Of a stretch of 64,000 nucleotides of DNA, positions 1 through 64,000 are shown piece by piece; positions within the stretch are counted from its first letter, which is position 1, and every line of letters starts with the position of its first letter. The stretch is from contig NZ_JAHTIK010000001.1 of assembly GCF_025655475.1 (NCBI RefSeq), positions 5,001,370-5,065,369 of the forward strand. The letters are read 5' to 3'. This DNA is from Kitasatospora sp. DSM 101779 (GTDB lineage: Bacteria > Actinomycetota > Actinomycetes > Streptomycetales > Streptomycetaceae). The position numbers and the translations under genes are program-made. Below the pieces are notes generated by a model. The model was given only the letters and a program-made list of their open reading frames with translations. It was not told where the DNA came from and ran no database searches.

Positions 1-1117
1 GCTCCGGCTGCCGCCCGTCGGCCGGCGCGGCCACCGGCGGCGCGGCCGGCAGCGACCGCGGGGGGCTCGGCGCGGCGGAGGGAACGACGTCCGGCACCGG
101 GTTGGGCCTCGGCTCCGCCGTCGGGGCCGCCTGCACGGCCGAGGTGTCCTCGGCCAGCTCGCCCACCGGGCTCACCCGGTCGGCCGCGGCGAAACCCCAG
201 TCGAGCAGGGCAGCCGCCTCGTCGTACACCTTCTGGTAGGTCGCCGTGTGCATCACGGTGACCAGCAGCAGCCGGCCGTCCCGCTCGGCCGCCCCGGTGA
301 AGGTCGACCCGGCGTTGGTGGTGTAGCCGTTCTTCACCCCGATCAGCCCGGGGTACTTGCCGAGCAGCCGGTCGGTGTTGGCGATCCCGAAGCTGCCGCG
401 CTGCCCGGTCGCCCGGTCCACCGCACCGGGGAACTGCGCGTCCCGGGTCGAGCAGTACGCCCGGAAGTCCGGGTTGCGCAGCCCCGCCCGGGCGAACAGC
501 GTCAGGTCGTACGCCGAGGAGACCTGCCCGTCCTGGTCGTAGCCGTCGGGGGTGACCACATGGGTGTCGTGCGCCTGCAGCGCGTCCGCCCGGGCCTGCA
601 TCTGGGCGACCGTCCGGTCGATGCCGCCGTTCATGTGGGCGAGCACGTGCACGGCGTCGTTGCCCGAGCTCAGGAAGACCCCGCGCCACAGGTCCTCCAC
701 CTTGTAGTCGAGGTCCTCCTTGATCCCGACCAGGCTGCTGCCCGACCCCAGCCCGGTCAGCTCCTCCGGGGCGACCCGGTGCACCGCCTCGCGGTCCAGC
801 TTCGGCAGCACGGTGTCGGCGAACAGCATCTTCAGCGTGGACGCCGGAGGCAGCTCGGCGTGCGCGTTGTACGAGGCCAGCACCTCTCCGGAGGTGCCGT
901 CCGCGACCAGCCAGGACCGCCCGGTGAGGTTGCCGGGCAGCGCGGGAGCGTCCGACCGCGGAGCCACCTGGACCCCGGGCCGGGCCAGCCGCTCACCACC
1001 GACCACCTCCGCGGCGGCCTGCGGCCGGGCGGCCGCCGGAGCGGCCGGAACGAGGACGAACAGGCCGGCGGCGGCTGCGGCGGCACATCGGTGCGCGAAG
1101 TGACGGTCGATCAGCAT
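1..1117 (-). CDS. D-alanyl-D-alanine carboxypeptidase (serine-type, S11), C-terminus outside window
   Basis: Exported penicillin-binding enzyme that trims the terminal D-Ala of peptidoglycan stem peptides. The ATG start gives a basic N-terminus, a hydrophobic Ala-rich stretch at about residues 11-30 and an AAARP cleavage region, consistent with a secretion signal. The S11 motifs appear in order: STLK at residues 93-96 (nucleophile Ser), SGN near residue 150, and KNG in the place of the usual KTG near residue 265. K-N-G is a variant I have seen in actinomycete relatives. The last visible part is Pro/Ala-rich, as in the linker before a C-terminal membrane anchor, but the window ends first. It diverges from the small membrane protein at 1246. 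The family is clear; its exact physiological substrate is not. Confidence 0.9.
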   Translation of the reverse strand, partial: MLIDRHFAHRCAAAAAAGLFVLVPAAPAAARPQAAAEVVGGERLARPGVQVAPRSDAPALPGNLTGRSWLVADGTSGEVLASYNAHAELPPASTLKMLFADTVLPKLDREAVHRVAPEELTGLGSGSSLVGIKEDLDYKVEDLWRGVFLSSGNDAVHVLAHMNGGIDRTVAQMQARADALQAHDTHVVTPDGYDQDGQVSSAYDLTLFARAGLRNPDFRAYCSTRDAQFPGAVDRATGQRGSFGIANTDRLLGKYPGLIGVKNGYTTNAGSTFTGAAERDGRLLLVTVMHTATYQKVYDEAAALLDWGFAAADRVSPVGELAEDTSAVQAAPTAEPRPNPVPDVVPSAAPSPPRSLPAAPPVAAPADGRQPE

Positions 1118-1245
1118 TGCCGGAACGTACCCGCGCGGCCCCGCGCCGCCGCCCCGCCGTCGCGGACTCCCCCCGAACGGATGCGCCCGGCCGGGCTGCG
1201 CATACTGGACGGGCAACACCGCCTCCGCCCCGAGAAGGACCCCCG

Positions 1246-1500
1246 ATGAAGCTCAGCCGCCGCACCTCCTGGTTCCTCACCGCCTTCGGCGTGTGGTCCC
1301 TGATCATCTGGACGACCTTCGTCAAGAACCTCTGGAAGGACTCCGGCGGCCAGGCCTTCGTGAACGGCGACCACGCGCAGCCGACCGCCTTCTTCTGGGT
1401 CCACCTCCTGCTGGCCGTGACCTCGCTCGTGCTCGGCATCGCGGTCGGCGCCGTCGGCGTACGGGGCGTCCGCAGCCTGCGCGCCCGCACCGCCGACTGA
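1246..1500 (+). CDS. SCO4848-family small membrane protein
   Basis: Small integral membrane protein of 84 residues. The ATG at 1246 sits 7-8 bases after a GAGAAGGA Shine-Dalgarno. There are two predicted membrane helices: residues about 7-24 (SWFLTAFGVWSLIIWTTF) and about 48-70 (FFWVHLLLAVTSLVLGIAVG), followed by a short basic tail. The loop between them holds the conserved-looking NLWKDS segment. In Streptomyces this family (named from memory after SCO4848) lies beside the D,D-carboxypeptidase gene, as here, so the annotation rests on both sequence and position. No function is known to me. The open frame extends upstream of the ATG, but that part is arginine/proline-rich and lacks a better start. 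Confidence 0.8.
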   Translation: MKLSRRTSWFLTAFGVWSLIIWTTFVKNLWKDSGGQAFVNGDHAQPTAFFWVHLLLAVTSLVLGIAVGAVGVRGVRSLRARTAD

Positions 1501-1529
1501 GAAGCTTTGGGTAATCGATCAACTCCATG

Positions 1530-1930
1530 GTGTGGTCCGCTGGCGGTGATCTTTGCGGCAGGGCTGGCCCCGACGAGCGCCATCATGTGCGTCTGTTCGC
1601 GCAAGCCTTCCGTCGTTGACGGATGCTCAGTGGTTGGTGATCGAGCCGCTGCTGCCGGAACGGGATCCGCGTCGGGACGGGCGGCCGTGCTGGACTCGCA
1701 GTCCGTTCGCGGCCACCGGGGCGGCCGGGCGACCGGCTACGACGCGGGTAAGCGGGTGCGGGCCCCACGCGCGCCGAAGCGATGACCAAGGTCGCCGTGA
1801 TCCGGCGCATGGCCGCCCGCCTCGCCGGCGAGGAGATCGAACCACGCGGCCCCGTCGAGACCGAAGCAGCTCGCCGCCTCGCCGGCGACCTCAAGAACGA
1901 GCAATCATCCGACTGCCCAGCACCTTCTGA
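1530..1930 (+). pseudogene. Decayed IS5-like transposase remnant(s)
   Basis: Three transposase-like pieces lie in different frames. In the frame of 1553, residues LTDAQWLVIEPLLPER (about 1616-1665) match the N-terminal segment typical of IS5-group transposases. In the frame of 1507, DSQSVRG and GYDAGKRV (about 1690-1755) match the block around the first catalytic Asp of the same family, though most of the sequence between them is missing. A third piece from 1782 (TKVAVIRRMAARLAGEEIEP) has an unknown origin. No frame spans the region, the catalytic DDE set is incomplete and I could not find terminal inverted repeats. I read this as the relic of an old insertion between two conserved core genes. 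It fills the 1501-2029 interval, where I see no other gene. Confidence 0.7.
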
Positions 1931-2029
1931 GGCCGAAACCCGTTGCCCGGCAGGGAATTGGACTGGAATGATCTCCGCCGTGTGCGCACCGTGCGTACAC
2001 ACGTGCGTCTTCTTGGGGTGGGTCACACA

Positions 2030-3607
2030 GTGTTCCGTACGGTCTCTCCGCGTCTGCTGGCCTCGGCCGCCGGCGTCGCCCTCGCCACCGGCCTCCTGGC
2101 CGCGCCGGCGGCCTCCGCCGCCACCGACGGCAGGGCCACCGACCCCGCCGTCGTGCCGAGCCCCGGCTTCTTCGGCACCGGTGTCCGCACCGACGCCTGC
2201 GACGCCACCACCGCACCCGGCTGGATCGCCACCACCGCGCCGGCCCTCACCGCCCGTACCGCCGCCGACCGGGCACGCTTCAAGGTCTGGGACGAGACGG
2301 GCACCAAGGTCTTCGACGCCGAGGGCACCGCCACCGACGGCACCGCCACCGCACGGCCCGCCGGCCTCACCGAGGGCCACACCTACACCTGGCGTGCCAA
2401 GGGCGCAGGCGGCGGCGCCCCCACCGCCGAGTGCCACTTCCGGATCGACGCCACCGCCCCCTCCCTCACCGTCGACTCCGCCGACTTCCCGAGCTCCGAC
2501 AGCGGCCGGACCCCGCAGAAGTACGCCGGCCAGACCGGCACCTTCACCGTTGCCGGCAGTGACGCCGCCTCCGGCGTCGCCTGCTACCGGTACGTACTGA
2601 ACGGCACCCCGAGCGTCGGCAACGACTGCACCGGTGCCGTGCGGCCCGCCGCGGACGGCAGCGCCACCTTCACCCTGAAGCCGAAGGACTGGGGCACCAA
2701 CATCCTCACGGTCCAGGCCTTCGACGAGGCCGGCAACGCCTCTCAGCCGGTCACCTACACCTTCTACGCACCGTCGAACCCCAACCCGCCGCAGAGCGTC
2801 CCCGGCGACGTGAACGCCGACGGAGTGCCGGACATCCTGCTGCCCGACGCCGACGGCAACCTGCAGGTCCTCGGCGCCGACACCCCGAACACGGACCCCG
2901 CCTCCACCACCGCGGCGACCTACGGCCCCGGCGGCACCTGGGCCGGCACCACCACCGCGCACCGTGGCTGGGACTCCAGCCACGCGCCCGCCGACGACCT
3001 GTTCGTCCACGTCCCCGGCGGCGCCGCGCTGTACCTCTACCGCAACCTCGACCAGGGCGCCTTCCAGCGCACCCCCGTCCTGCTCGCCCGGCCCACCGCC
3101 TGCGCCGCGGCCGGCTGCGCCGCCGACTGGTCCGCCACCGACCAGCTGGTTGCCCTCGGCGCCCTCGGCACCGGCCAGCAGAGCTCGCTGGTGACCGTCG
3201 AGAACGGCGACCTCTGGCTGTTCCAGGCCGCCACCGTCGGGACCCGCTACTCCACCGTCAAGCGACTCTCCACCACCGGCGTCTGGGCCGGGTACGACGT
3301 GATCGCGCCCGGCAGGGCGGCCGACGGCAGCCTCGCCCTGTGGTCCCGCGAGCGGGCCACCGGCATCCTGCGCAGCCACCCGGTCACCAAGCAGGCCGAC
3401 GGCGGCTGGGACTTCTCCGCGCTCACCGACCCGGCGTCCGGCACCGTCCTCGCCGGCACCCTCCCGGCGGTCGACTACCCACAGCTCGGCAGCTCCGGCG
3501 ACGGCAACGGCGACGGCCGGCCCGACCTGTACGCCGTCACCGCCGCCCGCCACCTGCTGACCTTCGACGGCACCACCGCCCCGAAGGACCTCGGCACCCT
3601 GCGCTGA
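2030..3607 (+). CDS. Secreted protein with FG-GAP/VCBS-type repeats
   Basis: Exported protein of 525 residues. The GTG at 2030 is chosen because a GGGGTGGG Shine-Dalgarno (2015-2022) lies 7 bases upstream and the product then opens with a signal peptide: FRTVSPRLL, a hydrophobic run, and an AAPAASA/AT cleavage site. The middle resembles a bacterial Ig-like fold (about residues 130-240, with a conserved-looking FDEAGNAS). From about residue 255 there are Asp/Asn/Gly-rich calcium-loop repeats, GDVNADGVPDILLPDADGN and GDGNGDGRPDLY, as in FG-GAP repeat proteins. Such proteins are common in the Streptomyces secretome and usually lack a known function. It stands alone, preceded by transposase debris and followed by a strong terminator. 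Confidence 0.8.
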   Translation: MFRTVSPRLLASAAGVALATGLLAAPAASAATDGRATDPAVVPSPGFFGTGVRTDACDATTAPGWIATTAPALTARTAADRARFKVWDETGTKVFDAEGTATDGTATARPAGLTEGHTYTWRAKGAGGGAPTAECHFRIDATAPSLTVDSADFPSSDSGRTPQKYAGQTGTFTVAGSDAASGVACYRYVLNGTPSVGNDCTGAVRPAADGSATFTLKPKDWGTNILTVQAFDEAGNASQPVTYTFYAPSNPNPPQSVPGDVNADGVPDILLPDADGNLQVLGADTPNTDPASTTAATYGPGGTWAGTTTAHRGWDSSHAPADDLFVHVPGGAALYLYRNLDQGAFQRTPVLLARPTACAAAGCAADWSATDQLVALGALGTGQQSSLVTVENGDLWLFQAATVGTRYSTVKRLSTTGVWAGYDVIAPGRAADGSLALWSRERATGILRSHPVTKQADGGWDFSALTDPASGTVLAGTLPAVDYPQLGSSGDGNGDGRPDLYAVTAARHLLTFDGTTAPKDLGTLR

Positions 3608-3620
3608 CCCGGTACGGCAG

Positions 3621-3667
3621 AACGCCCGAGGGCCCGACCGGACGTACCGGTCGGGCCCTCGGGCGTT
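3621..3667. terminator. Bidirectional terminator between FG-GAP gene and sdhB
   Basis: Perfect 21-bp inverted repeat (3621-3641 against 3647-3667) around the 5-base loop ACGTA. It starts 13 bases after the FG-GAP stop codon and ends 11 bases before the sdhB stop, so it can serve both converging genes. Confidence 0.9.
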
Positions 3668-3678
3668 GCTGCGTGATC

Positions 3679-4452
3679 TCAGAAGCGGCGGGTGACCAGC
3701 GCCCGCTTCACCTCGGCGATCGCCTTGGTGACCTCGATGCCGCGCGGGCAGGCCTCCGAGCAGTTGAAGGTGGTGCGGCAGCGCCACACGCCCTCGCGGT
3801 CGTTCAGGATCTCCAGCCGCTGCTCCGCACCCTCGTCGCGCGAGTCGAAGATGAAGCGGTGCGCGTTGACGATCGCGGCCGGGCCGAAGTACTGGCCGTC
3901 GTTCCAGAACACCGGGCAGGACGACGTGCACGCGGCGCACAGGATGCACTTGGTGGTGTCGTCGAACCGCTCGCGGTCCTCCTGGGACTGCAGGCGCTCG
4001 CGCGTCGGGTCGTTCCCCTTGGTGATGAGGAACGGCATGACGTCCTTGTACGCCTGGAAGAACGGGTCCATGTCGACGATCAGGTCCTTCAGGACCGCGA
4101 GGCCCTTGATGGGCTCGACCGTGATCGGCTTCTCCGGGTTGACGTCCTTGATCAGCGTCTTGCACGCCAGCCGGTTGCGGCCGTTGATCCGCATGGCGTC
4201 CGAGCCGCAGATGCCGTGGGCGCACGAGCGACGGTACGTCAGGGTGCCGTCCTGCTCCCACTTGACCTTGTTGAGGGCGTCCAGGACGCGCTCCTTCGGG
4301 TCCATCAGCAGCTGGTAGTCCACCCACACCGGGTCCGGGTGCTCCTCCGGGTTGAACCGGCGGATCCGCAGGGTGACGTTGATCAGCGCGGTCGCGCCCG
4401 CCTCGGCCGCGTCCAGAGCGGCCGAGTGCTTCTCCAGGGTCGGAGTGCTCAT
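3679..4452 (-). CDS. sdhB: Succinate dehydrogenase iron-sulfur subunit
   Basis: Electron-transfer subunit of respiratory complex II, carrying electrons from the flavoprotein to membrane quinone. The 257-residue product has all cluster ligands: SCAHGICGSDAM...CKT for the [2Fe-2S] centre in the N-terminal ferredoxin domain, and CILCAACTSSCPVFW plus CRTTFNCSEACPRGI for the [4Fe-4S]/[3Fe-4S] centres in the C-terminal domain. Length is normal for the family. The start codon overlaps the sdhA stop by one base (TGATG), showing translational coupling. It is the last gene of sdhCDAB and is followed by the terminator at 3621-3667. Confidence 0.97.
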   Translation of the reverse strand: MSTPTLEKHSAALDAAEAGATALINVTLRIRRFNPEEHPDPVWVDYQLLMDPKERVLDALNKVKWEQDGTLTYRRSCAHGICGSDAMRINGRNRLACKTLIKDVNPEKPITVEPIKGLAVLKDLIVDMDPFFQAYKDVMPFLITKGNDPTRERLQSQEDRERFDDTTKCILCAACTSSCPVFWNDGQYFGPAAIVNAHRFIFDSRDEGAEQRLEILNDREGVWRCRTTFNCSEACPRGIEVTKAIAEVKRALVTRRF

Positions 4453-6194
4453 CAGTACTTACGCTCCATCGGCTGGTAGCGGGTCTGCACGACCGGCTTG
4501 TAGTCGAGGCGGACGGAGGTGCTGCCGTCGGCGGCCTCCTCGCGGTACGCCATGGTGTGCTGCATGAACTTCACGTCGTCGCGGGTCGGGAAGTCCTCGC
4601 GGTAGTGACCGCCGCGGGACTCCTCGCGGGCCAGCGCCGAGACGACCGTGACCTCGGCCAGGTCGAGCAGGTTGCCCAGCTCGATGGCCTCCAGCAGATC
4701 GGTGTTGAAGCGCTCGCCCTTGTCCTGGATGGCGACGTTCTTGTAGCGCTCGCGCAGGGCGGCGATGTCGGCGACGGCCTGCTTGAGGGTGTCGCCGGTG
4801 CGGTACACGGACGCGTTGGCGTCCATGCTCTCCTGCATCTCCTTGCGGAGCTGCGCCACCGACTCGGTGCCGGTCGACTCGCGGAGCGTGTCGACCAGAC
4901 CCTGCACCAGCGCGGCCGGGTTCTCCGGGAGCGGCACGAAGTCGTTGTTGGCGGCGAACTCGGCGGCGGCGAGGCCCGCGCGGCGGCCGAACACGTTGAT
5001 GTCCAGCAGCGAGTTGGTGCCCAGGCGGTTGGCGCCGTGCACGGAGACGCAGGCGACCTCGCCGGCGGCGTACAGGCCGGGGACGACGTCGGTGTTGTTC
5101 TTCAGCACCTCGCCCTCGACGTTGGTCGGGATGCCGCCCATGCCGTAGTGCGCGGTGGGCTGGATCGGGATCGGGTCCGTGTAGGGCTCGATGCCGAGGT
5201 AGGTGCGCGCGAACTCGGTGATGTCCGGCAGCTTGGCGTCCAGCTGCTCCGGCGGAAGGTGCGTCAGGTCCAGGTAGACGTGGTCGCCGTCCGGACCGCA
5301 GCCGCGGCCCTCGCGGATCTCGCTGTAGATCGCGCGGGAGCAGACGTCACGGGAGGCGAGGTCCTTCATGACGGGCGCGTAGCGCTCCATGAAGCGCTCG
5401 CCGTCCTTGTTGCGGAGGATGCCGCCCTCGCCGCGGGCGCCCTCGGTGAGCAGGATGCCCATGCGCCAGATGCCCGTCGGGTGGAACTGGAAGAACTCCA
5501 TGTCCTCCAGCGGCAGGCCCCGGCGGTACGCCACGGCCTGGCCGTCACCGGTCAGGGTGTGCGCGTTCGAGGTGACCTTGAACATCTTGCCGGTGCCGCC
5601 GGAGGCGAAGACGACCGCCTTGGCCTGGAAGACGTGGATCTCGCCGGTGGCCAGCTCGTAGGCGACGACGCCGGCGGTACGGCCCTCGTTGATCAGCAGG
5701 TCGAGGACGTAGAACTCGTTGAAGAACTCGACGCCGTGCTTGACGCAGTTCTGGAACAGCGTCTGGAGGATCATGTGGCCGGTACGGTCGGCCGCGTAGC
5801 ACGAGCGGCGGACCGGGGCCTCGCCGTGGTTGCGGGAGTGGCCGCCGAAGCGGCGCTGGTCGATCCGGCCCTGCTCGGTGCGGGAGAAGGGGAGACCCAT
5901 CTTCTCCAGGTCGATGACCGCGTCGATGGCCTCCTTGCACATGATCTCGGCGGCGTCCTGGTCGACCAGGTAGTCACCGCCCTTGACCGTGTCGAAGGTG
6001 TGCCACTCCCAGTTGTCCTCCTCGACGTTGGCGAGGGCGGCGCACATGCCGCCCTGGGCCGCGCCGGTGTGGGACCGGGTGGGGTAGAGCTTGGTCAGCA
6101 CCGCGGTGCGGCTGCGCTGCGTCGACTCGATGGCCGCACGCATGCCCGCGCCGCCGGCGCCGACGATGACCGTGTCGTACTGGTGAATCTGCAT
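4452..6194 (-). CDS. sdhA: Succinate dehydrogenase flavoprotein subunit
   Basis: Catalytic subunit of complex II that oxidises succinate to fumarate in the TCA cycle. The 580-residue product begins with the FAD-binding dinucleotide motif VGAGGAGMRAA. It carries SHTGAAQGG, whose His takes the covalent FAD, and then VRRSCYAADRTG, FHPTGI and NRLGTNSLLD, all typical of SdhA. The C-terminal helical domain ends in a DYKPVVQTRYQPMERKY-type tail. There is no strong Shine-Dalgarno before the ATG at 6194, only 27 bases after sdhD, so coupling to sdhD is likely. Confidence 0.97.
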   Translation of the reverse strand: MQIHQYDTVIVGAGGAGMRAAIESTQRSRTAVLTKLYPTRSHTGAAQGGMCAALANVEEDNWEWHTFDTVKGGDYLVDQDAAEIMCKEAIDAVIDLEKMGLPFSRTEQGRIDQRRFGGHSRNHGEAPVRRSCYAADRTGHMILQTLFQNCVKHGVEFFNEFYVLDLLINEGRTAGVVAYELATGEIHVFQAKAVVFASGGTGKMFKVTSNAHTLTGDGQAVAYRRGLPLEDMEFFQFHPTGIWRMGILLTEGARGEGGILRNKDGERFMERYAPVMKDLASRDVCSRAIYSEIREGRGCGPDGDHVYLDLTHLPPEQLDAKLPDITEFARTYLGIEPYTDPIPIQPTAHYGMGGIPTNVEGEVLKNNTDVVPGLYAAGEVACVSVHGANRLGTNSLLDINVFGRRAGLAAAEFAANNDFVPLPENPAALVQGLVDTLRESTGTESVAQLRKEMQESMDANASVYRTGDTLKQAVADIAALRERYKNVAIQDKGERFNTDLLEAIELGNLLDLAEVTVVSALAREESRGGHYREDFPTRDDVKFMQHTMAYREEAADGSTSVRLDYKPVVQTRYQPMERKY

Positions 6195-6221
6195 GGGGGT
6201 AAGCGCCTCTGGCTCTGCCGA

Positions 6222-6713
6222 TTAGATGTTCGGGTCGAAGGTGAAGATCACCAGGGTGCCGAGCAGCACGGTGAACACCGCGGCGGCGCCCATGAGGGTC
6301 TTCAGCCAGAGCCGAGTGGAGTCCTTCTCGGCGTAGTCGTTGATGACGGTCCGCATGCCGTTGGCGCCGTGGAGCATGGCGAGCCACAGCATCAGCAGGT
6401 CCCAGCCCTGCCAGAACGGCGAGGCCCAGCGGCCGGCGACGAACGCGAAGCCGATCTTCGAGACGCCGCCGTCCAGCACCAGCATGATCAGCAGGTGGCC
6501 GAGGATCAGGAAGACCAGCACCACGCCGGAGAGGCGCATGAACAGCCACGCCAGCATCTCGAAGTTGGTGCGGGTGCGGCGCGGCGTCCTCTTGGTGCGC
6601 GCGCGGGCCGGCTCGACGACGAACGCGTCGGCGGGGTTCCCGGTGCCGAGGCCCTGGCCGGTGTGGGCCTGGGCGGCAGGGACGACCAGAGTGTCCGAGT
6701 TCTCGATGGCCAT
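6222..6713 (-). CDS. sdhD: Succinate dehydrogenase membrane anchor subunit (SdhD type)
   Basis: Hydrophobic anchor that, with SdhC, binds quinone and heme b and fixes SdhAB to the membrane. It has 163 residues: a hydrophilic N-terminal extension of about 50 residues, rich in Arg/Lys just before the membrane domain (RTKRTPRRTRTNFEM), then three helices. The HGANGMRTVINDY segment holds a likely heme or quinone His. The gene starts 6 bases after the sdhC stop and precedes sdhA by 27 bases. Sequence conservation in anchors is low, so the call leans on operon position as well as topology. Confidence 0.92.
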   Translation of the reverse strand: MAIENSDTLVVPAAQAHTGQGLGTGNPADAFVVEPARARTKRTPRRTRTNFEMLAWLFMRLSGVVLVFLILGHLLIMLVLDGGVSKIGFAFVAGRWASPFWQGWDLLMLWLAMLHGANGMRTVINDYAEKDSTRLWLKTLMGAAAVFTVLLGTLVIFTFDPNI

Positions 6714-6719
6714 CGCGGA

Positions 6720-7100
6720 TCAGCCCCCGAACCAGGTGCGAAGAGTGTGCTGCAGAATCGGGTAGAAGGCTCCCGCCATCAGGACGACCCAGACGCCGAC
6801 GACGGACCAGAGCAGCTGCTTCTGGTACTTGGCGCCCTTCGACCAGAAGTCGACCGCCACGACCCGCAGGCCGTTCAGCGCGTGGAACAGGATGGCGGCC
6901 GTGAGGCCGTACTCCATCAGGTTCACGATGGGGTTCTTGTACGTCTCGATGACGGTGTCGTAGTCCTGCGGGGACACACGGACCAGTGCAGTGTCGAGGA
7001 CGTGCGCGAAAAGGAAGAAGAAGATGAGGACGCCGGTGACTCGGTGAGCCACCCAGCTCCACATGCCTTCCCGGCCGCGGTACAGCGTTCCAGCCGGCAC
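6720..7100 (-). CDS. sdhC: Succinate dehydrogenase cytochrome b556 subunit
   Basis: First gene of the sdhCDAB operon and one of the two heme-b/quinone anchors. It has 126 residues with three membrane helices. Conserved SdhC features are the N-terminal WSWVAHRVTGV segment and FHALNGLRVVAVDF, where His is the expected axial heme ligand. The start is GTG at 7100, preceded by GGAGGG 6 bases upstream. The operon promoter must lie between 7101 and 7351, a region shared with the divergent lipoprotein gene and containing the palindrome at 7255-7271. Confidence 0.93.
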   Translation of the reverse strand: MPAGTLYRGREGMWSWVAHRVTGVLIFFFLFAHVLDTALVRVSPQDYDTVIETYKNPIVNLMEYGLTAAILFHALNGLRVVAVDFWSKGAKYQKQLLWSVVGVWVVLMAGAFYPILQHTLRTWFGG

Positions 7101-7254
7101 GGAAAACCCTCCGGAAGCGATTGGGGGCTCGGCCGGCTTCGGTGTCGGTCAGCCCGGCCGGGTACGGTCCTCCGGCCGCGAGCATCCTATCGACGCGTTG
7201 TCGGGAAACGCCTCCGGGGGGCACAGGTGTGATCAATCAGGCACTCACGGCCTA

Positions 7255-7271
7255 ACGGTTCCGGGAACCGT
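7255..7271. promoter_or_regulatory. Palindrome ACGGTTCC-G-GGAACCGT between sdhC and lipoprotein
   Basis: Perfect 8-bp arms around one base, in the divergent intergenic region 155 bases upstream of sdhC and 81 bases upstream of the lipoprotein gene. It could be a repressor site or a short hairpin. It does not resemble the Rex operator I know for respiratory genes. I infer a regulatory role only from symmetry and position. Confidence 0.4.
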
Positions 7272-7351
7272 GACAGGCTGTGCCCGGACGGTCGCGCTGC
7301 GGTGCGCGGCACGTCCCGCCGCTGCCTGCCCGCGCCCACCGAAGGACCGCC

Positions 7352-8104
7352 GTGCGCCACCGTCCGACCGCCCTGCTGTGCTGCACCGTGCTGCTCGCGG
7401 CGGCGGGCTGCACCACCGTCTCCGCCTCCGCGGACCGGGTGCCGCGGTCGGCCGGGCGCACCCTGGACGCCGCCGCGCTGCGGGCGGCCGCCGTCACCGC
7501 GGCGGACCTGGGCGACGGGTGGACGGTCACCGTCGCGGCTCCGGAGCGGGGGAGCGCCGCGCCACCTGCGGCGCGCCTGCTGGCGGACGTGCCGGCGTGC
7601 CAGCCGGTGCTGGACGCGCTCGCCCCGGCCGGTGCGCGCTCCGGCCCGCTCGCGCAGACCGACCTGAGCGCCTCCCGGGCCGGCCGCCCCCGGGAGACCG
7701 TCAACGCGGGGCTGCTCGCCTTCGGGCCGGGTGGCGCGGAGCGCGTCCGCAGCGCACTGGACCAGCTGCTCTCCCGCTGCACGGTGTTCCGCTCGACCCC
7801 GCCGGCCGGGCCGGCCCGCGGTGTCGGCGTCGGCGGCAAGGGTGCCGCGGCGAAACCGGTGTCGGTGCTGCACCGGTTGCAGCGGTCCGACGCGGCCGTC
7901 CCGGAGGGCGTGGACGCGATGACCGCATTCACCCTTACGGATGAATCGGGCGGCTCCGCGCGCAGCCGGCGGGCCGTGGTCGCCCGGGTCGGAACGGCGC
8001 TCGCGCTCTTCTCCACGCTCGGGACGGCCGGCGACCCGGCGCCGGCCCCGGACGAGCGGCTCGTCCGGGCCCAGGCGGTACGGCTGCGGGCAGCACAGCA
8101 CTGA
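7352..8104 (+). CDS. Putative lipoprotein of unknown function
   Basis: Surface lipoprotein of 250 residues. The GTG at 7352 follows a GAAGGA Shine-Dalgarno, and the product begins VRHRPTALLCCTVLLAAAGC, a type II signal peptide with lipobox AAGC and acylated Cys20. The mature part shows AADLGDGWTV near residue 50 and paired Cys residues (ACQPVL, SRCTVF), a pattern seen in actinomycete PknH-sensor/LppP-type extracellular domains. I cannot assign it firmly. It diverges from sdhC and is closed by the hairpin at 8105-8133. Confidence 0.7.
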   Translation: MRHRPTALLCCTVLLAAAGCTTVSASADRVPRSAGRTLDAAALRAAAVTAADLGDGWTVTVAAPERGSAAPPAARLLADVPACQPVLDALAPAGARSGPLAQTDLSASRAGRPRETVNAGLLAFGPGGAERVRSALDQLLSRCTVFRSTPPAGPARGVGVGGKGAAAKPVSVLHRLQRSDAAVPEGVDAMTAFTLTDESGGSARSRRAVVARVGTALALFSTLGTAGDPAPAPDERLVRAQAVRLRAAQH

Positions 8105-8133
8105 GCCCCGCCCCGGTCGGACCGGGACGGGGC
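8105..8133. terminator. Hairpin after the lipoprotein gene
   Basis: Inverted repeat 8105-8117 against 8121-8133 with a 3-base loop and one internal mismatch. It overlaps the end of the lipoprotein stop codon and faces the 3' end of the OHCU decarboxylase, so it may act in both directions. Confidence 0.75.
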
Positions 8134-8166
8134 ATCGGGAGGGCGGCCCGGCGGGCCGCGGCAGGA

Positions 8167-8715
8167 TCAGTGGGCGCCGGCCTCCGCGGAGTGCCGGGCC
8201 ACCAGGTGCGCGAGGCGCATCAGCGCTATCCGGCGCAGCTCGTCGGAGGCGACCAGCCGCTCCTCGTCCGGGTCGTTGGCGAGCCGGGTGCGGATGGAGG
8301 TGAGCACGGTGTCGAGCATCTCCTCCGGTTCCACGCCCTCCAGGCAGACCACGAAGACGTGGCCGAACCGCGCCTCGTACGCGGCGTGCGCCGCCCGGAG
8401 CGCGGTGTGCGCGGCCTGGCTGCCGGGGGCCCGCATGCCGAGCAGCGGTTGCGGCATCCAGCTCTCGTCGGCCAGTGCCTCCGCGAGGTCGGCGGGGCGC
8501 AGGTCGTAGGAGGCCTCGCTGGCTGCGGCGAGCAGGGACTCTATGTCGGGGTAGGGCCGGTGGGCGGTGAGCCTCAGGGCCCAGCGGTGGCTGCCGCAGC
8601 AGGCGAGCAGGGCCTCCTCGGCGGCGCCGGCATCGGCCTCGTTGAAGCGGTGCAGCCCGAGCAGGGACGGATCCGTCGAAGCGTCGAAGCGCTGCGGCGG
8701 GATGTCGCTGGCCAG
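8167..8715 (-). CDS. uraD: 2-oxo-4-hydroxy-4-carboxy-5-ureidoimidazoline (OHCU) decarboxylase
   Basis: Third enzyme of uricolysis, converting OHCU to S-allantoin. The product shows the UraD pattern LHRFNEADAGAAEEALLACCGSHRWA (read in two parts), a likely catalytic His in AHRPYPDIESLL and the helix FGHVFVVCLEG. From 8715 it is 182 residues, a normal length. That start would be CTG, because the only strong Shine-Dalgarno in the region, GAGGAGG (8721-8727 on the complement), lies 5 bases before it and there is no ATG, GTG or TTG in the right place. A longer frame to 8865 exists but adds an Arg/Pro-rich, non-homologous stretch. No uricase or HIU hydrolase gene lies next to it. Confidence 0.85.
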   Translation of the reverse strand: MASDIPPQRFDASTDPSLLGLHRFNEADAGAAEEALLACCGSHRWALRLTAHRPYPDIESLLAAASEASYDLRPADLAEALADESWMPQPLLGMRAPGSQAAHTALRAAHAAYEARFGHVFVVCLEGVEPEEMLDTVLTSIRTRLANDPDEERLVASDELRRIALMRLAHLVARHSAEAGAH

Positions 8716-8978
8716 CGGGTCCTCCTCGTGAGGGCGGGAAGGGGGATTGCTCCAGAGACGAAAGGTAGGTGCTGCGGAGAGGCGCGGCGTACCGGGCAGG
8801 AGTCGAATACTGCGAAGAAGGAAGACCGCGGAACGCGGAGAAGCGCACCCGCGCCGTGTCTTCACGGTAGTTGAGGGCTCATCAGTTGGGGAGGGAGCGG
8901 GCAGAATTCACCCGAACGAGCTATCAAGTTGTGACGTTGACGGTTGCTCGACATCTCCCTCCCCTCCTGGGGACGGGC

Positions 8979-9722
8979 TCAGAGCTCCCGGTGCACCTTG
9001 TGGTTGGCCGCCTGCGCACGCGGGCGGACCACCAGCAGGTCGATGTTGACGTGCGGCGGGCGGGTGACCGCCCAGGAGACCGTGTCCGCGACGTCCTCCG
9101 AGGTCAGCGGCTCGGCGACGCCCGCGTACACCGCGGCGGCCTTGTCCTCGTCGCCGCGGAACCGGGTCACCGCGAAGCCCTCGGACTTCACCATGCCGGG
9201 CGCGATCTCGATCACCCGGATCGGCTCGCCGCACAGCTCCAGCCGGAGCGTGGCCGCGATGGTGTGCGCCGCGTGCTTGGCCGCCACGTAGCCGCCGCCG
9301 CCCTCGTAGGCCGCCATCGCGGCGGTGGAGGACATCACCAGCACCGTGCCGTCGCCGGTGGCCCGCAGCGCCGGCAGCAGCGCCTGGGTCACGTTGAGCA
9401 CGCCGATCACGTTGACCTCGTACATCGCCCGCCAGTCGGCCGGGTCGCCGCTCTCGACGCTCTCCGCGCCGATCGCGCCGCCGGCGTTGTTGACCAGGAC
9501 GTCGACCCGGCCGATCTCGGCGGCGAAGGCGTCCACGGCCGCCCGGTCGGTGACGTCCAGGGTGCGGGCGCGGCCGCCGATCTCCTTGGCCAGGGCCTCG
9601 ATCCGGTCGGTGCGGCGGGCGGTCAGCACCACGTCGAAGCCGTCCGCGGCCAGCCGCCGCGCCGTCGCGGCGCCGATGCCGCTGCTGGCGCCGGTGACGA
9701 CGGCCACCTTCTGCTCGGTCAT
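8979..9722 (-). CDS. SDR-family NAD(P)-dependent oxidoreductase
   Basis: Classical short-chain dehydrogenase of 247 residues. It has the TGASSGIG cofactor loop, NNAGG, the catalytic Ser in VMSSTAAM, and YVAAKHA (the YxxxK pair). This family reduces or oxidises small carbonyl/alcohol substrates in the cytoplasm; the YdfG-like (3-hydroxy acid dehydrogenase) branch is closest by eye. ATG at 9722 follows GGGAGGGG. It stands alone between the OHCU decarboxylase and the divergent mutase gene, which gives no hint of substrate. Confidence 0.88.
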
Positions 9723-9907
9723 TGCCCCTCCCGGGGAGAAGTTCCGGTCTGCGGAACCGATCATCCCAGCCGCCTCCGGACCGCCGCCGGGCGGTGCCCC
9801 CCTGCGCCTCCGCCCGCGGCGAGCCGCCGCCGGTTAGATTGCAGAGTCAGGCCAGAGTCCGTCCGCCCGGGCCGCCGCGTCCGGGCCCCGTGCCACGGAG
9901 GACCGCC

Positions 9908-11497
9908 ATGCCGCCCGAGCCCCGCAGGTCCGAGTCCGGTCTGCCGATCGAGCCGGTGTACGGCCCTGAGAGCCTCGCGGGGCGGGACCTGGAGGCCAGG
10001 GTCGGCAGGCCCGGCGAGTACCCCTTCACCCGGGGCGTCTACCCGACGATGTACACCGGACGGCCGTGGACGATGCGCCAGTACGCGGGCTTCGGCACCG
10101 CGGCCGAGTCCAACGCCCGCTACCGGCGCCTGATCGCCGACGGCACGACGGGCCTGTCCGTCGCGTTCGACCTGCCCACCCAGATGGGCTACGACTCGGA
10201 CGCCCCGCTCGCGGCCGGCGAGGTCGGCAAGGTGGGCGTGGCGGTGGACAGTGTCGAGGACATGGCCGTGCTGTTCGACGGCATCCCGCTGGGCGAGGTC
10301 TCCACCTCGATGACCATCAACGCCCCGGCGGCCGTGCTGCTGCTGCTCTACCAGCTGGTCGGCGAGGCCCAGGGCGTGCCGGCGGCGCGGCTGACCGGCA
10401 CCGTCCAGAACGACGTGCTCAAGGAGTACATCGCCCGCGGCACGTACATCTTCCCGCCGCGGCCCTCGCTGCGGCTGGTCTCCGACCTGTTCCGGTACTG
10501 CCGGACCGAGATCCCGCGGTGGAACACCATCTCGATCTCCGGCTACCACATGGCCGAGGCCGGCGCCGACCCCGCGCAGGAGATCGCCTTCACGCTCGCC
10601 GACGGCATCGAGTACGTGCGCACGGCCGTCGCGGCCGGCATGGCGGTGGACGACTTCGCCCCGCGGCTCTCCTTCTTCTTCGTCGCCCGGACCACCCTGC
10701 TGGAGGAGGTCGCCAAGTTCCGTGCGGCCCGCCGGATCTGGGCCCGGGTCATGCGCGAGGAGTTCGGCGCGAAGGACCCGCGGTCGCAGATGCTGCGCTT
10801 CCACACCCAGACCGCCGGGGTGCAGCTCACCGCCCAGCAGCCCGAGGTCAACCTCGTCCGGGTCGCCGTCCAGGCGCTGGCCGCGGTGCTCGGCGGGACG
10901 CAGTCGCTGCACACCAACAGCTTCGATGAGGCGATCGCGCTGCCCACCGAGAAGGCCGCCCGGCTGGCGCTGCGCACCCAGCAGGTGCTGGCGTACGAGA
11001 CCGACGTCACCGCCACCGTCGACCCCTTCGCCGGCTCCTGGGCCGTCGAGCGGATGACCGACGACCTGGAGGAGGCGGTGCTGGCGCTGATGGCCCGGGT
11101 GGAGGAGCTCGGGGGCGCGGCCGCCGCGATCGAGCAGGGCCACCAGAAGGCGGAGATCGAGCGGACGGCCTACCGCCTCCAGCAGGAGCAGGAGGCCGGC
11201 ACCCGGACCGTGGTCGGCGTGAACCGGTTCCGGCTGGACGCCGAGGAGCCCTACGAGCCGCTCCGGGTGGATCCGGCGATCGAGGAGCAGCAGGCGCGGC
11301 GGCTGGCCCGGCTGCGGGCCGAGCGGGACGGCCCGGCGGTCGCCCGCGGCCTGGACGGTCTGCGGAGGGCCGCGGAGGGCCGGGACAACGTGCTGTACCC
11401 GATGAAGGAGGCGCTGGCCGCCCGGGCGACGGTGGGCGAGGTGTGCGACGCGCTGCGCGCCGTGTGGGGCACCCACACGCCGGTCGAACGCTTCTGA
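9908..11497 (+). CDS. Acyl-CoA mutase large subunit (methylmalonyl/isobutyryl-CoA mutase family)
   Basis: Adenosylcobalamin-dependent carbon-skeleton mutase, substrate-binding TIM-barrel part only. The 529-residue protein carries [47 protein letters not shown] and [14 protein letters not shown]. It ends without the roughly 130-residue B12-binding domain, so a separate small subunit encoded elsewhere is needed. The Tyr in RQYAGF matches methylmalonyl-CoA mutases; isobutyryl-CoA mutases, as I recall, have Phe there. This favours a methylmalonyl-type or related substrate, but sequence alone does not settle it. The ATG follows GGAG. Confidence 0.85.
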
Positions 11498-11722
11498 CGC
11501 GCCGTCGGCGCCGGTCGGCCGCGTCCCTGCGGCGCAGTCGGCGGCCGGTCCCCTGCTCGGCGTGTCCCCGCGGCGGCGGGGTCGTTGCACAGGACGATGA
11601 TCACCCGGGAAGGCGGCTGAATCGGAATGTCATACCCATCTGTGCGGCCGGTATGCACCGAAAGGGGCACGACTTCGCGGGAAGCCGGGCCAAATCCCCC
11701 CGCCCGGCCTACTCTTGTTGAG

Positions 11723-12976
11723 GTGAACGATCCTCAGCCCGCCGATCGGGCCGCCCTCGCCACCGCCGTCCGCGCCGGACGGGACCTGCGTGCCCGGGTA
11801 CGGGCGCACGAGGCCGAGCTGATCGCCTTCCGCCGCGATCTCCACCGGCACCCGGAGCTGGGCCGGCAGGAGTTCCGCACCACCCGCCTGCTGCGCGAGC
11901 GGCTCGTCGCGGCCGGCCTGGAGCCGCGGCTGCTGCCGGGCGGCACGGGGATGACGGTGGACATCGTGCCGCCGGGCACGACCGAGGGCACTCCGCTGCT
12001 GGCCTTCCGGGCGGACATCGACGCGCTGCCGATCGACGACGCCAAGACCGACGTGCCGTACCGCTCGACCCTGCCGGGCCGGGCGCACGCCTGCGGGCAC
12101 GACGTGCACACCGCGGTGGTGCTGGGCACCGCCCTGGTGCTGGCCGAGGCGGCCCGCACCGGTGGGCTGCGGCAGCCGGTGCGGCTGGTCTTCCAGCCCG
12201 CCGAGGAGGTCATGCCGGGCGGCGCGCTGGACGTGATCAAGGCCGGCGGGATGGACGGCGTCGGCCGGATCTTCGCGGTGCACTGCGACCCCAAGGTGGA
12301 GGTCGGCCGGATCGGGCTGAAGGTCGGGGCGATCACCTCGGCCTGCGACCGGCTGCTGCTGTCGCTGGACGGTCCCGGCGGCCACACCGCCCGGCCGCAC
12401 CTGACCACCGACCTGGTGACCGCGGTGGCGCGGATGGCGGCGGACCTGCCCGCCGCCCTGGGCCGCCGGATGGACCCGCGCTGGGGCGTCAGCCTGGTCT
12501 TCGGCCGGATCGCGGCCGGGTCCGCGCCCAACGCGATCCCGCAGCACGCGGAGCTGGAGGGCACCGTCCGCTGCCTGGAGCTCGCGGGCTGGCGGGAGGC
12601 CCCGGAGATCCTCGACGAGCTGATCGCCCGGATCGCCGAGACCCACCGGGCGAAGTGGACGCTCGACTACCACCGCGGGGTGCCGCCGGTGGTCAACGAG
12701 CACACCTCGATCGCGCAGCTGGAGCGGGCGATGACCGACTGCTTCGGCGACGGGGGCGCCCCGGTGGTGGAGGACACCGAGCAGAGCCTCGGCGGCGAGG
12801 ACTTCTCCTGGTACCTGGAGCACGCGCCGGGCGCGCTGGCCCGCCTCGGCGTGCGGGCCCCGCACGAGAAGGGCGTCCGTGACCTGCACCAGGGCCGCTT
12901 CGACGTGGACGAGCGGTCGATCGGCATCGGCGTGGAGCTGTTCTGCGCACTCGCCCTGGAGCACGGGACGGTCTGA
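11723..12976 (+). CDS. M20-family amidohydrolase (IAA-amino-acid hydrolase-like)
   Basis: Metal-dependent amidohydrolase of 417 residues, probably cytoplasmic. Family motifs are DLHRHPELGRQEF, ACGHDVHTAVVLG with metal ligands, FQPAEEVMPGG containing the catalytic Glu, and SLGGEDFSWYLE near the end. Relatives remove acyl groups from amino acids (hippurate, N-acetyl or IAA conjugates). The GTG at 11723 lacks a good Shine-Dalgarno, but a TACTCT box at 11711-11716 lies 6 bases before it, suggesting a leaderless transcript. It is monocistronic. Confidence 0.82.
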   Translation: MNDPQPADRAALATAVRAGRDLRARVRAHEAELIAFRRDLHRHPELGRQEFRTTRLLRERLVAAGLEPRLLPGGTGMTVDIVPPGTTEGTPLLAFRADIDALPIDDAKTDVPYRSTLPGRAHACGHDVHTAVVLGTALVLAEAARTGGLRQPVRLVFQPAEEVMPGGALDVIKAGGMDGVGRIFAVHCDPKVEVGRIGLKVGAITSACDRLLLSLDGPGGHTARPHLTTDLVTAVARMAADLPAALGRRMDPRWGVSLVFGRIAAGSAPNAIPQHAELEGTVRCLELAGWREAPEILDELIARIAETHRAKWTLDYHRGVPPVVNEHTSIAQLERAMTDCFGDGGAPVVEDTEQSLGGEDFSWYLEHAPGALARLGVRAPHEKGVRDLHQGRFDVDERSIGIGVELFCALALEHGTV

Positions 12977-13181
12977 ACGCGTACGACCCGGGCCGCGTCG
13001 GACAGGTGTCCGGCGCGGCTCCCTCCTGTCGTGGACGCATCGGCGTACTGTGGTGGTCGAATATCACTCGGTAGTGACATCGCGTTGAACAAAGGTGGCG
13101 GTCTGTCCGGATTCGTCCTGGCAGATGACCACATTTTGATAACAACCCGAATGCCTCCGCAGGCCGTAATACAACTGTGTT

Positions 13182-13193
13182 CTACGCGCGTTA
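13182..13193. promoter_or_regulatory. Putative nucleoside-regulon operator (BMP operon copy)
   Basis: CTACGCGCGTTA, matching CTACGCGCGTAG at 10 of 12 positions, 50 bases upstream of the transporter lipoprotein start. The left half-site is intact and the right one degraded. A TACGGT-like -10 box at 13192-13197 abuts it. Further upstream, TCACTCGGTAGTGA (about 13067-13080) is a second, unrelated palindrome in the same long leader. Confidence 0.6.
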
Positions 13194-13242
13194 CGGTGGC
13201 GCTCGACCACGCCAAACGGGTGTGTGAGAAGGAGATACTCCC

Positions 13243-14307
13243 TTGCGCCGTTCACTGAAGCTCGCCGCGGTAGTGCTCTCGGGTTCCCTGGGCATCGCCT
13301 CGCTCGCCGCTTGCGGCGCAAAGAGCACCGACAACAACACCTCGTCCGGTTCCTCCTCCGGCGCCTCCAGCGTCAAGGTCGGCATGGCCTACGACATCGG
13401 CGGCCGCGGCGACCAGTCGTTCAACGACTCCGCCGCCCGTGGTCTCGACCAGGCCAAGGACCAGCTCGGCGTCCAGGTCACCGAGGCCGAGGCCAAGACC
13501 GGTGAGGCCGAGGCCGACAAGGAGGCCCGCCTCAAGTCGCTGGTCAGCGCCGGCTACAACCCGGTCATCGCCGTCGGCTTCGTGTACCAGGCCGCCGTCG
13601 AGAAGGTCGCCAAGGAGAACCCGAACGTCAAGTTCGCGATCATCGACTCGGCCTCCGACACCCAGCCGAGCAACGTCACCTCGCTGACCTTCTCGGAGCA
13701 GGAGGGCTCGTACCTCGCCGGCGTCGCCGCCGCCTCCAAGAGCAAGGCCAAGCACATCGGCTTCATCGGCGGCGTGCAGTCCGAGCTGATCAAGAAGTTC
13801 GAGGCCGGTTACAAGGCGGGCGCCAAGTCCGTCGACCCGAACATCGTGATCGAGACCACCTACCTCACCACCCCGCCGGACTTCAGCGGCTTCAACGACC
13901 CCGGCAAGGGCAAGGAAGCGGCTCAGGGCCAGCTGGACAAGGGCGCGGACGTCATCTACTCCGCCGCCGGCTCCTCCGGCAACGGCTCGATCGAGGCCGT
14001 CGCGTCCAAGGGCAAGTGGGCCATCGGCGTCGACTCCGACCAGGCCAACCAGCCGGCGCTGTCGAAGTACAAGGCCAACATCCTGACCTCCATGGTCAAG
14101 AACGTGAACGTGGCCGTCTTCGACTACATCAAGGCGTACAAGGACGGCAACCCGCTGACCGGCGTCAAGAACTTCGACCTGAAGGCCGAGGGTGTCTCGC
14201 TGGCCCAGACCGGCGGCTTCCTGAAGGACATCCAGCCGAAGCTCGACGCCGCCACCCAGGCGATCACCTCCGGCGCCACCAAGATCCCCACCACCCCGGA
14301 GAACTGA
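13243..14307 (+). CDS. BMP-family nucleoside-binding lipoprotein of ABC transporter
   Basis: Substrate-binding lipoprotein of a nucleoside ABC importer (BmpA/PnrA family). The TTG at 13243 follows GAAGGAG with an 8-base spacer. The 354-residue product starts with a lipoprotein signal ending SLAAC (Cys24), then a Ser-rich tether and the two-domain binding fold: KVGMAYDIGGRGDQSFND, FAIIDS, FSEQEGSYLAGVAA, and a C-terminal segment ending KIPTTPEN. The next three genes are the ATPase and two permeases, then cdd and deoA, which strongly supports nucleosides as cargo. A hairpin after the stop probably keeps downstream expression lower than that of this binding protein. Confidence 0.93.
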   Translation: MRRSLKLAAVVLSGSLGIASLAACGAKSTDNNTSSGSSSGASSVKVGMAYDIGGRGDQSFNDSAARGLDQAKDQLGVQVTEAEAKTGEAEADKEARLKSLVSAGYNPVIAVGFVYQAAVEKVAKENPNVKFAIIDSASDTQPSNVTSLTFSEQEGSYLAGVAAASKSKAKHIGFIGGVQSELIKKFEAGYKAGAKSVDPNIVIETTYLTTPPDFSGFNDPGKGKEAAQGQLDKGADVIYSAAGSSGNGSIEAVASKGKWAIGVDSDQANQPALSKYKANILTSMVKNVNVAVFDYIKAYKDGNPLTGVKNFDLKAEGVSLAQTGGFLKDIQPKLDAATQAITSGATKIPTTPEN

Positions 14308-14370
14308 TCCGACGCTCCTGACCACCGCCACCTGCCGGCGGTGCCACCGGGGCCGACGACCATCACCGGA

Positions 14371-14410
14371 GGGCCCGGCGGGGCGCGCAGGACGCGTCCC
14401 CGCCGGGCCC
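14371..14410 (+). terminator. Intercistronic attenuator hairpin after the binding-protein gene
   Basis: Perfect 13-bp stem (14371-14383 against 14398-14410) with a 14-base loop, 64 bases after the BMP gene stop and 75 bases before the ATPase. It has no U tract. Its place is typical for differential expression of a binding protein over its transporter. Confidence 0.7.
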
Positions 14411-14484
14411 CGCCCGTTCCACCCACAGACAGAACACCAGGCACTCCGGCGCAACGGTGCGCACGACGACTTCAGGAGATCGCC

Positions 14485-16158
14485 ATCACCGCTTCCGATC
14501 CCGCTCTCGACCAGGGCGGCACCCCCAGCGCGGGGACGGCGACACCGGCCGTCGAACTGCGCGGCATCACCAAGCGCTTCCCCGGCGTCGTGGCCAACCA
14601 CGACATCGACATCACCGTGCGACGCGGCACCGTGCACGCCCTGATGGGCGAGAACGGCGCAGGCAAGTCCACCCTGATGAAGATCCTCTACGGCATGCAG
14701 AAGCCGGACGAGGGGACCATCGCCATCAACGGCAAGCAGGTCCAGCTCAACACCCCGGCCGACGCCATCGACCTCGGCATCGGCATGGTCCACCAGCACT
14801 TCATGCTCGCGGACAACCTGACCGTGTGGGAGAACATCGTCCTCGGCGGCGAGAAGCTCCACGGCATGGGGAGCAAGGCCAAGGCGAAGATCCAGGAGAT
14901 CTCCGACCAGTACGGCCTGGGCGTGCGCCCGGACGCCCTGGTCGAGGACCTGGGCGTCGCCGACCGGCAGCGCGTGGAGATCCTCAAGGTCCTCTACCGC
15001 GGCGCGAACATCCTGATCCTCGACGAGCCGACCGCCGTCCTCGTCCCGCAGGAGGTGGACGCGCTCTTCGACAACCTCCGCGAGCTCAAGGCGGAGGGCG
15101 TCACCGTCATCTTCATCTCCCACAAGCTGCACGAGGTGCTCGCCGTCGCCGACGCGATCAGCGTCATCCGCCGCGGCACCACCGTGGGCGACGCCGACCC
15201 CAAGACCGTCACCGCCCGGCAGCTCGCCGAGATGATGGTCGGCGCCGAGCTCCCCTCGCCGGCGAGCCGCGAGTCGACCGTCATGCCGGACGAGACGCTC
15301 CGCGTCGACGGCCTGCGGATCGCCAAGACCGACGCCGAGGGCATCGAGCGCGTCGTCCTCGACGACATCTCGCTGCGCATCCGCCGCGGCGAGGTGCTGG
15401 GCATCGCCGGCGTCGAGGGCAACGGCCAGGCCGAGCTCGTCGAGGCCATCATGGGCATGCTGCCGCTCGACGCGGGCACCGTGACCCTGGACGGCAAGGA
15501 CGTCACCAACGAGCTCACCCGGGCCCGCCGCGAGGCCGGCATCGGCTACATCCCCGAGGACCGTCACCGCCACGGCCTGCTGCTGGAAGCCCCGCTCTGG
15601 GAGAACCGCATCCTGGGCCACGTGTCCGAGTCGCCCAACTCCCGGGGCATCCTGCTCGACCCGGCGGGTGCCCGGAAGGACACCCAGCGGATCGTCGAGG
15701 AGTACGACGTCCGCACCCCGGGCATCGAGGTCACCGCGGCCTCCCTCTCCGGCGGCAACCAGCAGAAGCTGATCATCGGCCGCGAGATGAGCCACGACCC
15801 GAAGCTGCTGGTCGCGGCCCACCCGACCCGCGGCGTGGACGTCGGCGCGCAGGCCCAGATCTGGGAGCAGATCCGCAAGGCCCAGCGCGAAGGCCTCGCC
15901 GTGCTGCTGATCTCCGCCGACCTCGACGAGCTGATCGGCCTCTCCGACACGATCCGGGTGATCTACCGCGGTCGCCTGGTCGCCGATGCCGACCCGGCCA
16001 CCGTCACCGCCGAGGACCTCGGCACCGCGATGACCGGCGCCGCCCGCGGCCACATCGAGTCCGAGCCCGACGCCGTCGCCGAGCAGAAGGCGACCGCCGC
16101 CGAGGGCACCGAGGCCGCGTCCGACCGTTCCGCCGACGACACGCAGGCGGGGGAGTAA
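14485..16158 (+). CDS. Nucleoside ABC transporter ATP-binding protein (double NBD)
   Basis: Energy-coupling ATPase of the nucleoside importer, with two fused ABC domains as in RbsA/NupA types. Domain 1 (about residues 25-260) has Walker A GENGAGKST and LILDEPTAVL. Domain 2 (about 275-510) has a degenerate Walker A (GVEGNGQAE) and the signature LSGGNQQK, and AHPTRG replaces the usual Walker B end, so one catalytic site is probably impaired, as usual in this family. The likely start is ATC at 14485: AGGAG (14474-14478) sits 6 bases upstream and the homologous reading begins there, yet no ATG, GTG or TTG is available. From that codon the product has 557 residues. Upstream in-frame GTG 14341 would translate through the attenuator hairpin. 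Confidence 0.9.
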   Translation: MTASDPALDQGGTPSAGTATPAVELRGITKRFPGVVANHDIDITVRRGTVHALMGENGAGKSTLMKILYGMQKPDEGTIAINGKQVQLNTPADAIDLGIGMVHQHFMLADNLTVWENIVLGGEKLHGMGSKAKAKIQEISDQYGLGVRPDALVEDLGVADRQRVEILKVLYRGANILILDEPTAVLVPQEVDALFDNLRELKAEGVTVIFISHKLHEVLAVADAISVIRRGTTVGDADPKTVTARQLAEMMVGAELPSPASRESTVMPDETLRVDGLRIAKTDAEGIERVVLDDISLRIRRGEVLGIAGVEGNGQAELVEAIMGMLPLDAGTVTLDGKDVTNELTRARREAGIGYIPEDRHRHGLLLEAPLWENRILGHVSESPNSRGILLDPAGARKDTQRIVEEYDVRTPGIEVTAASLSGGNQQKLIIGREMSHDPKLLVAAHPTRGVDVGAQAQIWEQIRKAQREGLAVLLISADLDELIGLSDTIRVIYRGRLVADADPATVTAEDLGTAMTGAARGHIESEPDAVAEQKATAAEGTEAASDRSADDTQAGE

Positions 16159-16161
16159 TCC

Positions 16162-17316
16162 ATGACCAGTCCCAACCCGCCCGCCAAGCGCTCGTTCGCC
16201 TCGCGGTTCGACGGCGAGAAGATCCTCCTCGCCCTGGCCGCCCCTGTGCTGGCCGTCCTGCTCTCGGTGGCGATCTGCTCCGTCCTGCTCGCCGTCTCCG
16301 GCAAGGACCCGTTCGACGCCTTCGACGTGATGATCCGGTACGGCACCGCGTCCGACGGCCAGGTGCTGACCCTCAACCGGGCCACCGTCTACTACATCGC
16401 CGGTTGCGCCGCGGCGTTCGGCTTCCGGATGAACCTGTTCAACATCGGCGTCGAGGGCCAGTACCGCCTCGGCGTGCTGTTCGCCGCCTACATCGGCAGC
16501 CAGGTCGACCTGCCGTCGTTCATCCAGATCCCGCTGCTGCTCGTCACCGCCATGCTGGTCGGTGGCCTGTGGGCCAGCATCGCCGGCGTGCTCAAGGTCT
16601 ACCGCGGCGTCAGCGAGGTCATCTCGACCATCATGCTGAACGCGATCGCCACCGCCGTCGTCGGCCTGCTGCTCATCCCCGGCCGCTTCGCGCCGGCGAA
16701 GAGCGCCAACGCCAACGCGATCCAGACCGCCCCGGTCTCCGAGTCGAGCCACTTCTTCTCGATCGAGACCGCCGGCGGCACCCTGTGGGGATTCATCTTC
16801 GTCGCGATCCTGATCGGTGTGCTGTTCCAGTTCACGCTGACCCGCACCCGCTTCGGCTTCGACCTGCGCGCCACCGGCCGCTCGGAGACCGCCGCCAAGG
16901 CGTCCGGTGTCAACGTCAAGCGCATGGTGCTGACCAGCATGGCGGTCTCCGGCGCCATCGCCGGTCTCATCGGCATCCCGGAGCTGCTGCAGAGCTCGTT
17001 CTACTTCGGCCAGAGCATCCAGCTGAACCTCGGCTTCATCGGCATCTCGGTGGCGCTGCTCGGACGCAACAGCCCGATCGGCATCGCCTTCTCGGCCCTG
17101 CTCTTCGCCTTCCTCGACGTCTCGGGTACGCAGCTCCCGCTGCACGGTGACTACCCGCAGGAGATCGTCCTCGTCATGCAGGGCACCATCGTCATCTGCG
17201 TCGTCGTCGCCTACGAGCTGGTGCGCCGCTACGGCCTCAAGCGCCAGCAGCAGAAGGTGGGCGCCGAGCTCGCCGCCCAGGCCGCCGCGGCCGCCAACAA
17301 GGAGGTTGCCGCGTGA
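16162..17316 (+). CDS. Nucleoside ABC transporter permease (first)
   Basis: Membrane component of the importer, 384 residues with about nine helices and the BPD_transp_2 pattern (FNIGVEGQYRLGVLFAAYIG, GVSEVISTIMLNAIA, RATGRSETAAKASGVNV). The glycine-rich GVEGQ loop is shared by ribose/nucleoside permeases. The start lies 3 bases after the ATPase stop and its own stop overlaps the next gene by GTGA, so the four transporter genes are one translationally linked unit. Confidence 0.93.
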   Translation: MTSPNPPAKRSFASRFDGEKILLALAAPVLAVLLSVAICSVLLAVSGKDPFDAFDVMIRYGTASDGQVLTLNRATVYYIAGCAAAFGFRMNLFNIGVEGQYRLGVLFAAYIGSQVDLPSFIQIPLLLVTAMLVGGLWASIAGVLKVYRGVSEVISTIMLNAIATAVVGLLLIPGRFAPAKSANANAIQTAPVSESSHFFSIETAGGTLWGFIFVAILIGVLFQFTLTRTRFGFDLRATGRSETAAKASGVNVKRMVLTSMAVSGAIAGLIGIPELLQSSFYFGQSIQLNLGFIGISVALLGRNSPIGIAFSALLFAFLDVSGTQLPLHGDYPQEIVLVMQGTIVICVVVAYELVRRYGLKRQQQKVGAELAAQAAAAANKEVAA

Positions 17317-18578
17317 GCACCGCCACCACCGCCCGGCCGAAGACGCCGGGAGCCCCGACCAAGAAGCCGAAGATCACCTGGCCGGTCGTCCTCCTGCTGA
17401 TCGCGGGCGCGCTCGTCCTGGTCTCCGCGGTCGGCGCGGCCACCGACAACCACGGCCTGACCGCCTCCGGCCAGATCAACGCCGCCCTCGGCGCCGCCGT
17501 CCCGATCGCGATGGCCGGTCTCGGCGGTCTGTGGTCGGAGCGGGCCGGCGTGGTCAACATCGGCCTCGAAGGCATGATGGTCGCCGGCACCTTCTGCGGC
17601 GCCTGGGTCGGCTTCCTGGTCAACCCCTGGGTCGGCCTGCTCGCCGGTATGGCCGGCGGCGCCCTCGGCGGCCTGCTGCACGCGCTGGTCACCGTCACCT
17701 TCGGCGTCGACCACATCGTCTCCGGCGTCGGCATCAACCTGCTGATCCCGGGCATCTGCGCCTACGTGAACCGGATCTACTACCGGGACTACGTGGCGAA
17801 CGGCGCCGGCGCCAACCAGTCGCCGCCCGCCGACTCGCTGCCCACCATCACCATCCCCGGGCTGTCGGACTGGCTGCAGGACATCGAGAAGCACCACTGG
17901 TTCCTGGTCTCCGACGTGGCCGGCATCGTCGGCGGCGTGGTCACCGACCTGTCGGTGGTCATCGTGATCGCCGCGGCGCTGATCGTCGCCAGCTACTTCC
18001 TGCTCTGGCGCACCGTCTTCGGTCTGCGGCTGCGCTCCTGCGGCGAGAACCCGACCGCCGCCGAGACGCTGGGCGTCAACGTCTACAAGTACAAGTACTT
18101 CGCGGTCGTCGCCTCGGGCGCGTTCGCCGGTCTCGCCGGCGCGTACCTCTCGCTGGTCGCGGCGCACTTCTACAAGGACGGCCAGACCCAGGGCCGGGGC
18201 TTCATCGGCCTCGCCGCGATGATCTTCGGCAACTGGATGCCGGGCGGTCTCGCCGTCGGCTCGGGCCTGTTCGGCTTCACCGACAGCCTCCAGCTGCGCG
18301 ACGCGGACAACGTCCACGTCCTGCTGCTGGTCATCGCGCTCGCCATGGGCCTGCTCGCGATGTGGCACGGCTACCGCCGCAAGTACACCACCGCGGTCAT
18401 CAGCCTGGTGGTCGCCGGCGGCCTCGGCCTCTGGTACGCGCTGACCGACTCGGTGGAGCGCCCGCTGATCGTCGCCACGCCGTACGTGATCACGCTCGTC
18501 GTGCTCGCGCTCGCCTCGCAGCGCCTGCGTCCGCCGAAGGCCGACGGCCAGATCTACCGCAAGGGCGAAGGCAAGTGA
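17313..18578 (+). CDS. Nucleoside ABC transporter permease (second)
   Basis: Partner permease of 421 residues, the NupC/NupQ-like half of the channel. It shows AAVPIAMAGLGGLWSERAGVVNIGLEGMM, the family hallmark (here split: AVPIAMAGLGGLWSERAG then VNIGLEGMM), then GVDHIVSGVGINLL and RSCGENPTAAETLGVNV. The GTG start overlaps the previous stop by four bases, and its stop overlaps the cdd start by four bases, tying uptake directly to cytidine deamination. Confidence 0.93.
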   Translation: MSTATTARPKTPGAPTKKPKITWPVVLLLIAGALVLVSAVGAATDNHGLTASGQINAALGAAVPIAMAGLGGLWSERAGVVNIGLEGMMVAGTFCGAWVGFLVNPWVGLLAGMAGGALGGLLHALVTVTFGVDHIVSGVGINLLIPGICAYVNRIYYRDYVANGAGANQSPPADSLPTITIPGLSDWLQDIEKHHWFLVSDVAGIVGGVVTDLSVVIVIAAALIVASYFLLWRTVFGLRLRSCGENPTAAETLGVNVYKYKYFAVVASGAFAGLAGAYLSLVAAHFYKDGQTQGRGFIGLAAMIFGNWMPGGLAVGSGLFGFTDSLQLRDADNVHVLLLVIALAMGLLAMWHGYRRKYTTAVISLVVAGGLGLWYALTDSVERPLIVATPYVITLVVLALASQRLRPPKADGQIYRKGEGK

Positions 18579-18970
18579 CGACCGCACCGGCACCCGACTG
18601 GGAGGCGCTGCGGGAGGCCGCGCGCGGCGCCATGGCGCACGCCTACGCCCCCTACAGCAAGTTCCCGGTCGGGGCGGCGGCCCTGGTCGACGACGGACGG
18701 ATCGTCACCGGCTGCAACGTGGAGAACGCCTCGTACGGACTCGGCCTGTGCGCCGAGTGCGGCCTGGTCTCCGCGCTGCACGCCGGCGGTGGCGGCCGGC
18801 TGACCGCCTTCACCTGCGTGGACGGGTCCGGCACCCTGCTGATGCCGTGCGGCCGCTGCCGGCAGCTGCTGTACGAGCACGGCGGGCCGGAGCTGCTGGT
18901 GGACCTGCCGTCCGGGGTGAAGACCATGGACGAGGTCCTGCCCGACGCCTTCGGGCCGGAGCGGCTCTAG
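18575..18970 (+). CDS. cdd: Cytidine deaminase
   Basis: Zinc enzyme that converts cytidine and deoxycytidine to uridine and deoxyuridine for salvage or catabolism. The 131-residue protein has CNVENASYGLGLCAECG, with the catalytic Glu in the C-A-E triad, and MPCGRCRQLL with the two remaining zinc Cys residues; this is the short homotetrameric type. The GTG start is translationally coupled to the preceding permease gene (GTGA overlap), so deamination is co-expressed with import. Confidence 0.96.
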   Translation: MTTAPAPDWEALREAARGAMAHAYAPYSKFPVGAAALVDDGRIVTGCNVENASYGLGLCAECGLVSALHAGGGGRLTAFTCVDGSGTLLMPCGRCRQLLYEHGGPELLVDLPSGVKTMDEVLPDAFGPERL

Positions 18971-18982
18971 CACCTCCCGTTG

Positions 18983-18994
18983 TTACGCGCGTAG
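18983..18994. promoter_or_regulatory. Putative nucleoside-regulon operator (deoA copy)
   Basis: TTACGCGCGTAG, 11 of 12 positions of the CTACGCGCGTAG palindrome, 86 bases before deoA. A TAGAGT -10-like box (18992-18997) overlaps its right half, so bound protein would block initiation. It implies deoA has its own promoter in addition to read-through from the transporter operon. Confidence 0.7.
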
Positions 18995-19034
18995 AGTGTC
19001 GCGGAGGGCCCCGATCCGGGTCCGCCGCGGCACT
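18995..19034 (+). terminator. Inverted repeat between cdd and deoA
   Basis: Ten-bp arms (18995-19004 and 19025-19034) with one G-T pair and extra internal GGCCC/GGGTCC pairing. It may end the transporter-cdd transcript or fold in the deoA leader. No U tract is present. Confidence 0.5.
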
Positions 19035-19080
19035 CTTCGCATTCCCGCACCTGAGCACCCCTGCACCTCTTGGAGACCCC

Positions 19081-20358
19081 ATGGACGCCCCCTCCGTCAT
19101 CAGGACCAAGCGCGACCGCGGAGAGCTGACCGACGGCCAGATCGACTGGGTCATCGACGCGTACACCCGCGGCGAGGTCGCCGACGAGCAGATGTCGGCC
19201 CTGGCCATGGCCATCCTGCTGAACGGCATGAACCTCCGCGAGATCAGCCGCTGGACGGACGCGATGATCCGCTCCGGCGTCCGGATGGACTTCTCCTCGC
19301 TCGGCGTGCCCACCTCCGACAAGCACTCCACCGGTGGCGTCGGCGACAAGATCACCCTGCCGCTCGCCCCGCTGGTCGCCGCCTGCGGCGCCGCCGTCCC
19401 GCAGCTCTCCGGCCGCGGCCTCGGCCACACCGGCGGCACCCTCGACAAGCTGGAGTCGATCCCCGGCTGGCGCGCCCTGCTCTCCAACGAGGAGATGCTC
19501 CAGGTGCTGAACGACACCGGCGCCGTCATCTGCGCCGCCGGCGACGGCCTCGCCCCCGCCGACAAGAAGCTCTACGCGCTCCGAGACGTCACCGGCACCG
19601 TCGAGGCGATCCCGCTGATCGCCTCCTCGATCATGTCGAAGAAGATCGCCGAGGGCACCGGGGCGCTCGTCCTCGACGTCAAGGTCGGCTCCGGCGCCTT
19701 CATGAAGAACCTCGCCGACGCCCAGGAACTCGCCCGCACCATGGTCGGCCTCGGCAAGGCGGCCGGCGTCAACACCGTCGCCCTGCTCACCGACATGTCC
19801 ACCCCGCTCGGCCTGACCGCCGGCAACGCGCTGGAGGTCCGCGAGTCGGTCGAGGTGCTGGCCGGCGGCGGCCCCGCCGACGTCGTCGAGCTCACCCTGG
19901 CGCTGGCCCGCGAGATGCTCGACGCGGCCGGCGTGCACGGCAAGGACCCGGCCGACGCGCTGCGGGACGGCTCCGCCATGGACCACTGGCGCCGCATGAT
20001 CGCCGCCCAGGGCGGCGACGTCGACGCGCCGCTGCCGGTCGCCCGCGAGCAGCACGTGATCCCCGCCCCCGCCTCCGGCGTGCTGACCGCCCTCGACGCC
20101 TACGCCGTCGGCGTCTGCGCCTGGCGCCTGGGCGCCGGCCGCGCCCGCAAGGAGGACCCGGTGCAGGCCGGCGCCGGCGTCGAGATGCACGCCAAGCCCG
20201 GCGACACCGTCGTGGCCGGCCAGCCGCTGCTGACCCTGCACACCGACACCCCCGAGCGCTTCGACTACGCGATCGAGGCCCTCAAGGACGGCATCACGGT
20301 CGCCCCCCAGGGCACCGCCTTCACCCCGAACCCGATCGTCCTCGACCGCATCGCCTGA
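19081..20358 (+). CDS. deoA: Thymidine/pyrimidine-nucleoside phosphorylase
   Basis: Phosphorolyses thymidine or deoxyuridine to the base and deoxyribose-1-phosphate. The 425-residue protein has the three domains of the family. KHSTGGVGDKITLPLAPLV binds phosphate and SGRGLGHTGGTLDKLESIPG is the family signature; KVGSGAFMK follows, and the C-terminal PYNP domain ends with VVAGQPLLTLHTD. ATG at 19081 follows TTGGAG. Its product needs a phosphopentomutase to feed DeoC; the mutase at 43931-45628 is a candidate. Confidence 0.96.
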   Translation: MDAPSVIRTKRDRGELTDGQIDWVIDAYTRGEVADEQMSALAMAILLNGMNLREISRWTDAMIRSGVRMDFSSLGVPTSDKHSTGGVGDKITLPLAPLVAACGAAVPQLSGRGLGHTGGTLDKLESIPGWRALLSNEEMLQVLNDTGAVICAAGDGLAPADKKLYALRDVTGTVEAIPLIASSIMSKKIAEGTGALVLDVKVGSGAFMKNLADAQELARTMVGLGKAAGVNTVALLTDMSTPLGLTAGNALEVRESVEVLAGGGPADVVELTLALAREMLDAAGVHGKDPADALRDGSAMDHWRRMIAAQGGDVDAPLPVAREQHVIPAPASGVLTALDAYAVGVCAWRLGAGRARKEDPVQAGAGVEMHAKPGDTVVAGQPLLTLHTDTPERFDYAIEALKDGITVAPQGTAFTPNPIVLDRIA

Positions 20359-20394
20359 CCGCCGCCCCTGGGGCTGCCGGCGTCCGCCTGCCCG

Positions 20395-20949
20395 TCAGGC
20401 GTACGTCAGCAGCCCCGAGGTGTCGACCCGCCAGGGTCCGACGGGGACGGTGTCGCCGACGACGAAGTGCGTCCGTGAGGCGTACCCGGGCTCGTCGTGC
20501 ACGATGCCGGTGCCCTTGCGGGGGTCGACGAGCAGGTGGAGCGGGATGCCCATGGCCGCGTAGTCGCGGACCTTGCCCTCGTAGTCGTTCTCCGGGTTGG
20601 ACTTCGAGACGACCCCGACGACGAGCAGCACCTCGTGGGGGAGGAGCGAGGGCTGTTCCCTCTCCAGTGCCTCCTCGGTGAACGTCATGAGGTCCGGGCA
20701 GCGCAGCCGACCGAGCCCGACGTCCTCCAGATCGGCGCCGGGGTGGGCGACATAACCCGGATGTGTCGAGGGGAGCCGGGCGTTGAGCCGACGGGTGATC
20801 CTCAGCACGGCGAGTTCGTGCCGATTCACCGGGGGGAGCGTCAGCCGGATGGTCCCTTCGGCGATTTCGACCCTCCCGACGCCCGGCAGCGGGGGAAGTC
20901 CGTCGAGGATCTCCCGCAGCCGGGCGTAGCCCGCTGATGCACCGGTCAC
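20395..20949 (-). CDS. Uma2-family (DUF820) restriction-endonuclease-fold protein
   Basis: Protein of 184 residues with the PD-(D/E)XK-like Uma2 fold, a family widely duplicated in actinomycetes and cyanobacteria and of unknown biological role. Visible marks are VNRHELAVLRITRRLN, CPDLMTF (the PD of the active site) and KVRDYAAMGIPLHLLVDPRKG. In the position where relatives have an acidic residue (EVVS), this protein has VVGVVSKSNPEN, so the catalytic Glu appears replaced by Gly. The GTG start at 20949 is uncertain. The MFS transporter gene begins upstream on the same strand and ends 18 bases away, so co-transcription is likely. Confidence 0.8.
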   Translation of the reverse strand: MTGASAGYARLREILDGLPPLPGVGRVEIAEGTIRLTLPPVNRHELAVLRITRRLNARLPSTHPGYVAHPGADLEDVGLGRLRCPDLMTFTEEALEREQPSLLPHEVLLVVGVVSKSNPENDYEGKVRDYAAMGIPLHLLVDPRKGTGIVHDEPGYASRTHFVVGDTVPVGPWRVDTSGLLTYA

Positions 20950-20967
20950 GCGTCGGGGGGTAGCGCG

Positions 20968-22278
20968 CTACCGGGCGGTGGCGAGGGTGCGGCGTTCGAC
21001 GACCGCGCGGCGGGTGGCGTAGAGGGTGATGCCGGCCGCCAGGGTCATCGCGGACAGGCCCACGGCGGCGGCGCCGGACCAGCCGGTGGCGTGGTAGGCG
21101 TCGGCGCCGATCGTGCCGCCGAGGCTGTTCCCGAGGTAGTAGGCGATCAGGTAGAGCGCCGAGGCCTGGGCGCAGCCCTCGGTGGCGGTGCGGCCGACCG
21201 CCGAGGAGGCGGTGGCGTGGCCGGCGAAGAACCCGGCCGTGATCAGCACGAGCCCGGCCAGGGCGGCCACCAGCGAGCCGGAGAGCGACAGCAGCAGGCC
21301 CGCCGTGGTGAGGCCGATCGCCGTGTAGAGGGTGCCGCGGCGGCCCAGCCGGCCGACCAGCTTCCCGGCGGAGGCCGAGGAGACCGTGCCGACCAGGTAG
21401 ACCACGAAGATCGAGGCGGCCACCGACTGCGGCAGGTCGAACGGCGCGGCGACCAGCCGGTACCCGACGGTGTTGTAGACGGCGCCGAACACCGCCATGA
21501 AGAGCAGCCCCAGGGCGTACAGCCGCAGCAGCAGCGGGTTGCGCAGGTGCCCGCCGACGGTGCGGGCGAGCGCGCGGGCGTCCACCCGGGCCGGGGTGAA
21601 GTTGCGGGCCGGCGGGATCAGCGTGCGGAAGGCGACCACCGAGAGCAGCGCCAGCAGGGCCGAGACCGCGAGGCCCCAGCGCCAGCCCCAGGCGGCCGCG
21701 GCCCAGCCGGAGACCAGCCGTCCGCTCATGCCGCCGATCGAGTTGCCCGCCACGTACAGGCCCATCGCCGAGGCCAGCGCACTCGGGTGGACCTCCTCCC
21801 CGAGGTAGGCCATCGCCGTGGCGGGCAGACCGGCGAGCGCCGCGCCCTGGAGGACCCGCAGCACCACCAGGGTGGTGAGGTCCGGGGCGAAGGGCAGCGC
21901 CAGGGCCAGCACGGCGGCGGAGGCGATCGAGGCGGTCATGACCGCCGTGCGGCCGAACCGGTCGGAGAGCGCGCTGGCGGGCAGCAGCGCGAGGGCGAGG
22001 CCCAGGGTGGCCGCGGACGCCGTCCAGCTGGCCTGACCGGGGGTCAGGTCGAGGTCGGCGGAGAGGATCGGCAGCAGGCCCTGCGTGGAGTACAGCAGGA
22101 CGAAGGTGGCCACACCCGCGGCGAACAGGGCCAGGTTGGCGCGCCGGAAGGCGCGGTCCCCGGGCCGGAGGCGGCGGTCGGCGGCTGCCCCGGGGGCGGC
22201 ATCGGCGGTGGAAGGGGACGACGGCGTGAGGGCACCCGGCAGCGTGGCTGCGGATGCCCCGGTACTGGCGGGCGACAT
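20968..22278 (-). CDS. MFS transporter (drug:H+ antiporter-like)
   Basis: Twelve-helix major facilitator of 436 residues when started at MSPASTG (22278); a longer frame adds a non-membrane Arg-rich head. The DRFGRTAVM motif between helices 2 and 3 and GRLGRRGTLY in the second half are MFS signatures. Relatives include YnfM/AraJ-like exporters. It diverges from a LysR-type gene only 63 bases away, so that regulator probably controls it. Substrate unknown. Confidence 0.87.
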   Translation of the reverse strand: MSPASTGASAATLPGALTPSSPSTADAAPGAAADRRLRPGDRAFRRANLALFAAGVATFVLLYSTQGLLPILSADLDLTPGQASWTASAATLGLALALLPASALSDRFGRTAVMTASIASAAVLALALPFAPDLTTLVVLRVLQGAALAGLPATAMAYLGEEVHPSALASAMGLYVAGNSIGGMSGRLVSGWAAAAWGWRWGLAVSALLALLSVVAFRTLIPPARNFTPARVDARALARTVGGHLRNPLLLRLYALGLLFMAVFGAVYNTVGYRLVAAPFDLPQSVAASIFVVYLVGTVSSASAGKLVGRLGRRGTLYTAIGLTTAGLLLSLSGSLVAALAGLVLITAGFFAGHATASSAVGRTATEGCAQASALYLIAYYLGNSLGGTIGADAYHATGWSGAAAVGLSAMTLAAGITLYATRRAVVERRTLATAR

Positions 22279-22341
22279 GGCTCGAACGTAGGCCCAGCGC
22301 GGCTGATGCGTCCAATACATGAATCGTGCAGAATCCATGCC
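22279..22341. promoter_or_regulatory. Divergent LysR/MFS control region
   Basis: Short intergenic region with an inverted repeat ATGCGTC (from about 22306) and GACGCAT (22344-22350), the latter running into the lysR start. LysR-type regulators usually bind such regions between themselves and the target gene. The assignment is inferred from arrangement. Confidence 0.5.
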
Positions 22342-23298
22342 ATGACGCATGACAGCAGCTCACCGCCGCTGCGCCTGGCCGAGCTGGATCCGGAGTCGGC
22401 CGTGGTCCGCCTCACACCCCAGCTGGCACAGTTCGCCGCGGTCGCGCGGCTGGAGCACGTCACCCAGGCCGCGCAGCTGCTCGGGATGCCGCAGCCGACG
22501 CTCTCCCGGTCGGTGGCCCGGCTGGAGGCAGAGCTCGGCGTGGACCTGCTGGCCCGTCAGGGGCGGACGGTGCGGCTGACCCGGGCCGGCCGGCTGCTGC
22601 TCGCCTCGGTGGAGCGGGCCCTCGCCGAACTGGAACGCGGTGCCGAGGCGGCCCAGGCCGAGGCCGACCCCGCGGCGGGCCGGGTGGCGTTCGGCTTCCT
22701 GCACACCATGGGGACGGAGGCGGTGCCCGCCCTGCTGCGGGACTTCCGCGCCTCGCACCCCCGGGTCCGCTTCCAGCTGGTGCAGGACTATGTGGCGGCG
22801 ATGCTGGAACGGCTGCGGGCCGGCGAACTCGACCTGTGCCTGGTCTCGCCGCTGCCGGACGCACCCGACCTCACCGCCCGGTACCTGGACGAGCAGCGGC
22901 TGCCGCTGGCCGTCCCGGCCGACCACCGGCTGGCCGGGCGGCGCCGGATCCGGCTGGCGGAGGTCGCCGAGGAACCGTTCGTGGCGGTGGAGGAGGGCTA
23001 CGGGCTGCGCCTGATCACCGACGGCTTCTGCGCGGAGGCCGGCTTCGCACCGCGGATCGCCTTCGAGGGCGAGGAGGCGGAGACGCTGCGCGGGCTGGTC
23101 GCGGCCGGGCTCGGCGTGGCGCTGCTGCCACCGGCGCTGGTGCCCCGCCCGGGCGTGGTGGAGCTGGAGGTGACCGCCCCGCGGACCCGGCGGGCGATCG
23201 GCCTGGCCTGGGTGACGGGCCGCCCGCTCACACCGCCGGCCGCGGCCTTCCGGGACTTCGTGCTGTCCCGCAGGGGCGCTCTGCTGGGCACGCACTGA
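22342..23298 (+). CDS. LysR-family transcriptional regulator
   Basis: DNA-binding regulator of 318 residues. The N-terminal winged helix (about residues 25-85) reads LAQFAAVARLEHVTQAAQLL, then PQPTLSRSVARLEAELGVDLL, the recognition helix region. The remaining two-lobe effector domain resembles CynR/CatM types (FGFLHTMGTEAVPALLRDF; GLVAAGLGVALLP). ATG at 22342 is chosen because upstream in-frame sequence is antisense to the MFS gene. It probably controls the divergent exporter; the effector is unknown. Confidence 0.9.
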   Translation: MTHDSSSPPLRLAELDPESAVVRLTPQLAQFAAVARLEHVTQAAQLLGMPQPTLSRSVARLEAELGVDLLARQGRTVRLTRAGRLLLASVERALAELERGAEAAQAEADPAAGRVAFGFLHTMGTEAVPALLRDFRASHPRVRFQLVQDYVAAMLERLRAGELDLCLVSPLPDAPDLTARYLDEQRLPLAVPADHRLAGRRRIRLAEVAEEPFVAVEEGYGLRLITDGFCAEAGFAPRIAFEGEEAETLRGLVAAGLGVALLPPALVPRPGVVELEVTAPRTRRAIGLAWVTGRPLTPPAAAFRDFVLSRRGALLGTH

Positions 23299-23339
23299 GG
23301 GGGTGCCCCCTGCGCCCCTGAGGGGACTGACCCCGGACG

Positions 23340-23741
23340 TCAGGCCAGGACGGCGTCGAGGCGCTCCAGGACGCCCGGCCAGCCCTGGCCCATGCCGTCG
23401 AGGGCGGCGCGGCCCATCGGGGAGTCGAGGTCGAAGCCGGCGTGTTCGAGGAAGAGCCGGGTGCCGTGGCCCTCGGGGACGAGCCGCCAGGTGACGGTGG
23501 TGTCGAGGCTGCCCTCGGCGAAGGTGTAGCGCAGCAGCCGCTCCTCCTCGACGGCGGTGACCTCGCACGGCTGGCTGCCCCAGGGGCCCATGTCCAGGCT
23601 GAAGCGGTGTCCGAGCACCGGCCGTACGTCACCGGCCGCCCACCAACGGGCGTGCAGCTCGGGGTCGGTGAGGGCGCGCCAGACGGCGGCGGGCGGGTGC
23701 GGAAGGTAGCGGTCGCAGTGGATCGTGTCGGAGTCGGTCAC
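23340..23741 (-). CDS. SRPBCC/AHSA1-domain protein
   Basis: Small hydrophobic-cavity protein of 133 residues (Activator of Hsp90 ATPase homology 1-like, START superfamily). Typical features are RYLPHPPAAVWRALTDPELHARWWA near the N-terminus (two conserved Trp) and GWPGVLERLDAVL at the end. The GTG at 23741 overlaps the ArsR stop by GTGA and has GAGGAGAG upstream. ArsR-SRPBCC operons are common and may answer to small ligands or stress, but no ligand is known here. Confidence 0.88.
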   Translation of the reverse strand: MTDSDTIHCDRYLPHPPAAVWRALTDPELHARWWAAGDVRPVLGHRFSLDMGPWGSQPCEVTAVEEERLLRYTFAEGSLDTTVTWRLVPEGHGTRLFLEHAGFDLDSPMGRAALDGMGQGWPGVLERLDAVLA

Positions 23742-24049
23742 GGTCTCTCCTCGTCGAGCAGGTCGCTGAGGGCGCGCAGTCGGTCGCGCCAGTAGTGTTC
23801 GAACGGATGCAGCCAGTCCCCGACCTCGGCGAGCGGTGCCGCGTCGAGGTGGTACCAGCGCTGCCGGCCGCGGGGCTCCTCGCGGACCAGCCCGGCCTGC
23901 CGCAGCAGCTGCAGGTGTTCGGAGACGGCCGGCCGGCTGAGGTCGAAGAGGCTCGCCAGGTCGTTGACCGGCCGGGGGCCCTCCAGCAGGGCCGCGAGAA
24001 GGGCGCGCCGCACGGGGTTGGCGAGCGCGCCGAAGACGTCCGTTGCCAT
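23738..24049 (-). CDS. ArsR-family transcriptional repressor
   Basis: Winged-helix repressor of 103 residues: [18 protein letters not shown], then a recognition helix [17 protein letters not shown] and the wing [12 protein letters not shown]. There are no Cys residues for metal binding, placing it in the non-metal group that pairs with SRPBCC proteins. Two copies of an inverted repeat lie just upstream and presumably mediate autoregulation. ATG at 24049 gives the family length. Confidence 0.92.
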
Positions 24050-24062
24050 GCCCGGACCATAC

Positions 24063-24103
24063 GTCGGGATTTTCCGACACGTCAAGCGTCGGAATGTTCC
24101 GAC
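24063..24103. promoter_or_regulatory. Double ArsR operator GTCGGAAnnTTCCGAC
   Basis: Two 16-bp inverted repeats: GTCGGGATTTTCCGAC (24063-24078, one mismatch in symmetry) and GTCGGAATGTTCCGAC (24088-24103, perfect). They are spaced 25 bp centre to centre, 14 bases upstream of the arsR start, a natural place for a dimeric ArsR repressor to block its own promoter. Confidence 0.8.
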
Positions 24104-24134
24104 ATGGCGGACGCGCGGCGATCCGAGTAGGAAT

Positions 24135-24146
24135 CTACGCGCGTAG
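24135..24146. promoter_or_regulatory. Nucleoside-regulon operator and leaderless promoter of add
   Basis: Perfect CTACGCGCGTAG palindrome, then TACACT (24151-24156) as -10, then six bases to the add ATG at 24163. This gives an initiation point at or next to the start codon and explains the lack of a Shine-Dalgarno. The palindrome sits between -35 and -10, a repressor position. Confidence 0.8.
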
Positions 24147-24162
24147 GAGCTACACTCCCGCA

Positions 24163-25308
24163 ATGGAGAAGCAGATCCCTGCCACCGCGGGCACCACTGG
24201 CCCCCGCATTCCCACCGCCGATCAGATCGCCCGTGCTCCCAAGGTGCTCCTGCACGACCACCTGGACGGCGGCCTGCGCCCCGAGACGGTCGTCGAGCTC
24301 GCCGCCGCATGCGGCTACGAGGGCCTGCCCACCACCGACCCGGTCAAGCTCGGCGAGTGGTTCCGCGAGGCCGCCGACTCCGGCTCGCTGGTCCGCTACC
24401 TGGAGACCTTCGCCCACACCTGCGCCGTGATGCAGACCCGCGAGGCGCTGATCAAGGTCGCCGCCGACTGCGCCGAGGACCTCGCGGCCGACGGTGTCGT
24501 CTACGCCGAGGTCCGCTACGCCCCCGAGCAGCACCTGGAGGCCGGGCTCACCCTCGACCAGGTCGTCGAGGCCGTCAACGAGGGCTTCCGGCTCGGCGAG
24601 GCCAACGCCCGTGCCGCCGGCCGCCGGATCCGGGTCGGCACCCTGCTCACCGCGATGCGCCACGCCGCGCGCTCCACCGAGATCGCCGAGCTCGCCAACC
24701 GCTACCGCGACCAGGGCGTGGTCGGCTTCGACATCGCCGGTGCCGAGGCGGGCCACCCGCCCACCCGGCACCAGGCCGCCTTCGACTACCTCAAGGGCGA
24801 GAACAACCACTTCACCATCCACGCGGGCGAGGCCTTCGGCCTGCCGTCGATCTGGGAGGCCCTGCAGTGCTGCGGCGCCGACCGGCTCGGCCACGGCGTC
24901 CGGATCGTCGACGACATCACCGTCGGCGAGGACGGCGCGGTGCAGCTCGGCCGCCTCGCCGCGTACGTGCGCGACAAGCGCGTCCCGCTGGAGATGTGCC
25001 CCACCTCCAACCTGCAGACCGGCGCCGCCGCCTCGTACGCCGAGCACCCGATCGGCCTGCTGAGCCGGCTGAAGTTCCGCGTCACCGTCAACACCGACAA
25101 CCGGCTGATGAGCGGCACCAGCATGAGCCGCGAGTTCGAGCACCTGGTCGACGCCTTCGGCTACACCCTGGGCGACATGGAGTGGTTCACCGTCAACGCC
25201 ATGAAGTCGGCCTTCCTGCCCTTCGACGAGCGCCTCGCCATGATCAACGACGTGATCAAGCCGGGCTACGCCGAGCTCAAGGCGGAGTGGCTGTTCGCCG
25301 GCGCCTGA
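24163..25308 (+). CDS. add: Adenosine deaminase
   Basis: Zinc hydrolase that converts (deoxy)adenosine to (deoxy)inosine, feeding purine nucleoside phosphorylase. The 381-residue protein has [10 protein letters not shown] (two zinc His), [10 protein letters not shown] (zinc His and catalytic Glu), [10 protein letters not shown] (catalytic His) and [12 protein letters not shown], where the usual NTDDP is NTDNR, a form I know from actinomycetes. No Shine-Dalgarno is present; the promoter spacing indicates a leaderless mRNA. Its promoter carries an exact copy of the nucleoside-regulon palindrome. Confidence 0.95.
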
Positions 25309-25535
25309 GCCGGCAGGCCGGACGCGTCCGGATCTCCGGGCGGGGCGGGGCGGGGCCGTCGCCGGGGCCCCGCTCTGCCCGATTGTCTGACTAATCATTC
25401 CTGTGAGTGACGCTCCGTTGATCCGCATTCGATGTTCTCACTACGGTGTGCCAGTCACTGCTGACCCGGTGTGACGGCGGGCGCTCCCCGGGGCGGCCGT
25501 ACCACGGGCACCGACGAGGACTCGAGGACCAACGC

Positions 25536-25952
25536 ATGAAGCAGGCAACTCTGAAGGCCGCAGGCACCGCCGCTCTGGGCGTCGCGATCGCCGCCGCGGC
25601 CGCAGGCACCGCCTCCGCCGCCGCCCCCGGCGGGCTCGGGCTCCCGACCAGCGCGCTGACCAACCCCGGCCTGACCAACGCGGTGCCCGGTGCCGTTCAG
25701 AAGGTGCCCGGGGGCAGCGAGGTCACCCAGGCCGTCGGCACCCTCAACCCCGAGGTCGGCGGCAAGCTGACCCCCGCCGCCCCGGCCGAGCAGGCGCCTG
25801 CCGCCGACGCCGCCCCGGCCGCCGCGGACCGTGCCCTTCCGCCCGTCCCGGGTGCCCAGGGCCTGGAGAAGACGCCGGTCGGCGGCGTGCTCGGCACGGT
25901 GAGCGGGCTCGGCGCGGGCCCCGGCGGCGCCCTCCCCGGCATCGGCGGCTGA
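25536..25952 (+). CDS. Small secreted Ala/Pro/Gly-rich protein
   Basis: Exported protein of 138 residues, function unrecognised. A Sec signal (MKQATLKAAGTAALGVAIAA...GTASA) is followed by a low-complexity mature part rich in Ala, Pro and Gly, with short motifs VPGAVQKVPGGSEVTQAV and GLGAGPGGALPGIGG. No Cys, no membrane segment and no catalytic pattern. Similar short secreted proteins are common in streptomycetes. ATG at 25536 follows GAGGA by about 8 bases. A strong terminator follows. Confidence 0.7.
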   Translation: MKQATLKAAGTAALGVAIAAAAAGTASAAAPGGLGLPTSALTNPGLTNAVPGAVQKVPGGSEVTQAVGTLNPEVGGKLTPAAPAEQAPAADAAPAAADRALPPVPGAQGLEKTPVGGVLGTVSGLGAGPGGALPGIGG

Positions 25953-25984
25953 CACCGCCCGCGGCCGGACGGCACGGCGCAGCA

Positions 25985-26029
25985 ACGGCGAAGGGCCGCC
26001 CCCGTACTGCGGGGGCGGCCCTTCGCCGT
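25985..26029. terminator. Bidirectional terminator between secreted protein and PspC genes
   Basis: Perfect 20-bp stem (25985-26004 with 26010-26029) and loop TACTG, between two converging genes. It ends three bases from the PspC-gene stop codon. Confidence 0.9.
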
Positions 26030-26032
26030 GCC

Positions 26033-26215
26033 TCACGGCTCCTGCGGGAGCAGCAGCCAGAGCGCCAGGTAGATCAGGAACTGCGGGCCGGGCAGCAGGC
26101 AGGACAGCAGGAAGATGATCCGCACGGTCCACGGGGCGAGGCCGAAGCGCTTGGCCAGCCCGGCGCAGACGCCGGCGATGACGCGGTTGTGGCGGGGGCG
26201 GGCGAGCGTGCTCAT
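26033..26215 (-). CDS. PspC-domain small membrane protein
   Basis: Sixty-residue PspC-like protein: RPRHNRVIAGVCAGLAKRFG (the conserved basic-Gly segment) followed by one strong membrane helix FLLSCLLPGPQFLIYLALWLLLP. Larger PspC proteins act in envelope-stress responses; such minimal versions are common in actinomycetes with unknown roles. The ATG at 26215 is the natural start, and the frame upstream is Pro/Arg-rich noise. Confidence 0.85.
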   Translation of the reverse strand: MSTLARPRHNRVIAGVCAGLAKRFGLAPWTVRIIFLLSCLLPGPQFLIYLALWLLLPQEP

Positions 26216-26590
26216 GGTGTGACTCCCGGGTCGCGGGCCCGGTCCGGTCCGTCCGGCGGGCATGTCTCCATCGTGCTCGGCCGGGCCGCCGGAAACGTCA
26301 GCCCCGATAGTGATCCACGCCCCTGACCTCTCACCGGGGCGGCGGACGCCCCTCTCAGGGTCGCCCTCAGGGCCGCCCCCGAGACGCACCGCGGGGGCGG
26401 GGGCGCCAATGGGCCCGCGGAGGCTGCCTGTCGGGGATCGGGGGCCGCGGCGGCGGGCCGCTGCGCGGGCGCCGGCGGCTCGACCCCGCGGTGCGGGGCC
26501 GGGCGTCAGCGGGCCGGGGCAGGCGCCGCCCCGCCAGGGCATGGCAGGGCGGTGCGTGGCCGTTGGTGAAGGCCGTCCCCTGTGTGTCAG
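26216..26590. other. Gene-poor interval
   Basis: About 375 bases, very G+C-rich, between the PspC gene start and the end of the VanZ-like gene. It should hold the PspC promoter, but I see no convincing -10/-35 pair, hairpin, RNA gene or coding frame. Confidence 0.5.
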
Positions 26591-27241
26591 TCACCGGGCG
26601 GTGGGGCCGCCCGGGGCGGTGAGGCGGCCCAAGGGAGCGGCCGGCGAGGCGAGTTCGTAGGTGCGGTGGTGCGGGTGCGCGGCAGGGAGGACGGCGGGGT
26701 GCCGGCGGCGGGCGCGCAGCCGGAGCAGGGCGCGGGCGGCCGGCACCAGCAGCAGGTGGCAGACGGCCGCGCCGGCCGTGCCGAGGATGATGTCGTCGAC
26801 GTTCAGCACGTGGCCCGGGGTCCAGCTCTTCAGGATCTCCAGCCCCGTCGCCAGCAGGGCGGCACCCCCGACGGTGCGCAGGAAGGACGGCAGCCAGGGC
26901 GTCCGCAGCCGGCCGATCGCGATCGGCAGCAGCACCCCGAACGGGGTGAGCGGCAGGATGCCGGCCGCGAGCTGCCGGGCCCCCTCGTAGCCGCCGAGGG
27001 CGAGCGCCCGGTCGACCGAGGCCAGCGGGGTCAGGTTGGCCGGGTAGGTCCAGTTCACCGTGGTGGGTCGCAGCACCAGCCAGGCGAGCAGCACCGCGTA
27101 GCTGGCCAGCAGGAGCCGTGCGGTCGTCCGCAGCAAGCGGCACGCCTCCGGCGGCGGGGTCCGATCGATCGGCTCGGCGTCCTCGATCGGGTCGTCCCCG
27201 GCCTCTGCGCCGGTGCGGGTGGTGGTGCCATGTCGGTGCAC
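26591..27241 (-). CDS. VanZ-family membrane protein
   Basis: Integral membrane protein of about 216 residues with the VanZ pattern: an N-terminal helix (LLLASYAVLLAWLVLRPT), NLTPLASV, ILPLTPFGVLLPI, LATGLEILKSWTPGHVLNVDDIILGTAGA (the conserved acidic segment, cited in part) and a long polar C-terminal tail. The prototype gives low-level teicoplanin resistance, but most chromosomal VanZ proteins have unknown roles. The start (GTG 27241) lacks a clear Shine-Dalgarno and may be later. It lies 56 bases after afsQ3 on the same strand and could be co-transcribed with the afsQ genes. Confidence 0.82.
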   Translation of the reverse strand: MHRHGTTTRTGAEAGDDPIEDAEPIDRTPPPEACRLLRTTARLLLASYAVLLAWLVLRPTTVNWTYPANLTPLASVDRALALGGYEGARQLAAGILPLTPFGVLLPIAIGRLRTPWLPSFLRTVGGAALLATGLEILKSWTPGHVLNVDDIILGTAGAAVCHLLLVPAARALLRLRARRRHPAVLPAAHPHHRTYELASPAAPLGRLTAPGGPTAR

Positions 27242-27297
27242 AACCGGGTGGACGCGGTCTCGGCGGCGGACGGTTCCACCGGCACGGCGCGGGCGGT

Positions 27298-27576
27298 TCA
27301 GGGGCAGTGCGAGGCCGAAGCGCTCGGCGTCGGCGTGGCGCTGAACAGCGGCGCCGGGCTCTTCGCCGCGGCGGACGGCGCACCGGTCGCGGCCGGTGAG
27401 GCGGCCGGCGAGGTCGCCGTCGGGGTGACCGCCCGCGGCACCTGCACGGGGGTCGGGCAGGCCGTGCGGCTGGCGGGCGCCCCGGCGTCCACCGGCACCG
27501 CCGTCGGCCGGATGCCGCAGCCGGCCGCGGCTCCGGCCAGCAGGACCAGTGCCGCCGCCCTCCGTACCGCGCTCAC
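27298..27576 (-). CDS. afsQ3: AfsQ3-like small lipoprotein
   Basis: Lipoprotein of 92 residues encoded directly downstream of the sensor kinase with a GTGA overlap. The N-terminus VSAVRRAAALVLLAGAAAGC ends in an AAGC lipobox (Cys20). The mature part is Pro/Ala/Ser/Thr-rich with two further Cys residues (TACPTP, SHCP) and no known domain. In S. coelicolor the afsQ1-afsQ2 pair is followed by a small lipoprotein gene, afsQ3, so the name comes from position. A role in tuning the sensor is inferred only. Confidence 0.75.
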   Translation of the reverse strand: MSAVRRAAALVLLAGAAAGCGIRPTAVPVDAGAPASRTACPTPVQVPRAVTPTATSPAASPAATGAPSAAAKSPAPLFSATPTPSASASHCP

Positions 27577-29060
27577 TGTGCGTCCTCCTGGCTGGGCGGG
27601 GTGTGCGGCAGGGTCAGGGTGAAGACCGCGCCGCTCTCCCCGTTGGCGGCCGTGATGGTGCCGCCGTGGATCTGTGCATTGGCCATCGCGATGGACAGCC
27701 CGAGGCCGCTGCCCTCGGAGCGGGCCCGCCCCTTGTCCGCCTTGTAGAAGCGGTCGAAGACGTGCGGCAGCACCTCCTCGGGGATGCCCGGCCCGCTGTC
27801 GCGGACCTCGACGACCACCTGGTCGCCCTCCTGCCGGACGGCCACCCGGACCGGCGAGCCGCCGTGCTTGAGGGCGTTGCCGATCAGGTTCGCGAAGACG
27901 ACGTCCAAGCGGCGCGGGTCGGCCATCAGCCGGATACCGCGCGGCGCGTCCACCTCGACGGCGTCGTACCAGGCCCGGCCGTCGATGCAGGACATGATCA
28001 GGTCGGCTATGTCCACCTCGTCGGCGACCAGCTTGGCGGTGCCGGCGTCGAAGCGGGTCACCTCCATGAGGTTCTCCACCAGGTCGGACAGCCGCCGGGT
28101 CTCGCTGACCACCAGGCGCACCGCGGGCTCGATCATCGGGTCCAGCGAGTCCGCCTCGTCCTCCAGGATGTCGGTGACGGCGGTCATCGCGGTGAGCGGG
28201 GTGCGCAGTTCGTGCGACATGTCGGCCACGAAGCGGCGGCTCTGCGCCTCGCGGGCGCTCAACTCCTCCACCTGGTGCGACAGCGACTCCGCGGTGCGGT
28301 TGAACGTCCGGGCCAGGTCGGCGAGTTCGTCGCCGCCCTCGACCTCCAGCCGGGTGTCCAGCTTGCCCTCGCCGAGCCGCCGGGCGGCCTCGCCGAGCCG
28401 GCGGACCGGCCGCAGCACGGTCGAGGACGCGGCCTGCGCCAGCAGTGCCGAGCCGATCAGCGCCAGCAGCGTGGCGATCGCCAACGACCAGCCCAGCGTG
28501 TTGAGATCGGCCCGCTCGTCCTCCAGCGACTTGAACATGTACGCCGTCGGCCCGGAGGGCACCACCTTCGTCCCGCCGACCAGGAACGGCCGGTTGCCCA
28601 GGTTCACCCGCTGCCAGTACAGGTGGTACGGGTACTGGTTGCCCGCGCCGACCTCCCGCGGGGTGGCCACCGCCCGCTGCAGCGCCTGCGGCACGTCCTG
28701 CAGGGTGAACCGCGACGGGTCGGTCGAGACCGCGCACCCCGGCTGCGCCGGATCGGTCACCACCACGTCGTAGTTGAGCCCGGACGAGGCCACCTGCTGC
28801 GCCAGGTAGGCGAGTTCCGGGCAGGTGGGCTCCAGCGGCAGGTCGGAGACGTTCCGGGTCAGCGAGACCCGGAAGTCGTTCAGCGCGGTGTCCTGGGCAC
28901 GCTTGAGGACGGCGTCGCGGTTCAGCCAGTAGGCGATGCCGGACGCCGACACCGCGGTGATCAGCGCGACCGCGGCGAACACCGCGATCAGGCGGACCCG
29001 GAGCGAGCGCAGCCGCCGCCAGGGACGACGGCGGCGCGGCGGGGTCTGGGGGTCAGTCAA
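27573..29060 (-). CDS. afsQ2: Two-component sensor histidine kinase AfsQ2
   Basis: Membrane kinase of 495 residues. A basic head precedes helix 1 (VRLIAVFAAVALITAVSASG); an extracytoplasmic sensor of about 140 residues containing three Cys residues follows; helix 2 lies near residues 180-200. Then come a HAMP domain, the phospho-acceptor box FVADMSHELRTPL, the N box NLIGNALKHG and ATP lids DSGPGIP and GSGLGLSIA. The start is TTG (29060) with only a weak ribosome site, 53 bases after afsQ1. In S. coelicolor this system controls antibiotic and morphogenesis genes in response to glutamate-rich medium. Confidence 0.93.
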   Translation of the reverse strand: MTDPQTPPRRRRPWRRLRSLRVRLIAVFAAVALITAVSASGIAYWLNRDAVLKRAQDTALNDFRVSLTRNVSDLPLEPTCPELAYLAQQVASSGLNYDVVVTDPAQPGCAVSTDPSRFTLQDVPQALQRAVATPREVGAGNQYPYHLYWQRVNLGNRPFLVGGTKVVPSGPTAYMFKSLEDERADLNTLGWSLAIATLLALIGSALLAQAASSTVLRPVRRLGEAARRLGEGKLDTRLEVEGGDELADLARTFNRTAESLSHQVEELSAREAQSRRFVADMSHELRTPLTAMTAVTDILEDEADSLDPMIEPAVRLVVSETRRLSDLVENLMEVTRFDAGTAKLVADEVDIADLIMSCIDGRAWYDAVEVDAPRGIRLMADPRRLDVVFANLIGNALKHGGSPVRVAVRQEGDQVVVEVRDSGPGIPEEVLPHVFDRFYKADKGRARSEGSGLGLSIAMANAQIHGGTITAANGESGAVFTLTLPHTPPSQEDAQ

Positions 29061-29113
29061 CAGGTCTCACAGACGGGAACGGGAACAGGCGGACGGCCGG
29101 GGCGGCCGGGCGG

Positions 29114-29794
29114 TCACTGCAGCGGCGGGTCGAGCCGGTAGCCGACCCCGCGCACGGTGCGGATCAGCGTCGGCGCGGACGGCACGTCCTCGACCTTGGC
29201 CCGCAGCCGCTGCACGCAGGCGTCCACCAGCCGGGAGTCGCCCAGGTAGTCGTGCTCCCACACCAGCCGCAGCAGCTGCTGCCGGGACAGCGCCTGGCCG
29301 GGCCGGCGGCTCAGCTCCAGCAGCAGCCGCAGCTCGGTCGGGGTGAGCTGCAGGTCCTGTCCGTCCTTGGTGACGGTCATCGCCGAGCGGTCGATGACCA
29401 GGCTGCCGTAGGTGGAGGAGTCCGAGCTCTCCCGCTCGCCGCGGCGCAGCACGGCCCGGATCCGGGCGTCCAGGACGCGCGGCTGCACCGGCTTGACGAC
29501 GTAGTCGTCGGCGCCGGACTCCAGGCCCACCACCACGTCGATGTCGTCGGAGCGCGCGGTGAGCAGGATGATCGGCAGTTGGTCGGTCCGGCGGATGCGG
29601 CGGCACACCTCGAAGCCGTCGATCCCGGGCAGCATGACGTCCAGGACGATGAGGTCCGGACGCTGCTCCTTGAACAGCTTCAGGCCGTCCTCGCCCGAGG
29701 CAGCGGTGGCCACGCGGTGGCCCTGGCGGGTGAGGGCGAGTTCGAGGCCCGTCCGGATGGCGTCGTCGTCCTCGATCAGAAGCAGGAAAGGCAC
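29114..29794 (-). CDS. afsQ1: Response regulator AfsQ1 (OmpR family)
   Basis: DNA-binding regulator of 226 residues. Receiver domain: acidic pocket LIEDDD, phospho-acceptor Asp in LIVLDVMLPGIDGFEV, conserved Lys in DDYVVKPV. The C-terminal winged helix shows LTPTELRLLLELSRRPG, RLVDACVQRLRAKVE and RTVRGVGYRL. The start is GTG at 29794. The first repeat of the AfsQ1 box GTnAC-n6-GTnAC lies 133 bases upstream, between this gene and divergent sigQ, as I recall for S. coelicolor. Confidence 0.95.
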   Translation of the reverse strand: MPFLLLIEDDDAIRTGLELALTRQGHRVATAASGEDGLKLFKEQRPDLIVLDVMLPGIDGFEVCRRIRRTDQLPIILLTARSDDIDVVVGLESGADDYVVKPVQPRVLDARIRAVLRRGERESSDSSTYGSLVIDRSAMTVTKDGQDLQLTPTELRLLLELSRRPGQALSRQQLLRLVWEHDYLGDSRLVDACVQRLRAKVEDVPSAPTLIRTVRGVGYRLDPPLQ

Positions 29795-29893
29795 GGGCTC
29801 ATTCTGGCCCACCCGGGGCCACAGATCACCCACCCGGGTGGTTGCTGAACGGTCGCGGGAACCGGAGGCGCAGGTTCGGGCGTCCGGGCGGGT

Positions 29894-29942
29894 GTGACAG
29901 CAGTGTGCCGGGAGGCCCAGGACGCTGTGACAGCCCTGTGAC
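29894..29942. promoter_or_regulatory. AfsQ1 binding sites in the afsQ1-sigQ intergenic region
   Basis: GTGAC-AGCCCT-GTGAC at 29927-29942 fits the reported AfsQ1 box GTnAC-n6-GTnAC exactly. A second imperfect copy, GTGAC-n6-GTGCC, lies at 29894-29909, 33 bp away (three helical turns), on the same face. They sit between afsQ1 and sigQ and can serve both. Confidence 0.8.
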
Positions 29943-30063
29943 AGTCGGCGGACACCGCCATGACGACGGGCGGGCAGGATTTTCCATGTCGCCGGGAACG
30001 ACCGGGTGAGAACCGGAGGGAACGGCGACGGGGAACCGCACGTACCGACCATGGGGGCGCACG

Positions 30064-31008
30064 ATGAACGCAACGCTTCTGAACCGCAACGCGGCCGTCC
30101 GCGCAGCGCGTTCGACCGCGAACCCGCGGACCAGGTACGAGGTGCGGACCGACGAGGCTTCCGGTGCCGTGGTCGTACGGGGGTGCGCACACCGCACCGG
30201 AGCCCACCGCCCCAGTGGCGGCGGGCACGTGGGGGAGCTGTACGGGATCGGCCACAGGGGGAGTGCGGCCGACAGCAGCTCGACCATGACGCTCCGGGGG
30301 ATCCTCCCGGTGGGTCAGGGTCGGGCCATCCCGACGGGGGAAGGCCTGCGCGGCGCCGGCTCGGGGGAGCCGGACGCCCGCCAGGCCGCAGGCACCACGC
30401 TGCTGCGGCTCACCCCCGCGGCAGCCGGTGCCGAGGACGGTCGACAGGGAGGCGCGCAGGGGGAGTGCTCGGCCGAGGCGGCGGACCGCATCGCTGAGTT
30501 CACCGCATACGTGCGCGAGCGCCGCGCCTCCCTGTACGCCACCGCGTACCACCTCACCGGTGACCGCTACGAGGCCGAGGACCTGCTGCAGAGCGCGCTC
30601 TTCAGCACCTACCGCGCCTGGGACCGGATCACCGACAAGGCCGCGGTCGGGGGCTACCTCCGCCGCACCATGACCAACCTGCACATCTCCGCCTGGCGGC
30701 GCCGCAAGGTCAACGAGTACCCGACCGAGGAGCTGCCGGAGACGGCCGGCGACACCGACGCGATGGGCGGCACCGAGCTGCGCGCCGTGCTCTGGCAGGC
30801 GCTGGCCAAGCTGCCGGAGAACCAGCGGACCATGCTGGTGCTCCGCTACTACGAGGGCCGCACCGACCCGGAGATCGCCGACATCCTCGGCATCAGCGTC
30901 GGCACCGTCAAGAGCAGCATCTGGCGCGCGCTGCGCCGGCTGCGCGACGACGAGCAGCTCAACCGGACGGGCGACACCGTGCACGCCTTCGGCGAGCTGG
31001 TCGCCTGA
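30064..31008 (+). CDS. sigQ: ECF-type RNA polymerase sigma factor SigQ
   Basis: Extracytoplasmic-function sigma factor of 314 residues, longer than usual because of a roughly 140-residue N-terminal region of low complexity. Region 2 starts near residue 155 (LYATAYHLTGDRYEAEDLLQ) and continues GGYLRRTMTNLHISAWRRRK. Region 4 is LPENQRTMLVLRYYEGRTDP, then EIADILGISVGTVKSSIWRA. In S. coelicolor sigQ diverges from afsQ1 and is its direct target, and the same layout with AfsQ1 boxes is seen here. The head may bind a partner or be poorly constrained; an internal start near residue 140 cannot be excluded. Confidence 0.9.
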   Translation: MNATLLNRNAAVRAARSTANPRTRYEVRTDEASGAVVVRGCAHRTGAHRPSGGGHVGELYGIGHRGSAADSSSTMTLRGILPVGQGRAIPTGEGLRGAGSGEPDARQAAGTTLLRLTPAAAGAEDGRQGGAQGECSAEAADRIAEFTAYVRERRASLYATAYHLTGDRYEAEDLLQSALFSTYRAWDRITDKAAVGGYLRRTMTNLHISAWRRRKVNEYPTEELPETAGDTDAMGGTELRAVLWQALAKLPENQRTMLVLRYYEGRTDPEIADILGISVGTVKSSIWRALRRLRDDEQLNRTGDTVHAFGELVA

Positions 31009-31119
31009 CCGCACGCAACAGGACTCCCGTCGGGGGACGGGTGAAGGGGACGCGGACGCGCGGACGGCCTACTCGGGGGAGTGGCCGCCGACGGGGGAAG
31101 CCCGCAGCCCCGCAACAGC

Positions 31120-31154
31120 AGGAGCCCGGTGCCGGGGAGAGGCACCGGGCTCCT
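31120..31154. terminator. Terminator between sigQ and pucR-type gene
   Basis: Perfect 14-bp stem (31120-31133 with 31141-31154) and 7-base loop, between converging genes. Confidence 0.85.
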
Positions 31155-31185
31155 GTGCGTCGTCGTGCGTGCGGCCCCGGCCCGC

Positions 31186-32382
31186 TCAGAGCGCCAGCCG
31201 CAGCTGGAGCCAGGCCGACAGCCGGTCGTCCGGGTGCTCCAGGTCCAGGCCGAACAGCTGCCCGGCCCGCCGCAGCCGGTACTTCAGCGTGTTCGGGTGC
31301 ACGCCGACCCGCTCCGCCGCGACCGCCACCGACCCCACGGCGTCCAGCCACGCCGCCACCGACCGGGCGTACTCCGTGCGGTGCTCCCGGTCGTGCGCGA
31401 GCATCGCGTCCACCGCGGGGTGCCGCAGCTCCGGGCGCCGGGCCAGCTCGTCGGCGACCCGGGCCAGCAGCACCCGGGCGTGGACGTCGGCCAGGCCGGC
31501 GACCGCGGCGCACCCGGGATCCGCCGAGGTCACCCGCAGCACGTCGTCCACCTCGGCCCGGAGCGCCGGCACCGCCTCCAGGTCCTCCGCCGGCCGGCTC
31601 ACGGCGGCCCGCACCACCCCGCCGCCGCTCGGCCCGAGTGCCGCCACCGCCTGCTCCGCCAGCCGGCGCGCGGCGCTCGGCCCGACCTCGGCGAGCAGGA
31701 CATAGACCGTCCGGCCGACGGCGGCCACCGCCGCCTCCCCGTGCACGGCCGACCAGTGCCGCGCCGCCGCGGCGGCGAGCCGCACCACCGAGGGCGGCTC
31801 CTCGTCCGGCCGCCGCAGCGGGGTCAGCCCGACCAGGACCAGCCGCGGCCGTTCCGGCAGACCCAGCGCGTACCGCAGATCCGCGGTACGCCCGCGGCCG
31901 TGCAGTGCGTCGCGCAGCCCGTCCTCCCGTGCCCGCAGTTCCAGTTCCTGTGCGCTGCGGCGGCGCAGGATGTGCAGCGCGGCCAGCCGGGCGCCGTCGA
32001 GCAGCGCCCGCTCGCCGGCCGGGTCCAGGCCGTCCGGGCCCTCGATCGCCCAGATGGTGCCCAGCGGCAGGTCGCCCGCCCGGATCGCCACCGCCGCCCG
32101 GGGCAGCTCGTCCTCGGCGAGCGTCGGCAGCCGCGTCACGCCGGGCGCGGCCAGCACCGCCCGGTACTGGGCCTGCTGCTCGGCCTGGTCCGGCACCCGC
32201 CGCTCCAGGATGCCGCGCCGTCGCAGCTCGTCGATCCGCTGGTCGGGCAGCGCGGAGTAGGCGAGGACCCGCCGGTCCAGATCCTCGACCGCCACCGATC
32301 CGCCGGTCACCGAGGCGATGGCGTTGGCCAGCGCGAACAGCTCCTCGCTGGTGCCCTCCATTGGCGATTCCGCATGCTCCAT
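31186..32382 (-). CDS. PucR-family transcriptional regulator (CdaR/PucR HTH)
   Basis: Regulator of 398 residues with the PucR architecture: an N-terminal sensory region (GAF/PAS-like, about residues 10-130), a central GGDEF-like degenerate domain, and a C-terminal PucR helix-turn-helix ending DAVGSVAVAAERVGVHPNTLKYRLRRAGQLFG (cited in part), LDLEHPDDRLSAWLQLRLAL. Relatives activate purine, sugar-acid or amino-acid catabolism genes. It diverges from the decarboxylase-permease pair at 32473-35212, its likely targets. The ATG at 32382 is chosen; an internal Met (MEGTSEE) is seven residues in. Confidence 0.85.
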   Translation of the reverse strand: MEHAESPMEGTSEELFALANAIASVTGGSVAVEDLDRRVLAYSALPDQRIDELRRRGILERRVPDQAEQQAQYRAVLAAPGVTRLPTLAEDELPRAAVAIRAGDLPLGTIWAIEGPDGLDPAGERALLDGARLAALHILRRRSAQELELRAREDGLRDALHGRGRTADLRYALGLPERPRLVLVGLTPLRRPDEEPPSVVRLAAAAARHWSAVHGEAAVAAVGRTVYVLLAEVGPSAARRLAEQAVAALGPSGGGVVRAAVSRPAEDLEAVPALRAEVDDVLRVTSADPGCAAVAGLADVHARVLLARVADELARRPELRHPAVDAMLAHDREHRTEYARSVAAWLDAVGSVAVAAERVGVHPNTLKYRLRRAGQLFGLDLEHPDDRLSAWLQLRLAL

Positions 32383-32406
32383 GCCACGACCCTAGGCGAT
32401 TTCGCC
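32363..32406. promoter_or_regulatory. GGCGATTnCGC(C) repeats in pucR/decarboxylase control region
   Basis: GGCGATTTCGCC (32395-32406, palindromic 5-bp arms) lies between the divergent genes. A related GGCGATTCCGC (about 32363-32373) lies 32 bp away, three helical turns, just inside the pucR coding region. They are candidate sites for the PucR-type regulator. Confidence 0.45.
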
Positions 32407-32472
32407 AACGACGTCCGGCCGGACCGCCGCCACGATGGCTGTGCACCGCAGCCCACCCCCGGAAGGGGCACC

Positions 32473-33735
32473 ATGCAGGACCAGCTGATCGGCCTTTTCC
32501 CGCCCGGCACCGAACTCGACGAGGACGGTGCCCTGGTGATCGCCGGCTGCCGGGTGGCCGAACTCGCGGAGACGTACGGCACCCCGGCGCTGATCGTGGA
32601 CGAGGGCGCCCTGCGCGCCCGGGCCCGCGCGTACGCCGACGGCCTCGCCGCCCGCTGGCCGAACTCCCGGGTCACCTTCGCCTCCAAGGCCTTCCCGTGC
32701 ACCGCCGTCTACCGGGCCCTCACCGAGGAGGGCCTCGGCATCGACGTGGCGAGCGGCGGCGAACTGACCCTCGCCGTGGCCGGCGGCGCCGACCCGGCCG
32801 GTCTGGTCGTGCACGGCAACGCCAAGACCTCGGAGGAACTGCGGATGGCCGTCGACGCCGGTGCCGGGCTGATCGTGGTCGACAACTTCGACGACATCGA
32901 CCGTCTGGAGCTGATCCTCGCCGGACGGCCCGGCCGCGAGCAGGGCGTCCTCGTCCGGGTCACCCCCGACATCCGCCCGGACACCCACGCGGCCGTCTCC
33001 ACCGGTCAGGCCGGCTCCAAGTTCGGGCTGCTGCTGCCCGAGGCCCGCGAGGCGATCGCCCGGCTGCGCGGCAGCGACCGGCTGCGCCTGGACGGCGTCC
33101 ACGTGCACGTCGGCTCGCAGATCATGGACACCAAGCCGTTCGAGCAGGCCGTCGAGGCGGTCGCCGGACTCGGCACGTTCGACGTCTACGACCTCGGCGG
33201 CGGCCTCGGCGCCCGCTACACCTACGACGACACGCCGCCGAGCGTGGACGAGTACCTGGACGCCCTCGTCGACAGCGCCCGCGGCACCCTGCCCGCCGCC
33301 GCCCGCATCCTGATCGAGCCCGGCCGCTCGATGACCGCCGAGGCCGGCGTCTCGCTCTACCGGGCGGTCACCGTCAAGCACGGCCACCCGACCTTCGTCG
33401 CGGTCGACGGCGGCATGGGCGACAACCTCGAAGTCTCGCTCTACCAGCAGCGGTTCGAGGCCACCGTGGCGACCCGGGTGGGCGGCGGCGGGCCCGTCCG
33501 GCTGGTCGGCCGGCACTGCGAGTCCGGCGACGTGCTCAGCGAGGGCGTCCCGCTGCGCGACCCCCGCCCCGGCGACCTGATCGCCGTCCCCGCCACCGGC
33601 GCGTACACCTACGCGCTCGGCAACAACTACAACGGCGCCCGCCGGCCCCCGGTCGTCTTCTGCCGCGACGGCCGCCACCGGGCCGTGGTGCGCCGGGAGA
33701 CGTACGGCGACCTGCTCCGCCGCGACCTGCACTGA
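32473..33735 (+). CDS. LysA-like PLP-dependent decarboxylase (alanine racemase fold, type III)
   Basis: Pyridoxal-phosphate enzyme of 420 residues related to meso-diaminopimelate decarboxylase. Visible motifs: PLP-Lys in FASKAFPCTAV, HVHVGSQIMD, EPGRSMTAEAGV (phosphate and substrate Arg) and GRHCESGDVL with the catalytic Cys. It is probably not the housekeeping lysA, since it sits with an amino-acid permease and a PucR regulator instead of hom/thr genes. Decarboxylation of an imported amino acid is the simple inference, though a second DAP decarboxylase is possible. ATG follows GGAAGGGG. Confidence 0.83.
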   Translation: MQDQLIGLFPPGTELDEDGALVIAGCRVAELAETYGTPALIVDEGALRARARAYADGLAARWPNSRVTFASKAFPCTAVYRALTEEGLGIDVASGGELTLAVAGGADPAGLVVHGNAKTSEELRMAVDAGAGLIVVDNFDDIDRLELILAGRPGREQGVLVRVTPDIRPDTHAAVSTGQAGSKFGLLLPEAREAIARLRGSDRLRLDGVHVHVGSQIMDTKPFEQAVEAVAGLGTFDVYDLGGGLGARYTYDDTPPSVDEYLDALVDSARGTLPAAARILIEPGRSMTAEAGVSLYRAVTVKHGHPTFVAVDGGMGDNLEVSLYQQRFEATVATRVGGGGPVRLVGRHCESGDVLSEGVPLRDPRPGDLIAVPATGAYTYALGNNYNGARRPPVVFCRDGRHRAVVRRETYGDLLRRDLH

Positions 33736-33769
33736 CCCGGAACCCCACCCCCTGCACGAGAGGTCCACC

Positions 33770-35212
33770 ATGGCATCGGACGTGACGCTCCGCCGGCAAC
33801 TCCTCAGACGCAAGCCGGTCGGTGCCCTCCAGGGCGGCGGCGAACTGCGCCGCACCGTCGGCCTGTTCCAGCTCACCATGATCGGCATCGGGGCCACCAT
33901 CGGCACCGGGATCTTCTTCACCCTGGACTCGGCGGTGCCGGAGGCCGGCCCGGCCGTCGTGCTCTCCTTCGTGATCGGCGCCGTCACCGCCGCCCTCACC
34001 GCCCTGTGCTACGCCGAACTCGCCTCCGCCGTGCCGGTCTCCGGCTCCTCGTACTCCTACGCCTACGCCACCCTGGGCGAGTTCGCCGCCTACGCGGTCG
34101 GCTGGTGCCTGCTGCTGGAGTACGCCGTCTCCGGCGCGGCGATCGCGGTGAGCTGGGGCCAGTACCTCAACGACCTCACCGAGCGGCTGTTCGGCTTCCA
34201 GCTGCCGCAGGCGATCGCGGCCCCGCCCGGAGCCGGCGGCTGGGTCAACCTGCCCGGCGCCGTCCTGGTGCTGCTCTGCTGCCTGCTGCTGGTCCGCGGG
34301 GCGAAGCAGTCCGCGCTGGTCAACACCGTGATGGTGCTGGTCAAGCTGGCCGTGCTGGCGCTCTTCGTGGTGGTCGGCGCGACCGGGTTCCACGCCGCCA
34401 ACCTGCACCCGTTCGCGCCGATGGGCGCGGCCGGGATCGGCGCGGCCGCCTCCACGGTGTTCTTCTCCTTCATCGGCCTGGACGCCGTCTCCACCGCCGG
34501 CGAGGAGGTGAAGAACCCCCGCCGCACGCTGCCGCTGGCGATCATCGGCGCGCTGCTGGTGGTCACCGCCGTGTACGTGCTGGTCGCCCTGGTCGGTGTC
34601 GGCGCCCAGCCGTGGACGGCCTTCGGCGGGCAGGAGGCCGGCCTGTCGGCGATCCTCACCCGCGTGACCGGGGCGGGCTGGCCCGGGCTGCTGCTCTCGG
34701 CGGGCGCCGTGCTCTCCATCGTCAGCGTCGTCCTCGTGGTCCTCTACGGGCAGACCCGGATCCTGTACACGATGAGCCGGGACGGCATGCTGCCGGAGCT
34801 GTTCCGGCGGGTCGGCCCGCGCAGCGGCACCCCGGTCGCCGGCACCGTCGTCGTCGGCGCACTGGTCGCGGTGCTCGCCGCCGTCGTCCCGCTGGACGTC
34901 CTCGCCGACCTGACCAGTCTGGGCACCCTGGTCGCCTTCGCCGTGGTCTCCCTGGGGGTGCTGATCCTCCGGCGCACCGCCCCCGACCTGGAGCGCGGCT
35001 TCCGGGTGCCCGGACACCCGGTGGTGCCCCTGCTGTCCGTCGCCTTCTGCGGCTACCTGCTGTACGGGCTGCCGCTGGACACCTGGCTGATGTTCGCCGT
35101 GTGGCTGGCTCTGGCGGTTGCCGTCTACCTCGGCTACAGCCGGCACCACTCCGCGCTGCAGCACACCGGCCGGGCCGAGGCCGGGCCGGTGCTCACCGGT
35201 ACGGCGCCCTGA
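33770..35212 (+). CDS. APC-family amino acid permease (cationic amino acid transporter type)
   Basis: Twelve-helix APC transporter of 480 residues. The conserved first helix reads LTMIGIGATIGTGIFFTLDSAV, with the GxG substrate loop (cited within 20 residues as IGIGATIGTGIF). Also present are SFIGLDAVSTAGEEVKNPRR and LYGQTRILYTMSRDGMLPEL, both hallmarks of CAT/YfnA transporters. It lies 34 bases after the decarboxylase and is preceded by GAGAGG, so the two form an operon for uptake and conversion of an amino acid, probably basic or neutral. Confidence 0.88.
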   Translation: MASDVTLRRQLLRRKPVGALQGGGELRRTVGLFQLTMIGIGATIGTGIFFTLDSAVPEAGPAVVLSFVIGAVTAALTALCYAELASAVPVSGSSYSYAYATLGEFAAYAVGWCLLLEYAVSGAAIAVSWGQYLNDLTERLFGFQLPQAIAAPPGAGGWVNLPGAVLVLLCCLLLVRGAKQSALVNTVMVLVKLAVLALFVVVGATGFHAANLHPFAPMGAAGIGAAASTVFFSFIGLDAVSTAGEEVKNPRRTLPLAIIGALLVVTAVYVLVALVGVGAQPWTAFGGQEAGLSAILTRVTGAGWPGLLLSAGAVLSIVSVVLVVLYGQTRILYTMSRDGMLPELFRRVGPRSGTPVAGTVVVGALVAVLAAVVPLDVLADLTSLGTLVAFAVVSLGVLILRRTAPDLERGFRVPGHPVVPLLSVAFCGYLLYGLPLDTWLMFAVWLALAVAVYLGYSRHHSALQHTGRAEAGPVLTGTAP

Positions 35213-35237
35213 CCGCCACGGCTCCCCGGGCGCCCGG

Positions 35238-35882
35238 TCAGGCCGCGACGCGGACCGGCCGGGCGTCCGCCACCGCGCGGACCCGCCGCTCGGCCTCCGG
35301 GCCGGCGCAGGCGTACGCGCCGAGGGCGGTCTGGCGGGACACGATGCCGCGCTCGGCGCGCATCAGCCGCCAGCCGCGCCGCAGCAGGTAGGGCACCGAC
35401 TTGCGGCCCTCGCGGACGTCCCTGCGGAAGCGCCGCCACGCCGTGGTGGACGGGCGGTTGCGCAGGCACAGCGCGTCGCCGAGCAGCCCCTCGGCCTCGC
35501 AGCGGCCGACCAGCTCGGCGGCGAAGATGCCCTCCGCGACGAACGCGCCCGCGCCGTCCAGGGCGAACGGGCGCACCCCCACCCGGCCGTTGTCCGGGAT
35601 CGAGTACACCGGGACGTCCGCGCGGCCGTCCTCGACCAGCGCCCGGATCACCGCCATCGCCTGCTCGGCGTGCCAGGAGGCGGGCGAGTCCCAGTCCGTG
35701 CCGCCGTCGTCCGGCAGCTGCGGCAGCGTCGGGTCGTCGCCGTCCTTGTAGAAGTCGTCGAGCTGGAGCACCGGGAGGCCGGTGCGCTCGGCGAGGGAGG
35801 ACTTCCCCGATCCGGAGGGTCCCGACAGCAGGATGACGCGGGCGCGCTGGGTCGGCGCCGGGTTCAGCGGGGTGTCACTCAC
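35238..35882 (-). CDS. udk: Uridine kinase-like P-loop kinase
   Basis: Cytoplasmic kinase of 214 residues that by family phosphorylates uridine and cytidine to the monophosphates. It has Walker A LLSGPSGSGKSSLAERTG, LDDFYKDGDD (substrate Asp region), WDSPASWHAEQA and EGIFAAELV. The C-terminal half is the actinomycete-specific version and differs from E. coli Udk, so the exact substrate is an inference. GTG at 35882 lies 8 bases after a CAGACT box, again suggesting a short or absent leader. No nucleoside-regulon palindrome is seen upstream, consistent with salvage and not catabolism. Confidence 0.78.
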   Translation of the reverse strand: MSDTPLNPAPTQRARVILLSGPSGSGKSSLAERTGLPVLQLDDFYKDGDDPTLPQLPDDGGTDWDSPASWHAEQAMAVIRALVEDGRADVPVYSIPDNGRVGVRPFALDGAGAFVAEGIFAAELVGRCEAEGLLGDALCLRNRPSTTAWRRFRRDVREGRKSVPYLLRRGWRLMRAERGIVSRQTALGAYACAGPEAERRVRAVADARPVRVAA

Positions 35883-35973
35883 GGGACACCAGTCTGACGC
35901 ATCACCGGTGCCCGCCGATACCGCCGGGACGCCCCCGGGCCAATCTCACACGGACCTCCCGGCGGTGCCCCGG

Positions 35974-36381
35974 TCAGACCGTCCCGTCCACCGGGCCGCC
36001 CAGGGCGAGCCTGGTGGTCGTCAGGTACCGGCTGTGCACCTGGACGAACAGCGCCGCGCCGCCGTCCGGGGGCAGGTAGCCGGTGGCCGCCCAGTCCTGG
36101 TCGAACCAGTCCTGCGGCTCAGGGTCGCGGTGCTCGCCGCCGAGCCCGAACTCCAGCCACGGGTGCTTGCGGGAGCCGAAGGAGGCGGTGGGCCGGCCCG
36201 GGGTGAACAGCAGGCTCCCGTTCTCGTACGCGGCCGGCCAGCCCGGGCGCTCGGAGCGCACCGAGCACGGGATGCGGGTCGGCAGCCCGGCCGTCAGCCG
36301 CCGGTGCGCCCGCCGTGCGCGCAGCGCCCGCACCGGCCCGTCCCCGAACAGAACCGCCAGGTCGGCGGCCAACTCCCACAT
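35974..36381 (-). CDS. Conserved hypothetical protein (DUF2550-like core)
   Basis: Protein of 135 residues, function not recognised. The middle reads RIPCSVRSERPGWPAAYENG, then LLFTPGRPTASFGSRKHPWLEF, a pattern that recalls the soluble part of DUF2550 membrane proteins but without the membrane helix. The start region MWELAADLAVLFG is weakly hydrophobic. It is separated from the aldehyde-dehydrogenase genes by a strong terminator and from udk by 91 bases. Confidence 0.65.
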   Translation of the reverse strand: MWELAADLAVLFGDGPVRALRARRAHRRLTAGLPTRIPCSVRSERPGWPAAYENGSLLFTPGRPTASFGSRKHPWLEFGLGGEHRDPEPQDWFDQDWAATGYLPPDGGAALFVQVHSRYLTTTRLALGGPVDGTV

Positions 36382-36465
36382 CGTTTCGTCCTTCCGGTCG
36401 TTCCTGCCCGGTTGGACCGGTGGAACGGCACGGACGGTTGCCCGCCGACCGGCCGGAACCCGCAA

Positions 36466-36521
36466 CGACGAAAGTGGGATCCGCACCCCCGGTCGGGAGG
36501 GTGCGGATCCCACTTTCGTCG
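36466..36521. terminator. Terminator of the deoC-aldehyde dehydrogenase operon
   Basis: Perfect 23-bp inverted repeat (36466-36488 with 36499-36521) and a 10-base loop, starting 11 bases after the pseudo-ALDH stop codon. One of the strongest hairpins in the window. Confidence 0.92.
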
Positions 36522-36532
36522 CGGCCCGAGGG

Positions 36533-37435
36533 TCAGATGCCCATCGGGTGCCAGACCGTCTTGGTCTCCAGGAAGGAGGTCAGCCGCTTGGTGCCCGGCG
36601 CCTGGGTCCAGTCCGCGGCGGCCGGGTCGGCGGCCGGCCGCAGGACGCGCTTGAGGGTCTCGGCGGCGGCGGCCTCCAGGGCGGCGGGCGAGCCCGGCCC
36701 GTCCTGGTGCACCGCGCCGGTCAGGTCGAGACCGTTGACGTCCTGGTGGGACGCCAGGGTGGGGGCGATGTCGGCCGTGCGGCCGGACAGCACGTTGACC
36801 ACACCGCCGGGCAGGTCGGAGGTGGCGAGCACCTCGCCCAGCGACAGCGCCGGCAGCGGCGCCTCGGCGGCGGCGGCGACCACGGCGGTGTTGCCGGTGG
36901 CGATCACCGGGGCGAGCACCGACACCAGGCCGAGGAAGGAGAAGCCGTGGCCGGCCTGCGGCGCCAGCACACCGACCACACCGGTCGGTTCGGGCGTCGA
37001 CAGGTTGAAGTACGGCCCGGCGACCGGGTTGGCGTTGCCGGCGACCTGGGCGACCTTGTCCGTCCAGCCCGCATACCAGACCCAGCGGTCGATCGCGGCG
37101 TCCACCAGCGCGGCGGCCTTCTTGACGCCCAGGCCCTCGGCGGCGGCCACCTCGGCGGCGAACTGCTCGCGGCGGCCCTGCAGCATCTCGGCGACCCGGT
37201 ACAGCACCTGGCCGCGGTTGTACGCGGTGGTGCCGGACCAGCCCTTGACCGCGGCGCGCGCGGCCACGACGGCGTCCCGGGTGTCCTTGCGGGTGCCGAG
37301 CGGCGCGTTGGCGAGCCACTGGCCCTTGGAGTCGGTCACCTCGTACACCCGCCCGCTCTCGGAGCGCGGGAACTTCCCGCCGACGTACAGCTTGTAGGTC
37401 TTGAGGACGTCAAGACGCAGCGACACATCAGACAT
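36533..37435 (-). CDS. Aldehyde dehydrogenase-like pseudo-subunit lacking the catalytic domain (ALDH16 C-terminal half type)
   Basis: Protein of 300 residues homologous to the NAD-domain half of ALDHs: KLYVGGKFPRSESGRVYEVT, AARAAVKGWSGTTAYNRGQVLYR, GVVGVLAPQAG. At the point where ALDHs have FTGS...ELGGK and later the catalytic Cys, the sequence instead passes through GLDLTGAVHQDG and ends, after about 50 residues, with FLETKTVWHPMGI, a tail that in full ALDHs is the C-terminal oligomerisation strand. The catalytic domain is thus missing while the tail is kept. It starts inside the last codons of the active ALDH gene (8-base overlap). This matches the inactive second half of ALDH16 proteins; I infer a stable complex with its neighbour. 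Confidence 0.8.
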   Translation of the reverse strand: MSDVSLRLDVLKTYKLYVGGKFPRSESGRVYEVTDSKGQWLANAPLGTRKDTRDAVVAARAAVKGWSGTTAYNRGQVLYRVAEMLQGRREQFAAEVAAAEGLGVKKAAALVDAAIDRWVWYAGWTDKVAQVAGNANPVAGPYFNLSTPEPTGVVGVLAPQAGHGFSFLGLVSVLAPVIATGNTAVVAAAAEAPLPALSLGEVLATSDLPGGVVNVLSGRTADIAPTLASHQDVNGLDLTGAVHQDGPGSPAALEAAAAETLKRVLRPAADPAAADWTQAPGTKRLTSFLETKTVWHPMGI

Positions 37436-38930
37436 CTCGGGCCTCGACATTCAGGTAGGGCTCCAGACCGTGCCGGCCACCCTCGCGGCCGTAACCCGAC
37501 TCCTTGTAGCCGCCGAACGGCGAGGCCGGGTCGAACTTGTTGAAGGTGTTGGCCCAGACCACACCGGCCTTGAGCCGGCTCGCCGTCCACAGGATGCGCG
37601 AGCCCTTCTCCGTCCAGATGCCGGCGGAGAGGCCGTACGGGGTGTTGTTGGCCTTCTCGACCGCCTCGGCCGGGGTACGGAAGGTCAGCACCGACAGCAC
37701 CGGGCCGAAGATCTCCTCGCGGGCGATCCGGTGGGCCTGCGAGACGCCGGTGAACAGGGTCGGGCGGAACCAGTAGCCGGTGCCCGGCAGGTCGCAGGAG
37801 GGCGACCAGCGCTCGGCACCCTCGGCCTCGCCGGCGTCGGTCAGCTCGGTGATCCGGGACAGCTGCGCCGAGGAGTTGATGGCACCGATGTCGGTGTTCT
37901 TGTCCAGCGGGTCGCCGACCCGCAGGGTCGACATCCGGCGCTTGAGCGCCTCCAGGAACTCGTCCTGGACCGACTCCTGGACGAGCAGCCGGGAGCCCGC
38001 GCAGCAGACGTGGCCCTGGTTGAAGAAGATGCCGTTGACGATGCCCTCGACGGCCTGGTCGATCGGCGCGTCGTCGAAGACGATGTTCGCGGCCTTGCCG
38101 CCGAGCTCCAGGGAGAGCTTGGTACGGGTGCCGGCCAGCTGGCGGGCGATCGAGCGGCCGACCGGGGTGGAGCCGGTGAAGGCGACCTTGTCCACGTCCG
38201 GGTGGGCGGTCAGCGCGGCGCCGGTGCGGCCGTCGCCGGTGACGATGTTGACGACGCCCTTCGGCAGGCCCGCCTGGCGGCAGATCTCGGCGAAGCGCAG
38301 CGCGGTCAGCGGGGTGGTCTCGGCCGGCTTGAGGACGACCGTGTTGCCGGTGGCCAGCGCCGGGGCGATCTTCCACGCCAGCATCATCAGCGGGAAGTTC
38401 CACGGGATGACCTGGGCGGCGACGCCGACCGGCTTCGGGTTGGGGCCGTAGCCCGCGTAGTCCAGCTTGTCCGCCCAGCCCGCGTAGTAGAAGAACCACG
38501 CGGCGACCATCGGCACGTCGAAGTCGCGGGTCTCGCGGATCGGCTTGCCGTTGTCGATCGACTCCAGCACGGCCAGCTCGCGGGAGCGCTCCTGGACGAT
38601 CCGGGCGATCCGGAACAGGTACTTGGCGCGCTCGCTGCCCGGCAGCGCCGACCAGTCGGCGAAGGCCCTGCGGGCGGCGGCGACCGCGCGGTCGACGTCC
38701 TCGCCGGTGCCCTGCGCGAACTCCGCCAGCACCTGCTCGGTGGCCGGGTTGACGGTCTTCAGGGCCTCGCTGCCGGAGGAGTCGACGAACTCGCCGCCGA
38801 TGAAGTGTCCGTACGAGGTCGCGATGTCGCCGGCCGCGGCCGGGGACTCCGGAGCGGGGGCGTAGGTGAAGAGGCCGCCGCGGGGGGCCTGCGCCACGGG
38901 TGCGTCGGTCTTCTTGGTGTTCTTGGCCAT
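37428..38930 (-). CDS. Aldehyde dehydrogenase (catalytic partner)
   Basis: NAD(P)-dependent aldehyde dehydrogenase of 500 residues. Motifs in order: VIPWNFPLMML, GNTVVLKPAETTP, VAFTGSTPVGRSIA, the general-base Glu in SLELGGKAANIV, catalytic Cys in NQGHVCCAGSRL, and EEIFGPVLSVLTF. It ends GLEPYLNVEARDV, short of the extra tail that the neighbour carries. It lies 5 bases after deoC, whose product is acetaldehyde, so oxidation of acetaldehyde (and possibly other aldehydes) is the most likely job. An N-terminal Ala/Pro-rich extension of about 35 residues precedes the fold. Confidence 0.93.
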   Translation of the reverse strand: MAKNTKKTDAPVAQAPRGGLFTYAPAPESPAAAGDIATSYGHFIGGEFVDSSGSEALKTVNPATEQVLAEFAQGTGEDVDRAVAAARRAFADWSALPGSERAKYLFRIARIVQERSRELAVLESIDNGKPIRETRDFDVPMVAAWFFYYAGWADKLDYAGYGPNPKPVGVAAQVIPWNFPLMMLAWKIAPALATGNTVVLKPAETTPLTALRFAEICRQAGLPKGVVNIVTGDGRTGAALTAHPDVDKVAFTGSTPVGRSIARQLAGTRTKLSLELGGKAANIVFDDAPIDQAVEGIVNGIFFNQGHVCCAGSRLLVQESVQDEFLEALKRRMSTLRVGDPLDKNTDIGAINSSAQLSRITELTDAGEAEGAERWSPSCDLPGTGYWFRPTLFTGVSQAHRIAREEIFGPVLSVLTFRTPAEAVEKANNTPYGLSAGIWTEKGSRILWTASRLKAGVVWANTFNKFDPASPFGGYKESGYGREGGRHGLEPYLNVEARDV

Positions 38931-38935
38931 CTGTC

Positions 38936-39928
38936 TCAGTCCACCGTCACGTAGTCAGGGCCGGAGTACCGTCCGGTGGTCAGCTTCTGGCGCTGCATCA
39001 GCAGGTCGTTGAGCAGGCTGGAGGCGCCGAAGCGGAACCAGTGCGGGCTCAGCCAGTCGTCGCCGAGCGTCTCGTTGACCATCACCAGGTACTTCATGGC
39101 GTCCTTGGTGGTCTTGATGCCGCCGGCCGGCTTCACGCCCACCTGCACGCCGGTCGCGGCGCGGAAGTCGCGGACCGCCTCCAGCATCAGCAGGGTCACC
39201 GGGGGAGTGGCGTTCACCGCGACCTTGCCGGTGGACGTCTTGATGAAGTCCGCGCCGGCCAGCATCGCCAGCCAGGAGGCGCGGCGGACGTTGTCGTACG
39301 TCTGCAGCTCGCCGGTCTCGAAGATCACCTTGAGGTGGGCGGAGGTGCCGTCGGGGCGGCGGCAGGCCTCCTTGACCGCGGTGATCTCGTTGAAGACGTC
39401 CAGGTAGCGGCCGGACAGGAAGGCGCCGCGGTCGATCACCATGTCGATCTCGTCGGCGCCGGCGGCGACCGCGTCCGCGGTGTCGGCGAGCTTCACCGGC
39501 AGGGCCGCGCGGCCGGCCGGGAAGGCGGTGGCGACCGAGGCGACCTGGATGTCGGTGCCGCGCAGCGCCTCCTTGGCGGTGGCGACCATGTCCGGGTAGA
39601 CGCAGATCGCCGCGACCCGCGGGGTCGTCGGGTCGGACGGGTCGGGGTTACGGCCCTTGATGCACAGCGAGCGCACCTTGCCGACCGTGTCCGCGCCTTC
39701 CAGCGTGGTCAGGTCGATCATCGAGATCGCCAGGTCGATGGCGTACGCCTTCGCCGTGGTCTTGATCGAACGGGTGCCGAGGGTGGCGGCGCGAGCCTCC
39801 AGGCCGACCTGGTCGACGCCGGGCAGGCCGTGCAGGAAGCGGCGGAGCGAGGCCTCGGACGCCGCGACGTCCGCGAGGCCGCTGCCCGCAGCGCCGGGGG
39901 CGTGGGCTGCAAGAGTGGACATAGTCAC
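38936..39928 (-). CDS. deoC: Deoxyribose-phosphate aldolase
   Basis: Cleaves 2-deoxyribose-5-phosphate into acetaldehyde and glyceraldehyde-3-phosphate, the last step of deoxynucleoside breakdown. The 330-residue class I aldolase shows AICVYPDMV, VASVATAFPAG, EIDMVIDRGAF, the Schiff-base Lys in FIKTSTGKV and the second Lys in VGVKPAGGIKT. It is longer than E. coli DeoC because of a roughly 50-residue N-terminal part, as in other actinomycetes. Start: a TATGCT box on the complement lies exactly 6 bases before GTG 39928, so a leaderless transcript beginning there is likely; ATG 39922, two codons on, is the conventional choice. Confidence 0.94.
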   Translation of the reverse strand: MTMSTLAAHAPGAAGSGLADVAASEASLRRFLHGLPGVDQVGLEARAATLGTRSIKTTAKAYAIDLAISMIDLTTLEGADTVGKVRSLCIKGRNPDPSDPTTPRVAAICVYPDMVATAKEALRGTDIQVASVATAFPAGRAALPVKLADTADAVAAGADEIDMVIDRGAFLSGRYLDVFNEITAVKEACRRPDGTSAHLKVIFETGELQTYDNVRRASWLAMLAGADFIKTSTGKVAVNATPPVTLLMLEAVRDFRAATGVQVGVKPAGGIKTTKDAMKYLVMVNETLGDDWLSPHWFRFGASSLLNDLLMQRQKLTTGRYSGPDYVTVD

Positions 39929-39941
39929 CAGACCAGCATAT

Positions 39942-39953
39942 CTACGCGCGTAG
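39942..39953. promoter_or_regulatory. Nucleoside-regulon operator and promoter of deoC (divergent from TetR gene)
   Basis: Perfect CTACGCGCGTAG, followed on the minus strand by A and a TATGCT -10 box, then 6 bases to GTG 39928. The palindrome abuts the -10 and lies 127 bases from the TetR gene start on the other side, so it might serve both. Confidence 0.8.
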
Positions 39954-40032
39954 CGATCCGCTAGGGAGGGGTCGGTTTTCGATGCCGGACCGAGATGTGG
40001 CACCCCGCCGCCCCCGAGTGCCCCCGGCGGGC

Positions 40033-40073
40033 GGGAAGAATGGCCTGGTGACCGGGAAGAATGCCCTGGTGAC
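40033..40073 (+). repeat. Tandem 21-bp duplication of a translation-initiation region
   Basis: Two near-identical units, G/CCGGGAAGAATG(G/C)CCTGGTGAC, each hold a GGGAAG site and a GTG nine bases later. The two GTG codons (40048, 40069) are in the same frame. Likely a slippage duplication that added seven residues. Confidence 0.75.
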
Positions 40074-40680
40074 TTCCGCCGCCGAACAGCCCGCACCCCG
40101 CAAGAAGACCGGCCGGCGCCCCGGCGGGGCGGACACCCGGCGGACGGTGCTGGAGGCCGCGCGGGCCGAGTTCGCCGCCCGCGGCTACCAGAAGGCCAGC
40201 ATGCGGGCGATCGCCCGGGCCGCCGGCGTGGACGCCGCCCTGCTGCACCACTACTTCGGCAGCAAAGACAAACTCTTCCTCGCCGCGCTGGAGTTCCCCG
40301 TCGACCCGCGGCTGATGGTCGAGCAGGTGCTGGCCGGCGACCGCGCGGAGGTCGGCGAGCGGGTCGCCCGCTTCGTCCTCGCACTGTGGGAGCAGCCGAC
40401 CGTCCGCGACCGGCTGCTCGCCGTGCTGCGGACGGCCGCCGCCTCCGAGGAGGTGGCCGGGCTGATGCGCGGCTTCATGGTCACCGAGCTGGTCTCGCGA
40501 CTCGCCGTCGGCCTCGACGTGCCGCAGCCGGAGCTCCGCGTCGAGCTGGTGATGTCGCAGATCCTCGGCCTCGCCATGGCCCGGTACGTGATCGCCGTCG
40601 AGCCGCTGGCCTCCGCCCCGGCCGAGGAGTTGCTGCCGCTGCTGGCCCGCGCGGTGCAGGGGTACCTCGTCGAGGCCTGA
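40069..40680 (+). CDS. TetR-family transcriptional regulator
   Basis: Regulator of about 203 residues when started at GTG 40069. The N-terminal DNA-binding domain reads TRRTVLEAARAEFAARGYQK, then ASMRAIARAAGVDAALLHHYFGSKDKLFLAAL (cited as two overlapping parts in the family), with the recognition helix at AALLHHYFGSK. The C-terminal ligand domain is of the common actinomycete type. The upstream 21-bp sequence holding a GGGAAG ribosome site and GTG is tandemly duplicated, so GTG 40048 is an equally formed start seven codons earlier; an ATG at 39982 has poor support. It faces deoC across a nucleoside-type operator, so it could be the regulon repressor, but the exporter genes downstream are also possible targets. 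Confidence 0.87.
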   Translation: MTSAAEQPAPRKKTGRRPGGADTRRTVLEAARAEFAARGYQKASMRAIARAAGVDAALLHHYFGSKDKLFLAALEFPVDPRLMVEQVLAGDRAEVGERVARFVLALWEQPTVRDRLLAVLRTAAASEEVAGLMRGFMVTELVSRLAVGLDVPQPELRVELVMSQILGLAMARYVIAVEPLASAPAEELLPLLARAVQGYLVEA

Positions 40681-40771
40681 GGGGTCCCTCCGAGGGGGGC
40701 GCCACGCGGGGGCGCGTGGGGGCACCTCCCGGCCGGAGGTTTGGGGAGAACCGTGCCGGCTCACGGATGCA

Positions 40772-41440
40772 TCAGGGGTGCCCCGGTGCTGTTGCGGCGC
40801 CCGCTCCCGGGCTGCGCGGTTCCCCGCGCCCCCGAGTGGCCGGCCCATCCGGCTCCAGGAGGCCGAGGGCGGTGGCGAAGGCGGTGAAGCTCGGGGCGGC
40901 GACCCGCCAGGTGTACTCCTGTGGGTTCGTCCAGATGTCGCTGCCCACCACGCGCGGGTCGGCCGGGTCGGTGCGGTAGTCGAGGGCGAGTGCGGTGTCG
41001 TCGCCGGCGGTGCGGGCGACCGCGATGAGCACGGCCTGCTCGGCGTCCAGCCAGGGCAGCTCCACGGGGCGGTCGGCGGCACTGCCGCGGGCCTGCCGGA
41101 AGAGCGGGCCCAGCTCCTCGCCCGAGAGGTCGTCGAGCGAGGCGGACTGGCGCCGCACCGCCGCCACGTCGGGCAGCAGCTCCACCGGGTCGGCGAACCA
41201 GGGCAGGGCGGCGGCGAGGGCCTCGTCGCCCGGGTGCCGCCAGCGCCCGTCGGCGATCAGGTCGAGCAGCAGGTGCGGCAGCGGCAGGCCCCGGACGGCG
41301 CCGTCGGCGGGGTCGGCGGCCTGCGGGGTCTTCGTGGTCTTCGGGTCGGTGTCGGTCGGCGGGTCGGCGTCGGCGGGCTGGGCGGGGGCGTCCGGTGCGG
41401 TCACGCGCCCACCCTGCTGGTCGGCGGGCCCGTTGTCCAT
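40772..41440 (-). CDS. Conserved hypothetical protein (SUKH/SMI1-like)
   Basis: Cytoplasmic protein of about 222 residues (ATG 41440) or 210 (GTG 41404). An acidic Pro/Ala/Asp-rich head of 45 residues precedes a globular part: LLLDLIADGRWRHPGDEALA, AVLIAVARTAGDDTALALDY, then VVGSDIWTNPQEYTWRVAAPSFTAF. The last block resembles the end of SMI1/KNR4 (SUKH) domains, which occur in toxin-immunity proteins and in unrelated roles; this is a weak resemblance only. It diverges from the ABC exporter. Confidence 0.6.
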   Translation of the reverse strand: MDNGPADQQGGRVTAPDAPAQPADADPPTDTDPKTTKTPQAADPADGAVRGLPLPHLLLDLIADGRWRHPGDEALAAALPWFADPVELLPDVAAVRRQSASLDDLSGEELGPLFRQARGSAADRPVELPWLDAEQAVLIAVARTAGDDTALALDYRTDPADPRVVGSDIWTNPQEYTWRVAAPSFTAFATALGLLEPDGPATRGRGEPRSPGAGAATAPGHP

Positions 41441-41535
41441 GCCCGGTCCGCACCCCGGTCGGCCCCGGTTTGTCCCCGGTTCGCCCTGCACCACCGTGCC
41501 CGCTCTCTTGACGGCCGGGGTGTCGGGCGTAAAAC

Positions 41536-41549
41536 TCATCACATGATGA
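41536..41549. promoter_or_regulatory. Palindrome over the ABC exporter start codon
   Basis: TCATCA-CA-TGATGA, perfect 6-bp arms overlapping the ATG at 41543. A repressor bound here would block initiation. The protein that binds is unknown. Confidence 0.4.
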
Positions 41550-42304
41550 ATTCCAAGGCGGGGCCCGGCCCCGCGATCCGGACCACCGGCCTCACCGTGG
41601 TCCGCGGCGGACGCCCCGTCCTGCACGGCCTCGACCTGGAGATCCCGCGCGGATCGGTGACCGGACTGCTCGGCCCCAGCGGCTGCGGCAAGACCACCCT
41701 GCTGCGCTCGGTCGTCGGTGTGCAGCGCACCGCCGGAGGCGCCGTCGAGGTGCTCGGCCGCCCGGCCGGCGACGCCGCGCTGCGCCACCGCGTCGGGTAC
41801 GTCACCCAGGCGCCCTCCGTCTACGCCGACCTCACCGTCACCGAGAACCTCGACTACTTCGCCGCCGTCCTCGGCGCCCCGAAGGGCGACCCGGAGCGGG
41901 TGATCCGCCAGGTCGGCCTGACCGGCCACGAGAACGACCCCGCCGGCCGGCTCTCCGGCGGCCAGCGCGCCCGCGTCTCGCTCGCCGCCGCCCTGCTCGG
42001 CGCCCCCGAGCTCCTCGTCCTGGACGAACCCACCGTCGGCCTCGACCCCGTGCTCCGCCAGGACCTCTGGCAGCTCTTCCGCGGCCTCGCCGAGGACGGC
42101 GCCACCCTGCTGGTCTCCAGCCACGTCATGGACGAGGCGACCCGCTGCGACCGCCTGCTGCTGATGCGCGACGGCCGCCTGCTCGCCCACGACACCCCGG
42201 CCGCCCTGCTCGCCGCCACGGGGGCCGCCGACATCGACAGCGCCTTCCTCCGCCTGGTCGAGGACACCCCCCGCACCGCCGACACCGTGGAGACCGGCCG
42301 ATGA
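41543..42304 (+). CDS. ABC-2 type exporter ATP-binding protein
   Basis: ATPase of 253 residues in the DrrA/CcmA-like group of exporters. Walker A GPSGCGKTTLL, Q-loop YVTQAPSVYADLT, signature LSGGQRARVSLA, Walker B LLVLDEPTVGLDP and the switch His in LLVSSHVMDEA are all intact. No ribosome site is visible before ATG 41543, so translation may be leaderless. Its stop overlaps the permease start by ATGA, so the two make one transporter, possibly for drugs or lipids. Confidence 0.92.
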   Translation: MMNSKAGPGPAIRTTGLTVVRGGRPVLHGLDLEIPRGSVTGLLGPSGCGKTTLLRSVVGVQRTAGGAVEVLGRPAGDAALRHRVGYVTQAPSVYADLTVTENLDYFAAVLGAPKGDPERVIRQVGLTGHENDPAGRLSGGQRARVSLAAALLGAPELLVLDEPTVGLDPVLRQDLWQLFRGLAEDGATLLVSSHVMDEATRCDRLLLMRDGRLLAHDTPAALLAATGAADIDSAFLRLVEDTPRTADTVETGR

Positions 42305-43038
42305 ACACCCGGCGCACCCTCGCCACCGCCCGCCGCGTCCTCGCCCAGCTGCGCCACGACCCGCGCACCCTCGCGATGCTGCTGGTCGTCCCCTGCGTGC
42401 TGCTGACCCTGCTGCGCTACATGTACGACGGGCAGCCGGACACCTTCGACCGGATCGGCCCCGCCCTGCTCGGGATCTTCCCGCTGCTGGTGATGTTCCT
42501 GGTCACCTCCGTCGCCATGCTGCGCGAGCGCACCACCGGCACCCTGGAGCGGCTGCTCACCATGCCGCTCGGCAAGCTGGACCTGCTGCTCGGCTACGCC
42601 CTCGCCTTCGGCCTGGTCGCCCTCGTCCAGGCGGCACTCGCCTCCGCGCTGACCATCGGCCTGCTCGGCCTCGACGTCGCCGGACCCACCTGGCTGCTGT
42701 TCGCCGTCGCGGTCGGCGACGGCCTGCTCGGCATGGCGCTCGGCCTGCTGGTCTCCGCGTTCGCCGCCACCGAGTTCCAGGCCGTGCAGTTCCTGCCCGC
42801 CGTGCTGCTGCCGCAGTTCCTGCTCTGCGGCCTGTTCGTGCCCCGCGAGCAGATGGCGGACGTGCTGCGCTGGGCCTCCGACGTGATGCCGCTCTCCTAC
42901 GCCGTCGACGCGATGGGCCGGCTCACCGTGCACAGCGGAGTCGGCAGCGAGGTGGTCACGGACCTCGCGGTCATCGCCGGCTGCGCCCTGCTCGCCCTCG
43001 GCCTCGGCGCGGCCACCCTCCGTCGCCGCACGCCCTGA
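42301..43038 (+). CDS. ABC-2 type exporter permease
   Basis: Membrane partner of the preceding ATPase, 245 residues with six helices typical of ABC2_membrane proteins: an N-terminal cytoplasmic ARRVLAQLRHDPRTLAMLLV segment, the RERTTGTLERLLTMPLGKL coupling helix and a Pro-rich LLPQFLLCGLFVPREQMADVL loop. The substrate cannot be told from sequence. The last helix ends in a short RRRTP tail. Confidence 0.9.
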   Translation: MNTRRTLATARRVLAQLRHDPRTLAMLLVVPCVLLTLLRYMYDGQPDTFDRIGPALLGIFPLLVMFLVTSVAMLRERTTGTLERLLTMPLGKLDLLLGYALAFGLVALVQAALASALTIGLLGLDVAGPTWLLFAVAVGDGLLGMALGLLVSAFAATEFQAVQFLPAVLLPQFLLCGLFVPREQMADVLRWASDVMPLSYAVDAMGRLTVHSGVGSEVVTDLAVIAGCALLALGLGAATLRRRTP

Positions 43039-43168
43039 CCCGCGCCCGGTGGACCGCGCCCCGCGCCGCCGTACCCGCAACGGGTCCGGCGGCGCCCGGC
43101 GTGACCCGCACGGATCCGGCGGCCGGGGTCCCTGGGGTGGACGGGTCCCATGCGGCAGAATCGTCCCC

Positions 43169-43816
43169 ATGACCGAATCCGACGGCACGCCCCACCCGGG
43201 CCCCGCCGCCCCCGAGGAGCCGCAGTACGCCGACCGCGTCTACCGCTCCGGCCCGGGCATCATCTCCGGTGTCCTGCTGCTCGCCGTGGCCGCCTGGCTG
43301 ATCGGCGACGCCGTGATCTCCGGCACCGGCCGCACGCCCTGGGTGGCGCTCGCCGCCGCGCCGGTCTTCGTCTTCCCGGTGATCGCCTACACGCTGCGCC
43401 CCGCGGTGTACGCCAACGAGCACCGACTGCTCGTCCGCAACCCGCTGCGCAGCATCCACGCGCCGTGGTCGCAGGTGGAGGGGCTGCGGTCGGGGTACTC
43501 GGTCGAGCTGTTCGCCGGCGGCCACAAGTACCAGGTCTGGGCGGTGCCGGTGTCGATCCGCCAGCGGAAGGCGGCGAACCGCCGGGCGGTGCGGGCCGCC
43601 AAGGACGGCACACCGGTGCCGTCGCTCCGGCCGGGGCAGAACGACCCGACCCGGGCCTGGTCCGACCAGGTGGTCGGGAACCTGCAGGAGCTCGCCGAGC
43701 GGTGCGCCGGCCGGCCCGAGGCGAAGGGCGAGCTGTCCGTCAGCTGGTGCTGGTGGGTGATCGTGCCGACCGTGCTCGGCCTGATCGCGCTGATCACCCT
43801 GATCGCCGCCGGCTGA
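43169..43816 (+). CDS. PH-domain membrane protein
   Basis: Protein of 215 residues. Two helices near the N-terminus (IISGVLLLAVAAWLIG and WVALAAAPVFVFPVIAYTL) lead into a bacterial PH-like domain, YANEHRLLVRNPLRSIHAPW, then SQVEGLRSGYSVELFAGGHKYQVWAVPV. A polar linker and a C-terminal helix (WCWWVIVPTVLGLIALITLI) follow. This is a common actinomycete family of unknown role. It converges with the phosphosugar mutase across a terminator. Confidence 0.83.
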   Translation: MTESDGTPHPGPAAPEEPQYADRVYRSGPGIISGVLLLAVAAWLIGDAVISGTGRTPWVALAAAPVFVFPVIAYTLRPAVYANEHRLLVRNPLRSIHAPWSQVEGLRSGYSVELFAGGHKYQVWAVPVSIRQRKAANRRAVRAAKDGTPVPSLRPGQNDPTRAWSDQVVGNLQELAERCAGRPEAKGELSVSWCWWVIVPTVLGLIALITLIAAG

Positions 43817-43837
43817 CGGCCGGGCCGTGACGCGCAC

Positions 43838-43870
43838 GAGCCCCCGCCGACCCGAGGTCGGCGGGGGCTC
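43838..43870. terminator. Bidirectional terminator between PH-domain gene and phosphosugar mutase
   Basis: Perfect 15-bp stem (43838-43852 with 43856-43870) and 3-base loop, between converging genes. Confidence 0.88.
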
Positions 43871-43930
43871 CTTGCATGGTGGCGCCGCCCGGCGGACGAA
43901 GCGGGGTGCCCGCCGGGCGGAGCCGGGCCG

Positions 43931-45628
43931 TCAGGCGCCGATGCCTGCGGCAGCCGCGAGGTCCCGCTTGATGCCGCCGAGCAGGACGGAGGCCCGCTCG
44001 CGGGCGTCCGCCAGTGCGGCGGCGTCGGCGACCGGGAGGACGACCTCCAGGTAGCACTTGAGCTTGGGTTCCGTGCCGGAGGGCCGGACCACGATCCGGG
44101 CCGAGCGGACGTCCTCGCCGGCCAGGTAGTAGCGCAGGCCGTCGGTGGCCGGCAGGTCGGCGGAGCCGGCGGTGAGGTCGTCGGCACGGGTGACCTGCAG
44201 CCCGGCCAGCACGGTCGGCGGCCGCTCGCGCAGCCGGTGCATCGCCTCGGCGATCAGCGAGAGGTCGTCGACCCGGGCGGAGAGCTGGTCGGTGGCGTGC
44301 AGGCCGTGCTCCAGCGCCAGGTCGTCCAGCAGGTCGGTGAGGGTGCGGCCGGACTGCTTGAGGGTGGCGGCGAGTTCGGCGATCAGCAGGGCGGCGGTGA
44401 TGCCGTCCTTGTCGCGGACGCCCTCGGGGTCGACGCAGTAGCCGAGCGCCTCCTCGTAGCCGTAGCGCAGGCCCTCGGCGCGGGAGATCCACTTGAAGCC
44501 GGTGAGCGTCTCGGTGTAGCCGAGGCCCGCGGCGGCGGCGATCCGGCCGAGCAGGGTGGAGGAGACGATGGTGGTGGCGAAGGTGCCGCCGACCCGCTTG
44601 GCGACCAGCGCCGAGCCGAGCAGGGCGCCGACGTCGTCGCCGCGCAGCATCCGCCAGCCGCCGTTGTCCGGGACGGCCACCGCGCAGCGGTCGGCGTCCG
44701 GGTCGTTGGCGATGACGATGTCGGGGCTAGCGGCGGCGGCCGTCCGGAAGGACAGGTCCATCGCGCCGGGCTCCTCCGGGTTGGGGAAGGCCACGGTCGG
44801 GAAGTCCGGATCGGGCTCGGCCTGCTCGGCGACCACGGTGGGCGCGGGGAAGCCGGCCTGCTTGAAGGCGGCGAGCAGGACGTCCCGGCCGACGCCGTGC
44901 AGCGGCGTGTAGACCACGTCCAGTGCGCGGGGGCCGGCCGGCTCCAGCACGGTGACCGCGCGGTCCAGGTAGGCCTCCACGACGTCGTCGCCGAGCACCT
45001 CCCAGCCCTGCTCGGCGAGCGGGACGTCGGCGAGGGCGCCGATCGCGTCGATCTCGGCGGCGATCTCGACGTCCGCGGGCGGGACGATCTGCGAGCCGTC
45101 GCCCAGGTAGACCTTGTAGCCGTTGTCCTGCGGCGGGTTGTGGCTGGCCGTCACCGTGACGCCGGCCGCGGCGCCGAGGTGGCGGATGGCGAAGGCGAGC
45201 ACCGGGGTGGGCAGCGGCCGCGGCAGCAGCGCGGCGCGCAGGCCGGCGCCGACCACGGCGGCGGCGGTGTCCCGGGCGAAGTCGTACGACTTGTGCCGGG
45301 CGTCGTAGCCGATCACCACGAGGTCGCCCAGCTGCGGGTTCTTGCGCACGTACGCGGCGAGGCCGGCGGCGGCGCGGATCACCACGGCGCGGTTCATCCG
45401 CATCGGGCCGGCGCCGAGTTCGCCGCGCAGGCCCGCGGTGCCGAACTGGAGGCGGCCGGCGAAGCGCTCGGCCAGCCGGGACCAGGCGATCCGCTCGCCG
45501 GACTCGGCGTCGGGGCCCTCGGCGGCGGCGAGCAGCTCGGTGAGCTCCGTGCGGGTCTGCGGGTCGGGATCCTCCGCGAGCCACGCGCGGGCCCGGGCGA
45601 GGAGGTCGGTGGTGGGTGCCTGCGCCAT
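43931..45628 (-). CDS. Phosphosugar mutase (PGM/PMM superfamily), probable phosphopentomutase or phosphoglucomutase
   Basis: Alpha-D-phosphohexomutase superfamily enzyme of 565 residues, the PgcA/PGM2-like branch. Active-site phosphoserine is in TASHNPPQDNGYKVY, metal-binding loop NDPDADRCAVAV, sugar loop ETLTGFKWISRAEGLRYGYEEALGY (cited in part) and phosphate loop RPSGTEPKLKCY. Databases usually call it phosphomannomutase, but it lies 103 bases downstream of pnp on the same strand, and human PGM2 of this branch works on (deoxy)ribose-1-phosphate. I infer it may convert the pentose-1-phosphates made by PNP and DeoA to the 5-phosphates needed by DeoC, since no deoB gene is seen in the window. 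Confidence 0.85.
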   Translation of the reverse strand: MAQAPTTDLLARARAWLAEDPDPQTRTELTELLAAAEGPDAESGERIAWSRLAERFAGRLQFGTAGLRGELGAGPMRMNRAVVIRAAAGLAAYVRKNPQLGDLVVIGYDARHKSYDFARDTAAAVVGAGLRAALLPRPLPTPVLAFAIRHLGAAAGVTVTASHNPPQDNGYKVYLGDGSQIVPPADVEIAAEIDAIGALADVPLAEQGWEVLGDDVVEAYLDRAVTVLEPAGPRALDVVYTPLHGVGRDVLLAAFKQAGFPAPTVVAEQAEPDPDFPTVAFPNPEEPGAMDLSFRTAAAASPDIVIANDPDADRCAVAVPDNGGWRMLRGDDVGALLGSALVAKRVGGTFATTIVSSTLLGRIAAAAGLGYTETLTGFKWISRAEGLRYGYEEALGYCVDPEGVRDKDGITAALLIAELAATLKQSGRTLTDLLDDLALEHGLHATDQLSARVDDLSLIAEAMHRLRERPPTVLAGLQVTRADDLTAGSADLPATDGLRYYLAGEDVRSARIVVRPSGTEPKLKCYLEVVLPVADAAALADARERASVLLGGIKRDLAAAAGIGA

Positions 45629-45661
45629 GCTGCGAGCTCCAAACGAGGGTGTGGGCCGGCC

Positions 45662-45703
45662 GGCGGCGGCCGCGGCACCGCGAAGGTGCCGCGGCCTGCC
45701 GCC
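45662..45703 (-). terminator. Hairpin between pnp and phosphosugar mutase
   Basis: Eleven-bp perfect inner stem (45669-45679 with 45685-45695), loop GCGAA, extended by GGCGG/CCGCC. It may partly terminate after pnp or stabilise the upstream message. Confidence 0.65.
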
Positions 45704-45731
45704 GGTCTACTGATTCTGCGTCAGTGCGGGC

Positions 45732-46553
45732 TCAGATCCGCTCAAGGACCTTCGCGAGCAGCGCGCCCATCCGCTCGGCGCTGGCCTTGCCGGCCTCCAG
45801 CACCTCTTCGTGGTTGAGCGGCTCGCCGGTGATGCCGGCGGCCAGGTTGGTCACCAGGGAGATGCCGAGCACCTCGGAGCCGGCCTCGCGGGCGGCGATG
45901 GCCTCCAGGGTGGTCGACATGCCGACCAGCTCTCCGCCGATCACCCGGGCCATGTTGACCTCGGCCGGGGTCTCGTAGTGCGGGCCGCGGAACTGCACGT
46001 AGACGGCCTCGTCGAGGCTCGGGTCGACCTCGCGGCACAGGGTGCGCAACCGCTTGGAGTAGAGGTCGGTGAGGTCGACGAAGTTGGCGCCGACGATCGG
46101 CGAGTCGGCGGTGAGGTTGATGTGGTCGCTGATCAGGACCGGCTGGCCCGGGGTCCAGCCCTCGCGGAGGCCGCCGCAGCCGTTGGTGAGGACGATGATC
46201 CCGCAGCCCGCCGCGGCGGCGGTGCGGACGCCGTGCACCACGGTGGCCACGCCGTGGCCCTCGTAGTAGTGGTTGCGGCCGAGGAAGATCAGGGCGCGCT
46301 TCTCGCCGATCTTCACGGAGCGGATACGGCCGGCGTGCCCGGCGACGGCGGGGGCGGGGAAGCCCGGGAGCTCGGTGACCGGGAACTCGGCCACGGTCTC
46401 GCCCAGGGCGTCGGCGGCCGGCACCCAGCCGGAGCCCATGACGAGGGCGACGTCGTGGCGGTCGACGCCGGTCAGCTCGCGGAGGCGGTCGGCGGCGGCC
46501 CGGGCGGCGGCGTAGGGGTCGGCGGAGACGACCGACTGAGGAGATGCGTTCAC
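45732..46553 (-). CDS. pnp: Purine-nucleoside phosphorylase
   Basis: Trimeric-type PNP of 273 residues that phosphorolyses inosine, guanosine and their deoxy forms. Motifs are [18 protein letters not shown] (phosphate), [26 protein letters not shown] with the purine-binding Glu, [10 protein letters not shown] and [10 protein letters not shown] with the catalytic Asn. The start GTG 46553 lies 7 bases after a TATCCT box, so a leaderless mRNA is likely; a longer frame to 46595 would run through the operator. A perfect nucleoside-regulon palindrome covers the -35 region. Confidence 0.95.
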
Positions 46554-46578
46554 ACGACCGAGGATAGACAAGATTCGC

Positions 46579-46590
46579 CTACGCGCGTAG
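46579..46590. promoter_or_regulatory. Nucleoside-regulon operator of pnp
   Basis: Perfect CTACGCGCGTAG overlapping the -35 position of a promoter whose TATCCT -10 box (minus strand, about 46561-46566) lies 7 bases before the GTG start at 46553. Confidence 0.8.
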
Positions 46591-46739
46591 ACCATCCCGC
46601 CAAGACGCGCCGGATCGTTACCGGAATCATCCGGAAATACCGTGACAGGGCGCCTGCGGACGCCCCGGTCCGTCGGATCGCACGAGGCCGCGGCGCCGGA
46701 TCGGCGCGCGGCCGCGCCGCGCCGCGCGGCGGCAGCGGC

Positions 46740-47177
46740 TCAGCAGGGGCGGCGGCGCAGCTCGTGCACGTAGTCGTCGGGGGCGCCGGCGCTCTCCGCC
46801 GCGTCCGCGATCAGCCCCAGGTAGCGGGCGGCCGGCAGCCCGCCCTCGTAGTCGTTCAGCACGTACGTCCACACCGGGATGTCGCCCTCCAGGGTGTGCG
46901 CCCGCAGCCGGATCTTGCGGTAGATGCCGAGCTGCACGCCCTCCCAGCGGTCGAGCCCCTCCTCGTCCATCGGCGAGACGTCGTAGAGCGAGACGAAGAC
47001 CTGCTCCTTCTCGTCCTCCACGACCGTCGCCAGCGAGCCCTCCCAGCCCAGCTGCTCGCCGCCGAAGGTCAGCCGCCAGCCGTCCAGCCAGCCGGTGCCG
47101 CGCAGCGGGGAGTGCGGAGCGCGCCGGGTCATCTGCCGGGCGTCGAGGTTCGTGGCGTACGCGGCGTAGAGCGACAT
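46740..47177 (-). CDS. Gamma-glutamylcyclotransferase-fold protein
   Basis: Small cytoplasmic protein of 145 residues with the GGCT/AIG2-like fold. MSLYAAYATNLDARQM is the substrate loop (YGSNL in most members, here YATNL), and YDVSPMDEEGLDRWEGV contains the conserved acidic residue proposed as catalytic. The family includes true gamma-glutamylcyclotransferases and many uncharacterised proteins, so the reaction is not certain. It is convergent with pnp-type genes in orientation only; no operon is evident. Confidence 0.82.
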   Translation of the reverse strand: MSLYAAYATNLDARQMTRRAPHSPLRGTGWLDGWRLTFGGEQLGWEGSLATVVEDEKEQVFVSLYDVSPMDEEGLDRWEGVQLGIYRKIRLRAHTLEGDIPVWTYVLNDYEGGLPAARYLGLIADAAESAGAPDDYVHELRRRPC

Positions 47178-47320
47178 GGGCGTCAGCCTACGGGAGAGCG
47201 CTGCCCCGGGCGGGAACGGGCGGGCCCGCGGCGGCACCCGCGGGAGGCGCCCGGAGGGCCCGGGCGGGAGGCAACGCCCCCGGCGTGGCTTTGGTTCCGG
47301 CATGCGGGAGAATGGTGCTC

Positions 47321-48766
47321 GTGACTCGGATCGTGATCATCGGTGGCGGACCCGGCGGATACGAGGCGGCCCTGGTGGCAGCCCAGCTCGGCGCGGAGGT
47401 GACCGTCGTCGACCGCGACGGCCTGGGCGGATCGGCGGTGCTGACGGACTGTGTGCCGTCCAAGACGCTGATCGCGACCGCCGAGGTGATGACGACCTTC
47501 GACAGCTCCTACGAGGAGCTCGGCATCATCGTCGCCGACGACACCCCGCCGCTCGCGCAGTCCGCCCGGGTGGTCGGCGTCGACCTCGGCAAGGTCAACC
47601 GACGGGTGAAGCGCCTGGCGATCGCCCAGTCCCACGACATCACCCAGGCCGTCACCCGGGCCGGCGTCACCGTGCTGCGCGGCAAGGGCCGGCTCGGCGC
47701 CGGCGGCCAGGCGGTGGACGGCTCCCGCGAGGTGGTCGTCGACCGCGAGGACGGCACCACCGAGACGGTGCGCGCCGACGCCGTGCTGATCGCCACCGGC
47801 GTGCACCCGCGCGAACTGCCGGACGCCCAGCCGGACGGCGAGCGGATCCTCACCTGGACCCAGGTCTACGACCTCGACGAGCTGCCCCGCGAGCTGATCG
47901 TGGTCGGCTCCGGCGTCACCGGCGCCGAGTTCGCCGGCGCCTACCAGGCGCTCGGCTCCGACGTCACGCTGGTCTCCAGCCGCGACCGGGTGCTGCCGGG
48001 CGAGGACCCGGACGCGGCCGAGGTGCTGGAGGACGTCTTCCGCCGCCGCGGCATGAACGTCATGAGCCGCTCGCGCGCCGAGAGCGCCAAGCGGATCGGC
48101 GACAAGGTCGAGGTCACCCTCTCCGACGGCACGGTCATCGAGGGCACCCACTGCCTGATGGCGGTCGGCTCGATCCCCAACACCGCGGACATGGGCCTGG
48201 AGGAGGCCGGCGTCGCGCTGAACGACTGGGGCCAGATCAAGGTCGACCGGGTCTCGCGGACCACCGCCCCCGGCGTCTACGCGGCCGGCGACTGCACCGG
48301 CGTCTTCATGCTCGCCTCGGTCGCCGCCATGCAGGGCCGGATCGCGATGTACCACGCGCTCGGCGACGCGGTGCAGCCGCTCAACCTGAAGACCGTCGCC
48401 TCCAACGTCTTCACCGACCCGGAGATCGCCACCGTCGGCTACACCGCCGCCGACGTGGCCGGCGGCACCATGGACGCCGTCGAGGTCAAGCTGCCGCTCC
48501 GCGGCAACCCGCGGGCCAAGATGCAGGGCATCCGGGACGGCTTCGTGAAGCTCTTCTGCCGCCCCGGCACCGGCATCGTGGTCGGCGGCGTCGTCGTCGC
48601 GCCGCGCGCCAGCGAGCTCATCCATTCGATCTCGCTCGCGGTGGACAACAACTTGACGGTCGAACAGGTGGCCCGCGCGTTCACCGTGTACCCGTCGCTG
48701 TCCGGCTCCACCGCGGAGGCCGCCCGACAGCTGCACATCCGCAAGCGCGAGGGCTCGGACTCCTGA
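47321..48766 (+). CDS. NAD(P)H-quinone dehydrogenase, lipoamide dehydrogenase-like flavoprotein (LpdA type)
   Basis: FAD flavoprotein of 481 residues in the pyridine nucleotide-disulfide reductase family: VIIGGGPGGYEAAL (FAD), VVGSGVTGAEFAGAY (NAD), and GVYAAGDCTGVFMLAS (second FAD contact). At the redox site the normal CxxxxC is replaced by SAVLTDCVPSKT, with a single Cys, as in mycobacterial LpdA, which reduces quinones. Thus disulfide exchange chemistry is unlikely. GTG 47321 lies 10 bases after CGGGAG; GTG 47315 and ATG 47312 are alternatives. It is a monocistron followed by a hairpin. Confidence 0.9.
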   Translation: MTRIVIIGGGPGGYEAALVAAQLGAEVTVVDRDGLGGSAVLTDCVPSKTLIATAEVMTTFDSSYEELGIIVADDTPPLAQSARVVGVDLGKVNRRVKRLAIAQSHDITQAVTRAGVTVLRGKGRLGAGGQAVDGSREVVVDREDGTTETVRADAVLIATGVHPRELPDAQPDGERILTWTQVYDLDELPRELIVVGSGVTGAEFAGAYQALGSDVTLVSSRDRVLPGEDPDAAEVLEDVFRRRGMNVMSRSRAESAKRIGDKVEVTLSDGTVIEGTHCLMAVGSIPNTADMGLEEAGVALNDWGQIKVDRVSRTTAPGVYAAGDCTGVFMLASVAAMQGRIAMYHALGDAVQPLNLKTVASNVFTDPEIATVGYTAADVAGGTMDAVEVKLPLRGNPRAKMQGIRDGFVKLFCRPGTGIVVGGVVVAPRASELIHSISLAVDNNLTVEQVARAFTVYPSLSGSTAEAARQLHIRKREGSDS

Positions 48767-48782
48767 CCTGCCGGACGCAGTT

Positions 48783-48808
48783 GGGGCGGTCGCCGCGGCG
48801 GCCGCCCC
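48783..48808 (+). terminator. Hairpin after quinone dehydrogenase gene
   Basis: GGGGCGGTCGCC paired with GGCGGCCGCCCC, one G-T pair and a minimal loop, starting 17 bases after the stop codon. Confidence 0.65.
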
Positions 48809-48963
48809 GTGCGTTCCGGCCGCGTTCCACCCGCGCGGCCGAGCGTGCGCGGAGCCGTCCGCGGCGCGAATTGTACGGTCGCGCGCCGCTCGTAGGTGAG
48901 CGTTTCCGGCTACTGGCTGCAAACGCCTGAAAGCAGACGGTCATTCAGGTTACCGTCGGTTCC

Positions 48964-49923
48964 GTGTTTGCTGCAGAACGTCGCCAGTTGATCCTCGAAA
49001 TGGTGCGCGCCAACGGAGCGGTCTCGCTCCGGGAGTTGGCCCGCGTCGTCCAGACCTCCGAAGTCACCGTCCGCCGGGACGTCCGGGCCCTGGAGGCCGA
49101 AGGGCTGCTCGACCGCCGCCACGGCGGCGCGGTGCTCCCCGGAGGCTTCAGCCGGGAGCCCGGCTACCCGCAGAAGACCCATCTCGCCGCGGCCGAGAAG
49201 AGCGCCATCGCCGACCTGGCCGCCGGCCTGGTCGAGGAGGGCGACGCCGTGGTCGTGGGCGCCGGCACCACCACCCAGGAGCTGGCCCGCCGGCTCGCCC
49301 GGGTGCCCGGCCTCACCGTGGTCACCAACTCGCTGCTGGTCGCCCAGGCACTGGCGCACGCCAACCGCGTCGAGGTGGTGATGACCGGCGGCACCCTGCG
49401 CGGCTCCAACTACGCCCTGGTGGGCAGTGGCGCCGAGCAGTCGCTGGCCGGCCTGCGGGTGTCCAAGGCGTTCGTCTCCGGCAGCGGCCTGACCGCGGAG
49501 CGCGGCCTGTCGACCACCAACATGCTGTCCGCGAGCGTGGACCGCGCGCTGGTGCAGGCGGCGACGGAGGTGATCGTCCTCGCCGACCACACCAAGCTCG
49601 GTGCCGACACCATGTTCCAGACGGTGCCGACGGACGCCATCACCCGGCTGGTCACCGACGAGCAGGCCGCCGCCCACGACCCGACCGCCCGGGAGCTGGA
49701 CGCGCTCGCCGACTGCGGGGTGCAGATCTCGCTCGCCCCGCTGGGCACGCCCGCGGAGCCGACCGTGCACAGCGGCGGCCCTGCGCACCCGATGACGCCG
49801 CACCAGCAGCCGCCCGCCGGCGGCCCGCGGCGCACCGCACCGCCCGGCGCCCCGCTGCCCGGCCAGCGCCGCCCCGGGCACGCCGGTCTGATGGCGCGCC
49901 CACTGGCCACCGGCCGGCCCTGA
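48964..49923 (+). CDS. DeoR-family transcriptional regulator
   Basis: Regulator of 319 residues. N-terminal helix-turn-helix: AAERRQLILEMVRANGAVSL, then RELARVVQTSEVTVRRDVRALEAEGLL. The DeoRC sugar-phosphate sensor follows: GDAVVVGAGTTTQELARRL, VTNSLLVAQAL, VEVVMTGGTLRG and VIVLADHTKLGADTMF. An extra Pro/Gly-rich C-terminal tail of about 50 residues is unusual. The family senses phosphosugars, so it is a reasonable candidate for the repressor of the nucleoside regulon, with (deoxy)ribose phosphate as inducer, but it has no copy of the palindrome at its own promoter. The start is GTG 48964. Confidence 0.9.
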   Translation: MFAAERRQLILEMVRANGAVSLRELARVVQTSEVTVRRDVRALEAEGLLDRRHGGAVLPGGFSREPGYPQKTHLAAAEKSAIADLAAGLVEEGDAVVVGAGTTTQELARRLARVPGLTVVTNSLLVAQALAHANRVEVVMTGGTLRGSNYALVGSGAEQSLAGLRVSKAFVSGSGLTAERGLSTTNMLSASVDRALVQAATEVIVLADHTKLGADTMFQTVPTDAITRLVTDEQAAAHDPTARELDALADCGVQISLAPLGTPAEPTVHSGGPAHPMTPHQQPPAGGPRRTAPPGAPLPGQRRPGHAGLMARPLATGRP

Positions 49924-49952
49924 GACCCGAACGGCCGGCCCCGAACGGCCGA

Positions 49953-49989
49953 CGGCCGGCCCGCACACCCGAGGGGTGCGGGCCGGCCG
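49953..49989. terminator. Bidirectional terminator between deoR-type gene and accA2
   Basis: Perfect 14-bp stem (49953-49966 with 49976-49989) and 9-base loop, between converging genes. Confidence 0.85.
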
Positions 49990-50008
49990 TCCGACCGCTG
50001 ACGCTGGG

Positions 50009-51781
50009 TCAGTTGTCCTTGATCTCGCAGAGCGCGGCGCCGCTGCTGACGCTGGCGCCGACCTCGGCCTTGAGGCCGACGATGGTGCCGGCCTTGTGGG
50101 CGTTGAGCGGCTGCTCCATCTTCATGGCCTCCAGGACGACGATCAGCTCGCCCTCCGCGACGACCTGGCCCTCCTCGACGGCGACCTTGACGATGGTGCC
50201 CTGCATCGGCGAGGCGAGGGTGTCGCCGCTGACCGCGGAGCCCGCCTTCTTCGCGCCGACGCGGCGCTTGGCGACCTTGGTGCCGGTCGCCGCCGGGGCG
50301 CTCGCGACGCCCAGCGAGGACGGCAGCGAGACCTCGATCCGCTTGCCGCCGACCTCGACGACGACGGTCTCGCGGCCCTCGGCCTCCTCGCCCTCGGCGC
50401 CGGCCCCGGCGAACGGCGGGATGGTGTTCTGGAACTCGGTCTCGATCCAGCGGGTGTAGACCGAGAACGGCGCGTCGCTGCCGTGCACCTCGGGCGCGAA
50501 CGCCGGGTCGGTGACCACCGCGCGGTGGAACGGGATGGCGGTCGCCATGCCCTCGACCTTGAACTCCTCCAGCGCACGGGCGGCACGCTGCAGGGCCTGC
50601 TGCCGGGTGGCACCGGTGACGATCAGCTTGGCGAGCAGCGAGTCCCAGGCGGGGCCGATGACGGAGCCGGACTCGACGCCGGCGTCCAGCCGGACACCCG
50701 GACCGGAGGGCGGGGCGAACAGCGTCACCGTGCCCGGGGCGGGCAGGAAGCCCCGGCCCGGGTCCTCGCCGTTGATGCGGAACTCGATCGAGTGACCGCG
50801 GATCTCCGGGTCGTCGTAGCCGAGCTCCTCGCCGTCGGCGATCCGGAACATCTCGCGGACCAGGTCGATCCCGGTGACCTCCTCGGAGACCGGGTGCTCG
50901 ACCTGCAGCCGGGTGTTGACCTCCAGGAAGGAGATCAGGCCGTCCTGGGAGACCAGGAACTCGCAGGTGCCGGCGCCGACGTAGCCCGCCTCGCGGAGGA
51001 TGGCCTTGGAGGCGCGGTACAGCTCCGCGTTCTGCTCGGCGGTCAGGAACGGCGCGGGGGCCTCCTCGACCAGCTTCTGGTGGCGGCGCTGCAGCGAGCA
51101 GTCGCGGGTGGAGACGATCACCACGTTGCCGTGCTGGTCCGCCAGGCACTGGGTCTCCACGTGCCGCGGCTTGTCCAGGTACTGCTCGACGAAGCACTCG
51201 CCGCGGCCGAAGGCGGCGACCGCCTCGCGGACGGCGGACTCGTACAGCTCGGGGATCTCCTCGAGCGTGCGGGCGACCTTCAGGCCGCGGCCGCCGCCGC
51301 CGTACGCCGCCTTGATGGCGACCGGCAGGCCGTGCTCGGTGGCGAACGCGACGACCTCGTCGGCGCCGGAGACCGGCTCCGGGGTGCCGGCGACCAGCGG
51401 GGCGCCGGCGCGCTGGGCGACGTGCCGCGCGGTGACCTTGTCGCCGAGGTCGCGGATGGCCTGCGGCGGCGGGCCGATCCAGATCAGACCGGCCGCGATG
51501 ACGGCCTCGGCGAAGTCGGCGTTCTCCGAGAGGAAGCCGTACCCGGGGTGGACGGCGTCCGCACCGGAGTCGGCGGCCGCCTTGAGCACCTTGGCGATGT
51601 CCAGGTAGCTGGTCGCGGGGGTGTCGCCGCCGAGCGCGTAGGCCTCGTCGGCCGCGCGGACGTGCAGCGCGTCCCGATCCGGCTCGGCGTAGACGGCGAC
51701 GCTGGCGATACCGGCGTCCCGACACGCCCGGGCGACGCGGACAGCGATCTCTCCGCGGTTGGCGATGAGCACCTTGCGCAC
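50009..51781 (-). CDS. accA2: Acyl-CoA carboxylase alpha subunit (biotin carboxylase plus BCCP)
   Basis: Carboxylates its own biotin and serves acetyl- and propionyl-CoA carboxylase complexes for malonyl- and methylmalonyl-CoA. The 590-residue length equals that of S. coelicolor AccA2 as I recall. The biotin carboxylase domain (residues 1-450) shows [29 protein letters not shown] (ATP loop), [19 protein letters not shown] and [14 protein letters not shown]. The BCCP domain at the end has [11 protein letters not shown] with the biotinylated Lys. GTG 51781 follows AAGGGAG. The beta and epsilon subunits and the biotin ligase are encoded 4-6 kb away. Confidence 0.95.
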
Positions 51782-51928
51782 TGTGGCTCCCTTCTTGAAC
51801 CTCGTTGAGTCTAGGGATCTAAGGGCACTACCGGCGAGTAGTCCCTGGTGGTGAGCTAGCCCACACGGAGCGTCACCCGATTTCGTGATCACGCGACCAC
51901 GCAGCGGCAGACCCCGCTGGTAGAGACG

Positions 51929-51960
51929 CTACGCGCAGCGGCCCGCCGCGGCGCGTAGCG
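51929..51960 (-). terminator. Hairpin downstream of the membrane-anchored hypothetical gene
   Basis: Nine-bp outer stem GCTACGCGC/GCGCGTAGC plus inner GCGG/CCGC, with an A-G mismatch and a 4-base loop, 46 bases after the stop of the gene at 52006-52752. Confidence 0.75.
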
Positions 51961-52005
51961 GCCCCGGGCCGCTGTCGCGGGCCCGTGGCCTTCGCCACAC
52001 GGCGG

Positions 52006-52752
52006 TCAGGCCGCCGCCGTGGCGGCCGCCGGCGCCGGCCTGGCGGTCGCCTTGGCGGTGACCTCCGCGGCGAGCTCGACCACGTCCGGACCGTACGCCC
52101 CGGGGTTGACCACCTTCAGCACCACGACGAAGGTGCTGTCCGTGCCGTGCCGCCGCGCCAGCGTGCGGTGGTTGGCCGCCAGGTAGCGGACCGCCGCGTG
52201 GTTGGACGTGGAGGTCTGACCGGATATCAGGAAGACCGGGCGGTCACCCGATCCGGCGTGCACCCTGGCCAGCAGGGCGTACACCGGCACGCCCTCCTGC
52301 ACCGGCCGGGTCAGCGGGAACTCCGTGTCGCCCACCGTGATCGTCAGGTCGGTGTCCCCCGCGGCGGAGGTCACCCCGGGCAGCCAGGACGCCAGGTGGG
52401 CGGCCGTCCGGTTGTTGCTGGACGGCCCGCCGAGGCAGAACTCCGCCTTGGCGCCGAGCCCCTGGCGCACCTGGTCGTGCGCCACGATCTCGGCCCGCGC
52501 CCCGCACTCGCGCACCAGGGCGGCGAGTTCCATCAGCGCGTACACGTCGTTGCGTGCGACGGCCGTGGAGGCGCGTGCCCCGGCGTCCCGATTGACCACC
52601 AGGAGGCACTCGGTGCCCTCCGGCATGCCGAAGAACCGCTGGGTGCGCTCCAGCCGGCGCCGGCGGCGCACGGTCTGGGCGAGCCAGCCGATGCCCGCGC
52701 TGATGGCCGACGCCACCAGCCCGAGCACCACGTTGAGGACGCTGTCGGTCAT
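52006..52752 (-). CDS. Membrane-anchored conserved hypothetical protein
   Basis: Protein of 248 residues with one N-terminal helix (LNVVLGLVASAISAGIGWLA), a basic stop (RRRRRLERTQR) and a soluble domain, so it is anchored with the bulk in the cytoplasm. The domain reads ECLLVVNRDAGARASTAVAR, NDVYALMELAALVRECGA, FCLGGPSSNNRTAAHLASWL and PVFLISGQTSTSNHAAVRYL, a repeated-looking GGPSSNN/GQTSTSN pattern that suggests a nucleotide-sugar or Rossmann-like fold. I do not recognise the family. The Ala-rich end is low complexity. Confidence 0.65.
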   Translation of the reverse strand: MTDSVLNVVLGLVASAISAGIGWLAQTVRRRRRLERTQRFFGMPEGTECLLVVNRDAGARASTAVARNDVYALMELAALVRECGARAEIVAHDQVRQGLGAKAEFCLGGPSSNNRTAAHLASWLPGVTSAAGDTDLTITVGDTEFPLTRPVQEGVPVYALLARVHAGSGDRPVFLISGQTSTSNHAAVRYLAANHRTLARRHGTDSTFVVVLKVVNPGAYGPDVVELAAEVTAKATARPAPAAATAAA

Positions 52753-53003
52753 GTCCCCCGCTCCTTCCGGCCGACGGCTGCGTCAGCCTATCGGGGGACG
52801 GTACGGGGCCGGGCTGGCCCGCCGCGACAGTAGTTCGCCCCCGGTTCTGTCCGATTCCGCAGGGCGCAGTGCGGAGTGTCCGGCTCCGCTTCTTGGTCCC
52901 ATCGGTGGGGATTGGTATGGACTACTGGCGCTGTCTGCGGCTCCCCCCCCCGGCGTGACGCCCCGTCGGGCGGCGGCCGGCCGCCCCGACCCCGGGAGTC
53001 GAT

Positions 53004-53749
53004 GTGATGCGGACCACCACGGCGGTACGGCTCGCGACCGTGCCGGCGGCAGCCGCGGCGCTGGCCGGCTGCTCCTCCGCGGGCGGCGCACAAGCGCCGC
53101 GGCCGCGAGCGGCCCCGAGAGGTACGGCCGCCTCACCGAGGAGCAGGCCGCCAGGGGCTCGGTCACCGTCGACGGGCTCGCCCCGGTGCAGGCCGACTTC
53201 CGCGACTCCGACGCGGGCGGCGCGAAGACCGCCGTCGTCCTCTCGCACCAGAACGGCGGCACCCTCTGCGACCGGATCCCCTACCTGGACGCCTTCGCCA
53301 AGGCCGGCTACGCGGTGCTGCCCCACACCGCCGACGGGAACGGCTCCGACAACATCCAGCAGGTCGCCGGCTACCTCAGGACCAAGGGGATCGCCCGGCT
53401 GGTACGGGTGGGCGCCTCCAAGGGCGGCACCGGGTCGATCGTCGCCGGCTCGCTGCCGGACCTGGCGATGCCGCCGGCCGCGGTGGTCTCGCTGAGCTCG
53501 GCCGAGTCCTTCGGCGGTGACAGTGCGAGCAGCGCCGTCAAGCGGCTGGCCGTGCCCGTGCTGTTCGCCGCCGAGGCGGGGGACCGGCCCTTCGCCGACG
53601 ACGCGCACGGCCTGTACGACACGGCCGCCGCCGAGGACGAGCAGCTCAAGATCTACCCGGGCGCCGACCGCGGCGCCCCGCTGCTCTCCGACGGCGCCCT
53701 GCCCGACGTGCTCGCCTTCCTGGCCCGGACCGCGCCGCCGCAGGGCTGA
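53004..53749 (+). pseudogene. Frameshifted alpha/beta-hydrolase lipoprotein
   Basis: The 5' part, from GTG 53004 or ATG 53007 (ribosome site GGGAG at 52994), encodes a lipoprotein signal RTTTAVRLATVPAAAAALAGC with an LAGC lipobox. The hydrolase domain lies in another frame from about 53110 to 53749: TAVVLSHQNGGTLCDRIPYL, nucleophile elbow VGASKGGTGS, FAAEAGDRPFADDAHG and a C-terminal GADRGAPLL. One base appears to have been lost between about 53085 and 53130. In relatives the last motif has His (GADHG) as the catalytic residue; here it is Arg, which also argues for decay. A sequencing error could explain the frame but not the His loss. Confidence 0.75.
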
Positions 53750-53768
53750 CCGGAGCGGGCGCAGGGCA

Positions 53769-54368
53769 TCAGACCCAGAGGTCGGTGATCCGCACGTCGA
53801 GGTCGGCCAGCAAGCGGCGCAGCAGCGGCAGCGACAGGCCGATCACATTGCCCGGGTCGCCGTCGATGCCCTCCACGAACGGCGCCGAGCGGCCGTCCAG
53901 GGTGAACGCCCCGGCCACGTGCAGGGGTTCGCCGGAGGCGATGTACGCGGCGACCTCCTCGTCGTCCGGGGTGCCGAAGCGCACGGTGGTCGAGGCGGTC
54001 GCCGAGGACTGCCGGCCCGTCGCGCTGTCGATGACGCAGTGACCGGTCTGCAGCACGCCCGCCCGCCCGCGCATCGAACGCCAGCGCTCCATCGCCTCGG
54101 CGGCGTCCGCGGGCTTGCCGAGTGCCTGCCCGTCGAGCTCCAGCACCGAGTCGCAGCCGATCACCAGCTCGCCGCCGGCCAGTCCGGCGGCCACCGTCTT
54201 GGCCTTCGCCTCGGCCAGCACCAGGGCGAGTTCGGCGGGCGTGGCGGCGGTCAGCGCGTCCTCGTCGACCCCGCTGACCCGGACCTGCGGGTCGAGGCCG
54301 GCCTGGCGGAGCAGCCCGAGCCGGGCCGGGGACGCGGAGGCGAGGACGAGAGTGCGGCGATCGGTCAT
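53769..54368 (-). CDS. maf: Maf-like nucleoside triphosphate pyrophosphatase
   Basis: House-cleaning enzyme of 199 residues that hydrolyses dTTP, UTP or modified nucleotides. Typical Maf motifs are [37 protein letters not shown] with the catalytic acidic residue, and [22 protein letters not shown] (in two parts AFTLDGR and [11 protein letters not shown]). ATG at 54368. The linkage maf-mmpB-pccE-pccB is conserved in streptomycetes as I recall. Confidence 0.93.
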
Positions 54369-54441
54369 GGCGCCCAGCCTAGGGGCAACCGGCGAGAGCG
54401 AGGGCACCCGTTCAGGGGCGCAGGTCCTGCCGGAGGGCTCC

Positions 54442-54567
54442 CTACCGCACCAGCAGGACGGCCGCGACGAAGCCGAGGACCGCCAGCAGCAGGCCGGCGC
54501 GGCGGAGCATCCGCTGGGCCCTCCGCGCTTCCGGGGAGGGTTCGTCGCGGGGGTCTGACCAGAGCAC
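54442..54567 (-). CDS. mmpB: Probable morphogenic membrane protein MmpB
   Basis: Membrane miniprotein of 41 residues: an acidic head [21 protein letters not shown], then [20 protein letters not shown], a single helix with basic flank and end. The LWSDP opening and the place between maf and the acyl-CoA carboxylase genes fit MmpB, a streptomycete protein tied to sporulation-related morphology. I identify it from memory of the motif and position, not from a search. The GTG 54567 start has only a weak ribosome site; an upstream in-frame extension is possible. Confidence 0.6.
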
Positions 54568-54797
54568 CTCACCAGCCTGCGTCCCGGTCGCGGGCGGCGC
54601 CTGAGTACGCGTACTCAAACCCTCCCACCCCGTCCGGAACCCTTGACGCGGGGAGCGGTCCGCCCTCCAATGGTCCGGACGACTTGTCGCGTTCATGATC
54701 CGTGCGGGCGGAGGACGCGTCAGCGCCACCAGGTCAGGGACTCCCCGGGCGTCGACCGGCGCCCGGTTTCCGCAGGTTCCAGCCGAGGAGACGTACC

Positions 54798-55223
54798 GTG
54801 TCCCGTTCGTCCGTCAGAACAGAGGCCGTCCGCCCTTATGCGGTGGGCCTCTTCCGTGTCGTCGCCGGTCTGCTGTTCACGGCCCACGGCGCGGCCTCGC
54901 TGTTCGGCGTCCCGGCCAGTGGCCGGGGCGGCGGCACCGTCGAGGCGTGGTCCTGGCCCGGCTGGTACGCCGCGGTCATCCAGCTCGTCGGCGGCGCCCT
55001 GGTGCTGCTCGGGCTCGCCACCCGCGCCGCCGCCGTCGTCTGCTCCGGCTCGATGGCGTACGCCTACTTCTCCGTGCATCAGGAGCACGCGCTCTGGCCG
55101 ATGCAGAACGGCGGCGAGCCGGCCGCGCTGTTCGCCTGGGTGTTCCTGCTGATCGCGGTGCTCGGCCCGGGCGCGGTGGCACTGGACGGCCTGCTCGGCC
55201 GCCGTTCGGCGCCGGCCGGCTGA
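54798..55223 (+). CDS. DoxX-family membrane protein
   Basis: Four-helix membrane protein of 141 residues: GLFRVVAGLLFTAHGAASLFG is the family opening, GWYAAVIQLVGGALVLLGLATR the second part, and AYAYFSVHQEHALWPMQNGGE a conserved polar stretch between helices 3 and 4. DoxX proteins take part in redox or membrane-oxidoreductase complexes in other bacteria; here the role is unknown. GTG 54798 follows GAGGAG. It converges with pccE across a terminator. Confidence 0.87.
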   Translation: MSRSSVRTEAVRPYAVGLFRVVAGLLFTAHGAASLFGVPASGRGGGTVEAWSWPGWYAAVIQLVGGALVLLGLATRAAAVVCSGSMAYAYFSVHQEHALWPMQNGGEPAALFAWVFLLIAVLGPGAVALDGLLGRRSAPAG

Positions 55224-55263
55224 CCGGCGCGACCCTTCGGACACCCTCCCGCCGGACGCACCG

Positions 55264-55306
55264 ACGGCCCGGCGCACCGCCCCGCGAGGGGGGTGCACCG
55301 GGCCGT
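55264..55306. terminator. Bidirectional terminator between DoxX and pccE genes
   Basis: Fourteen paired bases and one C-A mismatch (55264-55278 with 55292-55306) around a 13-base loop, between converging genes. Confidence 0.8.
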
Positions 55307-55321
55307 CCGGCGGCTCGGCCG

Positions 55322-55540
55322 CTAGCGGGCCCAGCCGGAGGTCCGCCAGGCGGCGGGGCCGGGGGTCGGCATGCTGCGCATCTTCCGCGCGTGGTCGCGC
55401 CACGGGGAGGCCGGGCCGCCCGCCCGGCCGGCCGCCTCGGCGGCGGCCTGTGCGGCGGCGGCCCGGGATTGGACCACCGCCAGGACGGTGGCCAGCTCCT
55501 CGGGGGTCGGCTGCCCGTGCAGCACCTGGATGGGGGCCAT
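55322..55540 (-). CDS. pccE: Acyl-CoA carboxylase epsilon subunit
   Basis: Small accessory subunit of 72 residues that stabilises and activates the actinomycete acyl-CoA carboxylase. It shows the family pattern QVLHGQPTPEELATVLAVVQ at the N-terminus, an Ala-rich helix, and SPWRDHARKMR...WRTSGWAR at the end with conserved Trp residues. It is encoded 24 bases downstream of the beta subunit gene on the same strand, as in S. coelicolor. Confidence 0.9.
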   Translation of the reverse strand: MAPIQVLHGQPTPEELATVLAVVQSRAAAAQAAAEAAGRAGGPASPWRDHARKMRSMPTPGPAAWRTSGWAR

Positions 55541-55564
55541 GGGTCGATCCTCTCCCGGAACGGA

Positions 55565-57157
<1,593 letters not shown>

Positions 57158-57423
57158 TGAGGTGGCTCTCCCTGGTCCTTGGCCGCTCCCGAAGCCGACG
57201 ACGGCATGAGGGCAGGGCGGCACTGCGACTACCGCCAAGTAGCGTAGCCAGCCGCGCGCGAATCGTGTTATGGCCAGCGACACAGTGTGTCGGAACGCCC
57301 ATCTGCGGCACGATGGGACGGCCTGTGGCCGGGGCGCCCGCACCCACCCTCCGCGCACCCACCACCGGGCCCGCGCCGGGCCCCGCGCCCCTTGCGCCGC
57401 GGCGGCCGCCGCGCGGCCCCGTC

Positions 57424-57440
57424 GGTAGGCTGGCCAGGTG
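57424..57440 (+). promoter_or_regulatory. Leaderless-type promoter of birA
   Basis: TAGGCT (57426-57431) lies 6 bases before GTG 57438, so transcription should start at or next to the start codon. No clear Shine-Dalgarno exists. Confidence 0.55.
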
Positions 57441-58358
57441 ACCGACGCCGAGCAGCCCGAACCCACCCGTCCCCGCCGCAGCGGCCTGCGCGGCCTCGGC
57501 CAGAGCGCCGGACCCTCCCCCTGGACGGACCTGGAGCGCCCGCCGCTGGACACCGCGGCCCTCCGCCGTGACCTGGTCGTCCCCGGCGGTCTGTGGACCT
57601 CCTTCGACGTCGTCACCGAGACCGGCTCCACCAACACCGACCTCGCCGCGCGGGCCCGGGCCGGCGCCGCCGAGGGCGCCGTGCTGGTCGCCGAGGCCCA
57701 GAACGCCGGCCGCGGCCGGATGGAGCGCCGCTGGAGCGCCCCGCCGCGCTCCGGCCTCTTCCTGTCGATGCTGCTGCGGCCCACCGGTGTGCCGGTCGAG
57801 CGGTACGGCTGGCTGCCGATCCTGGTCGGCGTCGCCGCGGCCGCCACCGTCGCCCGGATCGCCGAGCTCGACACCGGCCTCAAGTGGCCGAACGACCTGC
57901 AGGTCACCGTCGGCGGCGAGGAGCGCAAGATCGGCGGCATCCTCACCGAACTCTCCGGCGGCGCCGTCGTCGCCGGACTCGGCATCAACGTCTCGCTGCG
58001 CGCCGACGAACTCCCGGTGCCCACCGCCTCCTCGCTCGCCCTCGCCGGCGCCGCCGTCACCGACCGGCAGACCCTGCTGCGCGGCCTGCTGCGCGAGATC
58101 GCCGAGCTGTACGGCGAGTGGCGGGCCGCCGCCGGCGACCCGCACGCGAGCGGGCTGCTGCCCGCCTACACCGCCCGCTGCACGACGCTCGGCCGCCCGG
58201 TGCGGGTACAGCTGCCGGGCGAGCGCGAACTCGCCGGTGAGGCCGTCGCGGTGGACGGCGACGGGCGGCTGGTGGTGCGCACGCCGGACGGCACCCGCCA
58301 CCCGGTGGCCGCCGGCGACGTCGTGCACGTCCGCCCGGAGCGTCCGGACTCCGCCTGA
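57438..58358 (+). CDS. birA: Biotin-[acetyl-CoA carboxylase] ligase
   Basis: Attaches biotin to the BCCP Lys of AccA2. The 306-residue protein lacks an N-terminal helix-turn-helix, so it is a mono-functional ligase without repressor activity. Motifs: [17 protein letters not shown], the biotinyl-AMP loop [27 protein letters not shown] and [20 protein letters not shown]. It is divergent from pccB, whose product it supports indirectly. Confidence 0.93.
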
Positions 58359-58501
58359 TCCGGACGGATGCCCCGGATTGCGGGATTCCGTGCGAACATT
58401 CCACCTGGCAGCGGTGTGAGGCGCGCCACTACCCCCGGGTGGTCGGCCGCCCTTGACAGGCAGGACAAGAGGAAGTGCGGCGACCGCACGGGGATGGACC
58501 G

Positions 58502-59596
58502 GTGGCAGGCGAGGAATCGGGCAACGGCAACGGCAACGGTGACCACGGCACGGGCGGGGCGGGCGAGCGCACCGTCGCGCTGGACCTGGAACGGCTGATC
58601 CTCGACGCCCCGCGCAAATACACCCCCTACCAGGCCGCCCGCGCGGCCGACGTGCCGATGGAGCTCGCCACCCGGTTCTGGCGGGCGATGGGCTTCCCCG
58701 ACATCGGCCAGTCCCGGGCGCTCACCGACAACGACGTGATCGCCCTGCGCCGCCTCGCCGGCCTCATCGAGTCCGGTCTGCTCAGCGAGCCGATGGCGAT
58801 CCAGGTCGCCCGCTCCACCGGCCAGACCACCGCCCGGCTCGCCGGCTGGCAGATGGACACCTTCCTGGAGAACCTCACCCAGGCCGTCGAGCCCGGCCTC
58901 ACCCGCGCCGAGGTCGCCTATCCGCTCACCGAGCTGCTGCTGCCCGAGCTGGAGCAGTTCCTGGTGTACGTCTGGCGCCGCCAGCTCGCCGCCGTCACCG
59001 GCCGCGTGGTGCACGCCGCCGAGGACAACGAGATCACCAGCGGCCGGCTCGCCGTCGGCTTCGCCGACCTGGTCGGCTTCACCCGGCTCTCCCGCCGGCT
59101 GGAGGAGGAGGAGCTCGGCTCACTCGTCGAGACCTTCGAGACCACCTGCTCCGACCTCATCGCCGGCCAGGGCGGCCGGGTGGTCAAGACCCTCGGCGAC
59201 GAGATCCTCTACGTCACCGAGGACCCGGCGGTCGCCGCCGAGATCGCCCTCTGTCTGGTGGAGACGCTCGCCAAGGAGGACACCATGCCCGCGCTGCGGG
59301 TCGGCATGGCGTTCGGCACCGTCACCTCCCGGATGGGCGACGTCTTCGGCACCACCGTCAACCTGGCCAGCCGGCTCACCTCCATCGCCCCGCGGGACGC
59401 CGTGCTCGTCGACGGCGAGTTCGCCACCGCGCTGGAGCAGACCGGCGCCGCCCCGCCGCACGTGCCGGACGACCCGGCGGGCCGGCAGGCCGAGGGCGGC
59501 TTCCCCTTCCACCTGCAGCCGATGTGGCGGCGCCCGGTGCGCGGCCTCGGCCTGGTCGAGCCCTGGCTGCTCAGCCGGAGCCACGACCCGGAGTGA
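58502..59596 (+). CDS. cya: Class III adenylate cyclase
   Basis: Soluble cAMP-forming enzyme of 364 residues. The N-terminal half (to about residue 175) is the helical pH-sensor-like region seen in actinomycete homologues. The catalytic domain starts VGFADLVGFTRLSRRLEEEE with the two metal Asp sites (FADLVG and KTLGDEILY), and ends GTTVNLASRLTSIA, the transition-state Asn/Arg helix. From memory it corresponds to S. coelicolor Cya, needed for germination and early growth. GTG 58502 is chosen; a GTG or ATG slightly upstream is possible. It follows birA by 143 bases. Confidence 0.92.
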   Translation: MAGEESGNGNGNGDHGTGGAGERTVALDLERLILDAPRKYTPYQAARAADVPMELATRFWRAMGFPDIGQSRALTDNDVIALRRLAGLIESGLLSEPMAIQVARSTGQTTARLAGWQMDTFLENLTQAVEPGLTRAEVAYPLTELLLPELEQFLVYVWRRQLAAVTGRVVHAAEDNEITSGRLAVGFADLVGFTRLSRRLEEEELGSLVETFETTCSDLIAGQGGRVVKTLGDEILYVTEDPAVAAEIALCLVETLAKEDTMPALRVGMAFGTVTSRMGDVFGTTVNLASRLTSIAPRDAVLVDGEFATALEQTGAAPPHVPDDPAGRQAEGGFPFHLQPMWRRPVRGLGLVEPWLLSRSHDPE

Positions 59597-59720
59597 CCCT
59601 CCCGGGAAGTGCCCCGGGGCGCCCCTGATGCGGTGCCCCTCGCGCGTGCCGCAGACCCGCACGACTTCACCTTGACAAACCGGGCAATGCCTTACCAAAC
59701 CGCCATAATCTTGGTCCAGG

Positions 59721-61583
59721 ATGGATACGCACCAGGGCGGACCAAGGGACGAGGCGATCCGGTTGAGCGGTGAGGCGGACAGGGCGGCGGACGGAGCCGG
59801 CCGACCCCCTTCCACCCCGGACGCGCGCCTGCGCGCGGTCGTCGAACTCGCCCACGACATGGCCGGGGCGCTGACGCCGCTGGAGGCCGTCCGCGCCGCC
59901 GCCGTCCGCGCGACCGCCGCGCTGGAGGCCACCATGGCCGCCGTCTCCGTCTGGGACCGCGAGTCCGGACGGCTCCGGGTGCTCGCCAACTACGGCGAAC
60001 TCGCCGCCGGCGAGGAGGAGTTCCCGGAGGACGAGTCCTACCCGGTGGCCGACTTCCCGGAGATCGTCACCTACCTCGACGAGCACTGGACGACCGGCCG
60101 GCTGCCCCGCGCCTGGGTGCAGACCGCCGAGGACACCGACCCCGGCCCCGCACCGGACCACCCGGCCGCCGGCGCCTTCTGCCTGCAGCGCGCCGCCGGA
60201 CTGCGCAGGCGCGGCCGCGAGTGCTGCCTGGTCGCGCCGATCGTCCTGCACGGCCAGGCCTGGGGCGAGCTGTACCTCGCCCGCAGCGCCGGCCTGCCGG
60301 TCTTCGACGAGGCCGACGTCGACTACGCCACCCTGCTCGCCGCCCAGATCTCCGCCGGCCTCTCGCAGACCGAGCGCCTCGCGGACCTGCGCCGCCTCGC
60401 CTTCACCGACCCGCTCACCGGCCTCGCCAACCGGCGCGCCGTCGACGCCCGGCTGGAGAGCGCCCTGCAGGCCCACAACCGCGACAACACCGTCGTCAGC
60501 CTGGTCGTCTGCGACGTCAACGGCCTCAAACGGGTCAACGACCAGCTCGGCCACGAGATGGGCGACCGCCTGCTGGAACGGTTCGCCCACCAGCTCTCGC
60601 TCTGCGCCGCCAAACTGCCCGGCAGTCTCGCCGCCCGCCTCGGCGGTGACGAGTTCTGCCTGCTCGTCGAGGGCCAGAAGGCCGACGAGGTGGTGGCCGT
60701 CGCCGAGGACCTCTGCGCCCGCGCCCTGCAGCTCACCGAGGGCGAGGGCGTCGCCTGCGGCGTCGCCTCCACCGGTGACTCCATCGGCCCGGTCTCCACC
60801 GCCGACCGGCTCTTCCGGCTGGCCGACGCCGCCCAGTACCGCGCCAAGGCCTCCCGCGCCGCCCACCCCGTGGTGGCAGGCCGCAGCCACGGCCCCGGCT
60901 TCTCGCCAGACCCGACGGTGCTGCTCGCCGACGCCGCAGACCCGCACCACCGGGCCGACGGCCGCCGCGGCGGCCCAGGCCAGCGCGGCAACGGCGACCG
61001 CCGGCGTTTCCGCGGAGCCGCCCGCAGCGCCGACCCCGGCCAGCTGCTCACCACCGTGCTGGCCGCACTCGACCAGAACGAGGTCCACCGCACCAGCCAC
61101 CCCGCCGACACCCTGGCCCGGATGGTCACCGTCGCCGAGACCTCCGCCCGGCTGCTCGACGCCGTCGCCTGGTGGGTCTCGTACGTGCCCCCGGGCTCGC
61201 ACCTGATGCGCACCGCCCAGCACGCCGTGTACCGGATGACCAGCGGCCCGAGCAGCTCCGGTGCCGCCACCCAGCGCGCCCAGATCGAGGCGCCGGACGC
61301 CGTGTTCGACCTCCGCCACTACCCGCTCACCCGGCGGGCCGCCCGGGGCGGCGGCTTCGCCCTGCGGGCCGGTGCCGCGGGCAACGACCCCTCCGAGGAG
61401 GCCGTGATGGTGGTCAGCGGCTACAAGGCGATGGTCGCCGCGGGCGGCCCCAACGCGGCCGGCGGCTGGCTGGTCGAACTCTTCGCCGACGACACCACCC
61501 TGCCGCTCGGCCAGATCGCCGCCGCCCTGCGCGCCCTGGTCGCCGTCGCCCTCTCCGGCCCGACGTCCCCGCCACCGGACTAG
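59721..61583 (+). CDS. GAF-GGDEF diguanylate cyclase
   Basis: Cyclic-di-GMP signalling protein of 620 residues. A GAF-like sensor covers about residues 30-220 (RAVVELAHDMAGALTPLEAV; WGELYLARSAGLPVFDEADV). The GGDEF domain follows: LAFTDPLTGLANRRAVDARL, CDVNGLKRVNDQLGHEMGDR and the active loop ARLGGDEFCLL. No RxxD is seen five residues before GGDEF, so the product-inhibition site is absent. A C-terminal region of about 230 residues has no known domain. Beside cya this puts two second-messenger synthases together; S. coelicolor has a GGDEF gene at the same place (I believe CdgE). Confidence 0.9.
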   Translation: MDTHQGGPRDEAIRLSGEADRAADGAGRPPSTPDARLRAVVELAHDMAGALTPLEAVRAAAVRATAALEATMAAVSVWDRESGRLRVLANYGELAAGEEEFPEDESYPVADFPEIVTYLDEHWTTGRLPRAWVQTAEDTDPGPAPDHPAAGAFCLQRAAGLRRRGRECCLVAPIVLHGQAWGELYLARSAGLPVFDEADVDYATLLAAQISAGLSQTERLADLRRLAFTDPLTGLANRRAVDARLESALQAHNRDNTVVSLVVCDVNGLKRVNDQLGHEMGDRLLERFAHQLSLCAAKLPGSLAARLGGDEFCLLVEGQKADEVVAVAEDLCARALQLTEGEGVACGVASTGDSIGPVSTADRLFRLADAAQYRAKASRAAHPVVAGRSHGPGFSPDPTVLLADAADPHHRADGRRGGPGQRGNGDRRRFRGAARSADPGQLLTTVLAALDQNEVHRTSHPADTLARMVTVAETSARLLDAVAWWVSYVPPGSHLMRTAQHAVYRMTSGPSSSGAATQRAQIEAPDAVFDLRHYPLTRRAARGGGFALRAGAAGNDPSEEAVMVVSGYKAMVAAGGPNAAGGWLVELFADDTTLPLGQIAAALRALVAVALSGPTSPPPD

Positions 61584-61832
61584 CGGGCCTGTCGTCAAAG
61601 GCGCACTCGGGAGGCCACGTCAGGGGCGCGTGGGGGCCCTCACGCGCTCCTGGTGGCGCGCCCCCGGTCCTGGGGGAGTGGAACCGCCGCGGCGGGGCAT
61701 CCGACGGGTGCGGCTGCGACGGGCCCGCGCGGGGTACGTCACAGCTGGGCCACAGGGGCCGCGCGGGGGCTGTGCCCCGCGGGCCGCGGCTGCGACAGTG
61801 GCCGGACAGCATCGGGGGACCTGGGAGGGACC

Positions 61833-62198
61833 ATGCGCACCAAGTTGGCGGGGGCACTGCTCGCACTGGCACTGGCGGTCGGCGGCTCTGCGCTGGCCGG
61901 CGGCGAGGCATCGGCGGCGACGCCCCGCACCGCACCCGCGGCAGCCGTTCAGCAGGCCCCGGCGCAGGCGCCGGCCCAGGCGCCCGCCCAGGCCCGGGCG
62001 ATCGGCCGGGCGGCGGCACCCGCCCTCGCCCCGGCGGCGTCCAAGCAGAAGACCAAGACGGCGAAGTCCAAGTCCAAGTCCAAGAAGAAGAAGAGCTTCT
62101 TCGGCACGGTCGCCGGCATCGTGATCGGCGTCGTGATCCTCGGCATCGTCCTGATCGTCATCGTCGTCGTCGTGATGGCGATGCGCCGCAGGAACTGA
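61833..62198 (+). CDS. Small exported Ala/Pro-Lys-rich membrane protein
   Basis: Protein of 121 residues of unknown function. A Sec signal (MRTKLAGALLALALAVGGSALAGGEASA in total, cut after EASA) is followed by QQAPAQAPAQAPAQA repeats, then a very basic KTAKSKSKSKKKKSFFG run and one C-terminal helix VAGIVIGVVILGIVLIVIVV with a MRRRN tail. The layout predicts an outside Pro/Ala stalk, a polycationic patch next to the membrane and a short inside tail. ATG 61833 follows GGGAGGGA. It converges with fdhD, only 22 bases away. Confidence 0.75.
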   Translation: MRTKLAGALLALALAVGGSALAGGEASAATPRTAPAAAVQQAPAQAPAQAPAQARAIGRAAAPALAPAASKQKTKTAKSKSKSKKKKSFFGTVAGIVIGVVILGIVLIVIVVVVMAMRRRN

Positions 62199-62220
62199 CC
62201 GAGCGCCGGGTGGCGGCCCG

Positions 62221-63042
62221 TCAGCCGGTCGCCACCCGCTCCGTGGCGGTGTACACGTTGGCGCTCTCGCCGCGCAGGAAGCCCACCAGGGTGAGGCCGA
62301 GCTCCTCGGCGAGCTCGACCGCGAGCGAGGACGGCGCCGACACCGCGGCCAGCAGCGGCACGCCCGCCAGCGCCGCCTTCTGGGTCAGCTCGAACGAGGC
62401 CCGCCCGCTCACCAGCAGCACGTGCCCGGTGAGCGGCAGCCGGCCCTCCCGAAGGGCCCAGCCGATCACCTTGTCCACCGCGTTGTGCCGTCCGACGTCC
62501 TCGCGGGCGCACAGCAGCCTGCCGTCCGCGTCGAACAGCCCGGCCGCGTGCAGCCCCCCGGTGGAGTCGAACGCCCGCTGCGCCGCGCGGAGCCGCTCCG
62601 GCAGGGCGTAGAGCAGGGCGGGGGAGACCCGCAGGGCGTCCCGGTCGACCGGCCAGCGGCTGTGCGTGCGCACCGCCTCGACGGTGTCCCGGCCGCAGAG
62701 CCCGCAGGCGCTGGTGGTGAGCAGGTTGCGGTGCCCGGAGAGCGGGGCCGCGTCGCCGCGCACCGTCGCGTCCACCACGTTGTAGCTGTTGACGCCCTCG
62801 TCGTCGGTGCCCGCGCAGTACCGCAGCGCGGCCAGCTGCTCGGTGCGGTGGACGACGCCCTCGCCGACCAGGAAGCCCGCTACCAGGTCGAAGTCGTGGC
62901 CGGGGGTGCGCATGGTGACGGTCAGCGGCTCGCCGCCGAGCCGTATCTCCAGCGGTTCCTCGGCCGCCAGCGCGTCCGGGCGCACGCCCGCCTCGTCGCC
63001 GCGCAGCCGGACCACCCGGCGCCGTACCGTCGCCCGTGCCAT
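62221..63042 (-). CDS. fdhD: Formate dehydrogenase accessory sulfurtransferase
   Basis: Transfers sulfur from a cysteine desulfurase to the molybdenum cofactor of formate dehydrogenase. The 273-residue protein has [16 protein letters not shown], the CxxC loop [10 protein letters not shown], and [15 protein letters not shown], which is the pterin-binding region. ATG 63042 is chosen; upstream frame is arginine-rich noise. The neighbouring gene hutH diverges from it. No formate dehydrogenase structural gene is in the window. Confidence 0.93.
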
Positions 63043-63173
63043 CGACCCTCCGCATGCCGTGTCCGCCGTGCCCAGCCTGCGGCACCGCACCGTCCTGACG
63101 GAAATCCTGCCCCCGGTCGCCGCGGGACGCGTCCGGCCAGCGGTTGTCAGATTCCCATTCACCTGATCTCATT

Positions 63174-63191
63174 GTGCATATGGATATGCAC
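63174..63191. promoter_or_regulatory. Perfect inverted repeat over the hutH start codons
   Basis: GTGCATAT-GG-ATATGCAC, 8-bp arms around 2 bases, covering ATG 63180 and ATG 63186. Such an AT-centred perfect palindrome stands out in this G+C-rich DNA and would be a good repressor operator for hutH. No Shine-Dalgarno precedes the gene. Confidence 0.7.
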
Positions 63192-64000
63192 GGTGCTGTG
63201 GCCCCCGACGCGCCACTGGTCCAGGTCGGCAAGGCCGACGTCACTGCCGAGGACGTCCTCGCCGTCGCCCGCGGCAACGCCCGGGTCGAGATCGGCCCGG
63301 ACGCGCTCGCCGAGATGGCCGGCGCCCGCGCCCGGATCGACGCGCTCGCCGCCGAGCCGCGCCCGGTCTACGGCGTCTCCACCGGCTTCGGCGCCCTCGC
63401 CGTCCGGCACATCAGCCCCGAGCTGCGCGCCCAGCTGCAGCGCTCCCTGGTGCGCTCGCACGCCGCCGGCATGGGCCCCGTGGTCGAGCGCGAGGTCGTC
63501 CGCGCCCTGGTCTTCCTGCGCATGAAGACCCTCGCCTCCGGCCGCACCGGCGTCCGCCCGCTGGTCGCCGAGACCATGGCCGCCCTGCTCAACGCCGGCA
63601 TCACCCCGGCCGTCCGCGAGTTCGGCTCGCTCGGCTGCTCCGGCGACCTCGCCCCGCTCTCGCACTGCGCCCTGGTGCTGATGGGCGAGGGCACCGCGTT
63701 CGGCCCCGACGGCGTCGAGAAGGACGCCGCCGAGCTGCTCGCCGCCGCCGGCATCGAGCCGGTCGAGCTGCTGGAGAAGGAGGGCCTCGCCCTCATCAAC
63801 GGCACCGACGGCATGCTCGGCATGCTGGTCATGGCCATCGCCGACCTGCAGAAGCTGTTCACCACCGCGGACATCACCGCGGCGATGAGCCTGGAGGCAC
63901 TGCTCGGCACCGACAAGGTGCTCGCCCCCGAGCTGCACGCCCCGATCCGCCCGCACCCCGGCCAGGCGCTCTCCGCCGCCAACATGCTGGCCGTGCTCAA
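63180..64000 (+). CDS. hutH: Histidine ammonia-lyase, 5' part (continues past window)
   Basis: First enzyme of histidine catabolism, giving urocanate and ammonia. The visible 273 residues show PRPVYGVSTGFGALAVRHIS, SLVRSHAAGMGPVVEREVVR, ALINGTDGMLGM and the MIO prosthetic-group site, here GCSGDLAPLSH. The MIO forms from the tripeptide x-Ser-Gly; x is Cys instead of the usual Ala, which I recall in streptomycete HutH. ATG 63180 or 63186 may start translation; neither has a ribosome site. The coding region runs off the right edge. Confidence 0.93.
   Translation, partial: MDMHGAVAPDAPLVQVGKADVTAEDVLAVARGNARVEIGPDALAEMAGARARIDALAAEPRPVYGVSTGFGALAVRHISPELRAQLQRSLVRSHAAGMGPVVEREVVRALVFLRMKTLASGRTGVRPLVAETMAALLNAGITPAVREFGSLGCSGDLAPLSHCALVLMGEGTAFGPDGVEKDAAELLAAAGIEPVELLEKEGLALINGTDGMLGMLVMAIADLQKLFTTADITAAMSLEALLGTDKVLAPELHAPIRPHPGQALSAANMLAVL

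What the first reader, a model, noticed from the sequence alone, without database searches (positions are those of the whole stretch)
43931..45628. Phosphosugar mutase next to pnp may be the missing phosphopentomutase
PNP and DeoA produce (deoxy)ribose-1-phosphate, whereas DeoC needs the 5-phosphate. No deoB-type phosphopentomutase is seen in the window. The mutase follows pnp on the same strand and belongs to the PgcA/PGM2 branch; human PGM2 is a phosphopentomutase. Usual annotation as phosphomannomutase may hide this role.
Basis: inference. Interest (0 to 1): 0.55.

Follow-up and report, generated by a model that had tools for sequence, protein, structure and literature searches.

The report
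Likely missing phosphopentomutase of Actinomycetes
A gene usually labelled a sugar (mannose) phosphate mutase sits beside nucleoside-breakdown genes and is kept or lost together with them across Actinomycetes that lack the usual enzyme, so it is probably the missing step that lets these bacteria use the sugar of DNA and RNA building blocks.

Summary
In detail: a 565-aa PGM2-type phosphosugar mutase (43931-45628, -) lies 103 nt downstream of pnp on the same strand, and no DeoB is found in the genome. (1) In 196 class genomes deoB passes its cut-off in none. (2) In the same 196, deoC never occurs without the mutase and the mutase without deoC only twice (162/2/0/32), also within families of mixed state; manB, the phosphomannomutase, shows no link. 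(3) Relatives sit in deoC-mutase-deoD and udp-deoC-mutase clusters. (4) The sugar loop reads EEALG, without the Ser of PgcA-like enzymes, as published for human PGM2; 36 of 51 actinobacterial relatives have pnp within 3 kb, 0 of 23 Ser-type ones. Against: four of four Vibrio/Shewanella genomes carry this type and deoB; 28 loci from outside the class lack the gene context; mycobacterial PmmB gave phosphomannomutase activity in lysates (PMC3229593). Verdict: probable PGM2-type phosphopentomutase; hexose side activity likely.

The parts
43931..45628 (-). PGM2-type phosphosugar mutase, proposed phosphopentomutase
   Evidence: ORF; Pfam PGM_PMM I-IV; AlphaFold model pLDDT 95.3, pTM 0.93; the 50 Foldseek hits listed are all alpha-phosphohexomutases
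45143..45145 (-). catalytic Ser162 of TASHNP (phosphoserine loop)
   Evidence: invariant in A1; role from family knowledge
44687..44704 (-). metal loop D309-P-D-A-D-R314, preceded by Asn308
   Evidence: Asn308 in 72 of 80 Ala-type rows versus Thr in 28 of 31 Ser-type rows
44447..44455 (-). sugar-binding loop E392-E393-A394 (Ala where PgcA-like enzymes have Ser)
   Evidence: 80 of 80 Ala versus 31 of 31 Ser; the labels were made from this very position, the independent part is the tree
44066..44086 (-). phosphate-binding loop R515-P-S-G-T-E-P521
45732..46595 (-). pnp, purine nucleoside phosphorylase, 103 nt upstream of the mutase
   Evidence: TIGR01698 over cut-off
38936..40384 (-). deoC, deoxyribose-phosphate aldolase (ORF as called; the family match covers residues 221-444, so the true start is probably further in)
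   Evidence: TIGR00126 over cut-off
37428..38930 (-). aldehyde dehydrogenase directly downstream of deoC
   Evidence: family hits, none over its cut-off among the 25 shown
18748..20358 (+). deoA, thymidine phosphorylase (ORF as called; match starts at residue 112)
   Evidence: NF004490 over cut-off
13243..18578 (+). BMP-type ABC transporter (binding protein, ATPase, two permeases) beside deoA; nucleoside uptake is inferred
   Evidence: all below model cut-offs; BPD_transp_2 for the last ORF

Best explanation
The gene encodes a PGM2-type member of the alpha-phosphohexomutase superfamily whose main job is phosphopentomutase: it turns ribose-1-phosphate and deoxyribose-1-phosphate (made by Pnp and DeoA) into the 5-phosphates, which enter the pentose phosphate pathway or, for the deoxy form, go to DeoC. 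Expected chemistry (inferred from the superfamily): phospho-Ser162 hands its phosphate to the pentose-1-phosphate, the bisphosphate intermediate turns round, and the phosphate from C1 returns to Ser162; Mg2+ is held by D309/D311/D313. Shown here: sequence, predicted fold, clusters, co-occurrence, no deoB found. Inferred: substrate, direction, activity. Some activity on hexose phosphates is likely.
For: No deoB in the genome or over the cut-off in 196 class genomes. Mutase/deoC table 162/2/0/32, Fisher p 9.6e-35; inside the 7 families that hold both mutase states 59 of 60 genomes agree, 0 of 20,000 within-family shuffles as good; deoA 161/3/1/31, pnp 152/12/6/26; manB 150/14/30/2, p = 1. Clusters: deoC-mutase-deoD in L069, deoC and mutase overlapping by 4 nt, 100 nt to deoD; udp-deoC-mutase in a Mycobacterium MAG, gaps 14 and 2 nt. 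Of 51 actinobacterial Ala-type loci 36 have pnp within 3 kb and 23 deoC within 7 kb on the same strand; of 23 Ser-type loci none. The loop lacks the Ser, as PMC5570346 states for PGM2 (passages). 80 of 81 Ala-type rows form one side of a branch, SH-aLRT 100, quick method. Yeast Pgm3/Prm15 is the phosphoribomutase in vivo (PMC4039369, passages); that it is of this subfamily is recalled.
Against: No assay. Vibrio/Shewanella have the Ala-type enzyme and deoB (4 of 4), with no pnp, deoC or deoA found near, so the type alone does not prove the role. In 28 loci from outside the class no pnp, deoC, deoA or deoD was found within about 7 kb (less at contig ends in some). Overexpressed M. tuberculosis pmmB gave phosphomannomutase activity in M. 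smegmatis lysate, and a pmmB mutant made half the lipoglycan (PMC3229593, passages). deoC and the mutase are often close, so one deletion can remove both; deoA, about 24 kb off in the window, is also co-lost. In the named control C. glutamicum deoC rings and deoB does not, but neither do deoA (TIGR02644) nor pnp (TIGR01697). The deoB/mutase exclusion in the phylum is clustered by family.
Confidence: 0.87

Rival explanations
1. It is a second phosphomannomutase (PmmB/ManB2) that feeds GDP-mannose, as annotations suggest.
For: PmmB overexpression gave about 0.6 mU/mg phosphomannomutase activity in lysate, as ManB did, and the M. smegmatis mutant has half the lipoglycan arabinose and mannose (PMC3229593, passages). 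SCO4916 was named a possible alternative phosphomannomutase (PMC5982138, passages; that SCO4916 is the orthologue is recalled).
Against: manB is in the genome (755.7 bits) and is present in 30 of 32 genomes without the mutase; no association (150/14/30/2, p = 1). None of the window neighbours identified is a mannose gene; the nearest are pnp and, further off, deoC. Side activity is known in the superfamily (PMC6797236, passages).
Confidence: 0.05
2. It is a PgcA-like phosphoglucomutase or a glucose-1,6-bisphosphate synthase (as PGM2L1 or Slr1334) that makes the activator of the other mutases.
For: Same superfamily and DPDADR metal loop; PGM2 and PGM2L1 are close kin (PMC5570346, passages); Vibrio/Shewanella keep this type beside deoB, which suggests another role there.
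Against: The sugar loop has Ala; the PgcA-like rows examined have Ser and PGM2L1 is reported to have Ser. Slr1334 belongs to another subfamily, cd05800 (PMC9426568, passages). A general activator would not be lost with deoC.
Confidence: 0.05
3. There is no dedicated phosphopentomutase; pentose-1-phosphates are used only backwards for salvage or dephosphorylated, and the mutase is co-lost merely because it lies near deoC.
For: Physical linkage is common.
Against: deoA, farther away in the window, is co-lost too; separate clusters with deoD, udp and deoC in other relatives; the small genomes of family f65 (1.2-2.2 Mb) keep mutase and deoC in 17 of 17.
Confidence: 0.03

Closest known systems
Human PGM2 (phosphopentomutase)
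   Same: DPDADR metal loop; two Glu in the sugar loop and no Ser after them (PMC5570346, passages)
   Different: the residues before EE differ (FAF there, YGY here); sequences not compared here (no PGM2 among the structure hits)
Thermococcus kodakarensis TK1777 phosphopentomutase (9ix8)
   Same: phosphopentomutase on the phosphohexomutase fold, TXSHNP and DXDXDR (PMC11641776, passages); Foldseek rank 11, TMt 0.82, 23% id
   Different: 445-449 aa; placed by its authors with archaeal-type phosphoglucosamine mutases; ranks below hexose mutases
JCVI-syn3A deoB/0733 (PGMT/PPM)
   Same: phosphohexomutase-type gene next to deoC and, in the parent genome, a pyrimidine nucleoside phosphorylase; proposed as phosphopentomutase on such grounds (PMC6609329, passages)
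   Different: Mollicutes; assumed to do both PGM and PPM; sequence not compared here
Bacillus subtilis PgcA
   Same: same superfamily; C. glutamicum PmmB cg0788 is reported 29% identical to it (PMC3755335, passages)
   Different: phosphoglucomutase with glucosamine side activity (PMC6797236, passages); PgcA itself was not in hand, but the three Bacillaceae relatives examined carry Ser in the loop, and one follows manA directly with galU further on
DeoB (TIGR01696)
   Same: proposed reaction
   Different: unrelated metalloenzyme fold (recalled); not found here

Membership tests
alpha-D-phosphohexomutase superfamily | four domains and four active-site loops (phosphoserine, metal, sugar, phosphate) | tested here: met
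   Pfam I-IV; loops; predicted fold
PGM2 subfamily (cd05799) | DPDADR metal loop; EE without a following Ser in the sugar loop | tested here: met
   against the description in PMC5570346 (passages)
PGM2 subfamily (cd05799) | full FAFEE sugar-loop motif of PGM2/PGM2L1 | tested here: not met
   window has YGYEE; this feature is described for human-type sequences
PGM2 subfamily (cd05799) | CDD profile match | not testable with these tools
   CDD not held; no NCBIfam model passes its cut-off for this protein
phosphopentomutase (by function) | activity on ribose-1-P / deoxyribose-1-P above hexose-1-P | not testable with these tools
   needs an assay
phosphopentomutase (by function) | genomic linkage and co-occurrence with deoC, pnp, deoA | tested here: met
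   not met outside the class
DeoB (TIGR01696) | match to the DeoB profile | tested here: not met
   mutase has no DeoB hit at E <= 0.001; none in genome
PgcA-type phosphoglucomutase | Ser in the sugar loop (EES) and place among the Ser-type rows | tested here: not met
ManB phosphomannomutase (NF007088) | score over the curated cut-off of 618 bits | tested here: not met
   58 bits
glucose-1,6-bisphosphate synthase (PGM2L1) | Ser after EE | tested here: not met
   Ala394; the activity itself is not testable here

The most novel reading that the evidence does not exclude
Throughout the Actinomycetes the DeoB step is carried by a PGM2-type enzyme, marked by Ala after EE and Asn before DPDADR; PmmB of mycobacteria and corynebacteria is then mainly a phosphopentomutase misnamed as phosphomannomutase, and the Ser/Ala switch is the determinant of pentose versus hexose use, reached a second time in fusobacteria.
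Probability: 0.5. Interest if true: 0.68.

Novelty: new member of a known kind. Interest (0 to 1): 0.57.

Why it matters
It would fill a gap in nucleoside catabolism for a large class of bacteria (0 of 196 class genomes have deoB over the cut-off), correct a common annotation, and answer the question left open in PMC5570346, whether bacterial PGM2-type enzymes are still glucose mutases: it predicts two kinds, told apart by one loop residue. It also changes how lipoglycan and ribose-supply phenotypes of pmmB mutants might be read.

Tried and rejected
Deciding by family model alone: NCBIfam gives only sub-cut-off hits for the mutase. Using deoB/mutase exclusion in the phylum as proof: strong in numbers (deoB at 240 bits or more in 2 of 41 genomes with a PGM2-like match of 250 bits or more, versus 64 of 108 without, p 2e-10; 4 of those 66 deoB matches are below the curated cut-off) but clustered by family, so the class-wide co-occurrence with deoC was used instead. 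Using the Ala loop as proof: rejected, since Vibrio and Shewanella carry it together with deoB, and Bacteroidota/Chlorobiota/Chlamydiota genomes with the Ser loop show no deoB either (0 of 8; mostly MAGs, completeness not told). Structure comparison: alpha-phosphohexomutases of all substrates match alike, no information on substrate. A comparison with human PGM2, yeast Prm15 or Mollicutes sequences was not made: I found no way to fetch them here. Literature: the listings showed me no paper that assays a bacterial PGM2-type enzyme as phosphopentomutase; one search was poorly aimed and told nothing; the library lacks most subscription journals. No whole paper was read, only passages.

Thresholds of the class counts were set by me and differ: mutase E <= 1e-45, deoC 1e-15, deoA 1e-60, pnp 1e-40, manB 1e-100.

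Full report
What is there. The mutase ORF 43931-45628 (-) encodes 565 aa with the four alpha-phosphohexomutase domains. It carries TASHNP, DPDADR, GYEEALGY and RPSGTEPKLK, and a confident AlphaFold model (pLDDT 95.3, pTM 0.93) matches enzymes of this superfamily in all 50 listed PDB hits, the archaeal phosphopentomutase 9ix8 at rank 11. pnp lies 103 nt upstream on the same strand. deoC is on the same strand 3.5-4 kb downstream, behind genes on the other strand; deoA is about 24 kb away and a BMP-type ABC transporter 25-31 kb. The nearest row in the tree is from a Kitasatospora (84% identity over 551 columns).

Is the canonical enzyme missing? TIGR01696 has no match in the window's genome at E <= 0.001; the controls E. 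coli and B. subtilis ring. In 196 genomes of the class none passes the cut-off; 14 have a match at E <= 0.001. Seven of these are at 18-23 bits. The other seven are at 58-78 bits, to a divergent protein; the one checked with NCBIfam (L175) passes the cut-off of NF009049/PRK12383, also called phosphopentomutase (354.6 vs 254 bits). TIGR01696 saw such proteins elsewhere and saw none in G000. Those seven genomes also have the mutase and deoC.

Does the mutase travel with nucleoside catabolism? In the same 196 genomes the mutase is in 164 (E <= 1e-45), deoC in 162, deoA in 162, pnp in 158, manB in 180. Mutase and deoC: 162 both, 2 mutase only (G265, G337), 0 deoC only, 32 neither (p 9.6e-35). Because relatives share history, labels were shuffled inside families: in the seven families that hold both mutase states, 59 of 60 genomes agree, against 42.3 on average in shuffles, none of 20,000 as good. 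deoA: 56 of 60 (0 as good); pnp: 54 of 60 (1 as good); manB: 45 of 60 (3,060 as good), Fisher p = 1. This is what a phosphopentomutase predicts and what a phosphomannomutase or general phosphoglucomutase does not.

Gene clusters. In the 13 class genomes of the phylum sample a pnp match lies within 2 kb of the mutase on the same strand in all 13 (coordinates). Of 80 named loci, 51 are actinobacterial with the Ala loop: 36 have pnp within 3 kb and 23 deoC within 7 kb on the same strand, 44 either, 47 some such gene in the locus; 6 Ala-type loci from other or unassigned phyla and 23 Ser-type loci have none. G133 has two mutases: one beside pnp, one directly between deoC and deoD, overlapping deoC by 4 nt; in E. 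coli the order is deoC-deoA-deoB-deoD. In a Mycobacterium MAG the order is udp-deoC-mutase with gaps of 14 and 2 nt.

Two kinds of enzyme. 80 of 81 Ala-type rows form one side of a branch with SH-aLRT 100 against the 31 Ser-type rows; the exception is a Fusobacterium row (quick method). Besides position 394, from which the labels were made, the kinds differ at 145, 246, 308 and 395. PMC5570346 (passages) reports that PGM2 lacks the Ser that PGM2L1 has, suggests that this may go with pentose use, and leaves bacterial PGM2 enzymes open.

Results against. Four of four Vibrio/Shewanella genomes have Ala-type and deoB; 0 of 25 actinobacterial (one with a 66.5-bit divergent hit) and 0 of 2 other Ala-type genomes have it over the cut-off; Ser-type: 7 of 11 Bacillota, 0 of 8 Bacteroidota/Chlorobiota/Chlamydiota (completeness of these genomes not told, many are MAGs). 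The mutase is thus not always the only phosphopentomutase, and its role in Vibrio is open. In the 28 loci from outside the class no pnp, deoC, deoA or deoD was found nearby (some loci end at contig ends), though 26 of these 28 genomes show no strong deoB. The named control C. glutamicum has deoC and no deoB, but also no deoA or pnp of the families used. PmmB gave phosphomannomutase activity (PMC3229593, passages); the passages seen describe assays of the GDP-mannose pathway and none on pentose phosphates, so they do not decide the main role. The reported loss of lipoglycan arabinose could also follow from poorer ribose-5-P supply, but mannose fell as well, so this is only a possibility.

Novelty. 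Phosphopentomutases on this fold are known from human, yeast and Thermococcus, and one has been proposed in Mollicutes from similar context (for yeast the fold is recalled). What is new here is the evidence, class-wide, for the actinobacterial branch; I saw no such assay or claim in the listings. I file it as a new member of a known kind.

Noticed in passing
L172 1441-3264 (-), L175 736-2034 (+): Divergent DeoB-like metalloenzymes in 7 of 196 class genomes (58-78 bits to TIGR01696); L175 passes NF009049/PRK12383 and lies beside a BPD_transp_2 permease ORF on the other strand. Their role is unclear, since the same genomes hold the PGM2-type mutase.
   Followed up: partly
L082 5995-7686 (+): Fusobacterium phospho-sugar mutase has the Ala-type residue at 3 of the 5 distinguishing positions, and at a fourth the Ile that some Ala-type rows have, although it falls among the Ser-type rows: possible convergence, or a misplaced long branch.
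   Followed up: no
L078, L079, L080, L088-L091: Vibrio, Photobacterium and Shewanella carry an Ala-type mutase; in Vibrio sp. HDW18 it lies next to aroG. The four genomes tested (L088-L091) also have deoB. Role unknown.
   Followed up: partly
family f73 and others in the class sample: 14 genomes with the mutase lack a manB match at E <= 1e-100, 7 of them in family f73; how they make mannose-1-phosphate is open.
   Followed up: no
window 36533-38930 (-): Aldehyde dehydrogenase-like ORFs directly downstream of deoC (the second a partial match), which could dispose of the acetaldehyde that DeoC makes (inference).
   Followed up: no
window 39982-43038 (+): A TetR regulator and an ABC-2 type transporter permease lie between deoC and the mutase on the other strand.
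   Followed up: no
Bacteroidota/Chlorobiota/Chlamydiota genomes: 0 of 8 show deoB while their mutase is Ser-type; their phosphopentomutase is also unaccounted for.
   Followed up: no
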